A stretch of 64,000 nucleotides of DNA from Agrococcus jejuensis (GTDB lineage: Bacteria > Actinomycetota > Actinomycetes > Actinomycetales > Microbacteriaceae): NCBI RefSeq assembly GCF_900099705.1, contig NZ_LT629695.1:930001-994000 (forward strand). The letters are read 5' to 3'. This document shows, one piece after another, positions 1-64,000 of the stretch. The position numbers were made by a program, and so were the translations under genes. The notes beneath the pieces are model-generated. The model had not been told where the DNA came from and did not search any database. It saw nothing but the letters and a program-made list of their open reading frames with translations. How positions within the stretch are numbered: position 1 is the first letter of the stretch; each line of letters begins with the position of its first letter.

Positions 1-1062
1 GTCGAGCTCGCCCTCGTCGACGTCCGACAGCTCCGCGAACGGCAGCGGCGCGGGCGCGGATGCCGCCAGCGCGCGCACCCGTGCCGCGGCGTCGCGCACG
101 CGCGCCTCCGGCAGCCGCCCCTCGGCGACCGCGGCGAGCACGGCCTCCTCGATCGCGTCCATGCCGTCGGGCCCCGTCGCGGTGCCGAGGCACAGCAGGT
201 CGCAGCCGGCCGCGAGCGCGCGCACCGCGGCCTCGGGGATGCCGGTCTCGCCCGACGCGCCCGCCATGTCGAGCGCATCCGACACGATCACGCCATCGAA
301 GCCGAGCTCGCCGCGCAGCAGCCCCTGCAGGATGCGCGACGACAGCGTCGCCGGCACGTCGTCGAGCGCCGGCAGCACGATGTGCGACGTCATGATCGTC
401 GCCGCGCCAGCGGCGATCGCCGCGCGGAACGGCGCGAGCTCGCGCGCGTGCAGCAGCTCGACCGACGCGTGCACGACCGGCAGGCCGAGATGCGAGTCGA
501 CGGCGGTGTCGCCGTGGCCCGGGAAGTGCTTCGCGCTCGTCGCGACGCCCGTCGCCTGCACGCCCTCGACCCACGCACCCACGTGCCGGGCGGCGAGGTC
601 CGCATCCGCCCCGAACGAGCGGACGCCGATGACGGGGTTGCGCGGATCGACGTTGACGTCGGCCACGGGGCCGAACGTGAGAGTGCAGCCCGCGGCGCGC
701 ACGTCGCGCCCCACGCGCTCCCCCACCGACCGCGTCCACGTCGTGTCGTCGGCGCGGCCCAGCACCGCCGAGCCCGCGTACGGGGCGCCGGTGGCGTAGT
801 GGATGCGCGTGACGTCGCCGCCCTCCTCGTCGATCGCGACGATCGCATCCGGGCGCGCGGCCCGCACCGCGTCTGCGAGCGTGCGCACGGTCGCGGCATC
901 GGGGGCGTTCTCGCCGTACAGGCACACCGAGGCGAGGCCGTCTGCGAGCCGCTCGGCGACCCAGGTCGGCAGCGTCAGCCCTGCGAACCCCGGAATGAGC
1001 GTGGCCCGCACGTCGTGCAGCAGGGGGCTCATCCCTGCAGCGCTCATCCCTGCAGCGCTCAT
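1..1062 (-). CDS. nagZ: Family 3 glycoside hydrolase, NagZ-like beta-N-acetylhexosaminidase (3' end outside window)
   Basis: The visible 354 codons form the family 3 (beta/alpha)8 barrel. IDEEGG lies near residue 77, the GPVADVNVDPRNPVIGVRSFG-like region near 131, the NagZ hallmark KHFPGHGDTAVDSH near 178, and SDALDMAG, with the probable Asp nucleophile, near 261. NagZ-type enzymes release GlcNAc from muropeptides or chitooligosaccharides; no signal peptide is visible, so a cytoplasmic role is likely. The first ATG overlaps the permease stop (ATGA). The start is ambiguous because a 15 bp tandem repeat supplies three in-frame ATGs (MSAAGMSAAGMSPL). It is the last visible gene of the ROK-regulated importer operon, so it probably cleaves the imported sugar. 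The 3' part of the gene is cut by the window edge. Confidence 0.85.
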   Translation of the reverse strand, partial: MSAAGMSAAGMSPLLHDVRATLIPGFAGLTLPTWVAERLADGLASVCLYGENAPDAATVRTLADAVRAARPDAIVAIDEEGGDVTRIHYATGAPYAGSAVLGRADDTTWTRSVGERVGRDVRAAGCTLTFGPVADVNVDPRNPVIGVRSFGADADLAARHVGAWVEGVQATGVATSAKHFPGHGDTAVDSHLGLPVVHASVELLHARELAPFRAAIAAGAATIMTSHIVLPALDDVPATLSSRILQGLLRGELGFDGVIVSDALDMAGASGETGIPEAAVRALAAGCDLLCLGTATGPDGMDAIEEAVLAAVAEGRLPEARVRDAAARVRALAASAPAPLPFAELSDVDEGELD

Positions 1063-1065
1063 CCC
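1028..1065. repeat. 15 bp tandem repeat generating three possible start codons
   Basis: The unit ctcatccctgcagcg occurs twice and is followed by its first 8 bases. On the minus strand it spans the permease stop and the start of the hydrolase gene. Each unit carries one in-frame ATG, so gain or loss of a unit changes the N-terminus by five residues without shifting the frame. Confidence 0.85.
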
Positions 1066-1910
1066 TTCACCGCCCCGCTCACGAGGCCGCTCGTCATGCG
1101 TCCCTGCACGATGAGGAAGAAGATGACGACCGGGATGGCCATGAGCGTCGAGCCCGCCATGATCGCCGCCCAGTTCGTCGTGCCGTTGAGCGCGAGGAAC
1201 GTGCGCAGCCATACGGGCAGCGTCATGAGCTGCGGGTCGGTGTTGACGATGAGGGCGATGAGGAACTCGTTCCAGGCCTGGATGAACGCGAAGACGCCGG
1301 TGGCGACGAGGCCGGGCGCGAGCAGCGGGAAGGTGACGCGGAAGAACGCGCCGACGCGCGAGCAGCCGTCGATCATCGCCGCCTCCTCGAGCTCGATCGG
1401 CACGCCGTCGACGAAGCCGCGCAGCGTCCAGATCGTGAACGGCAGCACCGTCGCCGTGTAGACGAGCACGAGCGCGAGGATGGTGTTGAGCAGCTGCCAG
1501 CCGTCGAGCACGCGGTAGAGCGACACCATCATCGCCTCGAGCGGCAGCATCTGGATGACGAGGATCGCCACGATGAACATGCGGCGGCTCTTGAAGCGGA
1601 AGCGCGAGATCGCGACGGCCGCGAGGAACGCGAGCACCGCGGCGATGAGCACGGTCGCGGTCGTCGCGATGAGCGACGTGCCGAGCGCCGGCAGGAAGGG
1701 CGTGCGGCCCGGATCGAACAGCACGGTCTCGTAGTTGCGCAGCGTCCACGTCTCGGGCCACAGCTGCAGCGACGTCGAGCGCACCTCGGAGTTCGGCTGG
1801 AACGACGTCTTCACCATCCAGTACACGGGGAACACCGAGCAGACGAAGATCAGCACCGCGACGGCGCACCACAGCACCGTCATGCCGCGGTAGGCGGGCG
1901 AGCGCCTCAC
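1059..1910 (-). CDS. Carbohydrate ABC transporter permease, MalG type
   Basis: This 283-residue inner-membrane permease of the MalG/AraQ family has about six hydrophobic segments. The EAA loop, where the ATPase docks, is visible as ELEEAAMIDGCSRVGAFF near residue 180. It pairs with the MalF-type permease upstream and the binding protein further upstream. The GTG start overlaps the previous stop (GTGA), so the pair is translationally coupled; the longer reading frame continuing upstream is only a shadow of the neighbour. No ATPase gene lies in the operon, so a shared MsiK-type ATPase encoded elsewhere is expected. Substrate is inferred from the NagZ-like neighbour: GlcNAc-containing oligosaccharides or muropeptide sugars. 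Confidence 0.92.
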   Translation of the reverse strand: MRRSPAYRGMTVLWCAVAVLIFVCSVFPVYWMVKTSFQPNSEVRSTSLQLWPETWTLRNYETVLFDPGRTPFLPALGTSLIATTATVLIAAVLAFLAAVAISRFRFKSRRMFIVAILVIQMLPLEAMMVSLYRVLDGWQLLNTILALVLVYTATVLPFTIWTLRGFVDGVPIELEEAAMIDGCSRVGAFFRVTFPLLAPGLVATGVFAFIQAWNEFLIALIVNTDPQLMTLPVWLRTFLALNGTTNWAAIMAGSTLMAIPVVIFFLIVQGRMTSGLVSGAVKG

Positions 1911-2884
1911 GAGTCCGCTCGCAGCATCCGGCGCACGAGCGCGATCGACGCGACCGAGATCGCCGCCATCGTGATGATCGCGAGCGCGCCGCCCTCGCCG
2001 AACTCGCCGCCTGCGATGGCGGTCTGGTAGATGTACACGCCGAGCGTCGACGTCTCGCCGCGGATGCCGCCGATGTCCTGCAGCGCGAAGATCTGCGTGA
2101 AGACGCGCAGGTCCCAGATGATCTGCAGGATCGTCGCGATCACGAGGATGGGCGCGACCTGCGGCAGCACGATGGCCGTGAAGCGCTGCACGGGGCCCGC
2201 GCCGTCGAGCGCCGCGGCCTCGAGCTGCTCGCCGGGCACCTGCGTGAGGCCGGCGAAGACCGTGAAGGCCACGAAGGGGATGGCGCCCCACACGATGATG
2301 ACGACCGCGACGCCCATGAACGACATCGGCTCGATGAGCCACGAGTGGCGGTCGAACTGCGCGAGGCCCAGGCCGTCGCGCAGCAGCTGGTTGAGCACGC
2401 CGTACTCGGTGTCGACGATCCAGCCCCACACGATCGTGGCGGTGAGGGCCGGCATCGACCACGCGAGCAGCAGACCCACGCTCACGAGGATGCGGAACGG
2501 CGTCGGGAGACGCTGCATGAGCAGGGCGATGAGGGTGCCGAGCACCATCGTCACGGCCACGCAGACGGCGGCGAAGCCGACGGTGCGGCCGAGCACCTCC
2601 CAGAAGACGGGATCGGTGAGCACGCCGACGTAGTTGTCGAGGCCCACCCACTCGGCGGGCTGCCCGAACGCCTGCGCGCGGCCGAACTCCTGGAAGGAGA
2701 GGATGACGAGCTGCAGCAGCGGCCAGCCGATGATCGCGAGCACGACGATGGTCGCGGGCGCGAGCAGCGCGTACGGCAGGGCGCCCGCGCGGCGGCGGTC
2801 GCGGCTCGCAGGCCGGCGGCCGGGTGGCGGGGCGATGGCGGTGACCGCGGGGCTCGCTGCGGTCGGCACCTGGGTCTGCACCAT
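1907..2884 (-). CDS. Carbohydrate ABC transporter permease, MalF/UgpA type
   Basis: A 325-residue permease. A charged, Pro/Arg-rich cytoplasmic N-terminus (about 35 residues) is followed by six transmembrane segments and an EAA loop (EQLEAAALDGAG) near residue 220. It is the second transmembrane subunit of the importer. The GTGA overlap with the downstream permease shows coupling. It lies 104 bp from the binding-protein stop, and that gap holds a 17 bp perfect hairpin. The ATG is preceded at a normal distance by an AGGAGG-like sequence (aggaggaccacttcc on the minus strand). Confidence 0.92.
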   Translation of the reverse strand: MVQTQVPTAASPAVTAIAPPPGRRPASRDRRRAGALPYALLAPATIVVLAIIGWPLLQLVILSFQEFGRAQAFGQPAEWVGLDNYVGVLTDPVFWEVLGRTVGFAAVCVAVTMVLGTLIALLMQRLPTPFRILVSVGLLLAWSMPALTATIVWGWIVDTEYGVLNQLLRDGLGLAQFDRHSWLIEPMSFMGVAVVIIVWGAIPFVAFTVFAGLTQVPGEQLEAAALDGAGPVQRFTAIVLPQVAPILVIATILQIIWDLRVFTQIFALQDIGGIRGETSTLGVYIYQTAIAGGEFGEGGALAIITMAAISVASIALVRRMLRADS

Positions 2885-2926
2885 GGAAGTGGTCCTCCTA
2901 GGATCGTGTCGGCCTTCCTAGGGCCG

Positions 2927-2967
2927 GATGCGGTCGGCGCGGCGGGCGATGCCGCGCCGACCGCATC
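2927..2967 (-). promoter_or_regulatory. Strong intercistronic hairpin between binding-protein and permease genes
   Basis: The plus strand reads gatgcggtcggcgcggc, a 7-base loop (gggcgat), then the exact 17-base reverse complement. It starts 22 bp behind the binding-protein stop codon and ends 43 bp before the permease start. There is no T-tract. Hairpins here commonly protect the upstream message from 3' decay or cause partial termination, so binding protein exceeds permease. That role is inference. A similar hairpin follows tctC in this window. Confidence 0.75.
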
Positions 2968-2988
2968 GTCTGGTCGGACTCGAAGGGC

Positions 2989-4254
2989 CTAGCCGTTGAG
3001 GATGGCCTCGATGTCCTCGTCGGCCTGCTCGGCGAGGGCCCGCACGTCGCCGCCCTGGGCGATGCTCACGAACAGGTCCTGCATGATGCCGGCAGCCTCG
3101 ACGTCGGCCCACTTCGGCGATGCCGGCGTGAGTCGAGCGTTGCCCGCAGCCTCGGTCGTCGCCTCGGCCGACGCGTCGGTGCCCAGGGTGCTCGCGAGCG
3201 AGAGGCGGGCCGGCACGAGGCCGTTCTCGCCGTACACCGTCTGGAAGTCGTCGCCGAGGATGATCTCGAGGGCGTCGAGCGCGAGCTCGGGGTGCTCGGT
3301 GCGGGCCGAGATGGCGATGTTCGAGCCGCCGGCCATGACGGAGGCTGCGCCGCCGTCCATGCCGGGCAGCGCGTACACGCCGAGCGTCGCCTCCGCGTCG
3401 GGGCAGCCGGGCGTCTCGGCGTCGGCGGGCGCGAGGATCGAGCCGCGCAGCCACGTCGGCGCGGAGACCTGCAGCGTCGTGCCGTCGCAGTAGCCGACCT
3501 GCGCGTTCGTCTCGTTGGCGTCGACCGGGGCGAGGGACGCGCCCTGCATCACGGCCTGCACCTGCTCGAGACCCGCGATCGACTCGTCGCTCGAGAGCTG
3601 CGCATCCCATTGGTCGCCGTCGGGCACGGCGATCTCGCCGCCGTGCTCCCAGACGAACGGGAGGCCGTTGTACCAGTCCTGGCCGGGCCACCACAGGCCC
3701 GAGTCGCCGGCGTTGGCGGCGGCGAGCGCCTCGGCGTTCGACACGTACTCGTCGAGCGTCGTGGGCACCGTGAGGCCCGCGGCGTCGTAGGCGGCGGTGT
3801 CGTAGAACACGACGCGCGCGCCCGAGTAGAGCGGTGCGGCGTAGAACGAGCCCTCGTACGAGCCGATCTCGACGAAGCCGGGCAGCAGGTCGTCGCCGCC
3901 GAGGTCCTCGTAGTGGTCGGTGAGGTCGAGGAACGCGCCTGCGCTCGTGAACGCGGGCGTCTGCGTGTTGCCGATCTCGACGATGTCGGGGCTGTCGGAG
4001 CCCGAGAGCGCCGTGGTGAGGCGGTCGACGAGACCGTCCCACGACTGCTCCTCGATCACGACGGTGCTGCCGGGGTGGGCATCCTCGAACTGCTCGACGA
4101 GCAGGTCTCGGGCGGCGTCGGGGGTGTCGGTGCCGACGAGCCACACGCGGATCTCGGCGTTCTCGTCGCCGCCTCCGCCGTCGCCGCCTGCGCTGCAGCC
4201 GGCCGCGGCGAGCACGCCGACCACGGCGACGCTCGCGAGTGCGATCTTCCTCAT
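2989..4254 (-). CDS. Sugar ABC transporter substrate-binding lipoprotein
   Basis: A 421-residue extracytoplasmic solute-binding protein of the family 1 (MalE-like) type. The signal peptide ends in the lipobox LAAAGC, with Cys20 as the probable lipidated residue, followed by a Gly/Asp-rich linker. Typical features of the family follow, such as IVIGNTQT-like segments and GGSNIAISARTEHPELALDAL near the end. The protein would be tethered outside the membrane and deliver sugar to the two permeases. The start ATG at 4254 begins MRKIALASV; longer in-frame extensions lack a signal peptide. It lies 53 bp behind the ROK regulator gene and is probably cotranscribed with it. Confidence 0.92.
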   Translation of the reverse strand: MRKIALASVAVVGVLAAAGCSAGGDGGGGDENAEIRVWLVGTDTPDAARDLLVEQFEDAHPGSTVVIEEQSWDGLVDRLTTALSGSDSPDIVEIGNTQTPAFTSAGAFLDLTDHYEDLGGDDLLPGFVEIGSYEGSFYAAPLYSGARVVFYDTAAYDAAGLTVPTTLDEYVSNAEALAAANAGDSGLWWPGQDWYNGLPFVWEHGGEIAVPDGDQWDAQLSSDESIAGLEQVQAVMQGASLAPVDANETNAQVGYCDGTTLQVSAPTWLRGSILAPADAETPGCPDAEATLGVYALPGMDGGAASVMAGGSNIAISARTEHPELALDALEIILGDDFQTVYGENGLVPARLSLASTLGTDASAEATTEAAGNARLTPASPKWADVEAAGIMQDLFVSIAQGGDVRALAEQADEDIEAILNG

Positions 4255-4307
4255 GCGTGTTCCTTTCCTAGGGCGGCCGGCGGAAGGGCACCGTCGGCTC
4301 TCGGGGG

Positions 4308-5471
4308 TCACGCGACCCCGAGCTCTCCGGAGCGCACGAGCATCGCGGCTCCGCGCACGACGACGTCGTCGCCGTGCTTGGTCATGGCGACGACGACCTC
4401 CTGGCCGTCGTCGAGGGTGCGCTCGCGCAGCGTGCGCTCGGCGGCGCGCGCGAGGGTTCCGTCGAGCAGGTCGGCGGGACCCGAGACGACGACGCGCGGC
4501 AGGTCGAGCACGCCGACGATGGGCGCGAGCGCGATGCCGAGGCGGTGGCCGGCCTCGTCGAGGATGCGGTCGTGGTCGGATGCGTCGGCCACCGCGAGCG
4601 CGTGGCGCAGGCGCGGCTCGGCGAGCCAGGCCTCGAGGCAGCCGTCGCGGCCGCAGGCGCAGCGGGGGCCGCCGTCGGTGCCGATCGTGACGTGGCCGAT
4701 CTCGCCGGCCGCCGAGCGGGTGCCGCGCACGGGCACGCCGCCGACGGCGAGGCCCGCGCCGACGCCGAGGCCGATGCGCACGACGAGCACGTCGGCGTTC
4801 GAGCGGCCGCGCTCGGCGAGCAGGGCGGCGTTGGCGTCGTTCGCGACGTGCACGGGCACGCCGAGCGCGTCGACGAGGCGGTCGCGCAGCGGCAGGTCGT
4901 GCCAGTCGAGGTTGGGGGCCTGCAGCACGACGCCGTCGACGTCGACGACGCCGGGGGTGCCGACGCCGACGCCGAGCACGGGCGTCGCGGCGCGGTCGCG
5001 CAGCGTGCGGGCGAGGTCGATCGCGAGCGCGAGCGCCTCCTCCCCCGTCGCGGCGTGCGTGGGCACCTCGGCGCGGTCGAGCACCGTGCCGTCGATCGCC
5101 AGCAGCGCGCCGCGGAAGGCTGCGGCGTCGGAGAGGTCGAGGCCGACGATGAGGAAGGCGTCGCGCGCGAGGTCGACGAGGGTCGCGGGCTTGCCGGGCC
5201 GCGGGTCCTCGCGGGTGCCGAGCTCGGCGAGCAGCCCCTCGGCGACGAGCTCGGCGACGAGGTCGGAGACCGTGACGCGCGTGAGCGACGTGGCGCGGGC
5301 GAGGTCGGCGCGCGACGACGGGCCCTCGTCGAGCAGCGTCTGCAGCACGAGCGTGCGATTGTGGGCGCGGGCGTGCTCGGGCAGCACCTTGGCGCGGCGC
5401 GGGGCGCCGCTCGCGAACGCGTCGCGAGGCAGGGCGACGGCGGCGTCGGAGCGGACCTGCGTGGGTGCCAT
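4308..5471 (-). CDS. ROK-family transcriptional regulator (NagC/XylR-like)
   Basis: A 387-residue protein. An N-terminal winged helix (roughly residues 25-80, including SSRADLARATSLTRVTVSDL) is joined to a ROK sugar-kinase-like domain. The zinc motif CACGRDGCLE and the metal-binding GEIGH typical of ROK proteins are present. It likely senses the imported sugar or its phosphate and represses the operon. I chose the ATG at 5471 because a palindrome matching ROK operators lies directly upstream, and because the longer frame (to 5522) would put that palindrome inside the coding region. It is first gene of a five-gene operon: regulator, binding protein, two permeases, NagZ. Confidence 0.88.
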   Translation of the reverse strand: MAPTQVRSDAAVALPRDAFASGAPRRAKVLPEHARAHNRTLVLQTLLDEGPSSRADLARATSLTRVTVSDLVAELVAEGLLAELGTREDPRPGKPATLVDLARDAFLIVGLDLSDAAAFRGALLAIDGTVLDRAEVPTHAATGEEALALAIDLARTLRDRAATPVLGVGVGTPGVVDVDGVVLQAPNLDWHDLPLRDRLVDALGVPVHVANDANAALLAERGRSNADVLVVRIGLGVGAGLAVGGVPVRGTRSAAGEIGHVTIGTDGGPRCACGRDGCLEAWLAEPRLRHALAVADASDHDRILDEAGHRLGIALAPIVGVLDLPRVVVSGPADLLDGTLARAAERTLRERTLDDGQEVVVAMTKHGDDVVVRGAAMLVRSGELGVA

Positions 5472-5472
5472 G

Positions 5473-5497
5473 TTTGTTAGTACACCTTCCAAACAAA
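5473..5497. promoter_or_regulatory. Candidate ROK operator overlapping the regulator's start region
   Basis: The arms TTTGTT and AACAAA are separated by 13 bases (tttgttagtacaccttcc then aaacaaa) in an otherwise GC-saturated region. AT-rich TTTGTTxGG half-sites of this type are known for ROK-family (XylR-like) repressors. Its position 1-2 bases before the start codon suggests autorepression of the whole operon. The regulator-operator match is inference. Confidence 0.65.
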
Positions 5498-5624
5498 CAA
5501 CCCGCAAGCCCCGTTCGGTCACGATCCGGTCACGAGGACGTCACCCGGCCGACGTCGCACGGCCACGACCACGTCATCCCCGGGTCTGATGCAGCGCATG
5601 GCGGAGTCGGCTACCGTGATGGTC

Positions 5625-6068
5625 ATGCACGACCTGCGCCTCGAGGAGCTCAACGCGAAGAACGCCGTGGCCGCGAACGGGCTCACGCTCAAGCGCGGTC
5701 AGGAGGCCTTCCTCGTGCCCGCCTCGAACGAGGCGTACGTCGACCAGTCGTCGACGTGGACCCGCGTGGTCTACGCGGGCGACGACCTCGTGGCGTACAT
5801 CATGGCCAACTTCGACGCGGAGTCGTCGAAGGAGGAGTACCGCTCGAGCGTGCTGCGCATGCACGTCGCCGGCACGGCGCAGGGCCAGGGCGTCGGCACG
5901 TTCGCCGTCGGCCAGGTCGCCGACGAGGCGAAGCGCCGCGGCTTCGACGCCCTCTACGCCGTCTGGGAGCCGGGCGACCTCGGCCCGACGGCCTTCTTCA
6001 CCGCCATCGGCTTCGACGTCGTCGGCGAGACCGAGTTCGGCGACCAGATCGGCCGTCGTACCCTCTAG
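5625..6068 (+). CDS. GNAT-family N-acetyltransferase (polyamine-acetyltransferase-like)
   Basis: A 147-residue single GNAT domain. The acetyl-CoA loop is visible in VAGTAQGQGVGTFAVGQVADEAKRRG, and the C-terminus FFTAIGFDVVGETEFGDQ is typical of the fold. The N-terminus (LRLEELNAKNAVAANGLTLKRGQEAFL) resembles Blt/PaiA-type spermidine and diamine acetyltransferases, but the substrate is not certain. I chose the ATG at 5625 because a TACCGT box at 5612-5617 lies 7 bases upstream, fitting a leaderless transcript. ATGs at 5589 and 5619 are in the same frame. It is a lone gene, convergent with murQ. Confidence 0.8.
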   Translation: MHDLRLEELNAKNAVAANGLTLKRGQEAFLVPASNEAYVDQSSTWTRVVYAGDDLVAYIMANFDAESSKEEYRSSVLRMHVAGTAQGQGVGTFAVGQVADEAKRRGFDALYAVWEPGDLGPTAFFTAIGFDVVGETEFGDQIGRRTL

Positions 6069-6108
6069 CGCTCTGCGCTCTCCCGGCGTCGCCCGGGGTT
6101 CTCGCCCT

Positions 6109-6185
6109 GTTGCGTTTTGCAGGCGATTCGGGTGGGCCGAGGGAAGATACCCCTCTTCCACCCCAGATCGCCTGCAATACGCGAC
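6109..6185. repeat. Palindromic intergenic repeat, mur-flanking family, copy 1
   Basis: The outer arms gcgttttgcaggcgat and atcgcctgcaatacgc pair with few mismatches. Inner arms GGGTGG/CCACCC surround a core gggaagataccccc-like block (GGGAAGATACCCC). It lies 40 bp behind the GNAT stop, in the convergent gap before the end of murQ. Three relatives occur at 6202, 10241 and 10331. Confidence 0.85.
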
Positions 6186-6201
6186 CGCCGCATCCCGAGT
6201 C

Positions 6202-6277
6202 GTTGCGTTGTGCAGGTGATTCCGCCTCTCAAGGGAAGATTCCCCTCGAGAGGCGGAATCACCTGCAATACGCAGAC
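6202..6277. repeat. Palindromic intergenic repeat, mur-flanking family, copy 2
   Basis: Nearly perfect hairpin: gcgttgtgcaggtgattcc and cctctc pair with gagaggcggaatcacctgcaatacgc, around the core AAGGGAAGATTCCCC. The middle of the stem differs from copy 1 but is still paired. It ends 24 bp beyond the murQ stop codon, so it could end murQ transcription, though no T-tract is present. Confidence 0.85.
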
Positions 6278-6300
6278 GCCGAGGGCGGATGCGCGTGCCG

Positions 6301-7212
6301 TCAGGCGGCGCGGAGCGCAGCGCGCACGTCGCCGCCCGCGGCATCCAGCAGCACCTGCGCTCGTGCGGCGTCGCAGTCGGCGAGGAGCATGACGACGGCC
6401 GTCTTGGCGTGCGTGCCCGCTGCGGCCAGGGCATCCGCCGCGGCCTCCCGATCGGCGCCCGTCGCCTCGGCGACGATGCGCTGCGCCCGGTCGACGAGCT
6501 TCGCGTTCGTCGGCTTCACGTCGACCATGAGGTTGCCGTAGGCCTTGCCGGTGCGCACCATGCTCGCGGTCGAGAGCATGTTGCAGACGAGCTTCTGCGC
6601 CGTGCCCGCCTTGAGGCGCGTCGACCCGGTGAGCACCTCGGGTCCGGTCGCGACCTCGATCGCGACGTCGGCCGCGGCACCGATGCGCGAGCACGGGTTG
6701 CACGCGACCGCGACCGTCGCGGCGCCACGCGCGCGAGCCTCGCCGAGCCCGCCGAGCACGTACGGCGTGCGGCCGCTCGCCGCGAGCCCCACGACGACGT
6801 CGTCGGGCCCCACGTCGAGTCCGGCGACGTCGGACGCGCCGAGCGTCGGGTCGTCCTCGGCGCCCTCGACGGCGACGACGAACGCGTCGCGGCCACCGGC
6901 CATGAGGCCGACGACCTCTGACGGGTCGGTGCCGAACGTCGGCGGGCACTCGACGGCGTCGAGCAGGCCGAGGCGCCCGCTCGTGCCGGCACCGAGGTAG
7001 ATCAGACGCCCGCCGCGACGACGCGCGGCCGCGATCAGCTCGACGGCCTCGGCGACCCGCGGCAGCACGGCGCGCACCGCGGCGGCGACCGTCGCATCCT
7101 CGTCGTTCATCCGCTCGAGCAGCGTCGCGGTGTCGAGCGTGTCGAGGTCGAGGGTGCGCGGGTTGCGGCCCTCGGTGCCGAGCGCGGCGATGGTCTGGAT
7201 GTCGTCGGCCAC
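6301..7212 (-). CDS. murQ: N-acetylmuramic acid 6-phosphate etherase
   Basis: MurQ splits MurNAc-6-phosphate into GlcNAc-6-phosphate and lactate in cell-wall recycling. The 303-residue protein has the SIS sugar-binding motif GAGTSGRLGLLDAVECPPTFG, with the first catalytic Glu in ECPPT, and AVEGAEDD with the second. LKAGTAQKLVCNMLSTASM and GNLMVDVKPTN are further family signatures. I chose the GTG at 7212 because AGGAGG lies five bases upstream and the protein then begins VADDIQTIAALGTEGRNPRT, as in other MurQ proteins. An ATG at 7257 overlapping the PTS stop (ATGA) would add 15 residues. It is cotranscribed with the upstream PTS gene, which would supply its phosphorylated substrate. Confidence 0.95.
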   Translation of the reverse strand: MADDIQTIAALGTEGRNPRTLDLDTLDTATLLERMNDEDATVAAAVRAVLPRVAEAVELIAAARRRGGRLIYLGAGTSGRLGLLDAVECPPTFGTDPSEVVGLMAGGRDAFVVAVEGAEDDPTLGASDVAGLDVGPDDVVVGLAASGRTPYVLGGLGEARARGAATVAVACNPCSRIGAAADVAIEVATGPEVLTGSTRLKAGTAQKLVCNMLSTASMVRTGKAYGNLMVDVKPTNAKLVDRAQRIVAEATGADREAAADALAAAGTHAKTAVVMLLADCDAARAQVLLDAAGGDVRAALRAA

Positions 7213-7253
7213 GGGGTCCTCCTGGTCGCGGATCGGTGCGGGGATGCTGGCGG

Positions 7254-9200
7254 TCATGCGTCGGCCGCCGCGGTGGCGGCGACGACGACGGGGGCGTCGC
7301 CGTCGCGCTCGACGATGGCCCACGCGGCGCCGTTCAGCACGACGACGGGCGAGACGAGCGACGGCACGCGGTCGCGCACGGCGTCGAGGTCGACGTCGAC
7401 GACCGGGTCGCCGGCGGCGACGACGTCGCCCTCGGCGCGCAGCACCGTGAAGCCCTCGCCGTCGAGCGCGACGGTGCCGAGGCCCACGTGCACGAGCACC
7501 TCCAGGCCCTCGGGCGTCGTGACGCCGAACGCGTGGCCCGTCGGGAAGATCGCCGTGATCGTGCCGGCGACCGGGCTCGCGAAGCGGCCGCTCGTCGGGT
7601 CGACGGCGAAGCCGTCGCCGAGGGTGCGCTCGCGGAACGCGGCGTCGGGCACGTCGTCGAGCGACACGATGCGGCCCTCGGCCGGGGCGGCGATCGCCAG
7701 GCGCGTGCCGGGCGTCGCAGCGGCCGGCGCGACCGCGGCCGGCGCGACCGCGGCGGGCGCATCCGCATCCGCAGCTCCCCCGTGCTCGGCGAGCAGCGCC
7801 TTCGGGAATCCGAACGCCATCGTGATCGCGAAGCCCGCGACGTATCCGACGACGAGGCCCACGACGTAGGCGAGGATCGCGTAGCCCTGACCCTCGTCGC
7901 TCTGCAGCAGCGGCAGCAGCGCGAGGCCCGACGGGCCGATCGCCGTCGCGCCCCACGGTGCGACGAACTGGTTGAACGCGCCCGCGACGGCGCCGCCGAA
8001 CGCACCGCCGAGGCACGCGGTGAGGAAGGGGCGGCCGAGCGGCAGCGTCACGGCGTAGATGAGCGGCTCGCCGACGCCGAGCACGCCGACGGGCAGCGCG
8101 CCCTTGATGGCGCGACGCAGCGAGGCGTTGCGGCGCAGGCGGATCCAGATCGCGATGGCCGCACCGACCTGGCCGGCGCCCGCCATCGCGAGGATCGTCA
8201 GCAGCGGCGTGAAGCCGAGCTGCTCGATGAGGGTCGCGTGGATCGGGATGAGCGCCTGGTGCAGGCCCAGCATGACGAGGGGCAGGAAGAGGCCGCCGAG
8301 CACGAAGCCCGCGAGCACGCCCGACACCTGCAGCAGCCACACGGCACCGTCGCCGATGCCCGTCGCGATGGCGCCGGCGAGCGGCATGAACGCGAAGATC
8401 GTCGCGAGGCCCGAGCCGAGCAGCGCGAGCGTCGGGGTGACGAGGATGTCGATGGCATCGGGCACGCGCCCGCGCAGGCCGCGCTCGATCCAGGAGGCGA
8501 GCACGGCGGCGAAGATCGCGCCGATGACGCCGCCCTGCCCGGGTGCGAGCGTGATGTCGCCGACGAACGGCAGCGCGTACGAGACGTCGGCGATGCCCGG
8601 GAAGACGATGATCGCGGCGACGGCGCCGCCGATCGCGGGCGTGCCGCCGAACTCCTTCGCGGCGTTGATGCCCGCGAAGATCGCGAGGTAGGCGAAGAAC
8701 GCCGAGCCGATGGCCGTGAGCGCCGGGATGAGGCCCGCGACCCAGTCGGGTGCCGCGCCGACGGCATCCCAGTTCACGATGAGGCCGCGCACGGCGGCGA
8801 CGATGCCGGCACCGATGAGCGCGGGGATGAGCGGCACGAAGATGTTCGCGACCTTGCGGATGAGGTTCTTGAACGGGGTGTCGTTGCGGCGCTTCTGGTC
8901 GGCCTTGATGTCGGCGCCGCGGGCGGCGAGCGCCTCAGCGTCGGTGCCCTGCTCGGCGAGCAGTGCGCGGAACGCGGTCGTGATGCGCGTGACGGCACCC
9001 GGCCCGAGCACGACCTGGTAGGTCTCGTCGTCGACGACGCCGAGCACGCCGTCGGTGGCCTTGACCGCGGCCTCGTCGATGCGGTCGCGGTCGCGCGGCG
9101 TGACGCGCATCCGCGTCATGCACTGCTCGACGCCGGCGACGTTGTCGGCGCCGCCGAGGTGCTGCAGCAGCTGAGCGGCGATCTGGTCGGGTGCGGCCAT
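7254..9200 (-). CDS. murP: PTS transporter, fused EIIB-EIIC-EIIA (MurNAc/beta-glucoside type)
   Basis: A 648-residue membrane protein. The EIIB domain is at residues 1-80 with the phosphorylated Cys in VEQCMTRMRVTPRD (about residue 27). The EIIC domain (about 110-470) has ten or so membrane segments and the motif GEPLIYAVTLPLG. An Ala/Pro linker leads to the EIIA-Glc domain (about 510-648), whose active-site His lies in VLVHVGLGTVALDGEGF. Such proteins phosphorylate sugar during uptake. Pairing with murQ and an RpiR regulator points to N-acetylmuramic acid. MurP of E. coli lacks its own EIIA; this one carries it. The ATG at 9200 has GAGGAA seven bases upstream. EI and HPr must be encoded elsewhere. 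Confidence 0.88.
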   Translation of the reverse strand: MAAPDQIAAQLLQHLGGADNVAGVEQCMTRMRVTPRDRDRIDEAAVKATDGVLGVVDDETYQVVLGPGAVTRITTAFRALLAEQGTDAEALAARGADIKADQKRRNDTPFKNLIRKVANIFVPLIPALIGAGIVAAVRGLIVNWDAVGAAPDWVAGLIPALTAIGSAFFAYLAIFAGINAAKEFGGTPAIGGAVAAIIVFPGIADVSYALPFVGDITLAPGQGGVIGAIFAAVLASWIERGLRGRVPDAIDILVTPTLALLGSGLATIFAFMPLAGAIATGIGDGAVWLLQVSGVLAGFVLGGLFLPLVMLGLHQALIPIHATLIEQLGFTPLLTILAMAGAGQVGAAIAIWIRLRRNASLRRAIKGALPVGVLGVGEPLIYAVTLPLGRPFLTACLGGAFGGAVAGAFNQFVAPWGATAIGPSGLALLPLLQSDEGQGYAILAYVVGLVVGYVAGFAITMAFGFPKALLAEHGGAADADAPAAVAPAAVAPAAATPGTRLAIAAPAEGRIVSLDDVPDAAFRERTLGDGFAVDPTSGRFASPVAGTITAIFPTGHAFGVTTPEGLEVLVHVGLGTVALDGEGFTVLRAEGDVVAAGDPVVDVDLDAVRDRVPSLVSPVVVLNGAAWAIVERDGDAPVVVAATAAADA

Positions 9201-9228
9201 GGGTGGTTCCTCGCGTCGGTGAGAGTCT

Positions 9229-9273
9229 TGTACGGATAGTACACGCTTTGCGTGTTTCGGGTACATTGCGTAC
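9229..9273. promoter_or_regulatory. Candidate RpiR operator region between PTS gene and regulator
   Basis: Two similar palindromes, TGTAC-GGATA-GTACA (9229-9243) and GTAC-ATTGC-GTAC (9261-9273), start 31-32 bp apart, about three helical turns. A third palindrome, ACACGC-TTT-GCGTGT, lies at 9241-9255. All sit in the 139 bp divergent gap between the PTS gene and the RpiR gene. This suits a dimer pair controlling both promoters; the assignment to the adjacent regulator is inference. Confidence 0.6.
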
Positions 9274-9339
9274 ATGGCTGGTGGATCCGCGACGAGCGGC
9301 ACCCTGCCGATACGGTGACGACGCACCGAGAGGACCACC

Positions 9340-10230
9340 ATGGCGACCGAGCAGCGCACGCCGCGCACCGTGCTCACCGAGACGCGCGCCCGCTACGACG
9401 AGCTGCGCCCCTCGGAGCGGCGCATCGCCGACGCGCTGCTCGCCGACCCCGAGGCCTTCGCGACGCAGTCGATCGGAGAGATCGCCGCCGCCGCGAGCAC
9501 GTCGACGACCACGGTCGTGCGCTTCACCCGCACCGTCGGGTTCGAGCGCTTCCGCGACCTGCGCCGCACCCTCGCCGAGCAGAACCTCCGCGAGCGCCTC
9601 GCGATCGCGGCGGTCGACGTCATGAGCTCCGACGTCTCGCCCGGCGACGGCATGGACGACGTCGTCGCCCGCGTCGCCGCCAACGAGTCGCTGTCGATCG
9701 CCGACACGGCCGCGGCCGTCGACGTCGCCGCGCTGACGACCGCCGTGGGTGCCATCGCCCGCGCCCGCCGCGTCGACCTCTTCGGCGTCGGCGCGAGCGC
9801 CATCGTGGCCGTCGACCTGCAGCGCAAGCTCTCGCGCATCGGCCGCGTCGCCCTCGAGTGGCCCGAGCCGCACGCAGCGTGGACCGCCGCCGCCGTGCTC
9901 GACGAGACGGCCGTCGCCATCGCCATCTCGCACTCGGGATCCACGGCCGAGACCGTGCGCTTCCTGCGGCTCGCACGCGCGTCGGGCGCGACGACCGTCG
10001 CCATCACGAACGACGACGCCTCGCCGCTCGCCGCCGAGGCCGACGTCGTGCTGCGCACCGCCGCCCGCGAGGCCGCGCCGCTGCGCTCGGGGGCGCTCGG
10101 CAGCCGCACGGCGCAGCTGCTGCTGGGCGACTGCCTCTACATCGGCGTCGCGCAGCTCGACGCCGACGCGACCACCGACGCCCTGCGCCGCACCTACGCA
10201 GCGGTCGGCCGCACCCTCCCCGGTGCCTGA
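9340..10230 (+). CDS. RpiR-family transcriptional regulator (MurR-like)
   Basis: A 296-residue regulator. The N-terminal HTH_6 domain spans about residues 10-85 (SIGEIAAAASTSTTTVVRFTRTVGFERF). A SIS domain for sugar-phosphate binding follows (LFGVGASAIVAVDLQRKLSRIG and AIAISHSGSTAETVRFLRLAR). Divergent transcription from murP-murQ and the SIS domain suggest it senses MurNAc-6-phosphate, as MurR does in E. coli. The ATG is preceded by GAGAGG at a good distance. Two palindromic repeats follow its stop codon. Confidence 0.88.
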   Translation: MATEQRTPRTVLTETRARYDELRPSERRIADALLADPEAFATQSIGEIAAAASTSTTTVVRFTRTVGFERFRDLRRTLAEQNLRERLAIAAVDVMSSDVSPGDGMDDVVARVAANESLSIADTAAAVDVAALTTAVGAIARARRVDLFGVGASAIVAVDLQRKLSRIGRVALEWPEPHAAWTAAAVLDETAVAIAISHSGSTAETVRFLRLARASGATTVAITNDDASPLAAEADVVLRTAAREAAPLRSGALGSRTAQLLLGDCLYIGVAQLDADATTDALRRTYAAVGRTLPGA

Positions 10231-10240
10231 CGGCATCCCA

Positions 10241-10319
10241 GTCGCTTCCGTTTCGCAGGCGATTCCGCCTCTCAAGGGAACATTCCCCTCAAGACCCCGA
10301 ATCACCTGCAAAACGCGAC
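10241..10319. repeat. Palindromic intergenic repeat, mur-flanking family, copy 3
   Basis: The outer arms cgtttcgcaggcgattc and gaatcacctgcaaaacg pair; the core is GGGAACATTCCCC. The middle of the stem (cgcctctc versus aagacccc) is unpaired, so this copy looks decayed. It starts 10 bp behind the RpiR stop codon. Confidence 0.8.
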
Positions 10320-10330
10320 AGCGCTCTCCG

Positions 10331-10410
10331 GTCGCTTGCGTTTCGCAGGCGATCCGGGTGGGCGGAGGGAAGATACCCCTCTGCCACCCCTGATCGCCTG
10401 CACAACGCAA
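10331..10410. repeat. Palindromic intergenic repeat, mur-flanking family, copy 4
   Basis: The arms gcgtttcgcaggcgatc and gatcgcctgcacaacgc pair, with inner GGGTGG/CCACCC and GGAGGG/CCCCTC around AAGATA. It is closest to copy 1. With copy 3 it forms a doublet between the RpiR gene and the next gene. Confidence 0.85.
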
Positions 10411-10436
10411 GGAGCAGCGGGTCGTATCGTGGCGAC

Positions 10437-10763
10437 GTGACCGACGAGCCCGACCACGACGCGTTCGCCGAGGCCGTGCACGAGCTCGTCGCGAGCATCC
10501 CGCCCGGCCGCGTCATGGCGTACGGCGAGGTGGCGGCGGTGCTCGGCTCGCGCGCCGCACGCCGCGTCGGCCGCATCATGGCGACCGACTCCGAGGGCCT
10601 GCCGTGGTGGCGCGTCATCCGATCCAGCGGCCTGCCACCCGCCGGCCTCCACGACCGCGCCCTGCCCCACTACGAGGCCGAGGGCACGCCGCTCGCGCCC
10701 ACGAGCGCCGGCGCCGACGCGCCCTTCCGCATCCAGCGCCGAGCCCGGTGGATGCCCGACTGA
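10437..10763 (+). CDS. Alkyltransferase-like (ATL) DNA-binding protein
   Basis: A 108-residue protein matching the C-terminal DNA-binding domain of O6-alkylguanine-DNA methyltransferase (IPPGRVMAYGEVAAVLGSRAARRVGRIMA). The active-site PCHR segment is replaced by PWWRVIRSSG, so the alkyl-accepting Cys is missing. This is the defining trait of ATL proteins, which bind O6-alkylguanine without repairing it and flag the lesion to nucleotide excision repair. The GTG at 10437 lies six bases behind a TATCGT box, consistent with a leaderless transcript. Confidence 0.85.
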   Translation: MTDEPDHDAFAEAVHELVASIPPGRVMAYGEVAAVLGSRAARRVGRIMATDSEGLPWWRVIRSSGLPPAGLHDRALPHYEAEGTPLAPTSAGADAPFRIQRRARWMPD

Positions 10764-10804
10764 GCACCCAGCCCGCGCGCGGCGGCGGGTGCCAGGATGC
10801 GCGC

Positions 10805-11323
10805 ATGACGCACCTCCCTCCCCCGCAGCCCGGCCAGCAGCAGCCGCAGCCGCAGGCGGCGCCCGCCTGGCAGCAGCGGCAGCACGCGCAGCCGCAGGCC
10901 GCACCCGCCTGGCAGCAGCCGCCGCAGGGTCAGCCGCAGCGGCTCGCGCAGCCGTCGTGGGCGACGGCGCAGCCCGCGATGCCGCAGTCGAGCACGCCGC
11001 CGCAGCGCCGCGGCAACCCGTTCGGCCTCGTCGCGATCCTGATCGCAGGCGTCGCGCTGCTCGTCGGCATCGTCGCGCTCGTCTCGCAGGCCCTCATCAT
11101 CTCGACCGGCGACTTCGACCTCATCAGTGGCGCCGCGATCGCGTTCAGCGTCGTGCGGCTCGTCGTCGCCCTCGCGGGCGTCGCGGTCGGCGTCGTCGGC
11201 CTGCTGCGCCGCGATGCGCCGCGCACGATGGCCGCGATCGGCCTCGGCGCGTGCGCAGCGCTCGCGGTCGACGTGCTCATCGGCTTCCTCAACCTGCCGA
11301 TCACGGCGATCGTCAACGGCTGA
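10805..11323 (+). CDS. Pro/Gln-rich small membrane protein
   Basis: A 172-residue protein. About 65 N-terminal residues are rich in Pro, Gln and Ala, with a repeated QAAPAWQQ segment. Three to four hydrophobic segments follow (FGLVAILIAGVALLVGIVAL, a middle segment with LVVALAGVAVGVVGLL, and AAIGLGACAALAVDVLIGFL). This layout is common for actinobacterial proteins of unknown function (DUF4190-like), but I cannot assign a family firmly. The gene stands alone, convergent with the ABC exporter genes. Confidence 0.75.
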   Translation: MTHLPPPQPGQQQPQPQAAPAWQQRQHAQPQAAPAWQQPPQGQPQRLAQPSWATAQPAMPQSSTPPQRRGNPFGLVAILIAGVALLVGIVALVSQALIISTGDFDLISGAAIAFSVVRLVVALAGVAVGVVGLLRRDAPRTMAAIGLGACAALAVDVLIGFLNLPITAIVNG

Positions 11324-11344
11324 GCCCGCGCGGGGCGGGGTCGC

Positions 11345-13153
11345 TCAGACGAGCGACTCCCGCCACGCACGGTGCAGGTCGGCGAACCGTCCGCCTGCGG
11401 CGATGAGCGCGTCGGGCGCGTCGTCCTCGATGACGCGTCCGTGCTCCATCACGAGCACGCGATCGGCGATCGCGACCGTCGACAGGCGGTGGGCGATGAT
11501 GATCGCCGTGCGGTCGGCGAGCAGCGTCTGCAGCGCCTCCTGCACGAGCCGCTCGCTCGGGATGTCGAGGCTCGCGGTGGCCTCGTCGAGGATGAGCACC
11601 GCAGGGTCGGCGAGGAACGCGCGCGCGAACGACAGCAGCTGCCGCTGGCCCGACGACACGCGGCCGCCGCGCTTGTTCACGTCGGTGTCGTACCCGTCGG
11701 GCAGCGCCGACACGAACTCGTGCGCACCCACGGCACGCGCCGCGGCCTCGATCTCGGCGCGCGTCGCATCCGGCTTGCCGAGCGCGATGTTCTCGGCGAC
11801 CGTGCCCGAGAACAGGTAGGCCTCCTGCGTCACCATCACGACGGCGCGGCGCAGGTCGTCGTTCGCCAGGTCGCGCAGGTCGACGCCGTCGAGGCGCACG
11901 GCGCCGTCGCTCGGGTCGTAGAACCGGGCGAGCAGCTTCGCGAGCGTCGTCTTGCCCGCACCGGTCGTGCCAACGAGGGCGACGGTCTGGCCGGCGGGGA
12001 TGTGCAGGTCGAGCGCGGGCAGCACGTCGCCGCCCGTCGCATAGGCGAAGCGCACCTCGTCGAAGTCGAGTCGACCCTTCGCGTGCACGAGCACGGCGGG
12101 CTCGCCGGGCTCGGGCACGGTCGGCTGCTCCTCGAGCACGCCCGAGATCTTCTCGAGCGCCGCCGAGGCCGACTGGTAGCCGTTGAAGAACATCGCGACG
12201 CCCTGGATGGGCTGGAAGAACTGCCGCGCGTACAGCGCGGTCGCGAGCAGCACGCCCACCTCGAGCGTGCCGTCGATGACGCGGATGCCGCCGAGCAGCA
12301 CGATCGCCGCGATGCTCGTCGCCCCGAGCGCGACGATCCCGGGCTCGTAGACGCCGAAGATCGAGATGACGCGGTGGTTCGCGACGCGGTAGTCCTCGAC
12401 GCGGTCCCCGAACTCGTCGTCGTTGCGACGCTCGGTGCGGAACGCCTTCACGGCGCGGATGCCCGTCATCGTCTCGACGAAGTACACGATCATGCGCGCG
12501 CTCGTCGTGCGCGTCTCGCGGAAGAGCACGGTCGAGCGCACCTGGAACCAGCGGGTGAGGATGATGGCGGGCACGAGCGCGATGCCGAGCACGAGGCCCG
12601 AGATCGGGTCGAGCAGCACCATCGCGACGCCCGTGAACGCCATGAAGAGGATGCCGCGCACGAGCTCGTTCAGTCCCTGGTCGAGCAGGTCGCGGATCGA
12701 CTCGAGGTCGCTCGTCTGGCGCGCGATGATGCGGCCCGACGTGTACTGCTCGTGGAACTCGAGGCTCAGCCGCTGCGTGTGGTCGAACAGGCGACGGCGC
12801 AGCGAGAACAGCACCGCCTGGCTGATGCGCGCCGACGACACCGTGTAGACGTACATGAGCACGCCGGCAGCGACGGCCGACACGACGTAGGCGATCGTCG
12901 CACCCCACAGGGGCAGCCAGTCCTGGTCGTCGAGGATCGCGGGCAGCGCCGTGTCGACGCCGTAGGCGATGATCGCGGGCCCGACGACGCCGGCGCCCGC
13001 GGAGATGACGACGAGCACCATCGTCCACGTGATGCGCCGCACGTGCGGGCGCACGAGCTGCAGCAGCAGCCTGCGGGAGCGCAGGCGGATCTCTCGCGAC
13101 TCCTCCTTCGTGTAGTCGTCGCGGTCCTCGCCCGACACGCCGTGGACGCTCAC
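11345..13153 (-). CDS. ABC exporter half-transporter, canonical-Walker-B subunit
   Basis: A 602-residue half-transporter: six membrane segments (about residues 40-340), then a nucleotide-binding domain with Walker [10 protein letters not shown], Walker [13 protein letters not shown] with the catalytic Glu intact, and H-loop IIAHRLSTV. Its signature motif is altered ([15 protein letters not shown] instead of LSGGQ). The GTG start overlaps the stop of the partner gene (GTGA), so the two are translated together. In heterodimeric exporters (TM287/288, BmrCD) the canonical Walker B of one subunit pairs with the signature motif of the other. Substrate is unknown; multidrug or antibiotic efflux is the usual role. 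Confidence 0.92.
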
Positions 13154-14943
13154 AGGTTCACCTCTCGGTTCCGCTCGGCCTCTTCGAGGCTCGAGAGCAC
13201 GAATCGGTAGTGCTCGTTGCGCGCGAGCAGCTCGGAGTGGGTGCCGACGTCGTCGATGCGACCCTCGCGCATGAGGGCGACGCGGTCGGCCAGCTGCACC
13301 GTCGACGGACGGTGGGCGACGATGAGCGCCGTGGTCTCGGCGAGCACCTGGCGCAGCGCCGCCTCGACCTGCGCCTCGGTGTCGACGTCGAGCGCCGACA
13401 GCGGGTCGTCGAGCACGAGCACCGCCGGCTTGGCGGCGACGGCGCGCGCGAGCGCGAGCCGCTGCCGCTGACCGCCGGAGAGCGAGAGGCCCTCCTCGCC
13501 GATCACGGTCTCGATGCCGTCGGGCAGGTCGTGCACGAAGCTCGCCTGCGCGATGCGCAGCGCCTCGTCGAGCACGTCGTCGTCGGCGCCGGGCACGCCC
13601 AGCAGCACGTTGTCGCGCACCGAGCGCGAGAAGAGCGTCGCATCCTCGAACGCCATGGCGACGTGGGTGCGCAGCTCCTCGCGCGTGAGGTCGCGCACGT
13701 CGACGCCATCGAGCAGCACGCGGCCACCCGTGACGTCGTACAGGCGCGCGGGCAGCGCCGTGAGCGTCGTCTTGCCGCTGCCGGTCGAGCCGACGAGCGC
13801 CATGGTCTCGCCGGGCTCGAGCACGAGGTCGGCGCCGTCGACGAGGTCGCGCTCGCCGTCGGGGGCGTCCTGGTAGCGGAAGCGCACGCCCTCGAACGCC
13901 AGGCGACCGCGCGGCTCGGCGATCGTCGCGGGCCGCTCGGGGTCGTCGATCGTGTTCTCGGTGTCGACGACCTCGTGGAAGCGCACGGATGCGTTGGCCG
14001 CGTCGATCGCGAAGGCGTAGAGGAAGCCCATCGACTCGATCGGCCAGTTCAGCACGACGGCCGTCGCGAAGAACGCGAGCAGCTGGCCGACGGTGAGCTG
14101 GTCGACGGTCACGAGCCACACGCCCACGAACAGGCACACGGCGTACGAGACGAACGGGATGATCGTCAGCCACATCCACAGCGACGCATCCTGGCGCGCC
14201 TTCGCGATCTCGGTCGAGCGCAGCTCGCTCGCCTGCGACGTGAACCCGTCGAGCGCATGGCGTCCACGGCCGAACGCCTTGAGCACGCGGATGCCGTGCA
14301 CCGACTGCTCGACGGTCGTCGCGAGGTCGCCCGCCTGGTCCTGCGCACGGCGCGAGACCTGGTGGTACGTCTGCTCGAAGCGGAACGCGACGACGACGAT
14401 CGGCAGCGACAGCAGCACGAAGAGGCCGCCGAGCAGCGGGCTCCACCACAGCAGCACGCCCACGCCGACGACGAGCGTCAGCAGGTTGACGACGAACAGC
14501 ACGGAGCCGAACGCGAGGAAGCGGCGCAGCTGGCCGAGGTCCTGCACGGCACGCGAGAGCAGCTGGCCCGACTGCCAGCGGTCGTGGAACGCGACGGGCA
14601 GCTGCTGCAGGCGCGCGTACAGGTCGCGGCGCATCGACGCCTCGACGTACGTCGACGGCTGCAGCACGAAGAAGCGGCGCAGGAAGATGCACAGCGCCTC
14701 GGCGAGGCCGAGCGCGAGCACCGCGATGGCGGCGGGCCACACGGCGTCGCGGTCGCCGTGCGTCAGCGGGCCGTCGACGAGGGCGCGCAGCACGAGCGGG
14801 ATCGCGAGGGCGAGCAGCGAGCCGACGAGCGCGGCACCGACGCCCGCGAGCAGGCGCGGCAGGTAGGGCCGCACGTAGGGCATGAGCCTGGCGAGCGACG
14901 GGATGATGCGGGGCTTGGAGGGGGCAGCGGGCTGCGACGGCAT
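13150..14943 (-). CDS. ABC exporter half-transporter, degenerate-Walker-B subunit
   Basis: A 597-residue half-transporter: a short soluble N-terminus, six membrane segments (about 35-310), then the nucleotide-binding domain. Walker A is GSTGSGKTT and the signature is canonical ([16 protein letters not shown]). Walker B reads [12 protein letters not shown]: the catalytic Glu is replaced by Asp, and H-loop is IVAHRPSTV. This is the degenerate-site subunit of a heterodimer. It is the first full-length gene of the operon, 123 bp behind a 15-codon leader ORF that has its own promoter. Confidence 0.92.
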
Positions 14944-15066
14944 GGAGGGATCCTCGGTGGCGCGCTCATGGCACGCGTGGAAGGCGTTGCTGGGGTGGTC
15001 GAGGCGGGAGTGGTGCCTCGGGAGGGATGCGCCGCGTGGGCGCGCGTGGTGCGGGGTGCCGGAGCC

Positions 15067-15114
15067 CTAGCGGGCGACGCCGACGAGAGGGGTGCGAGCG
15101 GGTGCCGTGAACAT
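15067..15114 (-). CDS. Putative 15-residue leader peptide upstream of the ABC exporter genes
   Basis: The minus strand has a GAAGGAGG ribosome-binding site five bases before an ATG, then MFTAPARTPLVGVAR and TAG. A -35/-10 pair with 17 bp spacing lies just upstream (15146-15174), so the ORF is at the 5' end of the exporter mRNA, 123 bp before the exporter start. Translated leader ORFs before ABC efflux genes are a known means of antibiotic-induced attenuation. I have no expression evidence; the ribosome-binding site is the strongest argument. Too short for most gene finders. Confidence 0.55.
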   Translation of the reverse strand: MFTAPARTPLVGVAR

Positions 15115-15145
15115 GGCGTCCTCCTTCGGTCGGCGAGAGCCCTCC

Positions 15146-15174
15146 AGGCTATGCGCAGTGGGTGCGACGCGCAA
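15146..15174 (-). promoter_or_regulatory. Predicted promoter of the leader ORF and ABC exporter operon
   Basis: On the minus strand, TTGCGC (15169-15174) and TAGCCT (15146-15151) are separated by exactly 17 bases, and the leader start codon follows about 30 bases later. It lies between the terminator hairpin of the upstream LPXTG gene and the leader ORF. Confidence 0.65.
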
Positions 15175-15179
15175 GCGAG

Positions 15180-15210
15180 AGGCCCCGCATCCGTGTCGGA
15201 TGCGGGGCCT
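15180..15210 (-). terminator. Hairpin terminator downstream of the LPRTG protein gene
   Basis: AGGCCCCGCATCCG, a 3-base loop and its exact complement form a 14 bp stem, 29 bp behind the stop codon of the wall-protein gene. There is no T-tract, as is common for GC-rich actinobacteria. A similar ccccgcatcc hairpin follows purH. Confidence 0.7.
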
Positions 15211-15238
15211 CCCGCGTGTGGTTCGCCTGCGTCGGTGG

Positions 15239-16990
15239 CTATGCCTCCGAGCGCACGCGGCGCACGACGAGCGTCGCGCCGGCGAGGGCGAGCAGCGCAC
15301 CCATCGCGAGGATCGACGAGATGTCGAAGCCCGTGCGGGGCAGGGTCGGCGGAGCCGACTGCGGCGTCGTCGGCGGCGTGATCTCGGTCGGCGGCTGCAC
15401 GGGCGGCGGGGCGATCGTGCAGAGCTCGCCGCCTGCGGCGGGCACGTCGAGCGTGAACGTGCGCGTCGTCAGGTCGTCGGAGACGCCGGGCAGGCCGGCC
15501 TGGAAGGCTGCGCCCTCCTCGGCGACGGCGACGAACGTCGCGGTGCCGCCGGCGGCGGGCACGTCGGAGACGGTCCACGAGGCGCGCTCCGTCTCACCGG
15601 GCGTGGCGGTGCCGGGAGCCCAGCACGTCGCGCCGGTCACGGTCACGTCGGCCGACGCGAGGCCCGCCACGGGCGTGTCGCAGGGCTCGTCGTAGAACGT
15701 GAACGTCCAGCTCGTCTCGTCGGTCTCCGGCGCGACGTAGCCCTCGTCGAACTCGACGACGACCTCGACGACGCGCTCGCCGTCGGTGTACGTGCCGGGG
15801 TCGGTGACGACGTAGCGGTAGTGCTCGCCGTCGGCGGGGATCGTGTACGGGGCGTCGCCGTCGGGGCCGCAGATCTCGGTCGCGGTCGGCACGGGGATGT
15901 CCTCGGTCACGCAGGGCTCGTCAGTCACGTCGAACGACCAGGTGCGGGGCTCGGTCGAGCCGTCCTGCCAGGTGAACCCGTCGGCGAGCGTCGCGGTGAC
16001 GACCACGGTGCCCTGGCCGGCGGTCACGCCGGACTCATCGACCGAGAACGCGTAGCCGTCGGCGTCGGTCACGACGGGCAGCTGGACCTCGTAGCCGGGG
16101 CCGCACTGCTCGAGCACGGTGGGCGTGCCCTCGACGGCCGTGGGCACGTCGCAGGGCTCGTTCGTGACGTCGTACGTCCACGACTGCGGCTGGGTGCCGC
16201 CGCCGGTCCAGACGAAGCCGTCGTCGAGCGTCGCGGTGATGGTCACGGTGCCTGCGCCGTCCTCGAGGGCGCTGTCGTCGACCGACCACGTGTAGGCCTC
16301 GCTGGCGGGCAGCGTGGGCTCGCCGTAGTCGGGGCCGCACACGTCCTGCAGCGTCGGCTGGGCGGGCACGTCGACGGCGACGTCGCACGGCTCGTTCGTG
16401 GCGTGGAACGTCCACGTCCTCGGCTCGGTCGAGCCGCCGGTCCAGACGAAGCCGTCGTCGAGGGTCGCCGTCACGACGACGTCGCCCTGGCCGCCCTGCG
16501 TGGAGTCGGCGACCGTGAAGCGGTACGCCTCGGTGTCGGCGGGCACGGCGAGGTCGAACTCGGGGCCGCAGACGTCCTGGAACGTCGGCTCGGTGGTGAC
16601 GCCGGTCTCGGTGGCCGGCGGCTCCTCGCAGGCGGTCCACGTGCCGGTGAAGCTCTTGTTGAACTGCGTGCCGTCGCCCTGGAAGATCTGCACCCGGTAG
16701 GTGTGATCCTCGGTGGTCGACCACGAGAAGTCGCGGTTGTACGACTGGCCGAAGGTCGAGCTCGCGACCTGCTCGCCGTCGATCGTCACGACGACGCGGT
16801 TCTGGGCGTTGCCGTTGTAGGCCCAGGCGTTCACGTTGAGACCCGTGCACGAGGGCGTGGGTCGGGCGTCATGCGCCTGGGCGGGCGCTGCGGAGAAGGT
16901 CACGAGCAGCGCGCTGAGGAGCGCCGTGAGCAGGAGCATGGCCGTGAGCACGAGGGCTCTCGACCGGCGAGGGATGGCTGGGTTCAGCAC
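15239..16990 (-). CDS. LPXTG cell-wall-anchored protein with four tandem extracellular repeats
   Basis: A 583-residue surface protein. A long signal peptide ends near AAPAQAHD (about residue 40). Four repeats of about 75-80 residues follow, each opening with [QTE]xCGP and closing with a W-x-F/Y...NEPCD segment (for example VCGPEFD..., VCGPDYG..., QCGPGYE..., ICGPDGD...), with a conserved Cys pair per repeat. A Pro/Thr linker leads to the sorting signal LPRTG (residues 550-554), a hydrophobic span and RRVRSEA. A sortase (class E likely in this group) would link it to peptidoglycan. Function is unknown; adhesion or a structural role is plausible. Each repeat probably forms one Ig-like, disulfide-closed domain. 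Confidence 0.88.
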   Translation of the reverse strand: MLNPAIPRRSRALVLTAMLLLTALLSALLVTFSAAPAQAHDARPTPSCTGLNVNAWAYNGNAQNRVVVTIDGEQVASSTFGQSYNRDFSWSTTEDHTYRVQIFQGDGTQFNKSFTGTWTACEEPPATETGVTTEPTFQDVCGPEFDLAVPADTEAYRFTVADSTQGGQGDVVVTATLDDGFVWTGGSTEPRTWTFHATNEPCDVAVDVPAQPTLQDVCGPDYGEPTLPASEAYTWSVDDSALEDGAGTVTITATLDDGFVWTGGGTQPQSWTYDVTNEPCDVPTAVEGTPTVLEQCGPGYEVQLPVVTDADGYAFSVDESGVTAGQGTVVVTATLADGFTWQDGSTEPRTWSFDVTDEPCVTEDIPVPTATEICGPDGDAPYTIPADGEHYRYVVTDPGTYTDGERVVEVVVEFDEGYVAPETDETSWTFTFYDEPCDTPVAGLASADVTVTGATCWAPGTATPGETERASWTVSDVPAAGGTATFVAVAEEGAAFQAGLPGVSDDLTTRTFTLDVPAAGGELCTIAPPPVQPPTEITPPTTPQSAPPTLPRTGFDISSILAMGALLALAGATLVVRRVRSEA

Positions 16991-17068
16991 AGGAGGTCAC
17001 CGATTCGTCGCTGGACAGTGGGTGGCCCCCGCGCGGAGCTCGGATCGCGAGGGCCGCAGACGAACGTA

Positions 17069-17080
17069 GGAACCGGTTCC
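17069..17080. promoter_or_regulatory. Palindrome upstream of the LPRTG gene
   Basis: GGAACCGGTTCC is a perfect 12 bp palindrome 79 bp before the wall-protein start. A TACGTT box follows it on the minus strand. It could be an operator; no regulator is assigned. Confidence 0.4.
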
Positions 17081-17149
17081 ACCAGAGGCGAACGCTGACG
17101 CGTGCCAGGGGGACCATGCAGATGGAAACGTCGCTATCAGTGGCTTGAA

Positions 17150-17166
17150 CCTACGGATTCCGTAGG
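17150..17166. promoter_or_regulatory. Second palindrome upstream of the LPRTG gene
   Basis: CCTACGGA-T-TCCGTAGG has perfect 8-base arms around one base, about 160 bp before the wall-protein start. It is an operator candidate without a known partner. Confidence 0.4.
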
Positions 17167-17336
17167 GGACGCCGTACCCCAGTACGACAACCGTGCAATT
17201 CGGCGATCGTACGACTCGCGCGTTCCCTCTCGGAAAGGCTGCGGATCGCGCATGAATGCACTCATGGGCATCTTGCCATGACGAAGCCTCATGTTGCAAC
17301 GCCGCTCGCGACATCCCGTCACGCGCCGCGCATGAC

Positions 17337-17371
17337 GACGCCCCGCATCCGACGAGTGGATGCGGGGCGTC
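17337..17371 (-). terminator. Hairpin terminator downstream of purH
   Basis: gacgccccgcatcc, a 7-base loop and its exact reverse complement form a 14 bp stem, 16 bp behind the purH stop codon. Confidence 0.8.
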
Positions 17372-17386
17372 TGGACGCGGGTCGCG

Positions 17387-19027
17387 TCAGTGGAAGAAGT
17401 GGCGCTCTCCCGTGAGGTACATCGTGAGGCCCGCCGCCTCGGCAGCCGCGATGACCTCGTCGTCGCGCTTCGAGCCACCGGGCTGCACGATGGCGCGCAC
17501 GCCGGCGTCGATGAGGATCTGCGGGCCGTCGGCGAACGGGAAGAACGCATCCGACGCCGCGACGGAGCCGGCCGCCCGGTCCCCTGCGCGCGACACGGCG
17601 AGCACGCACGAGTCGACGCGGTTGACCTGACCCATGCCCACGCCGACGGAGGCACCGCCCGACGCGAGCAGGATGGCGTTCGACTTCACCGAGCGCACGG
17701 CACGCCACGCGAACTCGAGGTCGGCGAGCGTCGCGTCGTCGACGTGCGTGCCCGTGACTCGGCGCCACGTGTGGCTCGAGAAGCCGTCGAACGTGTCGGG
17801 CTCCTGCAGCAGCAGGCCGCCCGAGATCTGGCGCAGCTCGCTCGCCTCGCGCGCGTAGCCGTCGGGCAGGCGCAGCAGGCGGATGGCGGCCTTGCGCGAG
17901 AGGATCTCGATCGCCTCGGGCTCGAAGTCGGGGGCGACGACGACCTCGGTGAAGATGCCGGCGACGGTCTCGGCCATCGCGGCCGTGACCGTGCGGTTCG
18001 CGGCGATCACGCCGCCGAACGCCGACACGGGGTCGCACGCGTGCGCGCGCTCGTGCGCCGACGCGATGGGGTCGGCGGCGCCGGGGGCTGCGAGCGCGAC
18101 GCCGCACGGCTGCGCGTGCTTGATGATCGCGACGGCGGGCTCGGCGTGGTCGAAGGCGGCGCGCAGGGCGGCGTCGGCGTCGACGTAGTTGTTGAACGAC
18201 ATCTCCTTGCCGTGCAGCAGCGTCGCCTGCGCGATGCCGCGGCCCGTGGGGAGCGTGTAGATGCCGGCGGCCTGGTGGCTGTTCTCGCCGTAGCGCAGCG
18301 GGCTCGAGAGCGTCGCGCCGCCGATGGCGGCGAGCAGGTCGGCGTTCGCGTCGCCGGTCGCAGCGGGCGCGGCAGCGGCCGCGGGGGCCGCCGCATCCTC
18401 GACCGAGCCCGTCGCGAACCAGCGCGCGACGGCCGTGTCGTAGCCGGCGGTGTGGGCGAACGCGTCGCTCGCGAGCGCACGACGCTGCGCGAGCGAGAGG
18501 CCCTTCGGCAGCGCCCGCGTGACGAGGTCGTAGGCGCGCGGGTCGGTGACGATCGCGACGTTCGCGAAGTTCTTCGCGCTCGCGCGCACCATCGCGGGGC
18601 CGCCGATGTCGATCTGCTCGACGACGGCGTTGGCCTCGGCGCCCGAGCGCACGGTGTCGACGAACGGGTACAGGTTCACGACGACGAGCTCGAACGGCGC
18701 GATGCCGAGGTCGGCGAGCTGCTGCTCGTGGTGCTCGAGGCGGAGGTCGGCGAGCAGACCGGCGTGGATGCCCGGGTGCAGCGTCTTCACGCGGCCGTCG
18801 AGCGCCTCCTGGAACCCCGTGACCGACGCGACCTCGGTGACGGGGATGCCCGCATCCGCGATGCCCTTCGCCGTCGAGCCCGTCGAGACGAGCTCGACGC
18901 CCGCGGCGTGCAGCGCGGCGGCGAGGTCGAGGATGCCGGTCTTGTCGCTCACCGACAGCAGCGCGCGGCGGATGGGCACCACGTCGCGCTCGCGGTACAG
19001 GCTCTCGTCGTGGGTCGGTCCGCTCAC
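17387..19027 (-). CDS. purH: Bifunctional AICAR formyltransferase / IMP cyclohydrolase
   Basis: PurH catalyses the last two steps of purine synthesis to IMP. The 546-residue protein has the N-terminal cyclohydrolase (MGS-like) domain ([44 protein letters not shown]) and the C-terminal AICARFT domain ([47 protein letters not shown]). An Ala-rich insertion ([14 protein letters not shown]) lies between them. The GTG start follows the purN stop directly; a GTG 16 codons on is an alternative. It forms an operon with purN. Confidence 0.97.
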
Positions 19028-19588
19028 TCAGGACTCCTGGTTCCAGTTCGTGACGACGCCTGCGAGCAGGTCTCGCTCGACCGGCTTGATGCGGTCGTGG
19101 AGGCTCGCCTCGTCGTCGTCGGGGTGGATGGGCACGCGCACCTGCGCGAGGACGGGACCCGTGTCGACGCCTGCGTCGACGACGATGACCGAGGCACCGG
19201 TCTCGGTGGCGCCGGCCGCGAGCGCGTCGCGCACGGCGTGGGCGCCGGGGAACTCGGGCAGGTACGCGGGGTGCGTGTTCACGAGGTTCGGGGCGAGGCG
19301 CTCGACGGCGTCGCCCGCCAGGAGGCGCATGAAGCCCGAGAGGATCGTGAGGTCGGGCTCGTGCGCGAGCACCTGGTCGACGATGCGACCGCTCCACTCG
19401 GCGCGCGGCTGTGCGAACGGCTCGACGAACGTCGCGATGCCGGCAGCGCGAGCGAGCTCGAGGCCGCCGCACTCCTGGTCGGCGCCGACGGCCACGATCG
19501 TGGCGGGCACGCGACCGTCGCGGGTGCGCTCGAGCAGGTCGGCGAGGTTGCTGCCGCCGCCGGACACGAGGACGACCAGACGCAGCAC
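19028..19588 (-). CDS. purN: Phosphoribosylglycinamide formyltransferase
   Basis: PurN transfers a formyl group from 10-formyl-THF to GAR, the third step of purine synthesis. The 186-residue protein shows VLVSGGGSNLADLL at the N-terminus, the catalytic region NLVNTHPAYLPEFPGAHAV (conserved Asn and His) and VDTGPVLAQVRVPI. I chose the GTG at 19588 because the family starts with V-x-V-L-x-SGxGSN and a TAGGCT box lies seven bases upstream (leaderless start). The frame continues upstream but there overlaps the neighbour's C-terminal tail. Confidence 0.95.
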   Translation of the reverse strand: MLRLVVLVSGGGSNLADLLERTRDGRVPATIVAVGADQECGGLELARAAGIATFVEPFAQPRAEWSGRIVDQVLAHEPDLTILSGFMRLLAGDAVERLAPNLVNTHPAYLPEFPGAHAVRDALAAGATETGASVIVVDAGVDTGPVLAQVRVPIHPDDDEASLHDRIKPVERDLLAGVVTNWNQES

Positions 19589-19598
19589 GGGTGCCAGC

Positions 19599-21074
19599 CT
19601 ACCGGCGGTCGGACGCCTCGTCGTCCGCGGCGTCGTCGGCGAGCGGGGCGATGGGTGCCGTCTCCTGCGCGTCGGGGTCGGCGGATGCGGACTCAGGCTC
19701 CGATGCGAGGGGCGCGACGGGCTCGGTCGGCTGCGCGTCGGGGTCGGCGGCGGATGCGGCGGGCACCCAGGCGGGCTCCGCGACAGCGTCGGAGGTCTCG
19801 GTCGTCGCGGACGCCTCCGCGTCGCGCGCACGCGCGGCGGCTGCGAGCACGGCGACGTCGAGGTCCGCGGTGTCGACGTCGGCCCCCTCCTCCGGCTCCT
19901 CCACGTCGGGCGCGTTGCCCGCGAGCAGGCCGACCGCGAGCCCGAGCGCAGCGATGCCCGCGCCGACCGCGCCGACGAGCCACCACGTCGGGCCCGCGAC
20001 GTCGAGCCGGCCGGGCCCCATGCCGCCCGACGCCGCCGCGGCGAGGCCGCCGAGCACGAGCCCTGCCACGAGGCCGCCGCCGACGGCGACGATCGCCGAC
20101 TGCCACCAGTGCGTCAGCGTCGACCGCTGCCGCACGAGCGCGCCGATGCCCATCGCGGCGACGAGCGGCACGACGGCGACGATGAGCGACCACGGCTGCA
20201 CGCCGGGCACGATCGCGCCGAGCAGCGGCAGCGTCGGCACGGGGCCGAGGTCGGTGCCGAGCGGCGAGACGCTCGAGCCGGCGCCGAGCGCGAAGCCGGG
20301 CCCGAGCATCCACGACGTCGACCAGATGACGGCCGTCGGCAGCAGCGCGAGCTGCACGAGCCACAGCACGACGACGCCGAGGTGGTCGGGCTGCAGCGCC
20401 TCGAACAGCAGGATGACGTCGGCCTGCCGCACGATGAGCGCGACGCCCAGCAGCACGGCGCCGAGGCCCACGAACGCGGCGACGGTCGCGAGGCCTGCGC
20501 GCAGCGCCGCGCGCACGAGGGGCACGGTGGCCGCGTCGATCGCGAGCCAGCCGGCGGCGTCGCCGACGAGGTCGCGCGACTCCCACGCCGCACCGATCAC
20601 GAGGCCGATGAGCATGCACACGGCCGGGCCGACCGCGGCGTGCACGAGGTTCGGCGCCGCCGACTCGTGCTGCGCCGAGAGCGCGAGCACGAAGCCCAGC
20701 GCGCCCGTCGCGACCGCGCCGCCCACGAGTCCCCACGCGGGCTCGGCCGTGCGCGCGAGCCGCATGCCGCTGCGCACCGCGAGCAGGATCGTCGCGAGCC
20801 CGATGCCCCACGCGCCCACGCCGATCACGAACGGCGCCGCCGCCGCATCCGTGCCCACCGCGGCGACGGCCGCGTCGCCGAACGCGATGCCCACGTCGAC
20901 GCCGTGGCCCAGCATCCACGCGTCGACCGCGATGCGCCACGGCACCGCGATCGGCATGGCGAAGCCGCCGGCGGCGTACGCCACGAAGGCGGGCACGAGC
21001 GTGAGGAGCAGCGTCGCGAGGGCGATGGATGCCGACTCGACCGCCTGCAGGAGGACGGAGGAGAGGCGACGCAC
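19599..21074 (-). CDS. DUF6350-family multi-pass membrane protein (PerM-like)
   Basis: A 491-residue protein with ten or more hydrophobic segments in its first 400 residues and an acidic, Ala/Pro-rich, probably disordered cytoplasmic tail (from about residue 400), in which [19 protein letters not shown] and [12 protein letters not shown] look like internal repeats. Position just before purN-purH is typical of the DUF6350 family across Actinobacteria, where mycobacterial members are linked to cell division and acid/persistence phenotypes. The function here is unknown. Overlap with the leaderless purN promoter suggests a separate start of transcription for purN. Confidence 0.82.
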
Positions 21075-21223
21075 GCGGCGAGCCTAGTGGCGCGAGCGCA
21101 CCGCATCCGACCGCCTCGCGGGCGACGCCGGACGACGCCCATCCACCCGCGATAGGTTGGGACGCGGGCCTGCGCCGCCTCTCGGCGCGCCCCCACCGAC
21201 TAGCGACGAGGGACGACGCATCC

Positions 21224-23443
<2,220 letters not shown>

Positions 23444-23462
23444 TCCTTCGTAGGGCTGCTTC

Positions 23463-23576
23463 GGGCGGGGAGGTCGCTCCTCAGCTCAGACAGTGGAGAC
23501 GACCGAGGGGTCGAGGCCTGGCGGCCTCGACCCCTCGGTCGTCTCGACGACTCGACACCCCGCGACCTCCCCGCCC
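23463..23576 (+). repeat. Covarying long-hairpin 3'-end element, copy A
   Basis: Outer stem gggcggggaggtcgc / gcgacctccccgccc; conserved block ctcctcagctcagaca; perfect 23 bp inner stem (gagacgaccgag... ) with loop TGGC; conserved block ctcgacacccc. The strand given is the one reading in the sense of the upstream isocitrate dehydrogenase gene, whose stop is 19 bp away. The second outer-stem pair differs from most copies (AGGT/ACCT instead of ATGT/ACAT) yet remains paired. Confidence 0.9.
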
Positions 23577-23891
23577 TGCGCGGTCGCACCCCGGGGTGGG
23601 TGGGCACTGCGCGCGCGTCCCGAGGAGCAGCGCCCGACACGGCGATCTCGGCGCATGCAGGAGTCGGCGTGCTCCCGCGTGCCCTCGCTCGAGGGCCCAC
23701 GCTCTTCGCGTCACCCCGTCAGCTGGTCGAGGAGCGCGCTCGCGCAGCGAGCGCGCGTCACGAGACCTCGCGACCCGCGCTCCCCCGCGACCATGCACGT
23801 GACCGTCGATTCGCAGCGACCGGCCGAGACCGCCGTGCAGGGCGGCGGCACTGGAGAGGTGCGCGCAGCGCCCCCTCCTCTCGACGCCGGA
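23577..23891. other. Spacer between hairpin elements A and B
   Basis: No gene. The first ~80 bases hold a block (gcactgcgcgcgcgtccc, 23604-23621) also present beside most other copies. The block gtgcgcgcagcgcccc near 23857 is its mirror beside copy B. At 23720-23767 there is one copy of a cagctggtcgaggagcg...gcgtcacgagacc repeat also found, doubled, at 45727-45873. Confidence 0.7.
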
Positions 23892-24018
23892 GCGGCGGGC
23901 GGGGATGTCGCGGGGTGTCGAGTTACGCAGCGGGACGGCGGGGTCGCGGCCCCCAGGGCCGCGACCCCGCCGTCCCGCTGCGTTGTCTGAGCTGAGGAGC
24001 GACATCCCCGCCCGCCGC
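23892..24018 (-). repeat. Covarying long-hairpin 3'-end element, copy B
   Basis: Outer stem gcggcgggcggggatgtcgc pairs perfectly over 20 bp. The inner stem is 27 bp (cgcagcgggacggcggggtc...), unlike copy A except near the tip, with loop CCA/TGG. The element ends 14 bp beyond the stop codon of the GH3 gene, on whose strand it is annotated. It is an inverted partner of copy A. Confidence 0.9.
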
Positions 24019-24032
24019 GCCCTCTCCCGACC

Positions 24033-25850
24033 CTACGAAGACACCGACGAAGACAGATCGACCCGATGCCCAGCCGGGAACAACGGATCGTCGAACCCCG
24101 GCTGATCCTCGGGATGCTCCCGCACGTCCTGCATCGACCGCGGGATGTCGAACGGCAGCCGCCCGATGGGCGTCACGCGGCCCGTGAGCACGTCGAGGTA
24201 GGCGGCGTCGCTCGTGCCGTAGCCGACCGTGAGCGCGTCGACGACGTCGAGCCACGGCGTGAGGATCGCCGGGCGGTCGAGCGTCACGTCGAGCACCACG
24301 GGACAGTGCGCCGCGATGCGCTTGACGCGCTCGACGAGCCCGGGCGGGAAGTCGAGCGAGCCGGCGTGGAACCACGCCTCGAGGAACAGGTCGGAGCGCG
24401 GGTCGAACGGCGCCTCGAGGCGCAGCACGGCGACGTCGGCGTCCTCGGGGCGCTCGACGACCGTGAGGCCCGCGGCCTCGCATGCCGAGCGCTCCATGCC
24501 CTCGACGTACACGCGCGCGCCCTCGGCGAGGGGCACGCGCTCGGAGGCGCGCAGCACCGTCACCGACTCCGACTGCGCGAGCCGACCCGCCGCGACGAAC
24601 GCGCTCGAGCCCACGACCTCGGCGGCGCCCGACTCGCTCACGAACGGGTCGTCGAACAGGCCGAGCTCGAACTTCACGCGCAGCAGACGCCGCGCCGACT
24701 CGTCGAGCCGAGACTCCGGCACGCGGCCCGAGTCGACGAGGCGCCGCAGCACCTCGACGCACTCCTCGCCGCCGAACTGATCGACGCCGGCGTCGAGCAG
24801 CATCGCCATGCGGCCGTCGACGTCGAGGTGCTCGACGCCCCACGCGCGCGCGGGCAGCACCTGGTCGCCGACGTGGTTGTCGGTGATGAGCTCCCAGTCG
24901 CTCAGCACGACCCCGTCGAAGCCGTAGGTGCCGCGCAGCAGGTCGGTGACGATCTGCCGGTTGAAGCCGAAGCCGACCTCGTCGATCGCGACGCCGTCGA
25001 CCTCGAGGCCGATCGGCATGCCGTAGTACGGCATGACGCCGCTCGTGCCGGCGTCGATCACCGGCGCGAAGGGGGCGACGTGGTCGGCGTACCGACCCGC
25101 GGGGTACACCTGCTCGCGGCCGTACGGGAAGTGCGCATCCTCGCCGTCCATCTGCGGGCCGCCGCCCGGGAAGTGCTTGCTCGTGCACGCGACGCTGCCC
25201 GGCCCCACCCGGTCGCCCTGGAAGCCGAGCAGGTACTGCACCGCGAGCTCGGTCACCCGGGCCGGGTCCTGCCCGAACGTGCTCACCTGCCGCGCCCAGC
25301 GCGGCTCGGTCGCGAGGTCGAGCGTCGGATGCAGCGCGGCGCGGATGCCCACGGCCACGTACTCGGCGCGGGCGATCTCGGCGAACTCCCGCACGCGCGA
25401 GGGATCGTGCAGCGCGGCGAGGCCGAGCGGCTCGGGCCACTGCGAGAACATGCCGGCCGCGAACGAGGCGCCCGCGTTCGTCACGTACCCGTGGCGCGGA
25501 TCGGTCGAGATCGTCACGGGGATGCCGTGCGGCGACCGCTCCGCGAGGCGCTGCAGCGCGTTCATCCACCGCGCCGCCATGGGCGCCGTGCCGAGCTCGT
25601 GCACGTTGAAGTGGCTCAGGTGCTTGCCGAGCACGACGTCGGTCGTCGCCGACTTGCTGATGGCGCCCTTGCCCTCGACGAGCGTGCCGTCGAGGCCCGA
25701 CTCGATGACGGTGTGGAACATGAGCCCCACCTTCTCGTCGAGCGACAGGCGGGCGAGCAGGTCCTCGACCCGCTCGTCGATCGACAGGCGCGCATCCTCG
25801 TAGGGGTCGAGGACGCCGTTGCCGTTGAGGTCGCGGAACTCAGGCTGCAC
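24033..25850 (-). CDS. Family 3 glycoside hydrolase (beta-glucosidase-like)
   Basis: A 605-residue GH3 enzyme without a visible signal peptide. It opens with FRDLNGNGVLDPYEDARLS, a common GH3 start. TISTDPRHG, CTSKHFPGGGPQMDGED and VVLSDWELITDN, with the probable Asp nucleophile, build the barrel domain; a (alpha/beta)6 sandwich domain follows (from about residue 400). I chose the GTG at 25850 because GGAGGAG lies four bases upstream; it overlaps the end of the GH144-like gene by 11 bases. As last gene of a LacI-regulated importer operon it probably cleaves imported beta-gluco-oligosaccharides to glucose. Copy B of the hairpin element follows directly. Confidence 0.88.
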   Translation of the reverse strand: MQPEFRDLNGNGVLDPYEDARLSIDERVEDLLARLSLDEKVGLMFHTVIESGLDGTLVEGKGAISKSATTDVVLGKHLSHFNVHELGTAPMAARWMNALQRLAERSPHGIPVTISTDPRHGYVTNAGASFAAGMFSQWPEPLGLAALHDPSRVREFAEIARAEYVAVGIRAALHPTLDLATEPRWARQVSTFGQDPARVTELAVQYLLGFQGDRVGPGSVACTSKHFPGGGPQMDGEDAHFPYGREQVYPAGRYADHVAPFAPVIDAGTSGVMPYYGMPIGLEVDGVAIDEVGFGFNRQIVTDLLRGTYGFDGVVLSDWELITDNHVGDQVLPARAWGVEHLDVDGRMAMLLDAGVDQFGGEECVEVLRRLVDSGRVPESRLDESARRLLRVKFELGLFDDPFVSESGAAEVVGSSAFVAAGRLAQSESVTVLRASERVPLAEGARVYVEGMERSACEAAGLTVVERPEDADVAVLRLEAPFDPRSDLFLEAWFHAGSLDFPPGLVERVKRIAAHCPVVLDVTLDRPAILTPWLDVVDALTVGYGTSDAAYLDVLTGRVTPIGRLPFDIPRSMQDVREHPEDQPGFDDPLFPAGHRVDLSSSVSS

Positions 25851-27441
25851 CGAACTCCTCCGCACGCATGAGGGGGTGGAGCGCGTCGCGCACCTGGCGC
25901 GTCGCGAACGCACGCTGCACGACGCCGCCGCCGAGCACCGAGCCGAGCGCACCCATGCACATGGCCTGGTCGAGCGACAGGTGCCGGTCGGCGACGACGC
26001 CGGAGGCCGAGACGGCGTCGAGGAAGCCGCCGGGGCCGTAGGCGCCGAGCTCGTCCTCGATGCGGGCGAGGTTCGCGAACGCCGCGTCGCGCTCGTACGA
26101 CATCGCGAGCATCGCCGCGTGGGGCGTGACGACGCCGTCGCCGAAGTCGGGCGTCGGGTTCGTGCCCTCGCGCACGCCTGCGTAGCCGGCGTCGACGTTC
26201 GTGCTCTCGCGGTCGGAGAGGTAGCCGTCGGGGTTCATGCCGAGGCGGTCGACGCCGTACTCGCGGTAGCCGCCGAACGGGTCGCTCGATGGGCTGAAGC
26301 CCCACACGCCGTAGCCGGCCTCGTCGAGGCCGTGCTCGCGCTGCGCGCGCACGTGCAGCGGATGGTTGCGGCCCCAGCTGCGCCGGCCCCACGACGCCTC
26401 GGGCACGAAGAGGTCGGGCATGAGCTCCTCGAACATCGAGCCGCCCCAGCCGGGCACGATGCGCATGCCGCGGTACTCGTACGCACCCTCGAAGACCTCG
26501 ATGCCCTGGTATGTGCGGCTGACGCCGACGGGCCGCGACTCCTGCCACGCCCAGTCGTCGCCGCCGGGGAACGTGCGCCAGGCCGCGTAGTAGTGCGCGG
26601 CGGGCACCTGACCGGCGACGATGCCGAGGTACGACGTCATGCGCGTCTCCGAGACGAACGTGTCGTAGTGGTGATTCGAGAGCCACACGGGATCGCCACC
26701 GATGTGGCTGCCCTGGTACACCTCACCCGGGCGGTCGTGCTCGTCGACGAAGAACCCGCCGTGCATGAGGCCGCCCGGCCGCACCGTCGGGTGCTCGGCA
26801 CCCGTCCCGGGGTTGTAGAACGCATCCCAGCGCATCCGCTCCCAGACCTGGCGCGCCAGCTCTGCGGGGCGGCCGGGGATGGCCGACATGACGACGCGCA
26901 TCGCGGCGCCGAGCCACGCGTTGTCGACGCTCGACGCGAAGCGGTAGACGGGATCGCCCGAGTCGGGCCACGTGCGCAGCGCCTCGCCGGTCGCCTCGGA
27001 GTACCAGTTGTAGAGCATGCCCGAGGGCTCGTGATGCTCGACCTGCAGCACGGTCTCGAGCGTGCGGGTCGCGAGCGCGTCGAGGTCGCGACGCGACACG
27101 ATGCCGAGCTCGCGGGCGACGACGCCCGACCACAGCAGGCCGCCGATGTTCGTCGGCGACGTGTAGCCGCTGCGACCCGAGAGGTCGCCGAGCACGTTGT
27201 CGGCGGGCAGGCCCGTCGTCTCGTCGGTCATGGCGACGAGCGACGTCCAGGTGTCCTGCGCCCAGCGGCGCGCGCGACGGCCCGAGAAGCCGTGGCCGGA
27301 GCCGCCGTGCGCGACGAGCGGAGACGCGGATGCGGGGGTCGCCGCGCCGAACGCGACGGTGGCTGCAGCCGCGAGGCCGCCGACCATGAACCCGCGGCGC
27401 GAGACGCCGAACGAGTCGGAGGGTGATGTGGGCAGGGGCAT
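25840..27441 (-). CDS. Tat-exported glucoamylase-like hydrolase (PF10091 type, GH144-like)
   Basis: A 533-residue protein with a twin-arginine signal (SRRGFMVGGLAAAATVAFG, residues 14-32). The mature part resembles the 'glucoamylase-like' PF10091 domain: PTNIGGLLWSGVVAREL, SSVDNAWLGAAMRVV, GGSMFEELMPDLFVPEASWG, YGVWGFSPSSDPFG and GVVTPHAAMLAMSYERDAA. The GH144 endo-beta-1,2-glucanases belong to this fold family. With the GH3 and ABC genes beside it, I infer hydrolysis of an extracellular beta-glucan (possibly beta-1,2) before uptake. Activity on other glycans cannot be excluded. The ATG at 27441 is 11 bp behind the permease stop. Confidence 0.75.
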   Translation of the reverse strand: MPLPTSPSDSFGVSRRGFMVGGLAAAATVAFGAATPASASPLVAHGGSGHGFSGRRARRWAQDTWTSLVAMTDETTGLPADNVLGDLSGRSGYTSPTNIGGLLWSGVVARELGIVSRRDLDALATRTLETVLQVEHHEPSGMLYNWYSEATGEALRTWPDSGDPVYRFASSVDNAWLGAAMRVVMSAIPGRPAELARQVWERMRWDAFYNPGTGAEHPTVRPGGLMHGGFFVDEHDRPGEVYQGSHIGGDPVWLSNHHYDTFVSETRMTSYLGIVAGQVPAAHYYAAWRTFPGGDDWAWQESRPVGVSRTYQGIEVFEGAYEYRGMRIVPGWGGSMFEELMPDLFVPEASWGRRSWGRNHPLHVRAQREHGLDEAGYGVWGFSPSSDPFGGYREYGVDRLGMNPDGYLSDRESTNVDAGYAGVREGTNPTPDFGDGVVTPHAAMLAMSYERDAAFANLARIEDELGAYGPGGFLDAVSASGVVADRHLSLDQAMCMGALGSVLGGGVVQRAFATRQVRDALHPLMRAEEFGAA

Positions 27442-27452
27442 GATGGGCTCCT

Positions 27453-28289
27453 TCACTTGATGCCGGTCGTGGCGATGCCTTCGATGAATCGCCTTTGGAA
27501 GATGAGGAACACCGCGAGCACGGGCACGATCACGACGGTCGCGCCGGCGAGCAGCAGTCCGTACTGCGTCTGGTTCTGGCCGGTCGACTCGAGCGCGAGC
27601 ACGACCGGCAGCGTGTACTGGTCGGCGCGCTGGGCGACGACGAGCGGCCACAGGAAGCTGTTCCAGCTGCCGAGGAACGTGAGGATGCCGAGCGTCGCGA
27701 GCGCGGGGCCGAGCAGCGGCAGGATGACCTGGCCGAAGATGCGCAGCTCCCCCGCGCCGTCGACGCGCGCGGCGTGCACGAGGTCGATCGGCAGCCCGAG
27801 CGCGAACTGCCGCATGAGGAACACCCCGAACGGCGTCACGAGGAACGGCAGGATGAGGCCGAGCAGGCTGTCGGCCAGCCCCGCGTTCACGACGAGCACG
27901 AACAGCGGCACGAACGTCACGAGCCCGGGGATCATGAGCGTGCCGATGATGACGCCGAACAGGGCAGTGCGGCCCTTGAACTCGAGCATCGCGAGCGCGT
28001 AGCCGACCATCGAGCAGAACAGCAGGTTGCCCGCCGTCACGGCGAGCGCGATGAGCGTCGAGTTGAGGAACGCGCGACCGAAGCCCGCACCGGTGAGCAC
28101 CTCGACGAAGTTGTCGAGCGTCGGCGCCTCCGGCAGGAACGTCGGCGGCACCATGCGCAGCTCGGCATCGGTCTTGAGGCTGCCGAGCACCATCCACACG
28201 AACGGTGCGACGACGGCGACGAGCGCGATCGTGAGCAGCAGGTACAGCCACCACCGGTTGCGGAAGGTGGGCTCTCCGCGGCCGGCCAT
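27453..28289 (-). CDS. Carbohydrate ABC transporter permease, MalG type
   Basis: A 278-residue permease with six membrane segments. In the EAA loop (PIDLVHAARVDGAGELRIFGQ, near residue 175) His-Ala-Ala replaces Glu-Ala-Ala but the DGAGxxxIF part is intact. The ATG shares one base with the upstream stop (TGATG), so the two permeases are coupled. It belongs to the second sugar importer of the window. There is no ATPase gene in the operon. Confidence 0.92.
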   Translation of the reverse strand: MAGRGEPTFRNRWWLYLLLTIALVAVVAPFVWMVLGSLKTDAELRMVPPTFLPEAPTLDNFVEVLTGAGFGRAFLNSTLIALAVTAGNLLFCSMVGYALAMLEFKGRTALFGVIIGTLMIPGLVTFVPLFVLVVNAGLADSLLGLILPFLVTPFGVFLMRQFALGLPIDLVHAARVDGAGELRIFGQVILPLLGPALATLGILTFLGSWNSFLWPLVVAQRADQYTLPVVLALESTGQNQTQYGLLLAGATVVIVPVLAVFLIFQRRFIEGIATTGIK

Positions 28290-29239
28290 CAGTCCTTCTC
28301 CCTCAGGAGGCGGAACTGGATGGCCGTGATCGCCGCGATCGCCGCGAACATCACGTACGACACCGCCGACGCGAAGCCGAACTCGCCGAACGAGAACTGC
28401 TCGTACGTGTACAGCGCGACCGACAGGGTGCTGTCGAGCGGGCCGCCGCCATCCGTCATCACGAACGGCTCCTCGAAGAACTGCAGGTAGCCGATCATCG
28501 TCGTCACCGAGACGAACAGGATCGTGGGGCGCAGCAGGGGCAGGGTGATCGAGCGGAACCGCTGCCAGCCGTTCGCCCCGTCGAGCTCCGCCGCCTCGCG
28601 CAGCGACGCCGGCACGGTCTGCAGGCCGGCGAGGAAGATGATCATCGCCGTGCCGAAGTTGCGCCACACCGCCATCGCGACGAGCGACGGCATCGCCCAC
28701 GTCGTCGACCCGAGCCAGTTGGGGCCGTCGATGCCGACCCACGCGAGCACGGTGTTCGCGAGGCCGTGGTCGGGGTGCAGGATGAAGCGCCACACGACGG
28801 CGACGGCCACGATCGACGTGATGACGGGCGTGTAGAAGCCGAGGCGGAAGATCGCGCGCAGCCGGCCGATCCCCCGGTCGAGGGCGACGGCGGCGGCGAG
28901 CGCGACCATGAGCGTGAGCGGCACGCCCACGACGACGAAGCCGAGCGTGTTGACGATCGCGCGCAGGAAGCGCTCGTCGCCGAACGCCTCGACGAAGTTG
29001 TCGAGGCCGACGAAGTCGACTGCGAACGGGCTCGCGAGGTCGCGCCGCGTGGCGTCGGTGAACGACAGGAACACCGACTGCAGCAGCGGCCAGGCCGTGA
29101 AGGCGAGGAACAGCGCCAGGAACGGGATCGCGAGCGTCCACGCCGCGATGGCCTGCCTGCGTGCCCCGGGCGCGCCTCGCCGGCGCCCGGACCGCACGGG
29201 TCCGGGGCCGACGCCGCGCGCGGCGGCGGAGGTGGTCAT
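28289..29239 (-). CDS. Carbohydrate ABC transporter permease, MalF type
   Basis: A 316-residue permease. The N-terminal 30 residues are basic and Gly/Pro/Ala-rich; six hydrophobic segments and an EAA loop (ASLREAAELDGANGWQRF, near residue 215) follow. It lies nine bases behind the binding-protein stop and is coupled to the MalG-type permease. Confidence 0.92.
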   Translation of the reverse strand: MTTSAAARGVGPGPVRSGRRRGAPGARRQAIAAWTLAIPFLALFLAFTAWPLLQSVFLSFTDATRRDLASPFAVDFVGLDNFVEAFGDERFLRAIVNTLGFVVVGVPLTLMVALAAAVALDRGIGRLRAIFRLGFYTPVITSIVAVAVVWRFILHPDHGLANTVLAWVGIDGPNWLGSTTWAMPSLVAMAVWRNFGTAMIIFLAGLQTVPASLREAAELDGANGWQRFRSITLPLLRPTILFVSVTTMIGYLQFFEEPFVMTDGGGPLDSTLSVALYTYEQFSFGEFGFASAVSYVMFAAIAAITAIQFRLLREKD

Positions 29240-29248
29240 GCGAGCGCC

Positions 29249-30526
29249 CTACTGTCCCGTGCCGATGTCCTCGGCCTCGGCCTGCACGCCCGCGAGCGCC
29301 TCGGCCGGATCCTCGCCGGCCTTCGCGACCCGCTCGAGCGCCTGGTCGAGCTCGGTCGCGACCTGCTCCCACGAGGGGAACGACGGCGGGGCGACGGCGG
29401 TCTCGAGCTCGGTGCCGAACGCCGACAGTCGGGCGTCGTCGGCGAGCACGGGCTCGTCCCAGGCCGACTGCACCGACGGCAGCGCCGACGTCAGCTCGTA
29501 CCACTCGACCTGCACCTCGGGCTGCGTCAGGTAGTCGACGAACGCCCAGGCGAGGTCGCGGTTCTCGGTCTCCTGGAAGACGGCGAGGTTCGAGCCGCCG
29601 ACGAACGACACCGACTCGGCGCCGTCGTTCGCGGGCACGGGCGCGACGTCGTACAGCTCGTCGAAGCCCTCGCCGCCGAGCTCCTCGACGATCGACATCA
29701 TCCACGGACCCGACAGGAACATCGGGATGCGGCCCGACACGAAGTCGGCCTCCGTCTGGCCCTCCGGCGGGTTCGGGTCGGCGATGCCGTCGTCGAAGAA
29801 GCCCTGGAAGTACTCCGTCGCCTCCACCATCTCGGGGGTGTCGAGCGCATACGCGTCGTCGGTGGCGATCTCGGCGCCGTTGCTCCACGCGAGCGGCAGC
29901 ACCGTCTGCCAGCCGCCCGTGCCGCCGGGCTGCAGGTTCATGCCCCACTCGACGCCGTCCTGCTGCTGCATCGCGGCGGCCATCTCCTGGAACCCGGCCC
30001 AGTCGGCCGGCACCTCGTCGTAGCCTGCGGCGGCAGCGATGTCGGTGCGGTAGTAGACCATGCGGGTCTCGACGTACCAGGGCAGGCCGTAGGTGATGCC
30101 GTCGACCTCGGTCGTCGCCTGCGCGCCCTCGAAGTACTGGCTGTCGTCGAAGCTCGGCGGCGTCGGCTCGAGCGCGCCCTGGCCGGCGAAGTCGCCCATC
30201 CAGGTCGTGCCCACCATGGCCGCGTCGGGCGTCGAGCCCGCGGTGATGGCGTTCGAGAAGCGGTCGTAGGCGGCATCCCACGGCACGGGCGTCACGGTGA
30301 TGCTCGTGTCGGGGTGCTCCTCCATGAAGGCGTCGGCGAGCGCGGGCAGCGCCTCGCCCTCGGCGCCCATGGCCCAGACCTCGATGTCGCCGGAGAGGTC
30401 GTCGAACGAGACCTCCTCGGCGCTCGCGGCCGGGGCCTCGTCGGCGTCGGGTCGCCCGCATCCCGTGAGGATGAGGGCCGTGGCCGCGGTCGTCGCGATC
30501 GCGGCGGTGATGGTCGTTCGTCGCAC
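29249..30526 (-). CDS. Sugar ABC transporter substrate-binding lipoprotein
   Basis: A 425-residue family 1 solute-binding protein. The signal peptide ends in the lipobox LILTGC (Cys near residue 23). Family features include IEVWAMGAEGEALPALADAF, PWYVETRMVYYRTD and SFVGGSNLAVFQETENRDLAW. The GTG at 30526 is supported by AAGGAG seven bases upstream and an immediate signal peptide. It lies 38 bp behind the LacI gene. It delivers the oligosaccharide to the two permeases downstream. Confidence 0.92.
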   Translation of the reverse strand: MRRTTITAAIATTAATALILTGCGRPDADEAPAASAEEVSFDDLSGDIEVWAMGAEGEALPALADAFMEEHPDTSITVTPVPWDAAYDRFSNAITAGSTPDAAMVGTTWMGDFAGQGALEPTPPSFDDSQYFEGAQATTEVDGITYGLPWYVETRMVYYRTDIAAAAGYDEVPADWAGFQEMAAAMQQQDGVEWGMNLQPGGTGGWQTVLPLAWSNGAEIATDDAYALDTPEMVEATEYFQGFFDDGIADPNPPEGQTEADFVSGRIPMFLSGPWMMSIVEELGGEGFDELYDVAPVPANDGAESVSFVGGSNLAVFQETENRDLAWAFVDYLTQPEVQVEWYELTSALPSVQSAWDEPVLADDARLSAFGTELETAVAPPSFPSWEQVATELDQALERVAKAGEDPAEALAGVQAEAEDIGTGQ

Positions 30527-30564
30527 CGGAGTCTCCTTCGTCTGTCGGTGTCGGGTCAGAGCAG

Positions 30565-31554
30565 TCAGGGGTGCGCGCCGCACGAGTCGCGCACGACGAT
30601 CTCGGTCGCGAGCGTCGGTGCAGGCGCAAGAGGCTCGCCGGGGGCGTCGATCATGGCCCGCATGCGGCGGGCAGCACCGGCGCCGAGCTCGACGACGGGC
30701 TGACGCACGGTCGTGAGCGCGGGGCGCGTGAATCGGGCCGCCATGATGTCGTCCCAGCCGACGATCGAGATGTCGCGGCCCACGGCGACGCCGCCGTCGA
30801 CGAGCGCGCTCACGATCGCGACGGCGAGCTCGTCGTTCGCGCACATGAGCGCGTCGGCGCGGATCGTGCCGTCGAGGATCGCCGCGGCCACCTCGTAGCC
30901 GTCGCGCTCGCGCAGCGGTGTGCGGATGGGCTCGGTCGCGTCGCCGAAGACGCTGCGGAAGCCCGCGTGGCGCTCGGCGATGTCGGTCGCGAGGTCGGGG
31001 TCGCCGACGAAGAGCGCCCGCGTGCGCCCGTGGTCGGCGAGGTGCTGCGCGAGCGAGCGGGCGCTCTCGTCGTTGGCGGTGCGCCACGACTCGAGGCCCA
31101 CGTCGTCGCCGTCGGCGAGACCGAGCACGGGGATGCGCTGGCGGATGGCCGAGAGGGTGTGCGGCGCGAGGCGGTGGGCGCTCATGATGACCATGCCGTC
31201 GACGTTCGCCGCGAGGCGGCGCAGCGCGGCGTCGAGGTCGCGCTGCTCGCTCGCGATCGACACGATGAGGCTCTCGTCGCGCTCGGCGACGGCCGACTCG
31301 TAGCCCAGCAGCAGCTCCGCGTAGTACGGACCCGAGAGCTCGGGCAGCACGAGCCCGTGGGCAGCGTGGCGGTGCGCGGCGAGGGACTGCGCGGCGCCGT
31401 GCGGCACGTAGTCGAGCTCGGCGACGGCGGCCAGCACGCGCTCGCGGGTGCCCTCTGCGACGCGCTGCGGCGAGGCGAGCACGCGCGAGACGGTGGCGAC
31501 GGAGACGCCGGCGCGGTCGGCGACGGTGTAGACCGTCGCTCGTCGAGCTGCCAT
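30565..31554 (-). CDS. LacI-family transcriptional regulator
   Basis: A 329-residue repressor. The N-terminal LacI HTH reads YTVADRAGVSVATVSRVLASPQRV (residues 9-32), with a hinge helix (GAAQSLAAHRHA) near 55. A periplasmic-binding-protein-like sensor domain follows (MCANDELAVAIVSALVDGGV, ISIVGWDDIMAARFTRPALTTVRQ). A perfect GTAAGCGCTTAC operator 15 bp before its start points to autorepression and control of the operon behind it (binding protein, permeases, GH144-like, GH3). The inducer is unknown. Confidence 0.93.
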   Translation of the reverse strand: MAARRATVYTVADRAGVSVATVSRVLASPQRVAEGTRERVLAAVAELDYVPHGAAQSLAAHRHAAHGLVLPELSGPYYAELLLGYESAVAERDESLIVSIASEQRDLDAALRRLAANVDGMVIMSAHRLAPHTLSAIRQRIPVLGLADGDDVGLESWRTANDESARSLAQHLADHGRTRALFVGDPDLATDIAERHAGFRSVFGDATEPIRTPLRERDGYEVAAAILDGTIRADALMCANDELAVAIVSALVDGGVAVGRDISIVGWDDIMAARFTRPALTTVRQPVVELGAGAARRMRAMIDAPGEPLAPAPTLATEIVVRDSCGAHP

Positions 31555-31568
31555 GCGAACCTCCGTTG

Positions 31569-31580
31569 GTAAGCGCTTAC
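31569..31580. promoter_or_regulatory. LacI-type operator
   Basis: GTAAGCGCTTAC is a perfect 12 bp palindrome with the central CG of LacI/GalR operators, within ggtaagcgcttacat, 15 bp before the regulator's start. It is the only such site I see in the operon, so control is probably at this single promoter. Confidence 0.85.
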
Positions 31581-31660
31581 ATCAAGGGTAGGCAGAATCT
31601 GGACTGGATGACAAGGGACGGGGCGGAAGATGCGTGTGCGGCAGGTTTCCTGGCCGCTCC

Positions 31661-31776
31661 GGGCGGGGAGGTCGCTCCTCAGCTCAGACAGTGGGCATGG
31701 AGCAGGGGGTCGAGGCCTGGCGGCCTCGACCCCCTGCTCCATGCCCACAACTCGACACCCCGCGACATCCCCGCCC
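31661..31776 (+). repeat. Covarying long-hairpin 3'-end element, copy C
   Basis: Perfect 27 bp inner stem (gtgggcatggagcagggg...) with loop TGGC and both conserved blocks. The outer stem is gggcggggaggtcgc / gcgacatccccgccc, with one mismatch: left arm as in copy A, right arm as in the majority. This is the only copy with a broken outer pair. It does not follow a gene end; it lies 107 bp before the LacI start, as inverted partner of copy D. Confidence 0.9.
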
Positions 31777-32068
31777 TGCGCTCGCGTCTGAGGAGGCCAA
31801 CCCCGTGGGAGGGGCGCTGCGCGCGCGTCCCGCGGAGCCGCGCCCGACACGGCGATCCCGGCCCATTCGAGACCCGGCGTAGGCCCGCCCGCGATCGCGA
31901 GGAGCGCGACGCTCGTGCGCTCCAACGAGCCGCACCGCCGCCGAGCGCGTCGCGACCGCGCCTCCGTGGGGCGTTCGGTGAGCACTGCAGGGGCCGGGAC
32001 CGCCGTGCGGGAGGGCAGCCCTCCAGGAGGCGCGCGCAGCGCCCTCCCCCACGACCTGCATCCGCGGC
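31777..32068. other. Spacer between hairpin elements C and D
   Basis: No gene. Near copy C it holds gcgctgcgcgcgcgtccc (31814-31831) followed by gcccgacacggcgat, very similar to the A-B spacer; near copy D is the mirror gcgcgcgcagcgccc. The centre is unique. Confidence 0.7.
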
Positions 32069-32187
32069 GGGCGGGGATGTCGCGGGGTGTCGAGTTGTGC
32101 GCGGGGACGGCGGTGGCTGCGGCCCCCAGGGCCGCGGCCACCGCCGTCCCCGCGCACTGTCTGAGCTGAGGAGCGACATCCCCGCCC
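32069..32187 (-). repeat. Covarying long-hairpin 3'-end element, copy D
   Basis: Outer stem gggcggggatgtcgc, perfect. The inner stem of about 29 bp begins gtgcgcggggacggcggtgg and has one T.G pair when read on the plus strand (an A.C mismatch on the minus strand). The tip is GCGGCCC-CCA-GGGCCGC. It lies 75 bp behind the sucD stop codon, with the sucD terminator hairpin in between. Confidence 0.9.
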
Positions 32188-32215
32188 GACGCACCCCAGC
32201 ACAGCCACAGAACGC

Positions 32216-32247
32216 AACAGGGCCCCGACCGAAGCCGGGACCCTGTT
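32216..32247 (-). terminator. Hairpin terminator downstream of sucD
   Basis: AACAGGG and CCCG pair with CGGG and CCCTGTT, each strand with a one-base bulge, around a 7-8 base loop, 15 bp behind the sucD stop. Confidence 0.7.
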
Positions 32248-32262
32248 CCAGTCAGACGAGCG

Positions 32263-33162
32263 TCAGAGCGCCGCGATGACCTCGCGCATGAGGCGCGCCG
32301 TCTCGGACGGCGTCTTGCCGACCTTGACGCCAGCAGCCTCGAGCGCGACCTTCTTCGCCTCGGCCGTGCCCGACGAGCCCGAGACGATGGCGCCTGCGTG
32401 GCCCATCGTCTTGCCCTCGGGAGCCGTGAAGCCGGCGACGTAGCCGACGACGGGCTTCGTGACGTTGGCCTTGATGAAGTCGGCTGCGCGCTCCTCGGCG
32501 TCGCCGCCGATCTCGCCGATCATCACGATGGCCTTCGTCTCGGGGTCGGCCTCGAACGCCTCGAGGGCGTCGATGTGCGTCGTGCCGATGATCGGGTCGC
32601 CGCCGATGCCGATGGCGGTCGAGAAGCCGATGTCGCGCAGCTCGAACATCATCTGGTAGGTCAGGGTGCCCGACTTCGACACGAGGCCGATGGGGCCCTT
32701 GCCCGTGATGTTCGCGGGCGTGATGCCGACGAGCGACTCGCCCGGCGTGATGATGCCGGGGCAGTTCGGGCCGATGATGCGCGTCGTGCCCGTGGACTTC
32801 GCGTGCGCCCAGAACTCGGCGGAGTCCTGCACGGGGATGCCCTCGGTGATGACGACGAGCAGGCCGATGCCTGCGTCGATGCCCTCGATGACGGCGTCCT
32901 TGGCGAAGGCCGGCGGCACGAAGACGATGGAGACGTCGGCGCCGGTGGCGGCCATGGCCTCCTTCACCGAGCCGAACACGGGCAGCTCGACGGGCGAGCC
33001 GTCCTGCGTGACGTGGTTGACCGTCGTGCCGGCCTTGCGGGCGTTGACGCCGCCCACGACCTGCGTGCCGGCCGCGAGCATGCGGGCGGTGTGCTTGGAG
33101 CCCTCGCCGCCGGTGATGCCCTGGACGATGACCTTCGAATCCTTGTTCAGGTAGATCGACAT
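32263..33162 (-). CDS. sucD: Succinyl-CoA synthetase subunit alpha
   Basis: With SucC it interconverts succinyl-CoA and succinate, making ATP or GTP in the TCA cycle. The 299-residue protein has the CoA-binding fold ([20 protein letters not shown]), [12 protein letters not shown], and the phosphohistidine motif GHAGAIVSG near residue 250. The ATG at 33162 matches family starts ([14 protein letters not shown]). It lies 11 bp behind sucC. Confidence 0.97.
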
Positions 33163-33173
33163 GCTGCTTCCCC

Positions 33174-34340
33174 CTACGCCGCTGCGAGCTCGGCGGCCTT
33201 GGCGGCGGCCTCGTCCATGGTGTCCACGACCGTGACGAGCGGGTGCGCTGCGTCGGCCAGGATCTGTCGGCCCTCGTCGACGTTGTTGCCGTCGAGGCGC
33301 ACGACGAGCGGCTTCGTGGCTGCGTCGCCGAGGATGGCGAGCGCCTGCACGATGCCGTTCGCCACGGCGTCGCATGCGGTGATGCCGCCGAAGACGTTGA
33401 CGAAGACGCTCTTCACGTCGTCGTCGCCGAGGATGACGTCGAGTCCGGCCGCCATGACCTCTGCCGAGGCGCCGCCACCGATGTCGAGGAAGTTGGCGGG
33501 CTTCACGCCGCCGAACTGCTCGCCTGCGTACGCGACGACGTCGAGCGTCGACATGACGAGGCCTGCGCCGTTGCCGATGATGCCGACCTGGCCGTCGAGC
33601 TTGACGTAGTTGAGGTCCGACTCCTTGGCCTTCGCCTCGAGCGGGTCGGCTGCTGCCTTGTCCTCGAGGGCAGCGTGGCCCTCGTGGCGGAACTCGGCGT
33701 TCTCGTCGAGCGTGACCTTGCCGTCGAGGGCGACGATCGCGCCGTCGGCCGTCTGCACGAGCGGGTTGACCTCGACGAGCGTCGCGTCCTCCTTCTCGAA
33801 CACGCCGTAGAGCGTGACGAGCACGGGGGCGACGCGCTCGGCGACGTCGGCGGGGAAGTTCGCCTCGGCGACGATGCGGCGGGCGACGTCGAGCGTGATG
33901 CCGACGGCGGGGTCGACCTCGACCTTGGCGAGCGCCTCGGGGCGCTCCTCGGCGAGCTGCTCGATCTCCATGCCGCCCTCGTAGGAGCACATGGCGAGGT
34001 ACGAGCGGTTCGCGCGGTCGAGCAGCACGGAGAAGTAGTACTCCTCCTCGATCTGCGCGCCCGCGGCGACCATGACGCGGTGGACCGTGTGGCCCTTGAT
34101 GTCGAGACCGAGGATGGCCTCCGCTGCGGCGCGGGCCTCCTCGGGGCTCTTCGCGACCTTGACGCCGCCGGCCTTGCCGCGGCCTCCGGTCTTGACCTGG
34201 GCCTTCACGACGACCACCGGGGTGCCGATCGAGCGGGCTGCCGCCTCGGCCTCCTCTGCGGTGTCGGCGATGATGCCTTGGAGGACGGGAACGCCATGGG
34301 ACTCGAACATGTCCCTGGCCTGGTACTCGTAGAGATCCAC
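33174..34340 (-). CDS. sucC: ADP-forming succinyl-CoA synthetase subunit beta
   Basis: A 388-residue ATP-grasp subunit: [18 protein letters not shown] at the N-terminus, [19 protein letters not shown] for nucleotide binding, [12 protein letters not shown] with metal ligands, and [15 protein letters not shown] plus [14 protein letters not shown] in the C-terminal CoA-ligase domain. I chose the GTG at 34340 (AAGGAA five bases upstream) because the family begins MDLxEYQAR. It is first gene of the sucCD operon. Confidence 0.97.
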
Positions 34341-34651
34341 CGGATTCCTTCTGCTGGGAGTGGGGGCCGCCGACCAGCCTAGCCCGGTCGCGCTGCGCGC
34401 CGGCACCGTGTGGTAGCGGGCCTGCGCTCGCCTGCGGATGCCTGTGGATGCGCTGCGCGCTCGGCGACGCGTGCGACGGATGACGTCGCGCAGCCCGCCG
34501 AGCACGGTCGCGACGGCGAGCACGCCGCGCGGTCGCGCCGCACCCCTCGGCGACGCCGAGGATTCGGTGGACCGAAGTCGCATCCTTCGGCCCCGGCACC
34601 GGCGAGATGGCAGGTCGGCCCCCGTCGCGCGGGGGCGTGGATGCGCGGACC
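34341..34651. other. 311 bp divergent intergenic region
   Basis: Between sucC and the VIT-family gene. On the minus strand a TAGGCT box near 34375 could serve sucC. A short inverted repeat, ccgaag-tcgcatc-cttcgg (34572-34590), is visible. I see no gene. Confidence 0.6.
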
Positions 34652-35386
34652 ATGGAAGGCATGGACCCCGCCCTGCACCGCCACCCCGACATGCCCCGGC
34701 CGGTCGAGTCGACCGCCTCGCGGCTGTCGTGGCTGCGTGCTGCGGTGCTCGGCGCCAACGACGGCATCGTGTCGACGGCCGCCCTGATCGTCGGCGTCGC
34801 CGCGTCGGGCGCATCGGCCGGCGCGATCCTCACGGCGGGCACGGCGGCGCTCGTCGCCGGCGCGCTGTCGATGGGCGTCGGCGAGTACGTGTCGGTGTCG
34901 TCGCAGCGCGACAGCGAGCGCGCGGCGATCCGTCGCGAGCGCCGCTTCCTCGCCTCGAACCCCGTCGGCCAGGAGGCGCAGCTCGCGCACATGTACGAGC
35001 TGCGCGGCCTGACGCCGCGCACGGCGCACCTCGTGGCGAGCGAGCTGTCGGCCGCCGACCCGCTGAAGGCGCACCTCGACATCGAGTACCGCCTCGACGA
35101 GGACGAGTCGCCGAACAACCCGTGGGCCGCCGCTGCGGCATCCGCTGCCGCGTTCTCGGCCGGCGCGCTCGTGCCGTTGCTCGCCGCCATCCTCATGCCG
35201 ACGTCGTGGGCGCCGTGGTCGATCGTGGCGGCCGTGGTCGTGGCGCTGCTCGCGACGGGCTTCACGGCGGCGCGCATCGGCGCGGCCGGCAAGCGCCGCG
35301 CGATGGTGCGCGTGCTCGTGGGTGGCGTGGGCGCCCTCGCGATCACGTACGTCATCGGCACGCTCTTCGGCACGCACGTCGTCTAG
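34652..35386 (+). CDS. VIT1/CCC1-family transporter (iron/manganese type)
   Basis: A 244-residue membrane protein of the VIT family. [26 protein letters not shown] and [21 protein letters not shown] match the conserved TM1-TM2 region with its acidic and Met residues; a cytoplasmic helical stretch (about 75-145) and three further membrane segments follow. Relatives move Fe2+ or Mn2+ out of the cytosol; bacterial substrates are often untested. ATGs at 34652 and 34661 are both possible starts ([11 protein letters not shown]). Confidence 0.88.
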
Positions 35387-35428
35387 CCGCCCCTGTCGGG
35401 CGTCGGTGGTCGGGCGTAGCGTCTGGCC

Positions 35429-35830
35429 ATGGACACCACCGCATCCGAGGGCGCCGTCGCCCTCGAGGTCAGGATCGAGCTCGTCTTCGTGCCCGTCGCC
35501 GACGTCGACCGCTCCGTCGCCTTCTACGGCGACACCCTCGGCTGGCACGTCGACCACGACTCCACCGTCTCCGAGTCGCTGCGCTTCGTGCAGGTGACGC
35601 CGCCGGGCTCGGCGTGCTCGATCGCGTTCGGCCTCGGCATCAGCGACGACGAGCCGGGCACGATGCGCAACGTGCAGGCGGTGATCCCGGATGCGGATGC
35701 GGCGCTCGCCGACCTGCGCGCCCGCGGCGTCGCCGCCGAGGGCGTCGACGACCTCTCGTGGGGCCGCTTCGTCTCGTTCGCCGACCCCGACGGCAACCGC
35801 TGGGTGCTGCAGCAGCTCCCGCCGCGCTGA
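35429..35830 (+). CDS. VOC-superfamily (glyoxalase/bleomycin-resistance-like) protein
   Basis: A 133-residue single VOC module: ELVFVPVADVDRSVAFYGDTLGWHVDHD at the start and GRFVSFADPDGNRWVLQQLP at the end, the usual beta-alpha-beta-beta-beta borders. The family ranges from glyoxalases to drug-binding proteins, so the function is not known. The ATG lies six bases behind a TAGCGT box (leaderless). Confidence 0.85.
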   Translation: MDTTASEGAVALEVRIELVFVPVADVDRSVAFYGDTLGWHVDHDSTVSESLRFVQVTPPGSACSIAFGLGISDDEPGTMRNVQAVIPDADAALADLRARGVAAEGVDDLSWGRFVSFADPDGNRWVLQQLPPR

Positions 35831-35978
35831 CCAGCGGCGCCACCTGCACCCTCGCGCACCTGCGCGCGATCGCACCGCTTCGAGCCGAGAGGTCGTCGAG
35901 CCCGCCGGGAAGGTCGCGGCGCACCAGGACGCGCGCGCAGCCCCACCCCACCCGCTGCTGCCCCGCACCCACCGACGG

Positions 35979-36096
35979 CGTGGGCGGATGTCGCGGGGTG
36001 TCGAGTTCTGCAGGCGAGCGTGGGGCTCGAGGCCGCCAGGCCTCGAGCCCCGCGCTCGCCTGCAGTGTCTGAGCTGAGGAGCGACATCCGCCCACG
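35979..36096 (-). repeat. Covarying long-hairpin 3'-end element, copy E
   Basis: The outer stem differs from most copies, cgtgggcggatgtcgc / gcgacatccgcccacg, and is perfectly paired. The inner stem is 27 bp (ctgcaggcgagcgtgggg...) with one T.G pair on the plus strand and loop GCCA/TGGC. It lies 148 bp behind the VOC gene and 55 bp before the MBL gene, one of two copies not in sense behind a stop codon. The block gacgcgcgcgcagcccc lies 40-55 bp upstream (35927-35943). Confidence 0.9.
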
Positions 36097-36151
36097 ACGT
36101 CCCCCCGTCAATCGCACGAGCCCGACCAGACCCAGGACTACGCTCCGCACC

Positions 36152-36862
36152 ATGCAGCTAGCCCCAGGCCTCCACCGCATCGGCGACGACCGCGTCGCCT
36201 TCCTGCTCGTCGTCGCCGACGACGGGCTCACCCTCGTCGACGCCGGCCTGCCGGGCCACCGCCGCGACCTGCGGCGTGCGCTGCGCGCGCTCGACCGCAC
36301 CGAGGCCGACGTGCGCGGCGTCGTGCTGACGCACGGCGACCAGGACCACATCGGCTTCGCCGAGGCGCTGCGCGTCGAGCACGGCGTCCCGGTCTACGTG
36401 CACGAGGCCGATGCTGCCCGTACGCGCGGCGACGAGCCCGCTCCGTCGAACCCGATGCCGCCATGGCGGCTCGGGGCAGCGCTCGGCTTCGTGGCGACCA
36501 TGCTCACGAAGGGCATCCGACCTCGACACCTCGGCGAGGTGCGCACCGTGGTCGACGGCGACGTGCTGCCGCTGCCGGGCTCGCCGGTGGTCGTCGGCAT
36601 GCCGGGCCACTCGCCCGGGTCGATCGCGGTGCTGCTGCCCGAGCACCGGGTCGTCGCCGTGGGCGACGCGCTCACGACGCGGCACGTGCTCACGGGCGAC
36701 ACGACGCCGCAGCTCACGCCGTTCACCGACGATCTCGCCGAGGCCGACGCATCCCTCGCTCGGCTCGCGCAGGTCGACGCCGACGTCGTCGTGCCCGGCC
36801 ACGGCACCGTGTGGCGCGGCACGCCGCGCGCGCTCGTCGACGCCATCCGCGCCGCCCGCTGA
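36152..36862 (+). CDS. Metallo-beta-lactamase-fold hydrolase
   Basis: A 236-residue MBL-fold protein: LTLVDAGLPGHRRD, the metal motif THGDQDHIGFAEAL, GMPGHSPGSIAVLLP, VAVGDALT and VVVPGHGTVWRG. In the HxHxDH motif the second His is Asp (HGDQDH), a variant frequent in actinobacterial members of this family, which may alter metal use. The substrate cannot be told. The ATG at 36152 follows a TACGCT box by seven bases (leaderless). Confidence 0.88.
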   Translation: MQLAPGLHRIGDDRVAFLLVVADDGLTLVDAGLPGHRRDLRRALRALDRTEADVRGVVLTHGDQDHIGFAEALRVEHGVPVYVHEADAARTRGDEPAPSNPMPPWRLGAALGFVATMLTKGIRPRHLGEVRTVVDGDVLPLPGSPVVVGMPGHSPGSIAVLLPEHRVVAVGDALTTRHVLTGDTTPQLTPFTDDLAEADASLARLAQVDADVVVPGHGTVWRGTPRALVDAIRAAR

Positions 36863-36886
36863 CCGCGGCCGACGAGGGCCGCCGAC

Positions 36887-38296
36887 TCAGTCGAGCGTGT
36901 CGAGGATGTCCCTGAGCACGTCGATCGTCGTGAGCGGGCTGATGATCGCGAAGCGCAGCACGGGCTCGCCGGCGTGCGACGACGGCACGCAGAACGCGCG
37001 CTGCTCGTCGAGCAGCCGATCCGACCACCGCTGGTAGTCGGCGAGCGTCCATCCCTCGCGGCGGAACACGACGACCGACAGCTGCGGCGGGCGCACGAGC
37101 GACAGGTGCGGGCGCTGCTCGATGTCGTCGGCGATCGCGGCGGCGGCGTCGATGCCGTGGCGGATGGTCGCGCGGTACTGCTCGGTGCCGTGCGTCGCGA
37201 GCGAGAACCACAGCGGCAGGCCGCGCGAGCGGCGCGTGAGCTGCACGGCGAGGTCGGAGGGGTTCCAGTCGGCCGACTCGGTGAGGGTGTCGAGGTACTC
37301 GGCGTGCTGCGTGTGCGCGAGGCGCGCGCCGGCGGGGTCGCGGTAGAGCAGCGCGCACGCGTCGAAGGGTGCGAAGAGCCACTTGTGCGGGTCGACGACG
37401 AGGGAGTCGGCGAGCTCGACGCCTGCGAACGCGGGCCGCAGCTCGTCGACGAGCATGGCGGCGAGGCCGTAGGCGCCGTCGACGTGCAGCCACACGCCGC
37501 GGTCCTTCGCGGCGCGTGCGATGCCGGCGATGTCGTCGACGATCCCGAAGTTCGTCGTGCCGGCGGTGGCGACGACGGCGAACACGCCGGGGTGCGCGTC
37601 GAGCGCCGCCGCGACGGCGTCGCCGTGCAGTCGGCCGTCGGCGCCGGTGGGCACGCCGACGACGTCGACGTCCATGACGGAGGCCGCGGAGGCGATCGAC
37701 GAGTGCGCCTCTGCGCTGCACACCACCGCGAGGCGCACGGGTGCGGCGTCGTCCATCGCGCCGCGGTGGCGACGGTACGCGTCGCGCGCGGCGACGAGCG
37801 CCGAGAGGTTGCCGATCGTGCCGCCCTGCACGAACGCGCCACCGGCGCCCTCCGGCAGGCCGAACTCGCCGGCGAGCCAATGCAGCACCTCGTTCTCGGC
37901 GTGCACGGCGCCCGCGCCCTCCATCCACGATCCGCCGTAGATCGCGGATGCGGAGACGACGAGGTCGAACGCGATCGCCGCCTTGCTCGGCGCCGACGGG
38001 ATGAACGACACGTAGCCGGGGTGGTCGGTCGAGAGGCACGCGGGGGCGAGCACGTCGGCGAACAGCGCGGTCGCGCGCTCGGCGCCGATGCCGTCGGCCG
38101 TGATCGCGGCCCCGGCCTGGGCGGCGAGCTCGTCGGGCGGCAGCGCCCGATCGAGCGGCACCCGCTCGTACAGGGCGCGGTCGCGCGCATAGCGCAGGAC
38201 GCGGTCGACGACCTCGCGCGTGCCGTCGGAGATCTCGTGCATGGCGTCGGGTCGCAGCGTCGCGTCCCCTGAGGTGTCTGCGTGCATCCCCACCAT
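36887..38296 (-). CDS. PLP-dependent group II decarboxylase (aromatic-amino-acid decarboxylase-like)
   Basis: A 469-residue enzyme of the pyridoxal-dependent decarboxylase family (PF00282). The PLP lysine is in VVDPHKWLFAPFD (near residue 300), and WLHVDGAYGLAAMLVDELR holds the Asp that pairs with the pyridine nitrogen. Also visible are QGGTIGNLSALVAARD and AGTTNFGIVDDI. Relatives decarboxylate aromatic amino acids, glutamate or 2,4-diaminobutyrate; the substrate is not certain here. ATGs at 38296 and 38287 are both possible. No partner gene for amine metabolism is adjacent. Confidence 0.9.
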   Translation of the reverse strand: MVGMHADTSGDATLRPDAMHEISDGTREVVDRVLRYARDRALYERVPLDRALPPDELAAQAGAAITADGIGAERATALFADVLAPACLSTDHPGYVSFIPSAPSKAAIAFDLVVSASAIYGGSWMEGAGAVHAENEVLHWLAGEFGLPEGAGGAFVQGGTIGNLSALVAARDAYRRHRGAMDDAAPVRLAVVCSAEAHSSIASAASVMDVDVVGVPTGADGRLHGDAVAAALDAHPGVFAVVATAGTTNFGIVDDIAGIARAAKDRGVWLHVDGAYGLAAMLVDELRPAFAGVELADSLVVDPHKWLFAPFDACALLYRDPAGARLAHTQHAEYLDTLTESADWNPSDLAVQLTRRSRGLPLWFSLATHGTEQYRATIRHGIDAAAAIADDIEQRPHLSLVRPPQLSVVVFRREGWTLADYQRWSDRLLDEQRAFCVPSSHAGEPVLRFAIISPLTTIDVLRDILDTLD

Positions 38297-38346
38297 GGTG
38301 GCGTACCCGTGTGGCGAGCGGCAGCCCCGCCTGGCACGCTGGGGGG

Positions 38347-38532
38347 ATGCAGCAGCAGCGCGACCCGTGGGACGAGCACGAGCGCGACCGCATCCCGCCC
38401 GAGCTCGACCCGGCGTTCTCGGAGTTCGACGACGACCGCCCGTCGCGCACGATGGCGAACCGGCTGCGCCCCGTCATCTGGATCGCGGCGCTCGCGGCGC
38501 TCGTGGCGATGACGTTCACGTTCGTGCTCTGA
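38347..38532 (+). CDS. Small single-pass membrane protein of unknown function
   Basis: A 61-residue protein with a charged N-terminus (DPWDEHERDRIPPELDPAF) and one C-terminal membrane span (PVIWIAALAALVAMTFTFVL). Such tail-anchored small proteins are common in Microbacteriaceae; no function is known. A leaderless or near-leaderless start is likely. It is divergent from the decarboxylase gene. Confidence 0.65.
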   Translation: MQQQRDPWDEHERDRIPPELDPAFSEFDDDRPSRTMANRLRPVIWIAALAALVAMTFTFVL

Positions 38533-38620
38533 CGCATCCGGGCTCGCGGGCGCATCCACACGTGCGGCGCGAGCGGAACCCCCTGCCGCATCCGTGCCGC
38601 CGCCCGTAGCGTCGGGCCGC

Positions 38621-39715
38621 ATGACCCTGACTCGCAGGACCATGCTCACGGGGATGCTCGGCGCCGGCCTCGGCCTCACGGCCTGCGCGCCGACCGATCC
38701 GACCGTCCACGCCTCCGGCGACGAGGAGGCCGACGCCGTCGCGACGACGCCCGCGGCCACGCCGCCCGCGTTCCCCACCGTCGACCGCACGATCGCGACG
38801 GGCCTCGCGGTGCCGTGGTCGCTCGCGTTCCTCGCCGACGGCGCCGCGCTCGTCTCCGAGCGCGCCACGGGCCGCGTGCTGCGCGTCGACGGCTCGGGCG
38901 GCGTCGACGAGGTGGGCGTCGTGCCGGGCGTCGCACCGCAGGGCGAGGGCGGCCTGCTGGGGCTCGCGCTGTCGCCCGACGAGTCGGCGCTCTACGCCTA
39001 CCTGTCGAGCGAGGCCGACAATCGGCTCGTGCGCATGCCGTTCCACGGCGGCCTCGGCACGCCCGAGGTGCTCGTCGAGGGCATCGCGCTCGCTCGCAAC
39101 CACCAGGGCGGCCGGCTGCGCTTCGGTCCGGACGGCATGCTCTACGTCACCGTCGGCGACGCCGCCGACGGCTCGCGCTCGCAGGATCCGAACGACCTTG
39201 CAGGCAAGATCCTGCGTCTGGATGCGGATGGGCAGGCCGCCGAGGGCAATCCGTTCGGCACGCGCGTGTGGTCGCTGGGGCACCGCAACCCGCAGGGGCT
39301 CGCATGGGACGGCGACCGCATGTGGGCCGCCGAGTTCGGGCAGGACACCGCCGACGAGCTCAACCGCATCGAACCGGGCGGCAACTACGGCTGGCCGGCC
39401 GTCGAGGGCGCGGGCGGCGACCCCGCCTACGTCGACCCGATCGTGACGTGGCCGACGTCGGAGTGCTCGCCCTCGGGGCTCGAGATCGACCGCGGCGTCG
39501 CCTACCTGTGCGCGCTGCGCGGCCAGGGCCTGTGGGTCATCCCCCTCGCGGGCGACGGCGCCGGCACGCCGCAGAAGGCGTTCGACCGCGAGCTCGGCCG
39601 CCTGCGCTGCGTCGCGCTCGCGCCCGACGGGTCGCTGTGGGTCACGACGAGCAATCGCGACGCGAACGGCACGCCCGGCACCGACGACGACCGCATCCTG
39701 CGCGTCGCGATCTGA
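38621..39715 (+). CDS. Glucose/sorbosone dehydrogenase-family (aldose sugar dehydrogenase-like) lipoprotein
   Basis: A 364-residue secreted protein. The start MTLTRRTMLTGMLGAGLGL carries a Tat-like RR and ends in a lipobox (LTAC). The six-bladed GSDH/PQQ propeller follows: ATGLAVPWSLAFLADGAALVSER, EGGLLGLALSPD, LRFGPDGMLYVTVGDA, GHRNPQGLAWDG, ELNRIEPGGNYGWP. Family members oxidise aldoses with PQQ or act without cofactor. The ATG is eight bases behind a TAGCGT box. Confidence 0.88.
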   Translation: MTLTRRTMLTGMLGAGLGLTACAPTDPTVHASGDEEADAVATTPAATPPAFPTVDRTIATGLAVPWSLAFLADGAALVSERATGRVLRVDGSGGVDEVGVVPGVAPQGEGGLLGLALSPDESALYAYLSSEADNRLVRMPFHGGLGTPEVLVEGIALARNHQGGRLRFGPDGMLYVTVGDAADGSRSQDPNDLAGKILRLDADGQAAEGNPFGTRVWSLGHRNPQGLAWDGDRMWAAEFGQDTADELNRIEPGGNYGWPAVEGAGGDPAYVDPIVTWPTSECSPSGLEIDRGVAYLCALRGQGLWVIPLAGDGAGTPQKAFDRELGRLRCVALAPDGSLWVTTSNRDANGTPGTDDDRILRVAI

Positions 39716-39728
39716 GCGGTCGGGCCGC

Positions 39729-40415
39729 TCAGGAGCCGGTGGCCGTGTACCGGTGCTCGGGCCGGCCCGCCGAGCCGTAGCGCGGCTCGACGCGAGCGAC
39801 GCCCAGCTCGACGAGGCGCTCGAGGTAGCGGCGCGCGCTCACGCGCGACATGCCGATGCGCTCGGCGACCTCGGCCGCCGACGCATCCGACCCCGCCTCG
39901 GCGAGCGCCGCCTCGACGGTCTGCAGGGTGCGGTCGTTGACGCCCTTGCGCACGAGGCGCGGCCCCGCCGACGAGCTGCCGAGCACGGCGTCGATGCCGG
40001 CCTGGTCGAGCGTGGATGCCGCGAGCGCGCGCTCCTGCACGACGGCGCGGTGCACGTCGTCGAGCCGTTGGTGCAGCGTCTGCATGTCGAACGGCTTCAC
40101 GAGGTAGTGGCGCACGCCCTGCGTGCGCGCGAGGCGCACGGTCTCGAGGTCGCGCGCCGCCGTGACGGCGACGACCTCGACGCGGCTGCCGCGCGACCGC
40201 AGCCGGCGCAGCACCGTCAGGCCGGAGATGTCGGGCAGGTGCACGTCGAGCAGCACGACGTCGGGCGCGAGCGTCTCGACGGCGTCGAGCGCCTGCTCGC
40301 CCGTCGGCGCCACGGCGACGACCTGGAATCCCGGATGCCGTTCGACGAAGCCGCGTGTCACGATCGCGACCTGCGGCTCGTCCTCGACGACGAGCGCGCG
40401 CAGCACGATGCTCAT
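39729..40415 (-). CDS. Response regulator, DcuR/CitB family
   Basis: A 228-residue regulator. In the receiver domain (1-125), EDEP forms the acidic pocket, the phospho-acceptor Asp57 is in VVLLDVHLPDISGL, and Lys is in YLVKPFD. A C-terminal helix-turn-helix (EVAERIGMSRVSARRYLERLVELGVARV) is typical of CitB/DcuR rather than NarL-type regulators. The ATG overlaps the kinase stop (ATGA). Such systems sense C4-dicarboxylates or citrate; the tripartite transporter genes next door are the likely target. Confidence 0.92.
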   Translation of the reverse strand: MSIVLRALVVEDEPQVAIVTRGFVERHPGFQVVAVAPTGEQALDAVETLAPDVVLLDVHLPDISGLTVLRRLRSRGSRVEVVAVTAARDLETVRLARTQGVRHYLVKPFDMQTLHQRLDDVHRAVVQERALAASTLDQAGIDAVLGSSSAGPRLVRKGVNDRTLQTVEAALAEAGSDASAAEVAERIGMSRVSARRYLERLVELGVARVEPRYGSAGRPEHRYTATGS

Positions 40416-42046
40416 GGCCGCACCCGCGCATCCGCTCGCGCATGCACCGGCAGCGTGACCGTCAGGCGTGCGCCGCCGAGGTCGGCGTCGTCGACCCGCA
40501 CGTCGCCGCCGAGCCGGGCGACGACGCGCCGCACGAGCGTGAGGCCGTAGCCGCGCGCACGGCCCTCGCCCTTCGACGAGTGGCCGAGCTCGAAGATCGC
40601 GGCGCGCTCGGCGACCGGCACGCCCGGCCCGTCGTCCTCGACGACGATGCGGCCCATGGCGTCCGCGCCCGTGCAACTCGACAGCGTGACGCGCACGCGC
40701 CCCTGCATGCCGGCGGCGTCGAGCGCGTTGTCGACGAGGTTGCCGACGATCGTCACGAGGTCGGCGCCGTCGGCGGCGAACGGCGCGGCGAGCCCCGACG
40801 CGTCGACCGTGAGCCGCACGCCCAGCTCGCGCGCGCGGGCGCGCTTCGCGAGCACGAGCGCCGCGAGCTCGAGGTCGTGGATGCCCGACTCCTCGACGCC
40901 GCTGATCGCGCCGCCGTCGCCCTCGCGCCGCACCATCGCGAGCGCCGCATCCGACTCCCCCAGCTCGATGAGGCCGCCGATGGTGTGCAGCGTGTTCGCG
41001 AACTCGTGCCGCTGCGCCCGCAGCCCCTCGGCCGCCGACTGCGCACCCGCGAGCGCGCGCAGCGCCTCGTCGGTCTCGGTGCGGTCGACGAGGATGACGA
41101 CGCTGCCGACCGTGCGGTCGTGCACGACGACGGGATCGGCGTGCGCGACGAGCACGCGCTCGCCCGCGAGCACGAGGCGCTGGCCGTCGTCGGCGAGCAG
41201 CCCGGCGAGGTCGGCGTCGAGCACGCCGTCGAGCGGCTCGCCCACGGCGTCGTCGACCTCGACGTCGAGCAGGCGGGCGGCGGCATCGTTGCACAGCACG
41301 ATCCGGCCGTCGTCGCCGACGACGACGATGCCCTCGCGGATGCCGTGCAGCGTCGCGTCGCGCGTCTCGAGCATCGCCTTGATCTCGTCGGGCTCGACGC
41401 CGTGGATGCGGCGCCGCACGACGCTGGCGGCCCACGTCGCCAGCAGCACGCCCACGATCGCCGCGATGACGAGCCACACCGCGAGCGTGCGCATGGAGCC
41501 GAGCAGGTCGGCCTGCAGCTCGGACTCGAGCGTGCCGACCGACACCTGGCCGATGACCTCGCCGTCGGGGCCGAAGATCGGCACCTTCACGCGCCACGAC
41601 TGGCCGAGGGTGCCCGTCTCGGTGCCGATCCACACGTCGCCGGTCTGCGCAGCCGTCGGCGGCGTCGACGCCGGCTCTCCGATGAGCTCGGGATTCGGAT
41701 GCGAGTAGCGGATGCCGTCGACGTTCGTCACGACGACGTACGTGACGTCGGACGACGTGCGGATGAGCTCGGCGATCGGCTGGATGGTCGCCGACGGATC
41801 GGGATCGTCGAACGCGTCGAGCACCGTCGGCAGCTGCGCGACCGAGAAGGCGACGCCGATCATGCGGTCCTTGTAGGCCTCGCGGATCTGCGCTTCCTGG
41901 ATGACCACGGCGCCGCCGGTCGCGCCGAGCATGACGACGAGCATGATGGCCGACTGCAGCAGCACGAGCTGGCGTCGCAGCGGCATGGCGCGCAGCAGCG
42001 CGAACGGCCGCGCGAGGCGGCCCCGCAGCGCCATCGCTCGAGCCAT
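40412..42046 (-). CDS. Sensor histidine kinase, DcuS/CitA family
   Basis: A 544-residue membrane kinase. TM1 is near residues 26-48, followed by an extracytoplasmic PAS-like sensor (about 50-185, with DVTYVVVTNVDGIRYSHPNPELIG and WRVKVPIFGPDGEVIGQVSVG typical of CitA/DcuS), TM2 near 188-212, and a cytoplasmic PAS domain. The H-box RHEFANTLHTIGGLIELG and an ATPase domain with DNALDA and YGLTLVRRVVARLGG follow. I chose the ATG at 42046 because a TACCAT box lies six bases upstream (leaderless); the frame extends to 42226 without support. Predicted ligand: citrate or another tricarboxylate. Confidence 0.92.
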   Translation of the reverse strand: MARAMALRGRLARPFALLRAMPLRRQLVLLQSAIMLVVMLGATGGAVVIQEAQIREAYKDRMIGVAFSVAQLPTVLDAFDDPDPSATIQPIAELIRTSSDVTYVVVTNVDGIRYSHPNPELIGEPASTPPTAAQTGDVWIGTETGTLGQSWRVKVPIFGPDGEVIGQVSVGTLESELQADLLGSMRTLAVWLVIAAIVGVLLATWAASVVRRRIHGVEPDEIKAMLETRDATLHGIREGIVVVGDDGRIVLCNDAAARLLDVEVDDAVGEPLDGVLDADLAGLLADDGQRLVLAGERVLVAHADPVVVHDRTVGSVVILVDRTETDEALRALAGAQSAAEGLRAQRHEFANTLHTIGGLIELGESDAALAMVRREGDGGAISGVEESGIHDLELAALVLAKRARARELGVRLTVDASGLAAPFAADGADLVTIVGNLVDNALDAAGMQGRVRVTLSSCTGADAMGRIVVEDDGPGVPVAERAAIFELGHSSKGEGRARGYGLTLVRRVVARLGGDVRVDDADLGGARLTVTLPVHARADARVRP

Positions 42047-42095
42047 GAGCAGATGGTAGGCCCGAATCGGCCCCGCGACGCATTCGGCCGAGGAC

Positions 42096-42121
42096 CGAAA
42101 CGACCGAAACGACGCGTTTCG
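42096..42121. promoter_or_regulatory. Repeat site between the kinase and tctC, candidate response-regulator target
   Basis: Two direct copies of CGAAACGAC (42096-42104, 42105-42113) are followed by GCGTTTCG, so the second copy also forms a perfect palindrome CGAAACG-ACG-CGTTTCG. It lies 98 bp before tctC and 50 bp behind the kinase start, in the divergent promoter region. Binding by the adjacent regulator is inference. Confidence 0.55.
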
Positions 42122-42218
42122 CACGCAACGCGCTGCCGCCGCATCCGCGTCCCTATGGTCTCCCCAGATCGCGACCCGGCACGGCGCCGGGCGCTCGACG
42201 ATGAGAGGCGATCGACAC

Positions 42219-43250
42219 ATGACCAACGACGCTCACCCCCTGCGGCTGCGCCGCACCCTGCTGATCGGTGCCGCGGGTCTCACGGCCTTCGCGCTCGCCG
42301 CGTGCTCCTCGGGCGGCACCGGCGGCGGCGACGCCGACGCGGCACCCGGCGAGATCTCGACGCTCGGCGTCATCGCACCCGCCGACCCCGGCGGCGGCTG
42401 GGACCAGACGGCCCGCGCCGTCTCGGCAGCGCTCACGGGCGACGACCTCGTCGGCTCCGCCCCCGTCACGAACATCGGCGGCGCCGGCGGCACCGTCGGC
42501 CTCGCGAGCCTCGCGACCGAGACCGAGTACACGACCGTCATGGTCACGGGCTCCGTCATGGTCGGCGCCGTCGAGACCAACGCCTCGCAGAACCGCATCG
42601 AGGACATGACGCCCATCGCGCGCCTCACCGAGGAGCCCCTCGTCATCGTCGTGCCCGCGGACAGCGAGTTCGAGTCGGTGCAGGACGTCGTCGACGCCAT
42701 CGTCGAGGACGGCCCCCAGGTCACCGTCACGGGCGGCTCGGCAGGCGGCATCGACCACATCCTCGCCGGCCAGCTGCTCATCGAGGGCGGCGTCGACCCC
42801 GCCGACGTGCCCACGTCGCTCAACTACATCGCCAACTCCGGCGGCGGCGAGGCGCTCACGATGCTGCTCGGCGGCACCGCCATGGTCGGCATCTCGGGCG
42901 TCGGCGAGTTCGCCCCGTCCGTCGAGTCCGGCGACCTGCGGGCCCTCGCCGTCTCGTCTGCCGAGCCGTCGATCCTCCTGCCCGACGCGCCCACGCTGCA
43001 GGACGAGGGCATCGACCTCGCCATCACCAACTGGCGCGGTCTCATCGCCCCCGGCGGCATCAGCGCCGAGGAGCAGCAGGCGCTCGTCGACCTCATCACC
43101 GAGATGCACGACGCCGGCTCGTGGGCCGAGTCCGTCGACACGAACGGCTGGACGGACGCGTTCATCACGGGCGACGAGTTCAGCACCTTCCTCGACGAGG
43201 ACATCACGCTGACGCAGGAGACCCTGCGCACGATCGGCCTGACCTCGTGA
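42219..43250 (+). CDS. tctC: Tripartite tricarboxylate transporter substrate-binding lipoprotein
   Basis: A 343-residue extracytoplasmic receptor of the TctC/Bug family. The lipobox is ALAAC (Cys near residue 28), then a Gly-rich linker. Family features include IAPADPGGGWDQTARAVSAAL, VTNIGGAGGTVGLASL and WRGLIAPGGISAEEQQALV. It captures a carboxylate for the TctBA membrane complex. The ATG at 42219 begins MTNDAHPLRLRR. tctB overlaps its stop (GTGA). A strong hairpin lies six bases behind the stop codon. Confidence 0.92.
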   Translation: MTNDAHPLRLRRTLLIGAAGLTAFALAACSSGGTGGGDADAAPGEISTLGVIAPADPGGGWDQTARAVSAALTGDDLVGSAPVTNIGGAGGTVGLASLATETEYTTVMVTGSVMVGAVETNASQNRIEDMTPIARLTEEPLVIVVPADSEFESVQDVVDAIVEDGPQVTVTGGSAGGIDHILAGQLLIEGGVDPADVPTSLNYIANSGGGEALTMLLGGTAMVGISGVGEFAPSVESGDLRALAVSSAEPSILLPDAPTLQDEGIDLAITNWRGLIAPGGISAEEQQALVDLITEMHDAGSWAESVDTNGWTDAFITGDEFSTFLDEDITLTQETLRTIGLTS

Positions 43251-43801
43251 CCGTCGAGGCCGGCGCACCCGTCGAGGGTGCGCCGGCCTCGCCCCGCGTG
43301 CACCCTCGAGCGCACCGGGTCGAGGCCATGGTCGTCGTGGGCGTCGTCATCGCGCTCGCGATCGCGACGCTCGTGCTCACGACGCAGATCCCGCAGGGCG
43401 GGCAGGCGACGACGCTCAGCGCCCGCGTCATCCCCTACGTCGTCGGCGGGCTGCTGCTCGTCGCCGGCATCGGCGTGCTCGTCGGCCAGCTGCGCGGCCG
43501 CTTCGGCGAGGCCGAGGAAGGCGAGGACGTCGACCTCGAGCACGGCACGTCGTGGGTCACCACCGGCGTCGTCGCGCTCGCGTTCCTGTCGCTCGTGCTC
43601 ACCATCCCGCACCTCGGGTGGCCGCTCGCCGTCACCGTGCTCTTCGGCGCCTCCGCCATCGCGCTCGGCGCCAAGAAGTGGTGGATCGCCGTGCTCGTCG
43701 GCCTCGGCCTCGGCGTCGTGACCCAGCTGCTGTTCGGCAGCCTCCTCGGACTCTCGCTGCCCGCCACGGGCACCCTCACCGGCTGGATCCCCCTTGGATA
43801 G
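43247..43801 (+). CDS. tctB: Tripartite tricarboxylate transporter small membrane subunit
   Basis: A 184-residue membrane protein with about four spans ([59 protein letters not shown], and a long C-terminal pair), as for TctB. The GTG start overlaps the tctC stop. Residues 2-16 ([15 protein letters not shown]) are encoded by a perfect 15 bp inverted repeat, which may limit translation of this and the next gene. Confidence 0.88.
43256..43290 (+). promoter_or_regulatory. Strong hairpin at the tctC-tctB junction
   Basis: GAGGCCGGCGCACCC, loop GTCGA, then GGGTGCGCCGGCCTC: a perfect 15 bp GC stem starting six bases behind the tctC stop and lying inside the first codons of tctB. By analogy with other transporter operons it may stabilise or end the tctC message, giving more binding protein than membrane subunits. 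Confidence 0.75.
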
Positions 43802-45467
43802 CCTCACTCTCCTCCTCGAGGGCTTCGCGGCCGCCGCGCAGCCCATCAACCTGCTGTTCGCCCTGCTGGGCGTCTTCGTCGGCACCGCCGTCGGCGTGCT
43901 GCCCGGCATCGGCCCCGCCATGACCGTGGCGCTGCTGCTGCCCATCACGTACGCGCTCGAGCCGACGCAGGCGCTCATCGTCTTCGCCGGCATCTACTAC
44001 GGCGGCATGTACGGCGGGTCGACGACGTCGATCCTGCTGAACACGCCGGGCGAGTCCGCGTCGATCGTCACCGCGCTCGAAGGCAACAAGATGGCTCGCG
44101 CCGGCCGCGGCGCCGCAGCCCTCGCGACGGCGGCGATCGGCTCGTTCATCGCCGGCACCATCGCCACGGCGCTGCTGACGCTCGTCGCCCCGACCGTCGC
44201 CCGCTGGGCGGTGTCGCTCGGCCCCGCCGACTACTTCGCGCTCATGATGCTCGCGTTCCTCACCGTCGGCGCCCTCTTCGGCTCCAGCGTGTGGCGCGGC
44301 CTCGTGTCGCTCGCGATCGGCCTGCTCATCGGCCTCGTCGGCGTCGACTCCATCTCCGGCCAGTCGCGCTTCACGCTCGGCATCCCGCAGCTCACCGACG
44401 GCATCGACGTCGTGCTCGTGGCCGTCGGCCTCTTCGCCCTCGGCGAGGCGCTCTACGTCGGCTCGCGCCTGCGCAACGGCGAGATCCCGCTCATCCCCAT
44501 CACCCGCGGATGGCGCACCTGGATGCGCCGCTCCGACTGGGCGCGCTCGTGGAAGCCGTGGCTGCGCGGCACCGCCATCGGCTTCCCCATCGGCACCATC
44601 CCCGCCGGCGGCGCCGACGTGGCCACGTTCCTGTCGTACGCGACCGAGCGCGGCCTCGCGAAGGGCGAGTACAAGAAGCAGTTCGGCAAGGGCGCCATCG
44701 AAGGCGTCGCCGGCCCCGAGTCGGCGAACAACGCCGCTGCCGCCGGCGTGCTCGTGCCGCTGCTGACGCTCGGCATCCCCACCACCGCGACCGCGGCGAT
44801 CATCCTGTCGGCGTTCCAGACGTACGGCATCCAGCCCGGCCCGCGCCTGTTCGAGACGCAAGGGCCGCTCGTGTGGGCGCTCATCGCGAGCCTCTACATC
44901 GGCAACATCATGCTGCTCGTGCTGAACCTGCCGCTCGTCGGGCTCTGGGTGAAGCTGCTGCAGATCCCCCGCCCCTACCTCTACGCAGGCATCCTCACCT
45001 TCGCGGGCCTCGGCGCGTACGCGGCGAACTTCACCACGTTCGACGTCGTCGTGCTGCTCGTGCTCGGCATCATGGGATTCTTCATGCGCCGCCAAGGCTT
45101 CCCCGTGTCGCCGCTCGTCGTCGGCGCCATCCTCGGCCCCATGGCCGAGGAGCGCCTGCGGCAGTCGATGCAGCTCGGCGTCGGCGACCCCGCCTACCTC
45201 GTGCACTCGCCGTTCGCGATCGTCGCCTACGTGCTCGCGGTGGTCATCATCGGCCTGTCGCTGTGGCTGCGACGCCGCAGCGCGAAGTTCGAGGCGACGC
45301 TGGCAGCCGAGACGGAGTCGGCGTCGACCGAGTCGATCGCGACGCTCGACGAGACGATCGAGTCGCATGAGCCGCACCCGCAGGTCGAGCGGGGTGCGCT
45401 GTCGACGACGTCGATCCCGACGGAGCGGCGTCGGCGGTTCGGTCGGAAGGATGATCCGCCGTCGTGA
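43794..45467 (+). CDS. tctA: Tripartite tricarboxylate transporter large membrane subunit
   Basis: A 557-residue permease with about eleven to twelve spans. [21 protein letters not shown] and [21 protein letters not shown] are the conserved TctA signatures; [19 protein letters not shown] and [20 protein letters not shown] mark the second repeat half. It uses an ion gradient to import citrate-like acids delivered by TctC. The start is TTG at 43794, overlapping the tctB end by eight bases. The C-terminus is a charged cytoplasmic tail. Hairpin element copy F starts 15 bp behind its stop. Confidence 0.95.
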
Positions 45468-45482
45468 TGCATTGAGCGGGGC

Positions 45483-45612
45483 GGCGGCGTGCTCGGATGT
45501 CGCTCCTCAGCTCAGACAACGGAGACGACCGGAGGGGGTCGAGGCCTGGCGGCCTCGACCCCCTCCGGTCGTCTCCGTAACTCGACACCCCGCGACATCC
45601 GAGCACGCCGCC
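45483..45612 (+). repeat. Covarying long-hairpin 3'-end element, copy F
   Basis: The outer stem is the longest, ggcggcgtgctcggatgtcgc, and is perfectly paired over 21 bp. It is unlike the gggcgggg of other copies, so many bases changed on both sides. The perfect inner stem is 28 bp (acggagacgaccggaggggg...) with loop TGGC. It is in sense behind tctA, 15 bp after the stop codon. Confidence 0.92.
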
Positions 45613-45995
45613 TTCGGTCCCCAGAGAGGGGGCGCTGCGCGCGCGTCCCGGCGAAGCCATCCGACACGGCGGCCTCGGCGGAGCCGGTGGTCGGCGAGGG
45701 GCCTCTGCGCTCGGCGTGCTGGTGGTGCGCGGGTCTCGAGACGGCTGCTCGCCCAGGGGGCTCGCGGCCTCCTCGACCAGCTGCGAGGACGCGCGCCGCC
45801 CCTCTCAGGCGGCCTCCTCGCAGCTGGTCGAGGAGCGCGCGAGCGCAGCGAGCACGCGTCACGAGACCCGCGCACCCGCGATCACGCCGGGCCGCAGGAC
45901 GCCCGCCAACCCCCGAACCCGCCGAGACCGCCGAGCAGGTCAGTCGCACCGGCACGCGCGCGCAGCCCCACCCCCACGGATGGATCCGCCCGCAC
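45613..45995. other. Spacer between hairpin elements F and G
   Basis: No gene. It holds the block gcgctgcgcgcgcgtccc (45632-45649), an inverted pair of another repeat (45727-45873), and the mirror block gcacgcgcgcgcagcccc next to copy G. Confidence 0.7.
45727..45873. repeat. Inverted pair of a second dispersed repeat (tggtcgaggagcgcgcgagcgcagcgag type)
   Basis: The right arm, tcctcgcagctggtcgagga continuing into gcgcgagcgcagcgagc and gcgtcacgagacccgc, is matched in inverse orientation by the left arm (gcgggtctcgaga ... tcctcgaccagctgcgagga). One further copy is at 23720-23767. Sequences of the type 'ctcgacgagcg...gctgcgctcgctc' are abundant in Microbacteriaceae genomes, as far as I recall. 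Confidence 0.75.
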
Positions 45996-46123
45996 GCGTC
46001 GGGCGGGGATGTCGCGGGGTGTCGAGTTACGCCGGAGAGCGGAGGGGGTCGTGGCCCCCAGGCCACGACCCCCTCCGCTCTCCGGCGTTGTCTGAGCTGA
46101 GGAGCGACATCCCCGCCCGACGC
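45996..46123 (-). repeat. Covarying long-hairpin 3'-end element, copy G
   Basis: Outer stem gcgtcgggcggggatgtcgc, perfect over 20 bp; perfect 27 bp inner stem (cgccggagagcggaggggg...) with loop CCCA/TGGG. It lies 30 bp behind the uvrD stop codon, in the gene's sense on the minus strand, and is the inverted partner of copy F. Confidence 0.92.
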
Positions 46124-46153
46124 GGCCCAGCCACCCTCGACCCGACCAAGGAC

Positions 46154-48556
46154 TCACAGCTTCTCGATCGGCGCGATCTTGATCAACAGACGCTTCTTGC
46201 CGACCGCATCGAACTGCACCTCCGCCACCCGCTTCGCCCCAGCCCCGGTCACGCCGGACACGCGTCCTTCGCCGAAGTCCTTGTGCCGGATGCGGTCGCC
46301 GGGCACGAGCTCGAGGTCGGAGTTGTCCCGCACCTCGGCGATCGTGTTGGGGAACGCCTTCTTCTCGCCGGGCGGCTGCGCGTCGGGGTAGCGGGAGCCG
46401 GAGCGGCCGCTGAAGCCGCCCGTGCCGAGCGCACCCTGCCGGGCGCCACCCTGGCGGGCGTTGAGCGCGCGCGACTGCGAGCCGCCGCGGCCGTTGACGA
46501 AGCCGGGCGACTGACGCCAGTCGATGAGCTCGGCGGGGATCTCCTGCAGGAACCGCGACGGCATGGCGACGGTGACCTCGCCGAACTGCGCGCGCGTCAT
46601 GGCGAGCGACAGGTAGAGGCGCTTGCGGGCGCGGGTGACGCCGACGTAGAAGAGGCGGCGCTCCTCGGCGGGACCGCCGGGCTCGTTGGCCGAGATGCGG
46701 TGCGGCAGCAGGTCCTCCTCGACGCCCGTGATGAACACGGCGTCGAACTCGAGGCCCTTGGCGGTGTGCAGGGTCATGAGCGACACCTGCCCCTCGGAGT
46801 CGTCGAGCTCGTCGGCGGCGGCGACGAGGGCGACCTCGGTGAGGAAGTCGATGAGCGACCCCTCGGGGTTCGCCTTGCGGAACTCCTTCGTGACGGCGAT
46901 GAGCTCCTCGACGTTCTCGGCGCGCGCCGCATCCTGCGCATCCGGCGAGGCGCGCAGCTGGTCGAGGTAGCCCGTGCGGCCCATGAGGTCGGCGAGCACG
47001 GTGCCGGGGTCGGGGTTCTGCGCGTCGGAGTGCCCGTCGAGCAGCGTCGACAGCGTGCGGATGGCCCCGGTCACCTTGGGGCCGAAGCCGAGCTCGTCGA
47101 CGCGGCGCATCGCGTCGCGCAGCGTGATGTCGTGCTCGTCGGCGAACGACTGCAGCGACGCCTCGGTCGCGGGGCCGATGCCGCGCTTGGGCACGTTGAG
47201 GATGCGGCGCAGGCTCATGGCGTCGTCGGGGTTGGCGACGGCGACGAGGTACGCCATCGCATCCTTGATCTCGGCCCGCTCGTAGAACTTCGTGCCGCCG
47301 ATCACCTTGTAGGGGATGGCGGAGCGGATGAGGATCTCCTCGAGCGCTCGCGTCTGCGCGTTCGTGCGGTAGAACACGGCGATCTGCGACCACGGCATGC
47401 CCTGCGTCTGCAGCGTGACGATCTCGTCGGCGACGAACTGCGCCTCGTCGTGGCCGGAGTAGCCGGTGTAGCCGACGATGAGGTCGCCGTCGCCCTCGTC
47501 GGTGAAGAGGTTCTTGTCGCGGCGGTCGAAGTTGTGCTTGATGACCGAGTTCGCGGCGGTGAGGATGTGCTGCGTCGAGCGGTAGTTCTGCTCGAGCAGC
47601 ACGACCTTCGCGTCGGAGAAGTCGCGCTCGAACTCGACGATGTTGCGGATGTCGGCGCCGCGGAACGCGTAGATCGACTGGTCGGAGTCGCCGACGACCG
47701 TGAGGGAGGCGCCGGGGATCTCGCCGCGCTGGTCGGGCAGCGTGCCGGCCGGCACGGGCTGCGTGAGCTCGCGGATGAGCGCGTACTGCGCGCGGTTCGT
47801 GTCCTGGTACTCGTCGACGAGGATGTGGCGGAACCGCTTGCGGTAGAGCGCGGCGACGACGGGGAAGGCGCGGAAGAGGTAGACGACCTGGCCGATGAGG
47901 TCGTCGAAGTCGAACGCGTTCGCACGGCGCAGCTCGTGGTCGTAGCGGCGCCAGATCTCGAGGAACGCCTGCTCGCGCGGGTCGGACAGGTTGGCGGTCT
48001 CGCGGTACGAGTCGACGTCGTGGAGGTCGTTCTTCGCCTTGGAGATCTTGGATGCGGTGCCGCCGGGCGTGAGCCCGAGGGTGTCGGCGCCGGAGTCCTT
48101 GATGAGGCGCTTCACGAGCGCGCGGGTGTCGCCGGAGTCGTAGATCGTGAACGACTGCTTGAAGCCGAACTGCTCGGCCTCGCGGCGCAGGATGCGCACG
48201 CAGGCGGAGTGGAACGTGGAGATCCACATGCCGCGGGCCTCGTCGCCGATGAGCGACGAGACGCGCTCGCGCATCTCGCCTGCGGCCTTGTTCGTGAACG
48301 TGATGGCGAGGATCTGGCTCGGCCACGCCTCGCGCGTCGACAGCAGGCCGGCGATGCGGTGGGTGAGCACGCGCGTCTTGCCGGAGCCGGCGCCGGCGAC
48401 GATGAGCAGCGCGGGTCCGCGGTGCAGCACCGCCTCGCGCTGAGGCGGGTTGAGGCCGTCGAGCAGTGCGTCGTCGACGCCGGGCGCGCCCGAGCCGCCG
48501 CGCCCGATGGGCGTCGGCACGAGCGGAGCGTCGTCGAGCCCCCAGAGATCCGTCAT
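46154..48556 (-). CDS. pcrA: ATP-dependent DNA helicase UvrD/PcrA
   Basis: A superfamily 1A 3'-5' helicase for nucleotide excision and mismatch repair and removal of RecA. The 800-residue protein has motif I AGAGSGKTRVLTHRIA, Ia ITFTNKAAGEMRERV, II (LVDEYQDTNRAQY), III (VVGDSDQSIYAFRGADI), IV (LEQNYRSTQHIL), V (VSLMTLHTAKGLEFDAVF) and VI (ERRLFYVGVTRARKRLYL). The C-terminal 60 residues (PGDRIRHKDFGEGRVSGV onward) form the Tudor-like PcrA domain that binds RNA polymerase. The ATG at 48556 gives MTDLWGLDDAP. Confidence 0.96.
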   Translation of the reverse strand: MTDLWGLDDAPLVPTPIGRGGSGAPGVDDALLDGLNPPQREAVLHRGPALLIVAGAGSGKTRVLTHRIAGLLSTREAWPSQILAITFTNKAAGEMRERVSSLIGDEARGMWISTFHSACVRILRREAEQFGFKQSFTIYDSGDTRALVKRLIKDSGADTLGLTPGGTASKISKAKNDLHDVDSYRETANLSDPREQAFLEIWRRYDHELRRANAFDFDDLIGQVVYLFRAFPVVAALYRKRFRHILVDEYQDTNRAQYALIRELTQPVPAGTLPDQRGEIPGASLTVVGDSDQSIYAFRGADIRNIVEFERDFSDAKVVLLEQNYRSTQHILTAANSVIKHNFDRRDKNLFTDEGDGDLIVGYTGYSGHDEAQFVADEIVTLQTQGMPWSQIAVFYRTNAQTRALEEILIRSAIPYKVIGGTKFYERAEIKDAMAYLVAVANPDDAMSLRRILNVPKRGIGPATEASLQSFADEHDITLRDAMRRVDELGFGPKVTGAIRTLSTLLDGHSDAQNPDPGTVLADLMGRTGYLDQLRASPDAQDAARAENVEELIAVTKEFRKANPEGSLIDFLTEVALVAAADELDDSEGQVSLMTLHTAKGLEFDAVFITGVEEDLLPHRISANEPGGPAEERRLFYVGVTRARKRLYLSLAMTRAQFGEVTVAMPSRFLQEIPAELIDWRQSPGFVNGRGGSQSRALNARQGGARQGALGTGGFSGRSGSRYPDAQPPGEKKAFPNTIAEVRDNSDLELVPGDRIRHKDFGEGRVSGVTGAGAKRVAEVQFDAVGKKRLLIKIAPIEKL

Positions 48557-48770
48557 GTCGCCCACCAGCCTACGGCGCACCACCGACGCGCCGGGCCGGA
48601 TCCGCCATCACGCGGGCACCTCTCGAGGCTCGCTCCGCTCGCACCTCGAGGAGCGGTCCTGCGGCGCCCTCGCGACCGGGGACCTTCGGTGACCACCGCA
48701 CACGCTGAGTCCGCCGAGTAGGACCTCGGCGTTGGGACGCGCGCGCAGCATCCCCTCCTCCGGATGCGCC
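48557..48770. other. Gap upstream of uvrD
   Basis: No gene. On the minus strand a TAGGCT box 10 bases before the uvrD start may be its promoter. A hairpin ctcgaggctcgctccgctcg / cacctcgag (48625-48655) is visible. The block gggacgcgcgcgcagcatcccc (48734 onward), shared with other copies of the hairpin element, precedes copy H. Confidence 0.6.
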
Positions 48771-48892
48771 GGCGGGCTCGGATGTCGCGGGGTGTCGAGT
48801 TACGGAGACGACCGGAGGGGTCGAGGCCGCCAGGCCTCGACCCCTCCGGTCGTCTCCGTTGTCTGAGCTGAGGAGCGACATCCGAGCCCGCC
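48771..48892 (-). repeat. Covarying long-hairpin 3'-end element, copy H
   Basis: Outer stem ggcgggctcggatgtcgc / gcgacatccgagcccgcc, perfect over 18 bp and different from the other copies. The 27 bp inner stem (acggagacgaccggagggg...) is closely related to copies A and F, with loop GCCA/TGGC. It lies 17 bp behind the stop codon of the LTD-domain protein, in sense with it. Confidence 0.92.
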
Positions 48893-48909
48893 GCCCCTCA
48901 GCAAGGACC

Positions 48910-51285
48910 TCAGTCCCGAGCAACCGCCCGACGACCGACCAGCACGGCACCAGCAGCCATCAGCAGCAGCGCGAGCGCGACGAAGCCGAAGGCACCCTCC
49001 GAGCCGGTCTGCGGCAGCGTGCCGCCCTGGTCGTCCGCCTCGTCGCCCGCGACGGGCGGCGTCGTCGGCGTGGGAGCCGTCGGCGTCGGGTCGGTGGGCG
49101 CGGGCTGCGACGGCTCGGGCTCGGCGGCGACGCAGTCGTCGCCGGCCGCCATGCGCAGCGAGATGCCGTCGTGCGCGGAGTCCGACGCCCACAGCACGGT
49201 CGGCACGGCGGCGGGGTTCGCCTCGCACCACTGGATCGCGAGGCCCTCGTTCGTGAACGACGGGTTCATCGCGGCGGGCGGTGCGTAGATCGCCTGCACG
49301 CCGAGCACGCCGTCGACGAACGCGTACTGCGACGAGCGGTTGCCGCAGACCTCGTCGCAGAGGGCCCAGAGCTCGTTGCCGCCGTCGCGCCAGTCGAGGC
49401 TCATGACGGAGCGCACGTCGGCGTCGGGCTGCGCGGTCTGCAGCAGCGTGATGCCGCCGTCCTCCTCGAGCACGACGAGGTGGATGAGGCCCGTCGACTC
49501 GACGGCGACCGCGGCGATGCCACCGAGGTGCGGGCCGAAGGCCGCCGGGTCGTACGGCTGGCCGTCGGCGCCGACGACGCCCAGGCGCACGGCGTCGGCA
49601 TCGGAGATCCACTCGACGGCCTCGGGGCCGCCGTTGGCGCCGATCGGGCCGGTGATGCCCGACAGGTTCCACTCGTGCGTCGCGGGCGAGACGCCCTCGG
49701 CACCGGCGACGATGCGCAGGATCGACGGGCGCGAGACGTCGGATGCGTCGTCGTTGCGCTCGGTGGCGACGAGCAGCGAGCCGTCGTCGACGACCGAGAC
49801 GCCCTCGGAGTCGGGCAGGCCCGAGCCGTCGGGGTAGGTCATCGTCCAGGTGGCGTCGACGGCGTACACGCCGTCGGTGGCCGTCATCGCGTACAGCTCG
49901 CCGAGGCCGTTGTTGACGACCCAGAGGGTGCCGTCGGGGCCGAGGTCGAGGCCGGACGTGTCGTCGCCGAACGTGTTCGGCGCGATGGCGTCGGCGACCG
50001 TCTGACCGAAGGGCCACGGCTGCGCATCGACCTCGGGCAGGTCGCCGCAGCGGTTGGCGGTGCCGGGCGTCGACTGGGCGGTGTCGCCCCACGGACCGGT
50101 CATGTCGGGGCAGCGACCGAACGAGGTCGGCGAGTGGCCGCCGGTCCAGCCGTACGCGGCGATGACGGCGCCCTCGGCGTCGCGCACGACGACGCGGTCG
50201 TTGCCCGAGAGGCCGAAGGACGGCTCGGTCGCGGTGAACCACAGGCCGCCCGACTCGATCTCGGTGCCCTCGGGGATCGTGAGCGTCGCGGGTCCGCTGT
50301 CGGTGATGGTCCACCCCGAGATGTCGACGGGATTCGTCGTGTCGAGGTTCGCGAGCTCGACGTAGTCGCCCTCGGGGCCGTTCGTGTCGACCTCGTTGAT
50401 CACGACGGGCGAGTCGATGGCGCGCTCGACGTTCGGGTAGGCGGGCGTGGGCTCGGCGGGTGCGAACGCGCCGATGCCGTCGGGCAGGCGGCCGATGCTC
50501 TCGGCGTGGCCTGTCCAGTCGACGCGGTCGACCTCGGCGCCGTCGGCGTCGACGAGGCGGGCGGCGTCGGTGCCGCCGAGGCCGAAGCCGTCGGCTCCGG
50601 CGTCGGGCTCGATCACGAGGAGGGCGCCGGGCGCGAGCGTCGTGCCCGCGGGGATCGCGACGACGTTCGTGAGGTCGGAGTCGCCGAGCGTCCAGCCGGT
50701 GAGGTCGGCGGGCGTCGTGCCGACGTTCATGAGCTCGATGAAGTCGGCGTAGCCGTCGACCTCGCTGCGCGAGAGGACCTCGTTGATGACGACCTCGGGC
50801 GCCTCCTCGGGCGCGGGCGGCTCGGTGGCGTTCGCGGCACCGGGCGTGGGGAAGGTGGCGACGAATGCGCCGGTGCCGTCGGGCATGCGTCCGTTCGAGC
50901 GCACGTGCGCGGTCCAGGAGTAGCCGTCGACGAACGTCCCGTCCGACGTGAAGATGCGCGCGGCGTCGGTGCCGCCGAGGCCGAAGCCGCCGGGCACGTC
51001 GGGCCGGAGCACGAGGTACTCGCCCGGTGCGATGACCGTGGCGTCGGGGATGACGAGCGCGTTGGTGTCCACGCTGTCGCGCAGGATCCACCCCGAGACG
51101 TCGACGGGCTCGGCTCCGGCGTTCGTGAGCTCGACGAAGTCCTCGAACGCGTAGCCGGCGGGCGGGTTCGAGAGCACCTCGTTGATGCGGATGTCGGAGT
51201 CGGCCGCGAAGGCCGGCGTCGCGACCGTGACCGAGCCGAGGGCGACGGCGGTCAGGGCTGCGACGGAGAGGACGCGCTTGTGCAC
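48910..51285 (-). CDS. LPXTG wall protein with three lamin-tail domains and a propeller-like region
   Basis: A 791-residue surface protein. Signal peptide to AFAAD (about residue 28). Three lamin-tail (LTD) domains follow at roughly 30-150, 165-285 and 295-400 (IRINEVLSNPP..., VVINEVLSRSE..., VVINEVDTNGP..., each with a G-W-x-L/I-x-D segment). A 300-residue region (about 415-710) with ERNDDASDVSRPSILRI and EGVSVVDDGSLLVATER resembles secreted esterase-like/phytase-like beta-propellers. A Thr/Pro spacer leads to LPQTG (757-761), a membrane span and a basic tail. It is the second sortase substrate in the window. The GTG start has AGGAG eight bases upstream. Confidence 0.87.
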   Translation of the reverse strand: MHKRVLSVAALTAVALGSVTVATPAFAADSDIRINEVLSNPPAGYAFEDFVELTNAGAEPVDVSGWILRDSVDTNALVIPDATVIAPGEYLVLRPDVPGGFGLGGTDAARIFTSDGTFVDGYSWTAHVRSNGRMPDGTGAFVATFPTPGAANATEPPAPEEAPEVVINEVLSRSEVDGYADFIELMNVGTTPADLTGWTLGDSDLTNVVAIPAGTTLAPGALLVIEPDAGADGFGLGGTDAARLVDADGAEVDRVDWTGHAESIGRLPDGIGAFAPAEPTPAYPNVERAIDSPVVINEVDTNGPEGDYVELANLDTTNPVDISGWTITDSGPATLTIPEGTEIESGGLWFTATEPSFGLSGNDRVVVRDAEGAVIAAYGWTGGHSPTSFGRCPDMTGPWGDTAQSTPGTANRCGDLPEVDAQPWPFGQTVADAIAPNTFGDDTSGLDLGPDGTLWVVNNGLGELYAMTATDGVYAVDATWTMTYPDGSGLPDSEGVSVVDDGSLLVATERNDDASDVSRPSILRIVAGAEGVSPATHEWNLSGITGPIGANGGPEAVEWISDADAVRLGVVGADGQPYDPAAFGPHLGGIAAVAVESTGLIHLVVLEEDGGITLLQTAQPDADVRSVMSLDWRDGGNELWALCDEVCGNRSSQYAFVDGVLGVQAIYAPPAAMNPSFTNEGLAIQWCEANPAAVPTVLWASDSAHDGISLRMAAGDDCVAAEPEPSQPAPTDPTPTAPTPTTPPVAGDEADDQGGTLPQTGSEGAFGFVALALLLMAAGAVLVGRRAVARD

Positions 51286-51423
51286 TGCAGGATCTCCTGT
51301 GCTGTGGGGGACCTCTGCATCCTCGGGATGCGCGGCGAACGGTCGGTGAACGACCGGTGGCGCGCAGGGGGATCGCAGGCGGCGCGCAGGCGCGCCGCGG
51401 CGCGTTCGGGTGACGCCGCGGCG

Positions 51424-52431
51424 TCAGCGAGCCCGACCGGTGCCCGAGGCCCGGTCGGCGGCGAAGATCGCGAGGTCGGGGTGGTCGGCGAAGATGCCGT
51501 CGAGCCCGGCGCCGATCAGCATGTCCCACTCCTGCATCCACGCGCCCCACTGCGAGGCGAGCGGGCCGCGGCGGTGGCCCTTGGCGAGGAAGCGGTTCTC
51601 GGGCCGCAGCGTCCACGTGAACACCTGCAGGCCGGCGGCGTGGGCGCGGTCGACGAGGTCGGTGACGCGCACGGCGCCCCCGCTCTCCTGCAGCAGCACC
51701 TTCTTGTCGACGCTGATGCCGTCGAAGCCCTGCGCCGCGATCTCGGCGAGGCCCGCGTCGGTGCGCTGCGACGCGTAGGTGGGCGCCTTCGACCCCAGGG
51801 CGGCGACGGCGTCGGCGGGGGCGCCGCCGTGCTCGACGAGGTACACGTAGCGGCCGGCGACGTCGCGAGCGCGCAGGCGCCGCAGCACGTCCTGCTCGAA
51901 CGACTCCACGACGAGGCGCTCGGGCGTCGACGCCCAGCCGCGGTCGCGCAGCTCGGTGGCGATGAGGTCGTCGAGCGGCAGCCCGATCGACTGGAAGTAC
52001 GTGGCGTGCTTGACCTCGAGCACCATGCCGAGGCCGGTCTCGTCGAGGATGTCGAGCAGGTCGCTCAGGCGCAGGATGCCGAGCTGCCCGTCGAAGGTCG
52101 CCGACGACTGGCGGATGCGGGGCAGGCGCTCGCGCACGGCGAGCTGCGACAGCTCGTCCCAGGTGAAGTCCTCGGTGAACCAGCCGGTGAGCTGGTGGCC
52201 GTCGATCTCCTTCGTCGTGCGACGGGATGCGAACTCGGGCCGTGCGGCGACGTCGGTCGTGCCAGAGATCTCGTTCTCGTGGCGCAGCACGAGCACGCCG
52301 TCCTTCGTCGCGACGACGTCGGGCTCGATGGCGTCGGCACCGAGGCGGGCGGCGAGGCGGTACGCCTCCTCGGAGTGCTCGGGGCGGTAGCCGCTGGCTC
52401 CTCGGTGGGCGACGACGAGTGGCCTGGTCAC
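51424..52431 (-). CDS. Glycerophosphodiester phosphodiesterase
   Basis: A 335-residue GDPD TIM-barrel enzyme that cleaves glycerophosphodiesters to glycerol-3-phosphate and an alcohol. The catalytic HRGASGYRPEHSEEAYRLA (His plus Glu), IEPDVVATKDGVLVLRHENE (metal ligands and second His) and LEVKHATYF are present. There is no signal peptide, so it is cytoplasmic (UgpQ-like). The GTG start lies six bases behind a TAGCCT box (leaderless). Confidence 0.93.
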   Translation of the reverse strand: MTRPLVVAHRGASGYRPEHSEEAYRLAARLGADAIEPDVVATKDGVLVLRHENEISGTTDVAARPEFASRRTTKEIDGHQLTGWFTEDFTWDELSQLAVRERLPRIRQSSATFDGQLGILRLSDLLDILDETGLGMVLEVKHATYFQSIGLPLDDLIATELRDRGWASTPERLVVESFEQDVLRRLRARDVAGRYVYLVEHGGAPADAVAALGSKAPTYASQRTDAGLAEIAAQGFDGISVDKKVLLQESGGAVRVTDLVDRAHAAGLQVFTWTLRPENRFLAKGHRRGPLASQWGAWMQEWDMLIGAGLDGIFADHPDLAIFAADRASGTGRAR

Positions 52432-52569
52432 GCGACCAGGCTAGCCCCGCGTGCGACCCCGCCACGCGCACCCTCCGCCCGCGGCGAACGGCCATGCGGA
52501 CACAGGCAATCCATGGCCTCCGCGGCTACTCTGGGCGAGGACTTCCATTCCCGAACAGGAGTGCACACC

Positions 52570-53487
52570 ATGGCCGGCTTCGGCTTCTCGAACTCCCCCG
52601 CCTTCTCGCGCGATCCCCAGCGAGCAGCGCAGCTGCAGCAGGACGGCGCCTACGTGCCGGGCCAGACCTACGCGCCGCAGCAGGGTCAGGGTCAGCAGGG
52701 CTTCCAGCAGCAGGGCGCTCCGACGCCCGAGCAGCTCGGCCAGATGTACGACCGCCCGTCGGCGACGTCGTCCGACACGGGCCGCCTCACCTACGACGGC
52801 GTCATCATGAAGACGCTCGCGACGCTCGCAGCGGTCGCCACGGGCTTCGTGCTGCAGATCGCGCTGGTCGTCACGGGCAACTCCGGCATCATGACGATGC
52901 TCATGGTCGCCGGCCTCGTCGTGGGCCTCGTGCTCGGCTTCGTCAACGCGTTCAAGCGCGAGCCGAGCCGCGGCCTCATCCTCGCCTACGGCGCGGCGCA
53001 GGGTCTCGCGATCGGTGGCATCAGCGCCTGGATGGAGTTCGGCCAGCTGGGCCTGTCGGGCATCATCCTGCAGGCGCTCATCGGCACGGCCTCGGTGTTC
53101 GCCGCGACGCTCGCGCTGTACGCGTTCCGCATCGTGCGCGTCACGCCCAAGCTCACGCGCTTCTTCTTCATCGCGATGATCGGCTACGGCCTGTTCTCGC
53201 TCGTGAACCTCGTGCTCATGTGGACGGGCGTCACGCCCGAGCCGTTCGGCGTGCGCTCGGCGCTCATCCCGGTCATCGGCATCCCGTGGGGCGTCGCGCT
53301 CGGCATCCTCGCGGTCGCCCTCGGCGCGTACTCGCTCATGCTCGACTTCAACAACGTCGAGATCGGCGTGCAGCGCGGCGTGCCGGCGAAGTACGGCTGG
53401 CAGGCGGCGTTCGGCATCACGGCCACGATCATCTGGCTGTACGTCGAGATCCTGCGCATCATCGCGATCGTGCGCGGCAGCAACTAG
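52570..53487 (+). CDS. Bax inhibitor-1/YccA-family membrane protein
   Basis: A 305-residue protein. The N-terminal 70 residues are Gln/Pro/Gly-rich and probably disordered (YAPQQGQGQQGFQQQGAP); seven hydrophobic spans follow. GFVNAFKREPSRGLILAYGA and GLAIGGISAWME match the 'YccA/Bax inhibitor' family of Actinobacteria. The function in these bacteria is unknown. The ATG at 52570 has AGGAG nine bases upstream. It is monocistronic. Confidence 0.9.
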   Translation: MAGFGFSNSPAFSRDPQRAAQLQQDGAYVPGQTYAPQQGQGQQGFQQQGAPTPEQLGQMYDRPSATSSDTGRLTYDGVIMKTLATLAAVATGFVLQIALVVTGNSGIMTMLMVAGLVVGLVLGFVNAFKREPSRGLILAYGAAQGLAIGGISAWMEFGQLGLSGIILQALIGTASVFAATLALYAFRIVRVTPKLTRFFFIAMIGYGLFSLVNLVLMWTGVTPEPFGVRSALIPVIGIPWGVALGILAVALGAYSLMLDFNNVEIGVQRGVPAKYGWQAAFGITATIIWLYVEILRIIAIVRGSN

Positions 53488-53514
53488 CAGCCGCGACGCG
53501 AGTACCCTCGACAG

Positions 53515-55026
53515 GTGCCCGACCCCGACGACCAGACGCCTGCGAGCCTCGATCCCGACGACCTCGCGACGGCGCTGCGCGTGCTGCAGGAGGCGGAGGG
53601 CCTCGCCGAGGACGACCCCGACCTCGTGACGATCAAGCGCGCCGCGTGGCTGCTGCAGAAGCGGCTCAAGAAGACGCGGCGCGAGGCGAAGACGTGGGCC
53701 GAGCGCAAGGCCGACCGCGCCGTCATCGAGGCGACCGCCACCGGCTCGCCCATGCGCATCGACGACGAGACGAAGGGCATCCCGCTCGTCTCGAATGCCA
53801 CGGGCGCGTTCGCGGGCGAGCTGCGCAAGGCGCGCGGCTGCTACATCTGCAAGCGCGAGTACACGCTCGTCGACGCGTTCTACCACGGGCTCTGCCCCGA
53901 GTGCGCGGCCCGCAGCCACGCGAAGCGCGACCAGCGCACCGACCTCACGGGCAAGCGTGCGCTGCTCACGGGCGGCCGCGCGAAGATCGGCATGTACATC
54001 GCGCTGCGGCTGCTGCGCGACGGCGCGCACACCACGATCACGACGCGCTTCCCCAAGGATGCGATGCGGCGCTTCGCGCAGATGGAGGATGCGAGCGACT
54101 GGATCCATCGGCTGAAGATCGTCGGCATCGACCTGCGCGACCCCACGCAGGTCGTCGCGCTCGCCGACGACGTCGCCGCCGCCGGGCCGCTCGACATCCT
54201 CATCAACAACGCCGCTCAGACGGTGCGCCGCTCCCCCGGCGCCTACTCGGCGCTCGTCGACCAGGAGTCGGCGCCGCTGCCGACCGACCTCGCGCTGCCC
54301 GAGATGACGACGTTCGACGGCATCTCGTCGGTGCATCCCGCATCCATCGCCGGAGCGCTCGACGGCCACGCGACGCCGCACCACGAGGGTGAGTCGCTCG
54401 AGCACGCCATGGCGGTGCACACGGCGGCGTCGATGACGGCGCTCGCGCTGCGCGCCGGCCACGCGAGCCTCGACGCGCACCTCGCGGGCACGGCCGTCGA
54501 CGCCGGCGGCCTGCTGCCCGATCTGCAGACGACGAACTCGTGGACGCAGACGGTCGAGCAGGTCGACGCGCTCGAGATGCTCGAGGTGCAGCTGTGCAAC
54601 GCGACGGCGCCGTTCCTGCTCGTGTCGCGCCTGCGCGCCTCGATGCGCGCCGCGGTGCAGGCGGGCGCGCGCCGTGCGTACGTCGTGAACGTGTCGGCGA
54701 TGGAGGGCCAGTTCGGCGGCCGCCGGTACAAGGGCGCCGGACACCCGCACACGAACATGGCGAAGGCGTCGCTCAACATGCTCACCCGCACGAGCGGGCC
54801 CGAGATGTTCGAGACCGACCGCATCCTCATGACCGCGGTCGACACCGGATGGATCACCGACGAGCGCCCGCATCAGGAGAAGCTGCGCATCGCCGCCGAG
54901 GGGTGGCACGCACCGCTCGACCTCGTCGACGGCGCCGCGCGCGTGTACGACCCGATCGTGCGCGGCGAGGCCGGCGAGGACCTCTACGGCGTCTTCCTCA
55001 AGGACTACGGCAAGGCGCCCTGGTAG
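53515..55026 (+). CDS. Short-chain dehydrogenase-like protein with N-terminal zinc-ribbon region
   Basis: A 503-residue protein. Residues 10-75 look like an alpha-helical, charged region. A CYICK...CPEC pair (Cys109, 112, 127, 130) suggests a zinc ribbon. A Rossmann SDR domain follows (ALLTGGRAKIGMYIALRLLRDG, ILINNAAQTVRRSP, VVNVSAMEGQF). At the YxxxK site the sequence is HTNMAKASLNML: Thr takes the place of the catalytic Tyr while Lys remains. I do not know the substrate. The GTG start lies six bases behind a TACCCT box (leaderless). Confidence 0.82.
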   Translation: MPDPDDQTPASLDPDDLATALRVLQEAEGLAEDDPDLVTIKRAAWLLQKRLKKTRREAKTWAERKADRAVIEATATGSPMRIDDETKGIPLVSNATGAFAGELRKARGCYICKREYTLVDAFYHGLCPECAARSHAKRDQRTDLTGKRALLTGGRAKIGMYIALRLLRDGAHTTITTRFPKDAMRRFAQMEDASDWIHRLKIVGIDLRDPTQVVALADDVAAAGPLDILINNAAQTVRRSPGAYSALVDQESAPLPTDLALPEMTTFDGISSVHPASIAGALDGHATPHHEGESLEHAMAVHTAASMTALALRAGHASLDAHLAGTAVDAGGLLPDLQTTNSWTQTVEQVDALEMLEVQLCNATAPFLLVSRLRASMRAAVQAGARRAYVVNVSAMEGQFGGRRYKGAGHPHTNMAKASLNMLTRTSGPEMFETDRILMTAVDTGWITDERPHQEKLRIAAEGWHAPLDLVDGAARVYDPIVRGEAGEDLYGVFLKDYGKAPW

Positions 55027-55027
55027 G

Positions 55028-55423
55028 TCACCAGTCGCGCGACGCGAGCACGCAGAACTCGTTGCCGTCGGGGTCGGCGAGCACCGTCCACGGCACGTCG
55101 CCCTGACCGACGTCGATGCGCGTCGCGCCGAGCGCCTCGAGGCGCGCGAGCTCGGCGTCGCGGTCGTCGCTCGTGTGCGGCGCGAGGTCGATGTGGAGGC
55201 GGTTCTTGCCGGTCTTCTCGTGGTCGACCTTCACGAACACGAGGCCGGGCGGCGTCTGATGGAACGTGAGCTTCGGGCCGATCTCGTCGGCCCACCTGGG
55301 GATGATCACGAGCTCGTCGTCGGCCTCGTGCACGATCTGCCAGTCGAGCGCCTCGCCCCACCAACGGCCGAGGCGTGCGGGATCGGTCGTCTCGACGACC
55401 ACGGTGTACCAGCGCAGCGGCAT
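55028..55423 (-). CDS. VOC-superfamily protein
   Basis: A 131-residue protein with the VOC fold: WYTVVVETTDPARLGRWWGEALDW, NRLHIDLAPHTSDDRDAELARL and WTVLADPDGNEFCVL. Relatives with WW..LDW..V starts are often called glyoxalase-like domain proteins of unknown substrate. It lies 60 bp behind the ECF sigma factor gene on the same strand, so it may share its operon. It is convergent with the SDR gene, one base apart. Confidence 0.85.
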   Translation of the reverse strand: MPLRWYTVVVETTDPARLGRWWGEALDWQIVHEADDELVIIPRWADEIGPKLTFHQTPPGLVFVKVDHEKTGKNRLHIDLAPHTSDDRDAELARLEALGATRIDVGQGDVPWTVLADPDGNEFCVLASRDW

Positions 55424-55483
55424 CGCGGCTCCTTCCGTCGTCCACGACGGTAGACCTCGGGGCAGGCGGCGTCGAGGGCGCGA

Positions 55484-56782
55484 TCAGCGCGCCGTCGCCG
55501 CCTTCGCCAGCAGCACGGCCCGCTCGGTCGCGTTGCGCGTGCGCCGAGCAGCCTCCTCGAGCGCCGCGCGCGCCTCCTCCGTGCGCCCGAGTCGCGCGAG
55601 CAGCTCGCCGCGCACCGACGGCACGAGGTGGTGGCCCGCGAGGCGCCCGGATGCCTCGATGGCGTCGGCGATCGCGAGCCCGGCCTCCGGACCGTCGGCC
55701 ATCGCGACGGCCACGGCGCGGTTGAGCTCGACGATCGGCGACGGCCCGGCGGTCAGCAGCCCGTCGTAGCACTCGACGATCGCGCGCCAGTCGGTGTCCT
55801 CGAAGCGGCGCGCGATGGCGTGCTGCTCGGCGATGGCCGCCTGCTGCGCGTAGATGCCGCGGCCGATGCGCACGGCGTCGGCGCGCTCGAGCGCCGCGCG
55901 GCCGCGGGCGATCGCGCCGCGATCCCAGCGCGCGCGGTCCTGGTCGGCGAGCAGCACGGGCTCGCCGTGCGCGTCGAGGCGCGCGGGCATGCGCGCCGCC
56001 GTGAGCTCCATGAGGGCGACGAGGCCGTGCACCTCGGGCTCGCGCGGCAGCATCGCCTGCAGCGCCCGGCCGAGCCGCAGCGCCTCGCGCACGAGCTCGC
56101 CGCGCATGAGGCCGTCGCCCGCCGTCGCCGCGTGCCCCTCGGTGAAGACGAGGTAGATGCACGCGAGCACGGCGGGCAGCCGCTCGGGCAGCGCGTCGGC
56201 CTCCGGCAGCTCGAACGCGGCACCGGCATCCGCCAGCGCGCGCTTCGCCCGCACGATGCGCTGCTGGATCGTGGCGGGCGCGACGAGGAAGGCGGCGGCG
56301 ATCTCATCGGTCGAGAGACCTGCGACGGTGCGCAGCGTGAGCGCGACGCGCGCCTCGGGGCCGAGCACGGGGTGGCAGGCGATGAGCATGAGCCGCAGCT
56401 GGTCGTCGAGCGACGACTCGAGGTCCCACGGCACGGCGTCGGCGGCGTCGGCCTGCTCGAGCTCGAGGTCGTGGGCGATGGATGCGACGCGGGCGTCGAG
56501 GCGCTCGCGCCTGCGCCAGTGGTCGATGGCCTTGCGCTTCGCGACGGCCGTGAGCCACGCGCCGCCGTTGGCCGGCACGCCGTCGGCGGGCCACTGCCGC
56601 AGGGCGTCGGCGAGCGCCTCCTGCGCGAGGTCCTCGGCGAGGGCGAAGTCGCCGACGTGGCGCGTGAGCGTCGTGACGATGCGGCGCGCCTCGATGCGCC
56701 ACACGGCGGCGACGGCGCGACGCGCGGCATCCCCGGCGGCGTCGTCGCCTGCCGGGGATGCCTCGCGGTCGGGGCCGGTCAC
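55484..56782 (-). CDS. ECF sigma factor, ECF42 type with C-terminal extension
   Basis: A 432-residue sigma factor: sigma-2 domain (HVGDFALAEDLAQEALADALRQW, about residues 40-110), sigma-4 (LRTVAGLSTDEIAAAFLVAPATIQQRIVRAKR, about 150-205), then a ~200-residue TPR-like extension (LPAVLACIYLVFTEGHAAT, LNRAVAVAMADGPEAGL). This long extension and an upstream DGPF gene define the ECF42 group, which has no classical anti-sigma factor. The GTG start overlaps the stop of the DGPF gene (GTGA), so both are translated together. Confidence 0.9.
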   Translation of the reverse strand: MTGPDREASPAGDDAAGDAARRAVAAVWRIEARRIVTTLTRHVGDFALAEDLAQEALADALRQWPADGVPANGGAWLTAVAKRKAIDHWRRRERLDARVASIAHDLELEQADAADAVPWDLESSLDDQLRLMLIACHPVLGPEARVALTLRTVAGLSTDEIAAAFLVAPATIQQRIVRAKRALADAGAAFELPEADALPERLPAVLACIYLVFTEGHAATAGDGLMRGELVREALRLGRALQAMLPREPEVHGLVALMELTAARMPARLDAHGEPVLLADQDRARWDRGAIARGRAALERADAVRIGRGIYAQQAAIAEQHAIARRFEDTDWRAIVECYDGLLTAGPSPIVELNRAVAVAMADGPEAGLAIADAIEASGRLAGHHLVPSVRGELLARLGRTEEARAALEEAARRTRNATERAVLLAKAATAR

Positions 56783-57210
56783 GCCTGCTCGGCGGCCTTC
56801 CGCTCGCCCTCGGCGCGCCACTCCTTCTCCTTCTGGATCCACTCGTTGTCGGGGTCGAAGTCCGACTCGTCGGTGACCCGACGCACCTCGAGCTTCGATC
56901 CGGGACCGAGCGGGCAGCGCTTCGCCCACTCCGCGGCCTCCTCCTTCGACGACACCTGCAGGATCCAGAAGCCGTTGAACAGCTCCTTGATCTCGCCGTA
57001 GGGACCGTCGGTGACGAGCGCGGGCGTCTCGTCGAAGTCGACGACGAAGCCCTCGGATGCGTCGGCGAGGCCGTCGCCGCCCACGAGCACGCCCGCCTCG
57101 ATGAGCGACTCGTTGTAGCGGCCCATCGCGGCGATGACCTCGTCGAAGTCGATGTCCTTCGACGCCTCGATGGCCTCGGCGGTGCTGCGCATGATGAGCA
57201 TGTACTTCAT
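56779..57210 (-). CDS. DGPF/YCII-domain protein, ECF42 partner
   Basis: A 143-residue YCII-fold protein (KYMLIMRSTAEAIEAS at the start) with the DGPF-type motif VTDGPYGEIKELFNGFWI near residue 68. The charged C-terminal 30 residues (WIQKEKEWRAEGERKAAEQA) look helical. DGPF proteins accompany ECF42 sigma factors and are their best-known target genes; the biochemical role is unknown. The start is 49 bp behind a CGTCGA-N17-CGACGTC promoter motif. Confidence 0.9.
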   Translation of the reverse strand: MKYMLIMRSTAEAIEASKDIDFDEVIAAMGRYNESLIEAGVLVGGDGLADASEGFVVDFDETPALVTDGPYGEIKELFNGFWILQVSSKEEAAEWAKRCPLGPGSKLEVRRVTDESDFDPDNEWIQKEKEWRAEGERKAAEQA

Positions 57211-57259
57211 GGGTCCGATCCTCTCGGGTGCGGGGCCGTCGGTCGACCCTCTCATCCAG

Positions 57260-57289
57260 GACGTCGTGCACCCTGGGCACGAGTCGACG
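57260..57289 (-). promoter_or_regulatory. Predicted ECF42-type promoter of the DGPF-sigma operon
   Basis: The minus strand reads CGTCGA (57284-57289), 17 bases, CGACGTC (57260-57266), 49 bp before the start codon. A motif with the same spacing and 12 of 13 identical bases precedes the second DGPF gene. It resembles the TGTCGA/CG[AT]C motif I recall for ECF42. Confidence 0.8.
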
Positions 57290-57350
57290 GCGACTCCGGA
57301 ACGCGCATCCCGGGCGTGTCGCGCGTGCGGATCCGTGGTTCGATCGATGC

Positions 57351-58190
57351 ATGATCCCCTCCGCGTCGGACCTGCCCGCGCTCGTCGCCGAGCTCGCGGC
57401 GTGGCAGCGCGACGACGCGGCCCTGCAGCTGCACCCCGGCGACCTCGGCTGGCAGCAGCGCCTCGGCGCCGAGGCGCTCGCCGGCTCGCTGCGCACGTGG
57501 CACCGCGACGGCGCGCTCGTGGCGCTCGGCATGCTCGACGGGCCGGTGCTGCGCATCGCGATCGAGCCACACCTGCAGGTCGACGTCGCGACGGCCGAGG
57601 CAATCGCCGCAGACCTCGCAGACGGGCTCGCCGAGGCGAGCAGCATCGAGGCGTCGACCGACGCCGTGCTGCACGACGTGCTCGCCGCGCGCGGCTGGAC
57701 ACCCGACGAGGCCTGGCAGCCGCTGCGCCGTGACCTCGCCGCGCCGGTGCCGCCGCTCGCCGACGGCCTGCGCATCGAGCTCGTCGACGCCGCGACTGCC
57801 GACGAGCGCGTCGCCGTGCACCGCGCGTCGTTCGACGGCGGCTCGTTCGACACGGATGCATGGCACGCGATGGCCGCGGGCCCGGCCTACGCGGATGCGC
57901 GCTGCCTGCTCGTGCGCGACGCCGGCGGCACGGCTGTCGCTGCGGCGACGGTCTGGTCGGCCGGCGCGGGACGCCCGGGCGTGCTCGAGCCGCTCGGCGC
58001 GCACCGCGACCATCGCGGCCGCGGGCTCGGCACCGCGATCGCCGTCGCATCCGCGATCGTGCTGCGCGACCTCGGCGCGTCGAGCGCGCTCGTGTGCACG
58101 CCGTCGTCGAACGTGCGCGGCATCGCCACCTACCGGTCGGCGGGCTTCGCCGACCTGCCCGAGCGCACCGACCGGCGCCGGCCGGCCTGA
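57351..58190 (+). CDS. GNAT-family N-acetyltransferase
   Basis: A 279-residue protein. The C-terminal half (about 135-279) is a GNAT domain with the acetyl-CoA loop LGAHRDHRGRGLGTAIAVAS and C-terminal NVRGIATYRSAGFADLPERT. The N-terminal 130 residues (WQRDDAALQLHPGDLGWQQR) are often a decayed GNAT-like module in such proteins. The substrate is unknown. It is divergent from the ECF42 operon with a 140 bp gap. Confidence 0.85.
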   Translation: MIPSASDLPALVAELAAWQRDDAALQLHPGDLGWQQRLGAEALAGSLRTWHRDGALVALGMLDGPVLRIAIEPHLQVDVATAEAIAADLADGLAEASSIEASTDAVLHDVLAARGWTPDEAWQPLRRDLAAPVPPLADGLRIELVDAATADERVAVHRASFDGGSFDTDAWHAMAAGPAYADARCLLVRDAGGTAVAAATVWSAGAGRPGVLEPLGAHRDHRGRGLGTAIAVASAIVLRDLGASSALVCTPSSNVRGIATYRSAGFADLPERTDRRRPA

Positions 58191-58204
58191 CGCGAGTCGG
58201 CGCG

Positions 58205-59206
58205 CTAGCTCGCCGCAGCGTCCGCGCGCTCGGCCGGCGCCGCGCCCTTCGGCGGGCGACGCGACCAGAACGACGCGAGCAGCGAGCCCGACACGTTGTG
58301 CCACACCGAGAAGATCGCGGCGGGCACGGCGGCCTCCGGCGTGAAGTGCGTGCGCGCGAGGCCCGCGGCGAGGCCGGAGTTCTGCATGCCGACCTCGACC
58401 GACACCGCGCGACGTGCGGGCTCCTCGAGGCCGACGGCGCGGGCGGCGACGTAGCCGAGCGCGAGGCCGACGCCGTTGAGCACGACGACGATGCCGAGGA
58501 TCGCGAGCCCCGACGCGAGGATCGTCGCGGCCGAGCCCGACACGACCGCGAGCACCACGAGCGTGATGCCGATCACCGACACGAGCGGCATCCATTCGAC
58601 GATCCGCTCGACGAAGCGCGGCAGGAAGCGGCGCAGCAGCAGGCCGACGACGATCGGCACGATGACGATCTGCACGATCGACACGAAGAGACCGACCGGG
58701 TCGACGGGCAGGTAGCTGCCGGCGAGCCACAGCACGAGCAGCGGCGTGATGACGGGCGCGACGAGCGTCGACACAGTCGTCATCGCGACCGAGAGGGCCG
58801 TGTCGCCCTTGGCGAGGAAGACCATGACGTTCGACGCCGTGCCGCCGGGTGCGGCGGCGACGAGGATGACGCCGACCGCGATCGCCGGGTCGAGGTCGAG
58901 CACCGTCACGAGCGCGAAGCCCGTGAGCGGCATGATGATGAACTGCGCCAGGATGCCGATCACGAGCGCGAACGGCTTGCGGGCGACGATGCCGAAGTCG
59001 CTGCCGCGCAGCGTCATGCCCATGCCGAGCATGATGACCATGAGCAGCGGGTTGACCCACGCGCCGAGCCACGTGAACGGCGCGGGCACGAGCACCGCGA
59101 GGGCGCCGGCGGCGAGCACGACGAGCGGGAACCACGTGCCCGCGATGCGTCCGACCCTCGCTCCCGTCGACTCGGGTGCTGCGGCTGCGGGGTCGTGCGC
59201 GGGCAT
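58205..59206 (-). CDS. Bile acid:sodium symporter (BASS)-family transporter
   Basis: A 333-residue membrane protein with nine or ten spans. NPLLMVIMLGMGMTLRGSDF, VILVAAAPGGTASNVMVFLAKGD (crossover motif with Gly/Asn) and SVEVGMQNSGLAAGLARTHF match the YocS/PanS-like BASS family. Such proteins carry organic anions with Na+; family members include pantoate, pyruvate and bile acid carriers. The substrate is not known here. The N-terminus is Ala/Pro-rich and cytoplasmic. Confidence 0.92.
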   Translation of the reverse strand: MPAHDPAAAAPESTGARVGRIAGTWFPLVVLAAGALAVLVPAPFTWLGAWVNPLLMVIMLGMGMTLRGSDFGIVARKPFALVIGILAQFIIMPLTGFALVTVLDLDPAIAVGVILVAAAPGGTASNVMVFLAKGDTALSVAMTTVSTLVAPVITPLLVLWLAGSYLPVDPVGLFVSIVQIVIVPIVVGLLLRRFLPRFVERIVEWMPLVSVIGITLVVLAVVSGSAATILASGLAILGIVVVLNGVGLALGYVAARAVGLEEPARRAVSVEVGMQNSGLAAGLARTHFTPEAAVPAAIFSVWHNVSGSLLASFWSRRPPKGAAPAERADAAAS

Positions 59207-59311
59207 GCGGATGCTCCTCGTCGGTCGGTGGGGGACGCCACGACGATACCGACGTGCGCATCCCGAGCCCGACAGACGTCCCTCCCGCTCCCTGAGGAGC
59301 GGTCTTCCCGG

Positions 59312-59674
59312 TCAGGCGGGCAGGTCGGCGTCGCCGTGGATGCGCCGCACCTCGAGGTGCATGCCGGCGGCGAGCGGCGCGTCGGCGGCGAGGGCGGTGG
59401 CGGCGGCGAGGTCGGCGGCCTCGACGATCCAGAACCCGTTGAAGAGCTCCTTGATCTCCCCGTACGGCCCGTCGGTCACCATCGGCGGCACCCCACCGAA
59501 GTGCACGACCGCTCCGCGGGAGGGCGCATCCAACCCCACGGCGGTGACGAGTGCCCCAGCGGCCTCGAGGCGATCGTTGTACGCCCCCATGGCCGCCATC
59601 ATCGTCTGGACGTCCCCGTCTCGCCGCTCGATCGCGGCGGCGTCGTCATCTCGCATGATGAGCATGAACTGCAT
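59312..59674 (-). CDS. DGPF/YCII-domain protein, orphan paralogue
   Basis: A 120-residue YCII protein (QFMLIMRDDDAAAIERRDGD). It shares VTDGPYGEIKELFNGFWI without change with the DGPF protein 2.5 kb away, so the two are paralogues. There is no sigma gene beside it, but a TGTCGA-N17-CGACGTC motif lies 46 bp before the start, at nearly the same distance as for its paralogue. It probably belongs to the same ECF42 regulon. Confidence 0.88.
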   Translation of the reverse strand: MQFMLIMRDDDAAAIERRDGDVQTMMAAMGAYNDRLEAAGALVTAVGLDAPSRGAVVHFGGVPPMVTDGPYGEIKELFNGFWIVEAADLAAATALAADAPLAAGMHLEVRRIHGDADLPA

Positions 59675-59846
59675 GTCGATCAGTCTCCTCGTCCGGGCTG
59701 CCCACTGCATCCCTCACCAAGACGTCGAACGAGCCCCCGAGAGATCGACACGACACGAAGTTCCCCTCCAGAGGACCTCGGCGGCCGCCGCTCGCGAAGC
59801 GAGCGCCAGCCGCCGCAGCCCCACCGCCCGCGCGAGGCCGAGCGCC
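59675..59846. other. Gap upstream of the orphan DGPF gene
   Basis: It contains the predicted ECF42 promoter (59721-59750) and a hairpin cgctcgcgaagcgagcg (59789-59805), followed by cgccgcagccccacc, which matches the conserved block beside the other hairpin elements. There is no gene. Confidence 0.65.
59721..59750 (-). promoter_or_regulatory. Predicted ECF42-type promoter of the orphan DGPF gene
   Basis: The minus strand reads TGTCGA (59745-59750), 17 bases, CGACGTC (59721-59727), 46 bp before the start codon. The spacer differs completely from that of the first copy, so the match is not from recent duplication of the whole region. Confidence 0.8.
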
Positions 59847-59972
59847 GATCGCGCGGGGACGTCGCGGGGTGTCGAGTTACGCAGACGACCGGAGGGGGTC
59901 GCGGACGCTAGTCCGCGACCCCCTCCGGTCGTCTGCGTTGTCTGAGCTGAGGAGCGACGTCCCCGCGCGATC
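59847..59972 (-). repeat. Covarying long-hairpin 3'-end element, copy I
   Basis: Outer stem gatcgcgcggggacgtcgc / gcgacgtccccgcgcgatc, perfect over 19 bp. The majority T-A pair is C-G here. Inner stem 27 bp (cgcagacgaccggagggggt...), with a changed tip GGAC-GCTA-GTCC instead of GGCC-GCCA-GGCC, again with both sides changed. It lies 15 bp behind the guaA stop codon in the gene's sense. Confidence 0.92.
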
Positions 59973-59987
59973 AGCGCGGAGCCACCA

Positions 59988-61559
59988 CTACTCCCATTCG
60001 ATCGTCCCCGGAGGCTTCGACGTGACGTCGAGCACGACGCGGTTCACTTCCTCGACCTCGTTCGTGATCCGGTTCGAGATCTTCGCGAGCACGTCGTAGG
60101 GCAGGCGCGTCCAGTCGGCGGTCATGGCGTCCTCGGACGACACGGGTCGCAGCACGATGGGGTGCCCGTAGGTGCGGCCGTCGCCCTGCACGCCGACGGA
60201 GCGCACGTCGGCGAGCAGCACGACGGGGCACTGCCAGATGTCGCCGTCGAGGCCGGCGGCGGTGAGCTCGGCGCGGGCGATGGCGTCGGCGCGGCGGAGG
60301 GTGTCGAGGCGGTCCTCGGTGACCTCGCCGATGATGCGGATGCCGAGGCCGGGGCCGGGGAACGGCTGGCGGCCGACGATGACCTCGGGCAGGCCGAGCT
60401 CGCGGCCGATGGCGCGCACCTCGTCCTTGAAGAGGGCGCGCAGCGGCTCGATGAGCTGGAACTGCAGGTCGTCGGGCAGGCCGCCCACGTTGTGGTGCGA
60501 CTTGATGTTGGCGGTGCCGGTGCCGCCGCCGGACTCGACGACGTCGGGGTAGAGCGTGCCTTGCACGAGCCAGCGGATGGGCTCGCCGTCGGCGGCGGCC
60601 TCGGCGACGAGGTCGCGCTCGGCCTGCTCGAACGAGCGGATGAACTCGCGGCCGATGATCTTGCGCTTCGTCTCGGGGTCGGTGACGCCGGCGAGCGCGG
60701 TGAGGAACTGCTCGCGCGCGTCGACGGTGACGAGGCGCACGCCGGTGGAGGCGACGTAGTCCTGCTCGACCTGCTCGCGCTCGTCCTGCCGGAGCAGGCC
60801 GTGGTCGACGAAGATGCAGACGAGCTGGTCGCCGACGGCCTTGTGCACGAGGGCTGCGGCGACGGCGGAGTCGACGCCGCCGGAGAGGCCGCAGATGACG
60901 CGGTCGGTGCCGACCTGCTCGCGGATGCGCTGCACCTGCTCGTCGATGATGCTGCCGGAGTCCCAGTCGCCGGCGAGGCCTGCGATGTCGTGGAGGAACG
61001 ACTCGAGCACGCGCTGGCCGTGCTCGGAGTGCTTGACCTCGGGGTGCCACTGCACGCCGGCCATCTTCCGCTCGCGGTGCTCGAAGGCGGCGACGGGGGT
61101 GTCGACGGTGGAGGCGAGCACCTCGAACCCCTCGGGGGCGGTGGCGACGGCGTCGCCGTGGCTCATCCACACGGTCTGCGCGTCGGGCTGGCCGGCGAGC
61201 AGGGTGCCGGCGTCGCCGACGGTGACGGCGGTGGAGCCGTACTCGCGGTTGCCGGTGCGGGCGACGGTGCCGCCGAGCTGGGCGGCCATGACCTGGAAGC
61301 CGTAGCAGATGCCGAACGTCGGGATGCCGAGCTCGAGGATGGCGGGGTCGAGGCGCGGGGCGCCCTCGGCGTAGACGGAGGAGGGGCCACCGGAGAGCAC
61401 GATGGCGGCGGGCGACTTGGCGCGCACCTCGTCGGCGGTGATGGTCGACGGCACGATCTCGGAGTACACGTCGGCCTCGCGCACGCGGCGGGCGATGAGC
61501 TGCGCGTACTGGGCGCCGAAGTCGACGACGAGGACGGGACGCTGGGAGGTGTCGGCCAT
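59988..61559 (-). CDS. guaA: GMP synthase (glutamine-hydrolysing)
   Basis: Converts XMP to GMP with ATP and glutamine. The 523-residue protein has the class I amidotransferase domain (GGPSSVY, the nucleophile in [10 protein letters not shown], and [11 protein letters not shown]), the ATP pyrophosphatase P-loop [21 protein letters not shown], and the dimerisation domain ending KPPGTIEWE. The start ATG at 61559 is supported by family N-termini ([20 protein letters not shown]). It is followed 15 bp later by hairpin element I. Confidence 0.98.
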
Positions 61560-61571
61560 CGGGTCCTTCCG

Positions 61572-62000
61572 TTAGGAGGCGGCTGCCTGCTGCTCGAGCG
61601 TGACGAGCTCGGCTTCGGCGATGCGGTGGATGCGGCGCTCGACGATGAACGACAGCAGCGGCACGACGCCGCCTGCCGCCATCGCGAGGAGTCGGAGGAA
61701 CGGCCAGCGCAGCAGCAGGAAGAGCCGGAAGTTCGAGATGAGGTACACGACGTAGACCCAGCCGTGCACGATGAGCACGACGCGCGAGAGGTTGATGCCG
61801 GTGGTGGCGCCGTCGGGCACGAGGCCGATGAAGCCTGTCGAGCCGAACGCCTCGATCTCCATGTGGAAGCCGTACTTGGCGACCATCTCGACGACGACGA
61901 GCAGCAGCAGCACGCCGGTGACGTACGCCATCACGCGGTAGAAGGCCAGTGCGCTGCGAATCTGCGGGATCTGCTGGACGGGCCTGGGCACGTGCTCCAT
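61572..62000 (-). CDS. DUF3817-domain membrane protein
   Basis: A 142-residue protein with three or four spans (RVMAYVTGVLLLLVVVEMV, VLIVHGWVYVVYLISNF, and FLRLLAMAAGGVVPLLSFI followed by ERRIHRIAEAE). FYRVMAYVTG and VHGWVYVVYL are typical of DUF3817. The start is ambiguous: ATG at 62000 overlaps a TAGGAT box, while the in-frame GTG at 61991 lies seven bases behind that box, as expected for a leaderless transcript. The function is unknown; placement next to guaA and surf1 is common in this family of bacteria. Confidence 0.85.
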   Translation of the reverse strand: MEHVPRPVQQIPQIRSALAFYRVMAYVTGVLLLLVVVEMVAKYGFHMEIEAFGSTGFIGLVPDGATTGINLSRVVLIVHGWVYVVYLISNFRLFLLLRWPFLRLLAMAAGGVVPLLSFIVERRIHRIAEAELVTLEQQAAAS

Positions 62001-62043
62001 CCTACCGGCGGTGGATGCCGCCGATCGCCGCCCGCTGGCGGCG

Positions 62044-62826
62044 TCAGGTGGCGGCGGGCTGCTCGGGCGCGGGCTCGGCCGCGGCATCCTCGGCGGCCTC
62101 CCGCTCGCGTTCGCGCGCATCCTGCACGAGGCGGAACCAGAGGTAGAACGCGAAGAGCGCGAACGCGACCCATTCGATGGCGTAGAAGACGTTGAGCCAG
62201 TTGAGCTGCGTCTGCTGCTGCGGTGGCAGCGACACGATGGTGGCGAGGGAGGCGGGGGCTGCGTCGAGCACGACGTAGCCGGAGTAGACGTCGCCGTCGA
62301 AGCCCGGCCAGCGGTTGATGAGGTCGCCGACGGCCATCGCCTCGGTCGTGTCCTGCTCGAAGTCGGTGACGGTGGGCGACTCGCTCGGCAGGTAGCGGCC
62401 GACGATCGTCGTCGGGTCGAGGTCGACGTCGTCGATCGCCGCCTCCGCCTCGGCGCGCGTGGGCGCCCAGCCGATCGCGACGGCGAGGGAGTCGCCGGCG
62501 TCGGTGATGGCCCGGGCAGTGAGCCAGGCGCCGCTCGTGCCGTCCTGGTCGCGGCCGACGATCGTGAGGAACGAGTCGGGATCGATCGTCGCCGTCGTCT
62601 CGATCATGCGTCCGCCGGCCTCCGCCGTCAGCGGCTGCTGCGGCTCGGCGACGGAGTCGAGCGCGACGGGCGTCTCGGTGTCGCGCTCGTCCGCCTGCCC
62701 CTGCTCGACGGCCCGGCCGATCTGCCACTGCCCGAGGGCGGCGAAGATCGCGGCGACGGCGAGCGCGAACAGCAGCGCCCCGATCCATCGGGGGCGCCTC
62801 GCGACGTCGAGGAAGCTGGGATGCAC
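62044..62826 (-). CDS. SURF1-family cytochrome oxidase biogenesis protein
   Basis: A 260-residue protein with the SURF1 layout: one N-terminal span (RWIGALLFALAVAAIFAALGQWQIGR, where GxWQ.RR-like WQIGRA is the family mark), an extracytoplasmic domain (about 40-200, with AIGWAPTRAEAEAA and VGRYLPSESPTV), a C-terminal span (LNWLNVFYAIEWVAFALFAFYLWFRL as the hallmark Asn-hydrophobic helix) and an acidic tail. SURF1 helps insert haem into aa3-type oxidases. The GTG start lies eight bases behind the glpD stop. Confidence 0.88.
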   Translation of the reverse strand: MHPSFLDVARRPRWIGALLFALAVAAIFAALGQWQIGRAVEQGQADERDTETPVALDSVAEPQQPLTAEAGGRMIETTATIDPDSFLTIVGRDQDGTSGAWLTARAITDAGDSLAVAIGWAPTRAEAEAAIDDVDLDPTTIVGRYLPSESPTVTDFEQDTTEAMAVGDLINRWPGFDGDVYSGYVVLDAAPASLATIVSLPPQQQTQLNWLNVFYAIEWVAFALFAFYLWFRLVQDAREREREAAEDAAAEPAPEQPAAT

Positions 62827-62834
62827 GCTGTCGA

Positions 62835-64000
62835 TCAGGTGCCGCGGGTGCCGACGGGCTCGACGACCGGCAGCGCGCCGAGCGGCACGATGTCGGGCGC
62901 CTCGAGGCGGGCGCGGTCGGCGGACTCGTCGTCGGGCAGCTCCTGGCTGGCGAGCTCGGCGGCGACGCGCTTGTTGTACGTGTTGATCTCGTTCTCGACG
63001 CGCTCGTCGTCCCAGCCGAGCACCTCGGCCATGATGCGCGCGGCGACGGGCGCTGCGGCGACGCCGCGGTCCCACGCCTCGATCGAGATGCGCGTGCGAC
63101 GCGCGAGCACGTCGTCGAGGTGCAGCGCGCCCTCGGCGAGGCACGCGTAGCGCACCTCGGCACCGAGGTAGTCGTCGGCGCCCGGCAGCGGCTCGGCGAG
63201 CTCGGGACGCTCGCGGATGATGTCGAGCAGGTCGTCGGTCAGCACGCCGTACCGGTTGAGCAGGTGCTCGACGCGGTGCTTGTGCAGGCCGAACGCCTTC
63301 GCGATCTTGCCGCGCTTGTTCCACGCGGCGCGGTAGCCGACGGCGCCGAGCAGCGGGATGTCCTCCGTGCACGACGCGGGCACCTTGCCGTCGATGGCCG
63401 AGACGGCCTCGTCGATCGCATCCTTCGCCATCACGCGGTACGTCGTCCACTTGCCGCCCGCGATCATCACGAGTCCCGGCACGGTGTGCGACACGTGGTG
63501 CTCGCGCGACAGGTTCGCGGTCGTCGATCCCTCGGCGGCGGCGAGCAGCGGACGCAGGCCCGCGTAGACGCCCTCGACGTCGGAGCGGGTGAGCTTCGTC
63601 GCGAGCACCGAGTTGACGTGCTCGAGGATGTAGTCGATGTCGGCGGCCGTCGCGGCCGGGTGCGCCTTGTCGAGCTCCCAGTCGGTGTCGGTCGTGCCGA
63701 TGATCCAGTGGCGACCCCACGGGATCACGAACAGCACCGACTTCTCGGTGCGCAGCAGCAGGCCCATCGACGAGTGGAAGCGGTCGCGCGGCACCACGAG
63801 GTGCACGCCCTTCGACGCGCGCACGCGGAAGTCGCTGCGCGAGCCGACCATCGCCTGCGTGTCGCCCGTCCACACGCCGGTCGCGTTCACGACCTGCTTC
63901 GCGCGGATCTCGAAGCGCTCGCCCGTCTCGTAGTCGTGCGCCTGGATGCCGACGACGCGCTCGCCGACCTTGAGGAAGCCCTCGGCGCGCACGCGGCTCG
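62835..64000 (-). CDS. glpD: Glycerol-3-phosphate dehydrogenase, FAD-dependent (5' part outside window)
   Basis: Oxidises glycerol-3-phosphate to dihydroxyacetone phosphate, passing electrons to quinones. The visible 388 residues are the C-terminal two thirds: QVVNATGVWTGDTQAMVG, RASKGVHLVVPRDRF, FVIPWGRHWIIGTTDTDWE, YAGLRPLLA and IAGGKWTTYRVMAKDAID belong to the FAD/substrate domain. The helical C-terminal domain follows (AEVRYACLAEGALHLDDVLARRTRIS). The true start lies beyond position 64000. The reading frame is intact to the edge. Confidence 0.95.
   Translation of the reverse strand, partial: SRVRAEGFLKVGERVVGIQAHDYETGERFEIRAKQVVNATGVWTGDTQAMVGSRSDFRVRASKGVHLVVPRDRFHSSMGLLLRTEKSVLFVIPWGRHWIIGTTDTDWELDKAHPAATAADIDYILEHVNSVLATKLTRSDVEGVYAGLRPLLAAAEGSTTANLSREHHVSHTVPGLVMIAGGKWTTYRVMAKDAIDEAVSAIDGKVPASCTEDIPLLGAVGYRAAWNKRGKIAKAFGLHKHRVEHLLNRYGVLTDDLLDIIRERPELAEPLPGADDYLGAEVRYACLAEGALHLDDVLARRTRISIEAWDRGVAAAPVAARIMAEVLGWDDERVENEINTYNKRVAAELASQELPDDESADRARLEAPDIVPLGALPVVEPVGTRGT

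Follow-up and report, generated by a model that had tools for sequence, protein, structure and literature searches.

Eleven copies of a long hairpin element, built from two nested helices around a nearly invariant internal loop, lie close to guaA in the genome of Agrococcus jejuensis and represent what is apparently an undescribed structured family specific to the Microbacteriaceae, one family of soil bacteria. Confidence is high in the family and its covariation, which are well supported, and also in a rule of position: the element sits directly behind a gene, with its structured strand antisense to that gene. Its function is proposed tentatively, as a cis-acting RNA structure that would stop antisense transcription from entering the gene from behind, a reading drawn from sequence comparison whose probability is put well short of even.

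Copies, architecture and covariation

The window (the whole stretch of DNA that was analysed, 64,000 nucleotides at positions 930,001–994,000 of a genome of 3,400,078 bases) holds all nine copies that an earlier note on this DNA had listed (Table 1). Block GTCGCTCCTCAGCTCAGACA occurs nine times in the window with no mismatch (chance mean 0.01), and block AACTCGACACCCCGCGAC also nine times, eight exactly and once with a single change at 23549. In the block order of the earlier note, three copies are on the + strand (23473, 31671 and 45499) and six on the - strand. The common build described there holds for each copy: the outer stem has roughly 15 to 24 pairs, the inner one roughly 26 to 29, and the loop at its tip some 2 to 4 bases. 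The description of the elements as long, structured, non-coding and without an Rfam family is likewise supported, by Rfam searches and by covariation.

A covariance-model search of the genome, which the earlier note had proposed, used a model built from the 11 copies and left the total at 11 elements, two of them outside the window (block A at 1,004,679 and 1,005,363) and all inside 953,453–1,005,402, i.e., 52 kb around guaA. Among the 150 of 9109 first-look candidates that were scored, these 11 reach 119–148 bits, the next match is partial at 27 bits, and no decayed copies were seen; all 11 are intact. The earlier note had held that a lack of further copies elsewhere in the genome would speak against its proposal. 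That lack is nearly complete, since the two additional copies belong to the cluster already seen; outside this genome, however, the family recurs widely among Microbacteriaceae. Four inverted pairs, each spanning about 500–700 nt, account for eight of the 11 copies, and three of these pairs sit between convergent genes. In such convergent pairs each gene can own one copy in its own orientation (e1/e2, e6/e7).

Table 1. Elements in the window, with an example of the sequence that follows the hairpin
Feature	Position	Structured strand	Setting
e1	23453..23586	-	behind icd (monomeric isocitrate dehydrogenase, 21029-23443 +)
e2	23887..24023	+	behind glycoside hydrolase family 3 gene (24033-25952 -); inverted pair with e1
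e3	31651..31786	-	exception: faces 5' end of LacI-type gene (30565-31554 -)
e4	32059..32197	+	behind sucD; inverted pair with e3
e5	35970..36105	+	exception: upstream of metallo-beta-lactamase-fold gene
e6	45479..45616	-	behind TctA-type transporter gene (43794-45467 +)
e7	45991..46128	+	behind pcrA/uvrD-type helicase gene (46154-48583 -); inverted pair with e6
e8	48764..48899	+	behind LPXTG/lamin-tail-domain surface protein gene (48910-51285 -)
e9	59841..59978	+	behind guaA (59988-61559 -); position conserved across genera
Tail common to most own-genome copies (e6 example)	45617..45720		GGGGCGCTGCGCGCGCGTCC ... ACACGGCGGCCTCGGC

The element consists of an outer helix (P1), a near-invariant purine-rich internal loop and an inner helix (P2). 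The loop core is CGAGUU opposite UGUYUGAGC, and most members share GGGGUG(N)CGAGUU opposite UGUYUGAGCUGAGGA. Nearly all of the more distant members retain CGAGUU and UGUYUGAG and differ in the part of the loop beside the outer stem. The letters at the loop centre permit C-G, G-A and A-G pairs, and would perhaps form a tandem (sheared) G-A arrangement. Three short variants (L137, L140 and L142) of about 72–78 nt have no inner stem and retain the outer stem with part of the loop. The loop of L138 (G664) looks unrelated. The guaA copy of one Agrococcus species (L031/L126, G001) has a longer inner arm and an extra insertion.

Both stems vary freely in sequence and retain their pairing. Among the 11 copies of this genome, 31 of 49 pairs are changed on both sides and no cell is changed on one side only, which backs the claim that these are structured elements. 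Across 34 sequences from several genera, standard pairs fill 94.2% of cells (57.0% in shuffles), double-sided changes affect 423 cells (122.9 in shuffles), and the covariation score is 0.909, as against 0.208 in shuffled alignments and at most 0.169 when slid. Compensatory changes that maintain two helices around a fixed loop are one mark of a structured RNA. No family of Rfam 15 matched the window at the gathering score. At 11 relative loci, searched at E values up to 5, the sole match above the gathering score was the 5S rRNA beside the L073 element, and matches on the hairpin itself were to microRNA and sRNA models below threshold. Membership in a known RNA family was therefore rejected, as no Rfam family fits the window or these loci.

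The structured strand and its place behind genes

The blocks are as the earlier note described them; the structured strand is the reverse of its block order. In the earlier orientation the stem imperfections are mostly A-C, and on the opposite strand they are G-U. For 60 distinct elements the structured strand shows 108 G-U (G-T in DNA) against 16 A-C imperfections; 41 elements are richer in G-U, 4 are richer in A-C and 15 are ties. As a control, 103 other hairpins of the same 82 kb gave 35 G-U and 40 A-C, with no bias. The imbalance is present in all three context classes (72:12, 16:2 and 20:2), including the 16:2 found in 15 elements whose 5'-side gene is off the structured strand. The count began with 20 sequences and was later extended to larger sets plus the control; the set of 60 includes only elements with a near-exact loop, leaving out variants such as e1 and L112–L122 (except L115). 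Common ancestry among the elements makes the counts non-independent, and p-values are not to be taken literally; the bias recurs in several genera.

An excess of G-U over A-C on one strand is a further mark of structured RNA. Since a duplex site or a cruciform would give no such bias, 108:16 points to selection on one single strand, as RNA or as single-stranded DNA, and confidence is high that this strand is the reverse of the earlier block order. The absence of a T-tract, as the earlier note had it, was borne out: a T-rich stretch (5 of 8) lies 16–50 nt past the core in 0 of 60 elements on the structured strand, and in 3 of 60 on the other. A hairpin followed by a U-tract, the form of an intrinsic terminator, was found neither here nor in two stretches scanned for promoters. 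Comparing the numbers of G-T and A-C imperfections may likewise give an easy test of strand for palindromic repeats of other kinds.

Placement was assessed in 70 distinct elements that passed a stem filter. With gene calls based on an open-frame and codon-position-GC rule rather than annotation, and partial genes at locus ends included, 63 have a predicted gene no more than 1 kb away, on the structured strand's 3' side. In 60 of the 63 the structured strand is antisense to that gene, which runs towards the element, and the median distance from gene end to element core in these cases is 49.5 nt. The exceptions are e3, e5 and L121, two of them among the nine window copies. All three short variants without an inner stem follow the rule. 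The 5'-side gene is on the structured strand in 43 of the 70, on the other strand in 17 and unassigned in 10; 37 elements lie between convergent genes and 17 behind genes without a convergent neighbour. The abutting genes are diverse, and include guaA, phoH, rplA, a biotin carboxylase gene, icd, sucD, pcrA, an IMP dehydrogenase gene and gcvP, among others. A second recurrent client is phoH, at Cryobacterium loci and in one other genus (L063, L057, L076 and L119).

Seven of the 70 elements have no 3'-side gene. L073 lies behind a 5S rRNA gene identified by Rfam, and the same 5S letters are seen by eye at L059, L060, L079 and L085. The filter dropped L056, L062, L064 and L114. By eye, L056 is ambiguous and the other three are antisense: L114 sits behind guaA, and L062 and L064, which a looser earlier gene rule had counted as exceptions, sit behind 5S rRNA letters. 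The elements beside 5S rRNA (L059, L060, L062, L064, L073, L079 and L085) belong to Cryobacterium and Glaciibacter loci and lie past the operon's own terminator-like hairpins. The sucD gene at e4 was recognised by succinyl-CoA ligase alpha domains in a - strand frame ending at 32263, and by eye a terminator-like hairpin lies between it and the element.

Distribution and spread

A pattern scan of one genome per species found 34 stretches, all in Microbacteriaceae, from the genera Agrococcus, Cryobacterium, Leifsonia, Glaciibacter, Compostimonas and Mycetocola. The search of other Microbacteriaceae that the earlier note had called for, with a model from 34 sequences, matched at least 52 of 398 genomes in 20 of 85 genera; eight candidates were scored per genome, which makes this a lower bound, and the weakest matches are doubtful. 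At the level of the order, 6 of 396 genomes matched. The only one outside the Microbacteriaceae (G057) is doubtful, scores alike on both strands and was left out of the family count. Viral contigs gave no match to one exact pattern and plasmids none to one query, and carriage by phage or plasmid was rejected for these collections.

The conserved site of the family is guaA, which bears the element in ten genera, always in antisense orientation. Within the genus, 13 of 24 genomes have a match (this one included), and in ten Agrococcus genomes the search found a single copy, each time directly behind guaA. The guaA copy is probably the ancestral one. The element is not essential to guaA, because in the 11 genomes of the genus without a match guaA was located in 10, and none of these 10 has the core behind it. 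One assembly (G007), listed with 8% contamination, has two guaA copies of the element (L125 and L135).

The earlier note took the density of copies as a hint of mobility. Copies have indeed spread, but in this genome no farther than about 37 kb from the guaA copy, the conserved one; among the candidates scored no decayed copy was seen, no Y1 transposase was found, and guaA has retained its copy in ten genera. Under uniform placement, ten copies would fall that close by chance with a probability of about 2e-17, and the spread of copies in this genome is therefore local. The family as a whole does not follow this local pattern, since in G029, a genome of another genus, the copies are far apart (0.21, 0.79 and 2.57 Mb); Cryobacterium copies are also scattered over the genome or over contigs. 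A mark of the replication origin was considered and rejected, as about 0.67 Mb separates the cluster from dnaA (1.675 Mb), and the cluster is not opposite dnaA either.

Most copies of this genome have in common a tail of about 90 nt past the hairpin. A 15-base motif of the tail has six exact matches in the genome, five of them in the cluster; with one mismatch it occurs at 18 places (8 in the cluster) against 34 for the reversed control, so that only exact matches are informative. The sister genome G009 carries five of the copies. Between icd and sucD, this genome has an insert of about 8.8 kb (23441–32263) with genes for a GH3 hydrolase, an ABC-transporter permease and a LacI regulator, bounded by the pairs e1/e2 and e3/e4, and G009 has only about 257 bp there. 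At the guaA locus the two genomes are almost the same in guaA and in the outer portion of the outer stem but differ in the hairpin core, which suggests that cores may have been exchanged between copies. Faster turnover of stems than of their surroundings is true of e9 in this comparison; it is not claimed generally, as the inner stems of e6 and e7 are identical there, and part of the identity figures are rough because some aligned pieces are offset.

Several neighbouring features were recorded alongside. At 35830–36148 of the window, where e5 lies here, G009 and G023 have by eye a TetR-like frame between the same two genes. Another repeat, with conserved ends GTCTCGTGACG ... CTCCTCGACCAGCTG and a variable stem, occupies 45724–45876 of the window and other intergenic regions; it lies between the two members of element pairs, and sister genomes have it at sites where no element is present. 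In G023, the orthologous gap between the TctA and pcrA genes (L091), which holds e6/e7 in this genome, contains a different long hairpin beside a similar GCGCGCGCAGC motif, together with an additional open frame.

Function and relation to known systems

In the reading tentatively favoured here, the structured strand would act as RNA in cis. Antisense RNA polymerase, arriving by convergent readthrough or from divergent or pervasive initiation, would transcribe the element, and the rod with its conserved loop would fold behind the polymerase. The loop would then be read by RNA polymerase, a termination factor or a nuclease, and the antisense transcript would be ended or destroyed before it enters the gene from the 3' side. 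A factor that reads the loop is assumed, rather than an ordinary intrinsic terminator, because there is no U-tract. Other genes may have gained their copies by duplication, in this genome only locally. For a structure that is specific to one strand and directed at a gene from behind, stopping antisense transcription seems the simplest use. Slightly more doubtfully, the elements could form a new class of cis-acting "back-door" insulator, loop-specific, applied gene by gene, lacking a U-tract and having guaA as its ancestral client. If the antisense block is true, these actinobacteria have a dedicated, factor-dependent insulator.

Some observations stand against the antisense block. The 5'-side gene of 17 of the 70 elements has the opposite direction, several elements lie by eye past their neighbours' own terminators, where little transcription is expected, and single-stranded DNA would tolerate G-T pairs as well. 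Three elements (e3, e5 and L121) depart from the rule of position, and the core is absent behind guaA in 10 genomes of the genus. Two stretches were scanned for sigma-70-like promoters and none was found, with a scan of low power that expects none in GC-rich DNA. A reading as single-stranded DNA keeps a substantial share because no promoter was found and because copies lie past terminators. The main rival, unlikely though to be taken seriously, is accordingly a REP-like repeat, mobile now or formerly, whose single-stranded form is recognised at the internal loop by an enzyme of the host or of the element itself; its position behind genes would be due, at the same low likelihood, to target choice. 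Related genomes have anything from 0 or 1 copies up to 11, syntenic sites of sister strains lack copies, and the common tail, the scattered copies of G029 and Cryobacterium, and the resemblance of the inverted pairs to BIMEs all suit this rival. The G-T bias fits single-stranded DNA equally well, and tandem G-A pairs of the form 5'-PyGAPu-3' are stable in DNA too. Against it, the Y1 (IS200-like, PF01797) transposase was found in neither this genome nor any of 12 multi-copy genomes, by a search that was positive in 5 of 14 control genomes, and membership in the REP/RAYT group was rejected on this ground. The intact copies, the guaA site kept in ten genera, the null results in viral contigs and plasmids, and the confinement of spread in this genome to the surroundings of guaA also argue against it.

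The remaining alternatives meet the strand bias or the placement less well. It is improbable that the element belongs to the 3' end of the abutting gene's own mRNA, as a terminator or a barrier to 3' exonucleases on the sense strand. It does lie directly behind the stop in 60 of 63 cases, the guaA loci leave little room for another terminator, and long hairpins without U-tracts have been described as actinobacterial terminators; yet imperfections on the sense strand are mostly A-C, contrary to the pattern expected from selection on that RNA, a terminator needs no invariant loop blocks, and in some loci a terminator of the gene's own is seen by eye ahead of the element. A trans-acting small RNA gene like 6S or Ms1 RNA, at home behind guaA and duplicated in some genomes, is a still slimmer prospect. 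The rod with its internal loop of 13 to 15 nt between two long helices, the conserved synteny and the bias towards one strand would suit such a gene, but there are up to 11 copies with many different neighbours, strict placement behind stops would not be needed, no promoter appeared in the low-power scan of two stretches, and the Rfam 6S covariance models gave no match in the window or at 11 relative loci. A double-stranded site for a nucleoid protein or gyrase, BIME-like and between convergent genes, with palindromy arising through template switching rather than folding, would account for loop blocks almost invariant across genera and for the 37 of 70 copies between convergent genes. It gives no reason for the 108:16 strand bias, which control palindromes lack, and is very improbable.

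Long rods with a central bubble that bind RNA polymerase are known from 6S and Ms1 RNA. The element resembles them in its long rod and central single-stranded bubble, and differs in synteny, in lacking an Rfam match, in being multi-copy, in its purine-rich conserved loop and in the absence of a promoter where scanned. Identity with Ms1 is not supported by synteny, which for Ms1 involves HAD-hydrolase and oxidoreductase genes, the word guaA being absent from that paper (PMC9130861). A literature search, largely of titles and abstract openings, found nothing on this element, and five terms looked for in PMC2864571 had no occurrence. Stem-loop repeat families that are intergenic, have one secondary structure each and are suspected of acting as RNA were described in a survey of 40 genomes (Cozzuto et al. 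2008, PMC2267715); neither Leifsonia nor the word Actinobacteria appears in that text. Compared by description only, they are like the present family in being repeated intergenic sequences with a common secondary structure (PMC2267715).

Among other systems, the paired hairpins of the present family, with their compensatory changes and spread, recall the double-hairpin elements of fungal mitochondria, which show the same features and are set apart, by description, by their hosts and by the conserved internal loop and fixed position behind genes seen here. Bidirectional terminators between convergent genes keep convergent transcripts apart, as the element would also do, but the element has no U-tract, an invariant loop and one copy per gene in fixed orientation, and it also follows genes that have no convergent neighbour (17 of 70). 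REP elements and BIMEs, with their RAYT transposases, are intergenic palindromes at the 3' ends of genes, often in inverted pairs and in variable copy number, with one strand that matters, and all of these traits recur here. REP elements carry a conserved tetranucleotide at the hairpin foot. Here, the foot (the outer stem and beyond) varies freely between copies, the conserved part is an internal loop between two nested helices, searches gave no Y1 transposase, copy number is low and the guaA locus is conserved. To our knowledge, most bacterial interspersed palindromes have neither an assigned active strand nor a strict placement rule. In the present family both can be read from the sequence, and an anonymous repeat becomes a testable device.
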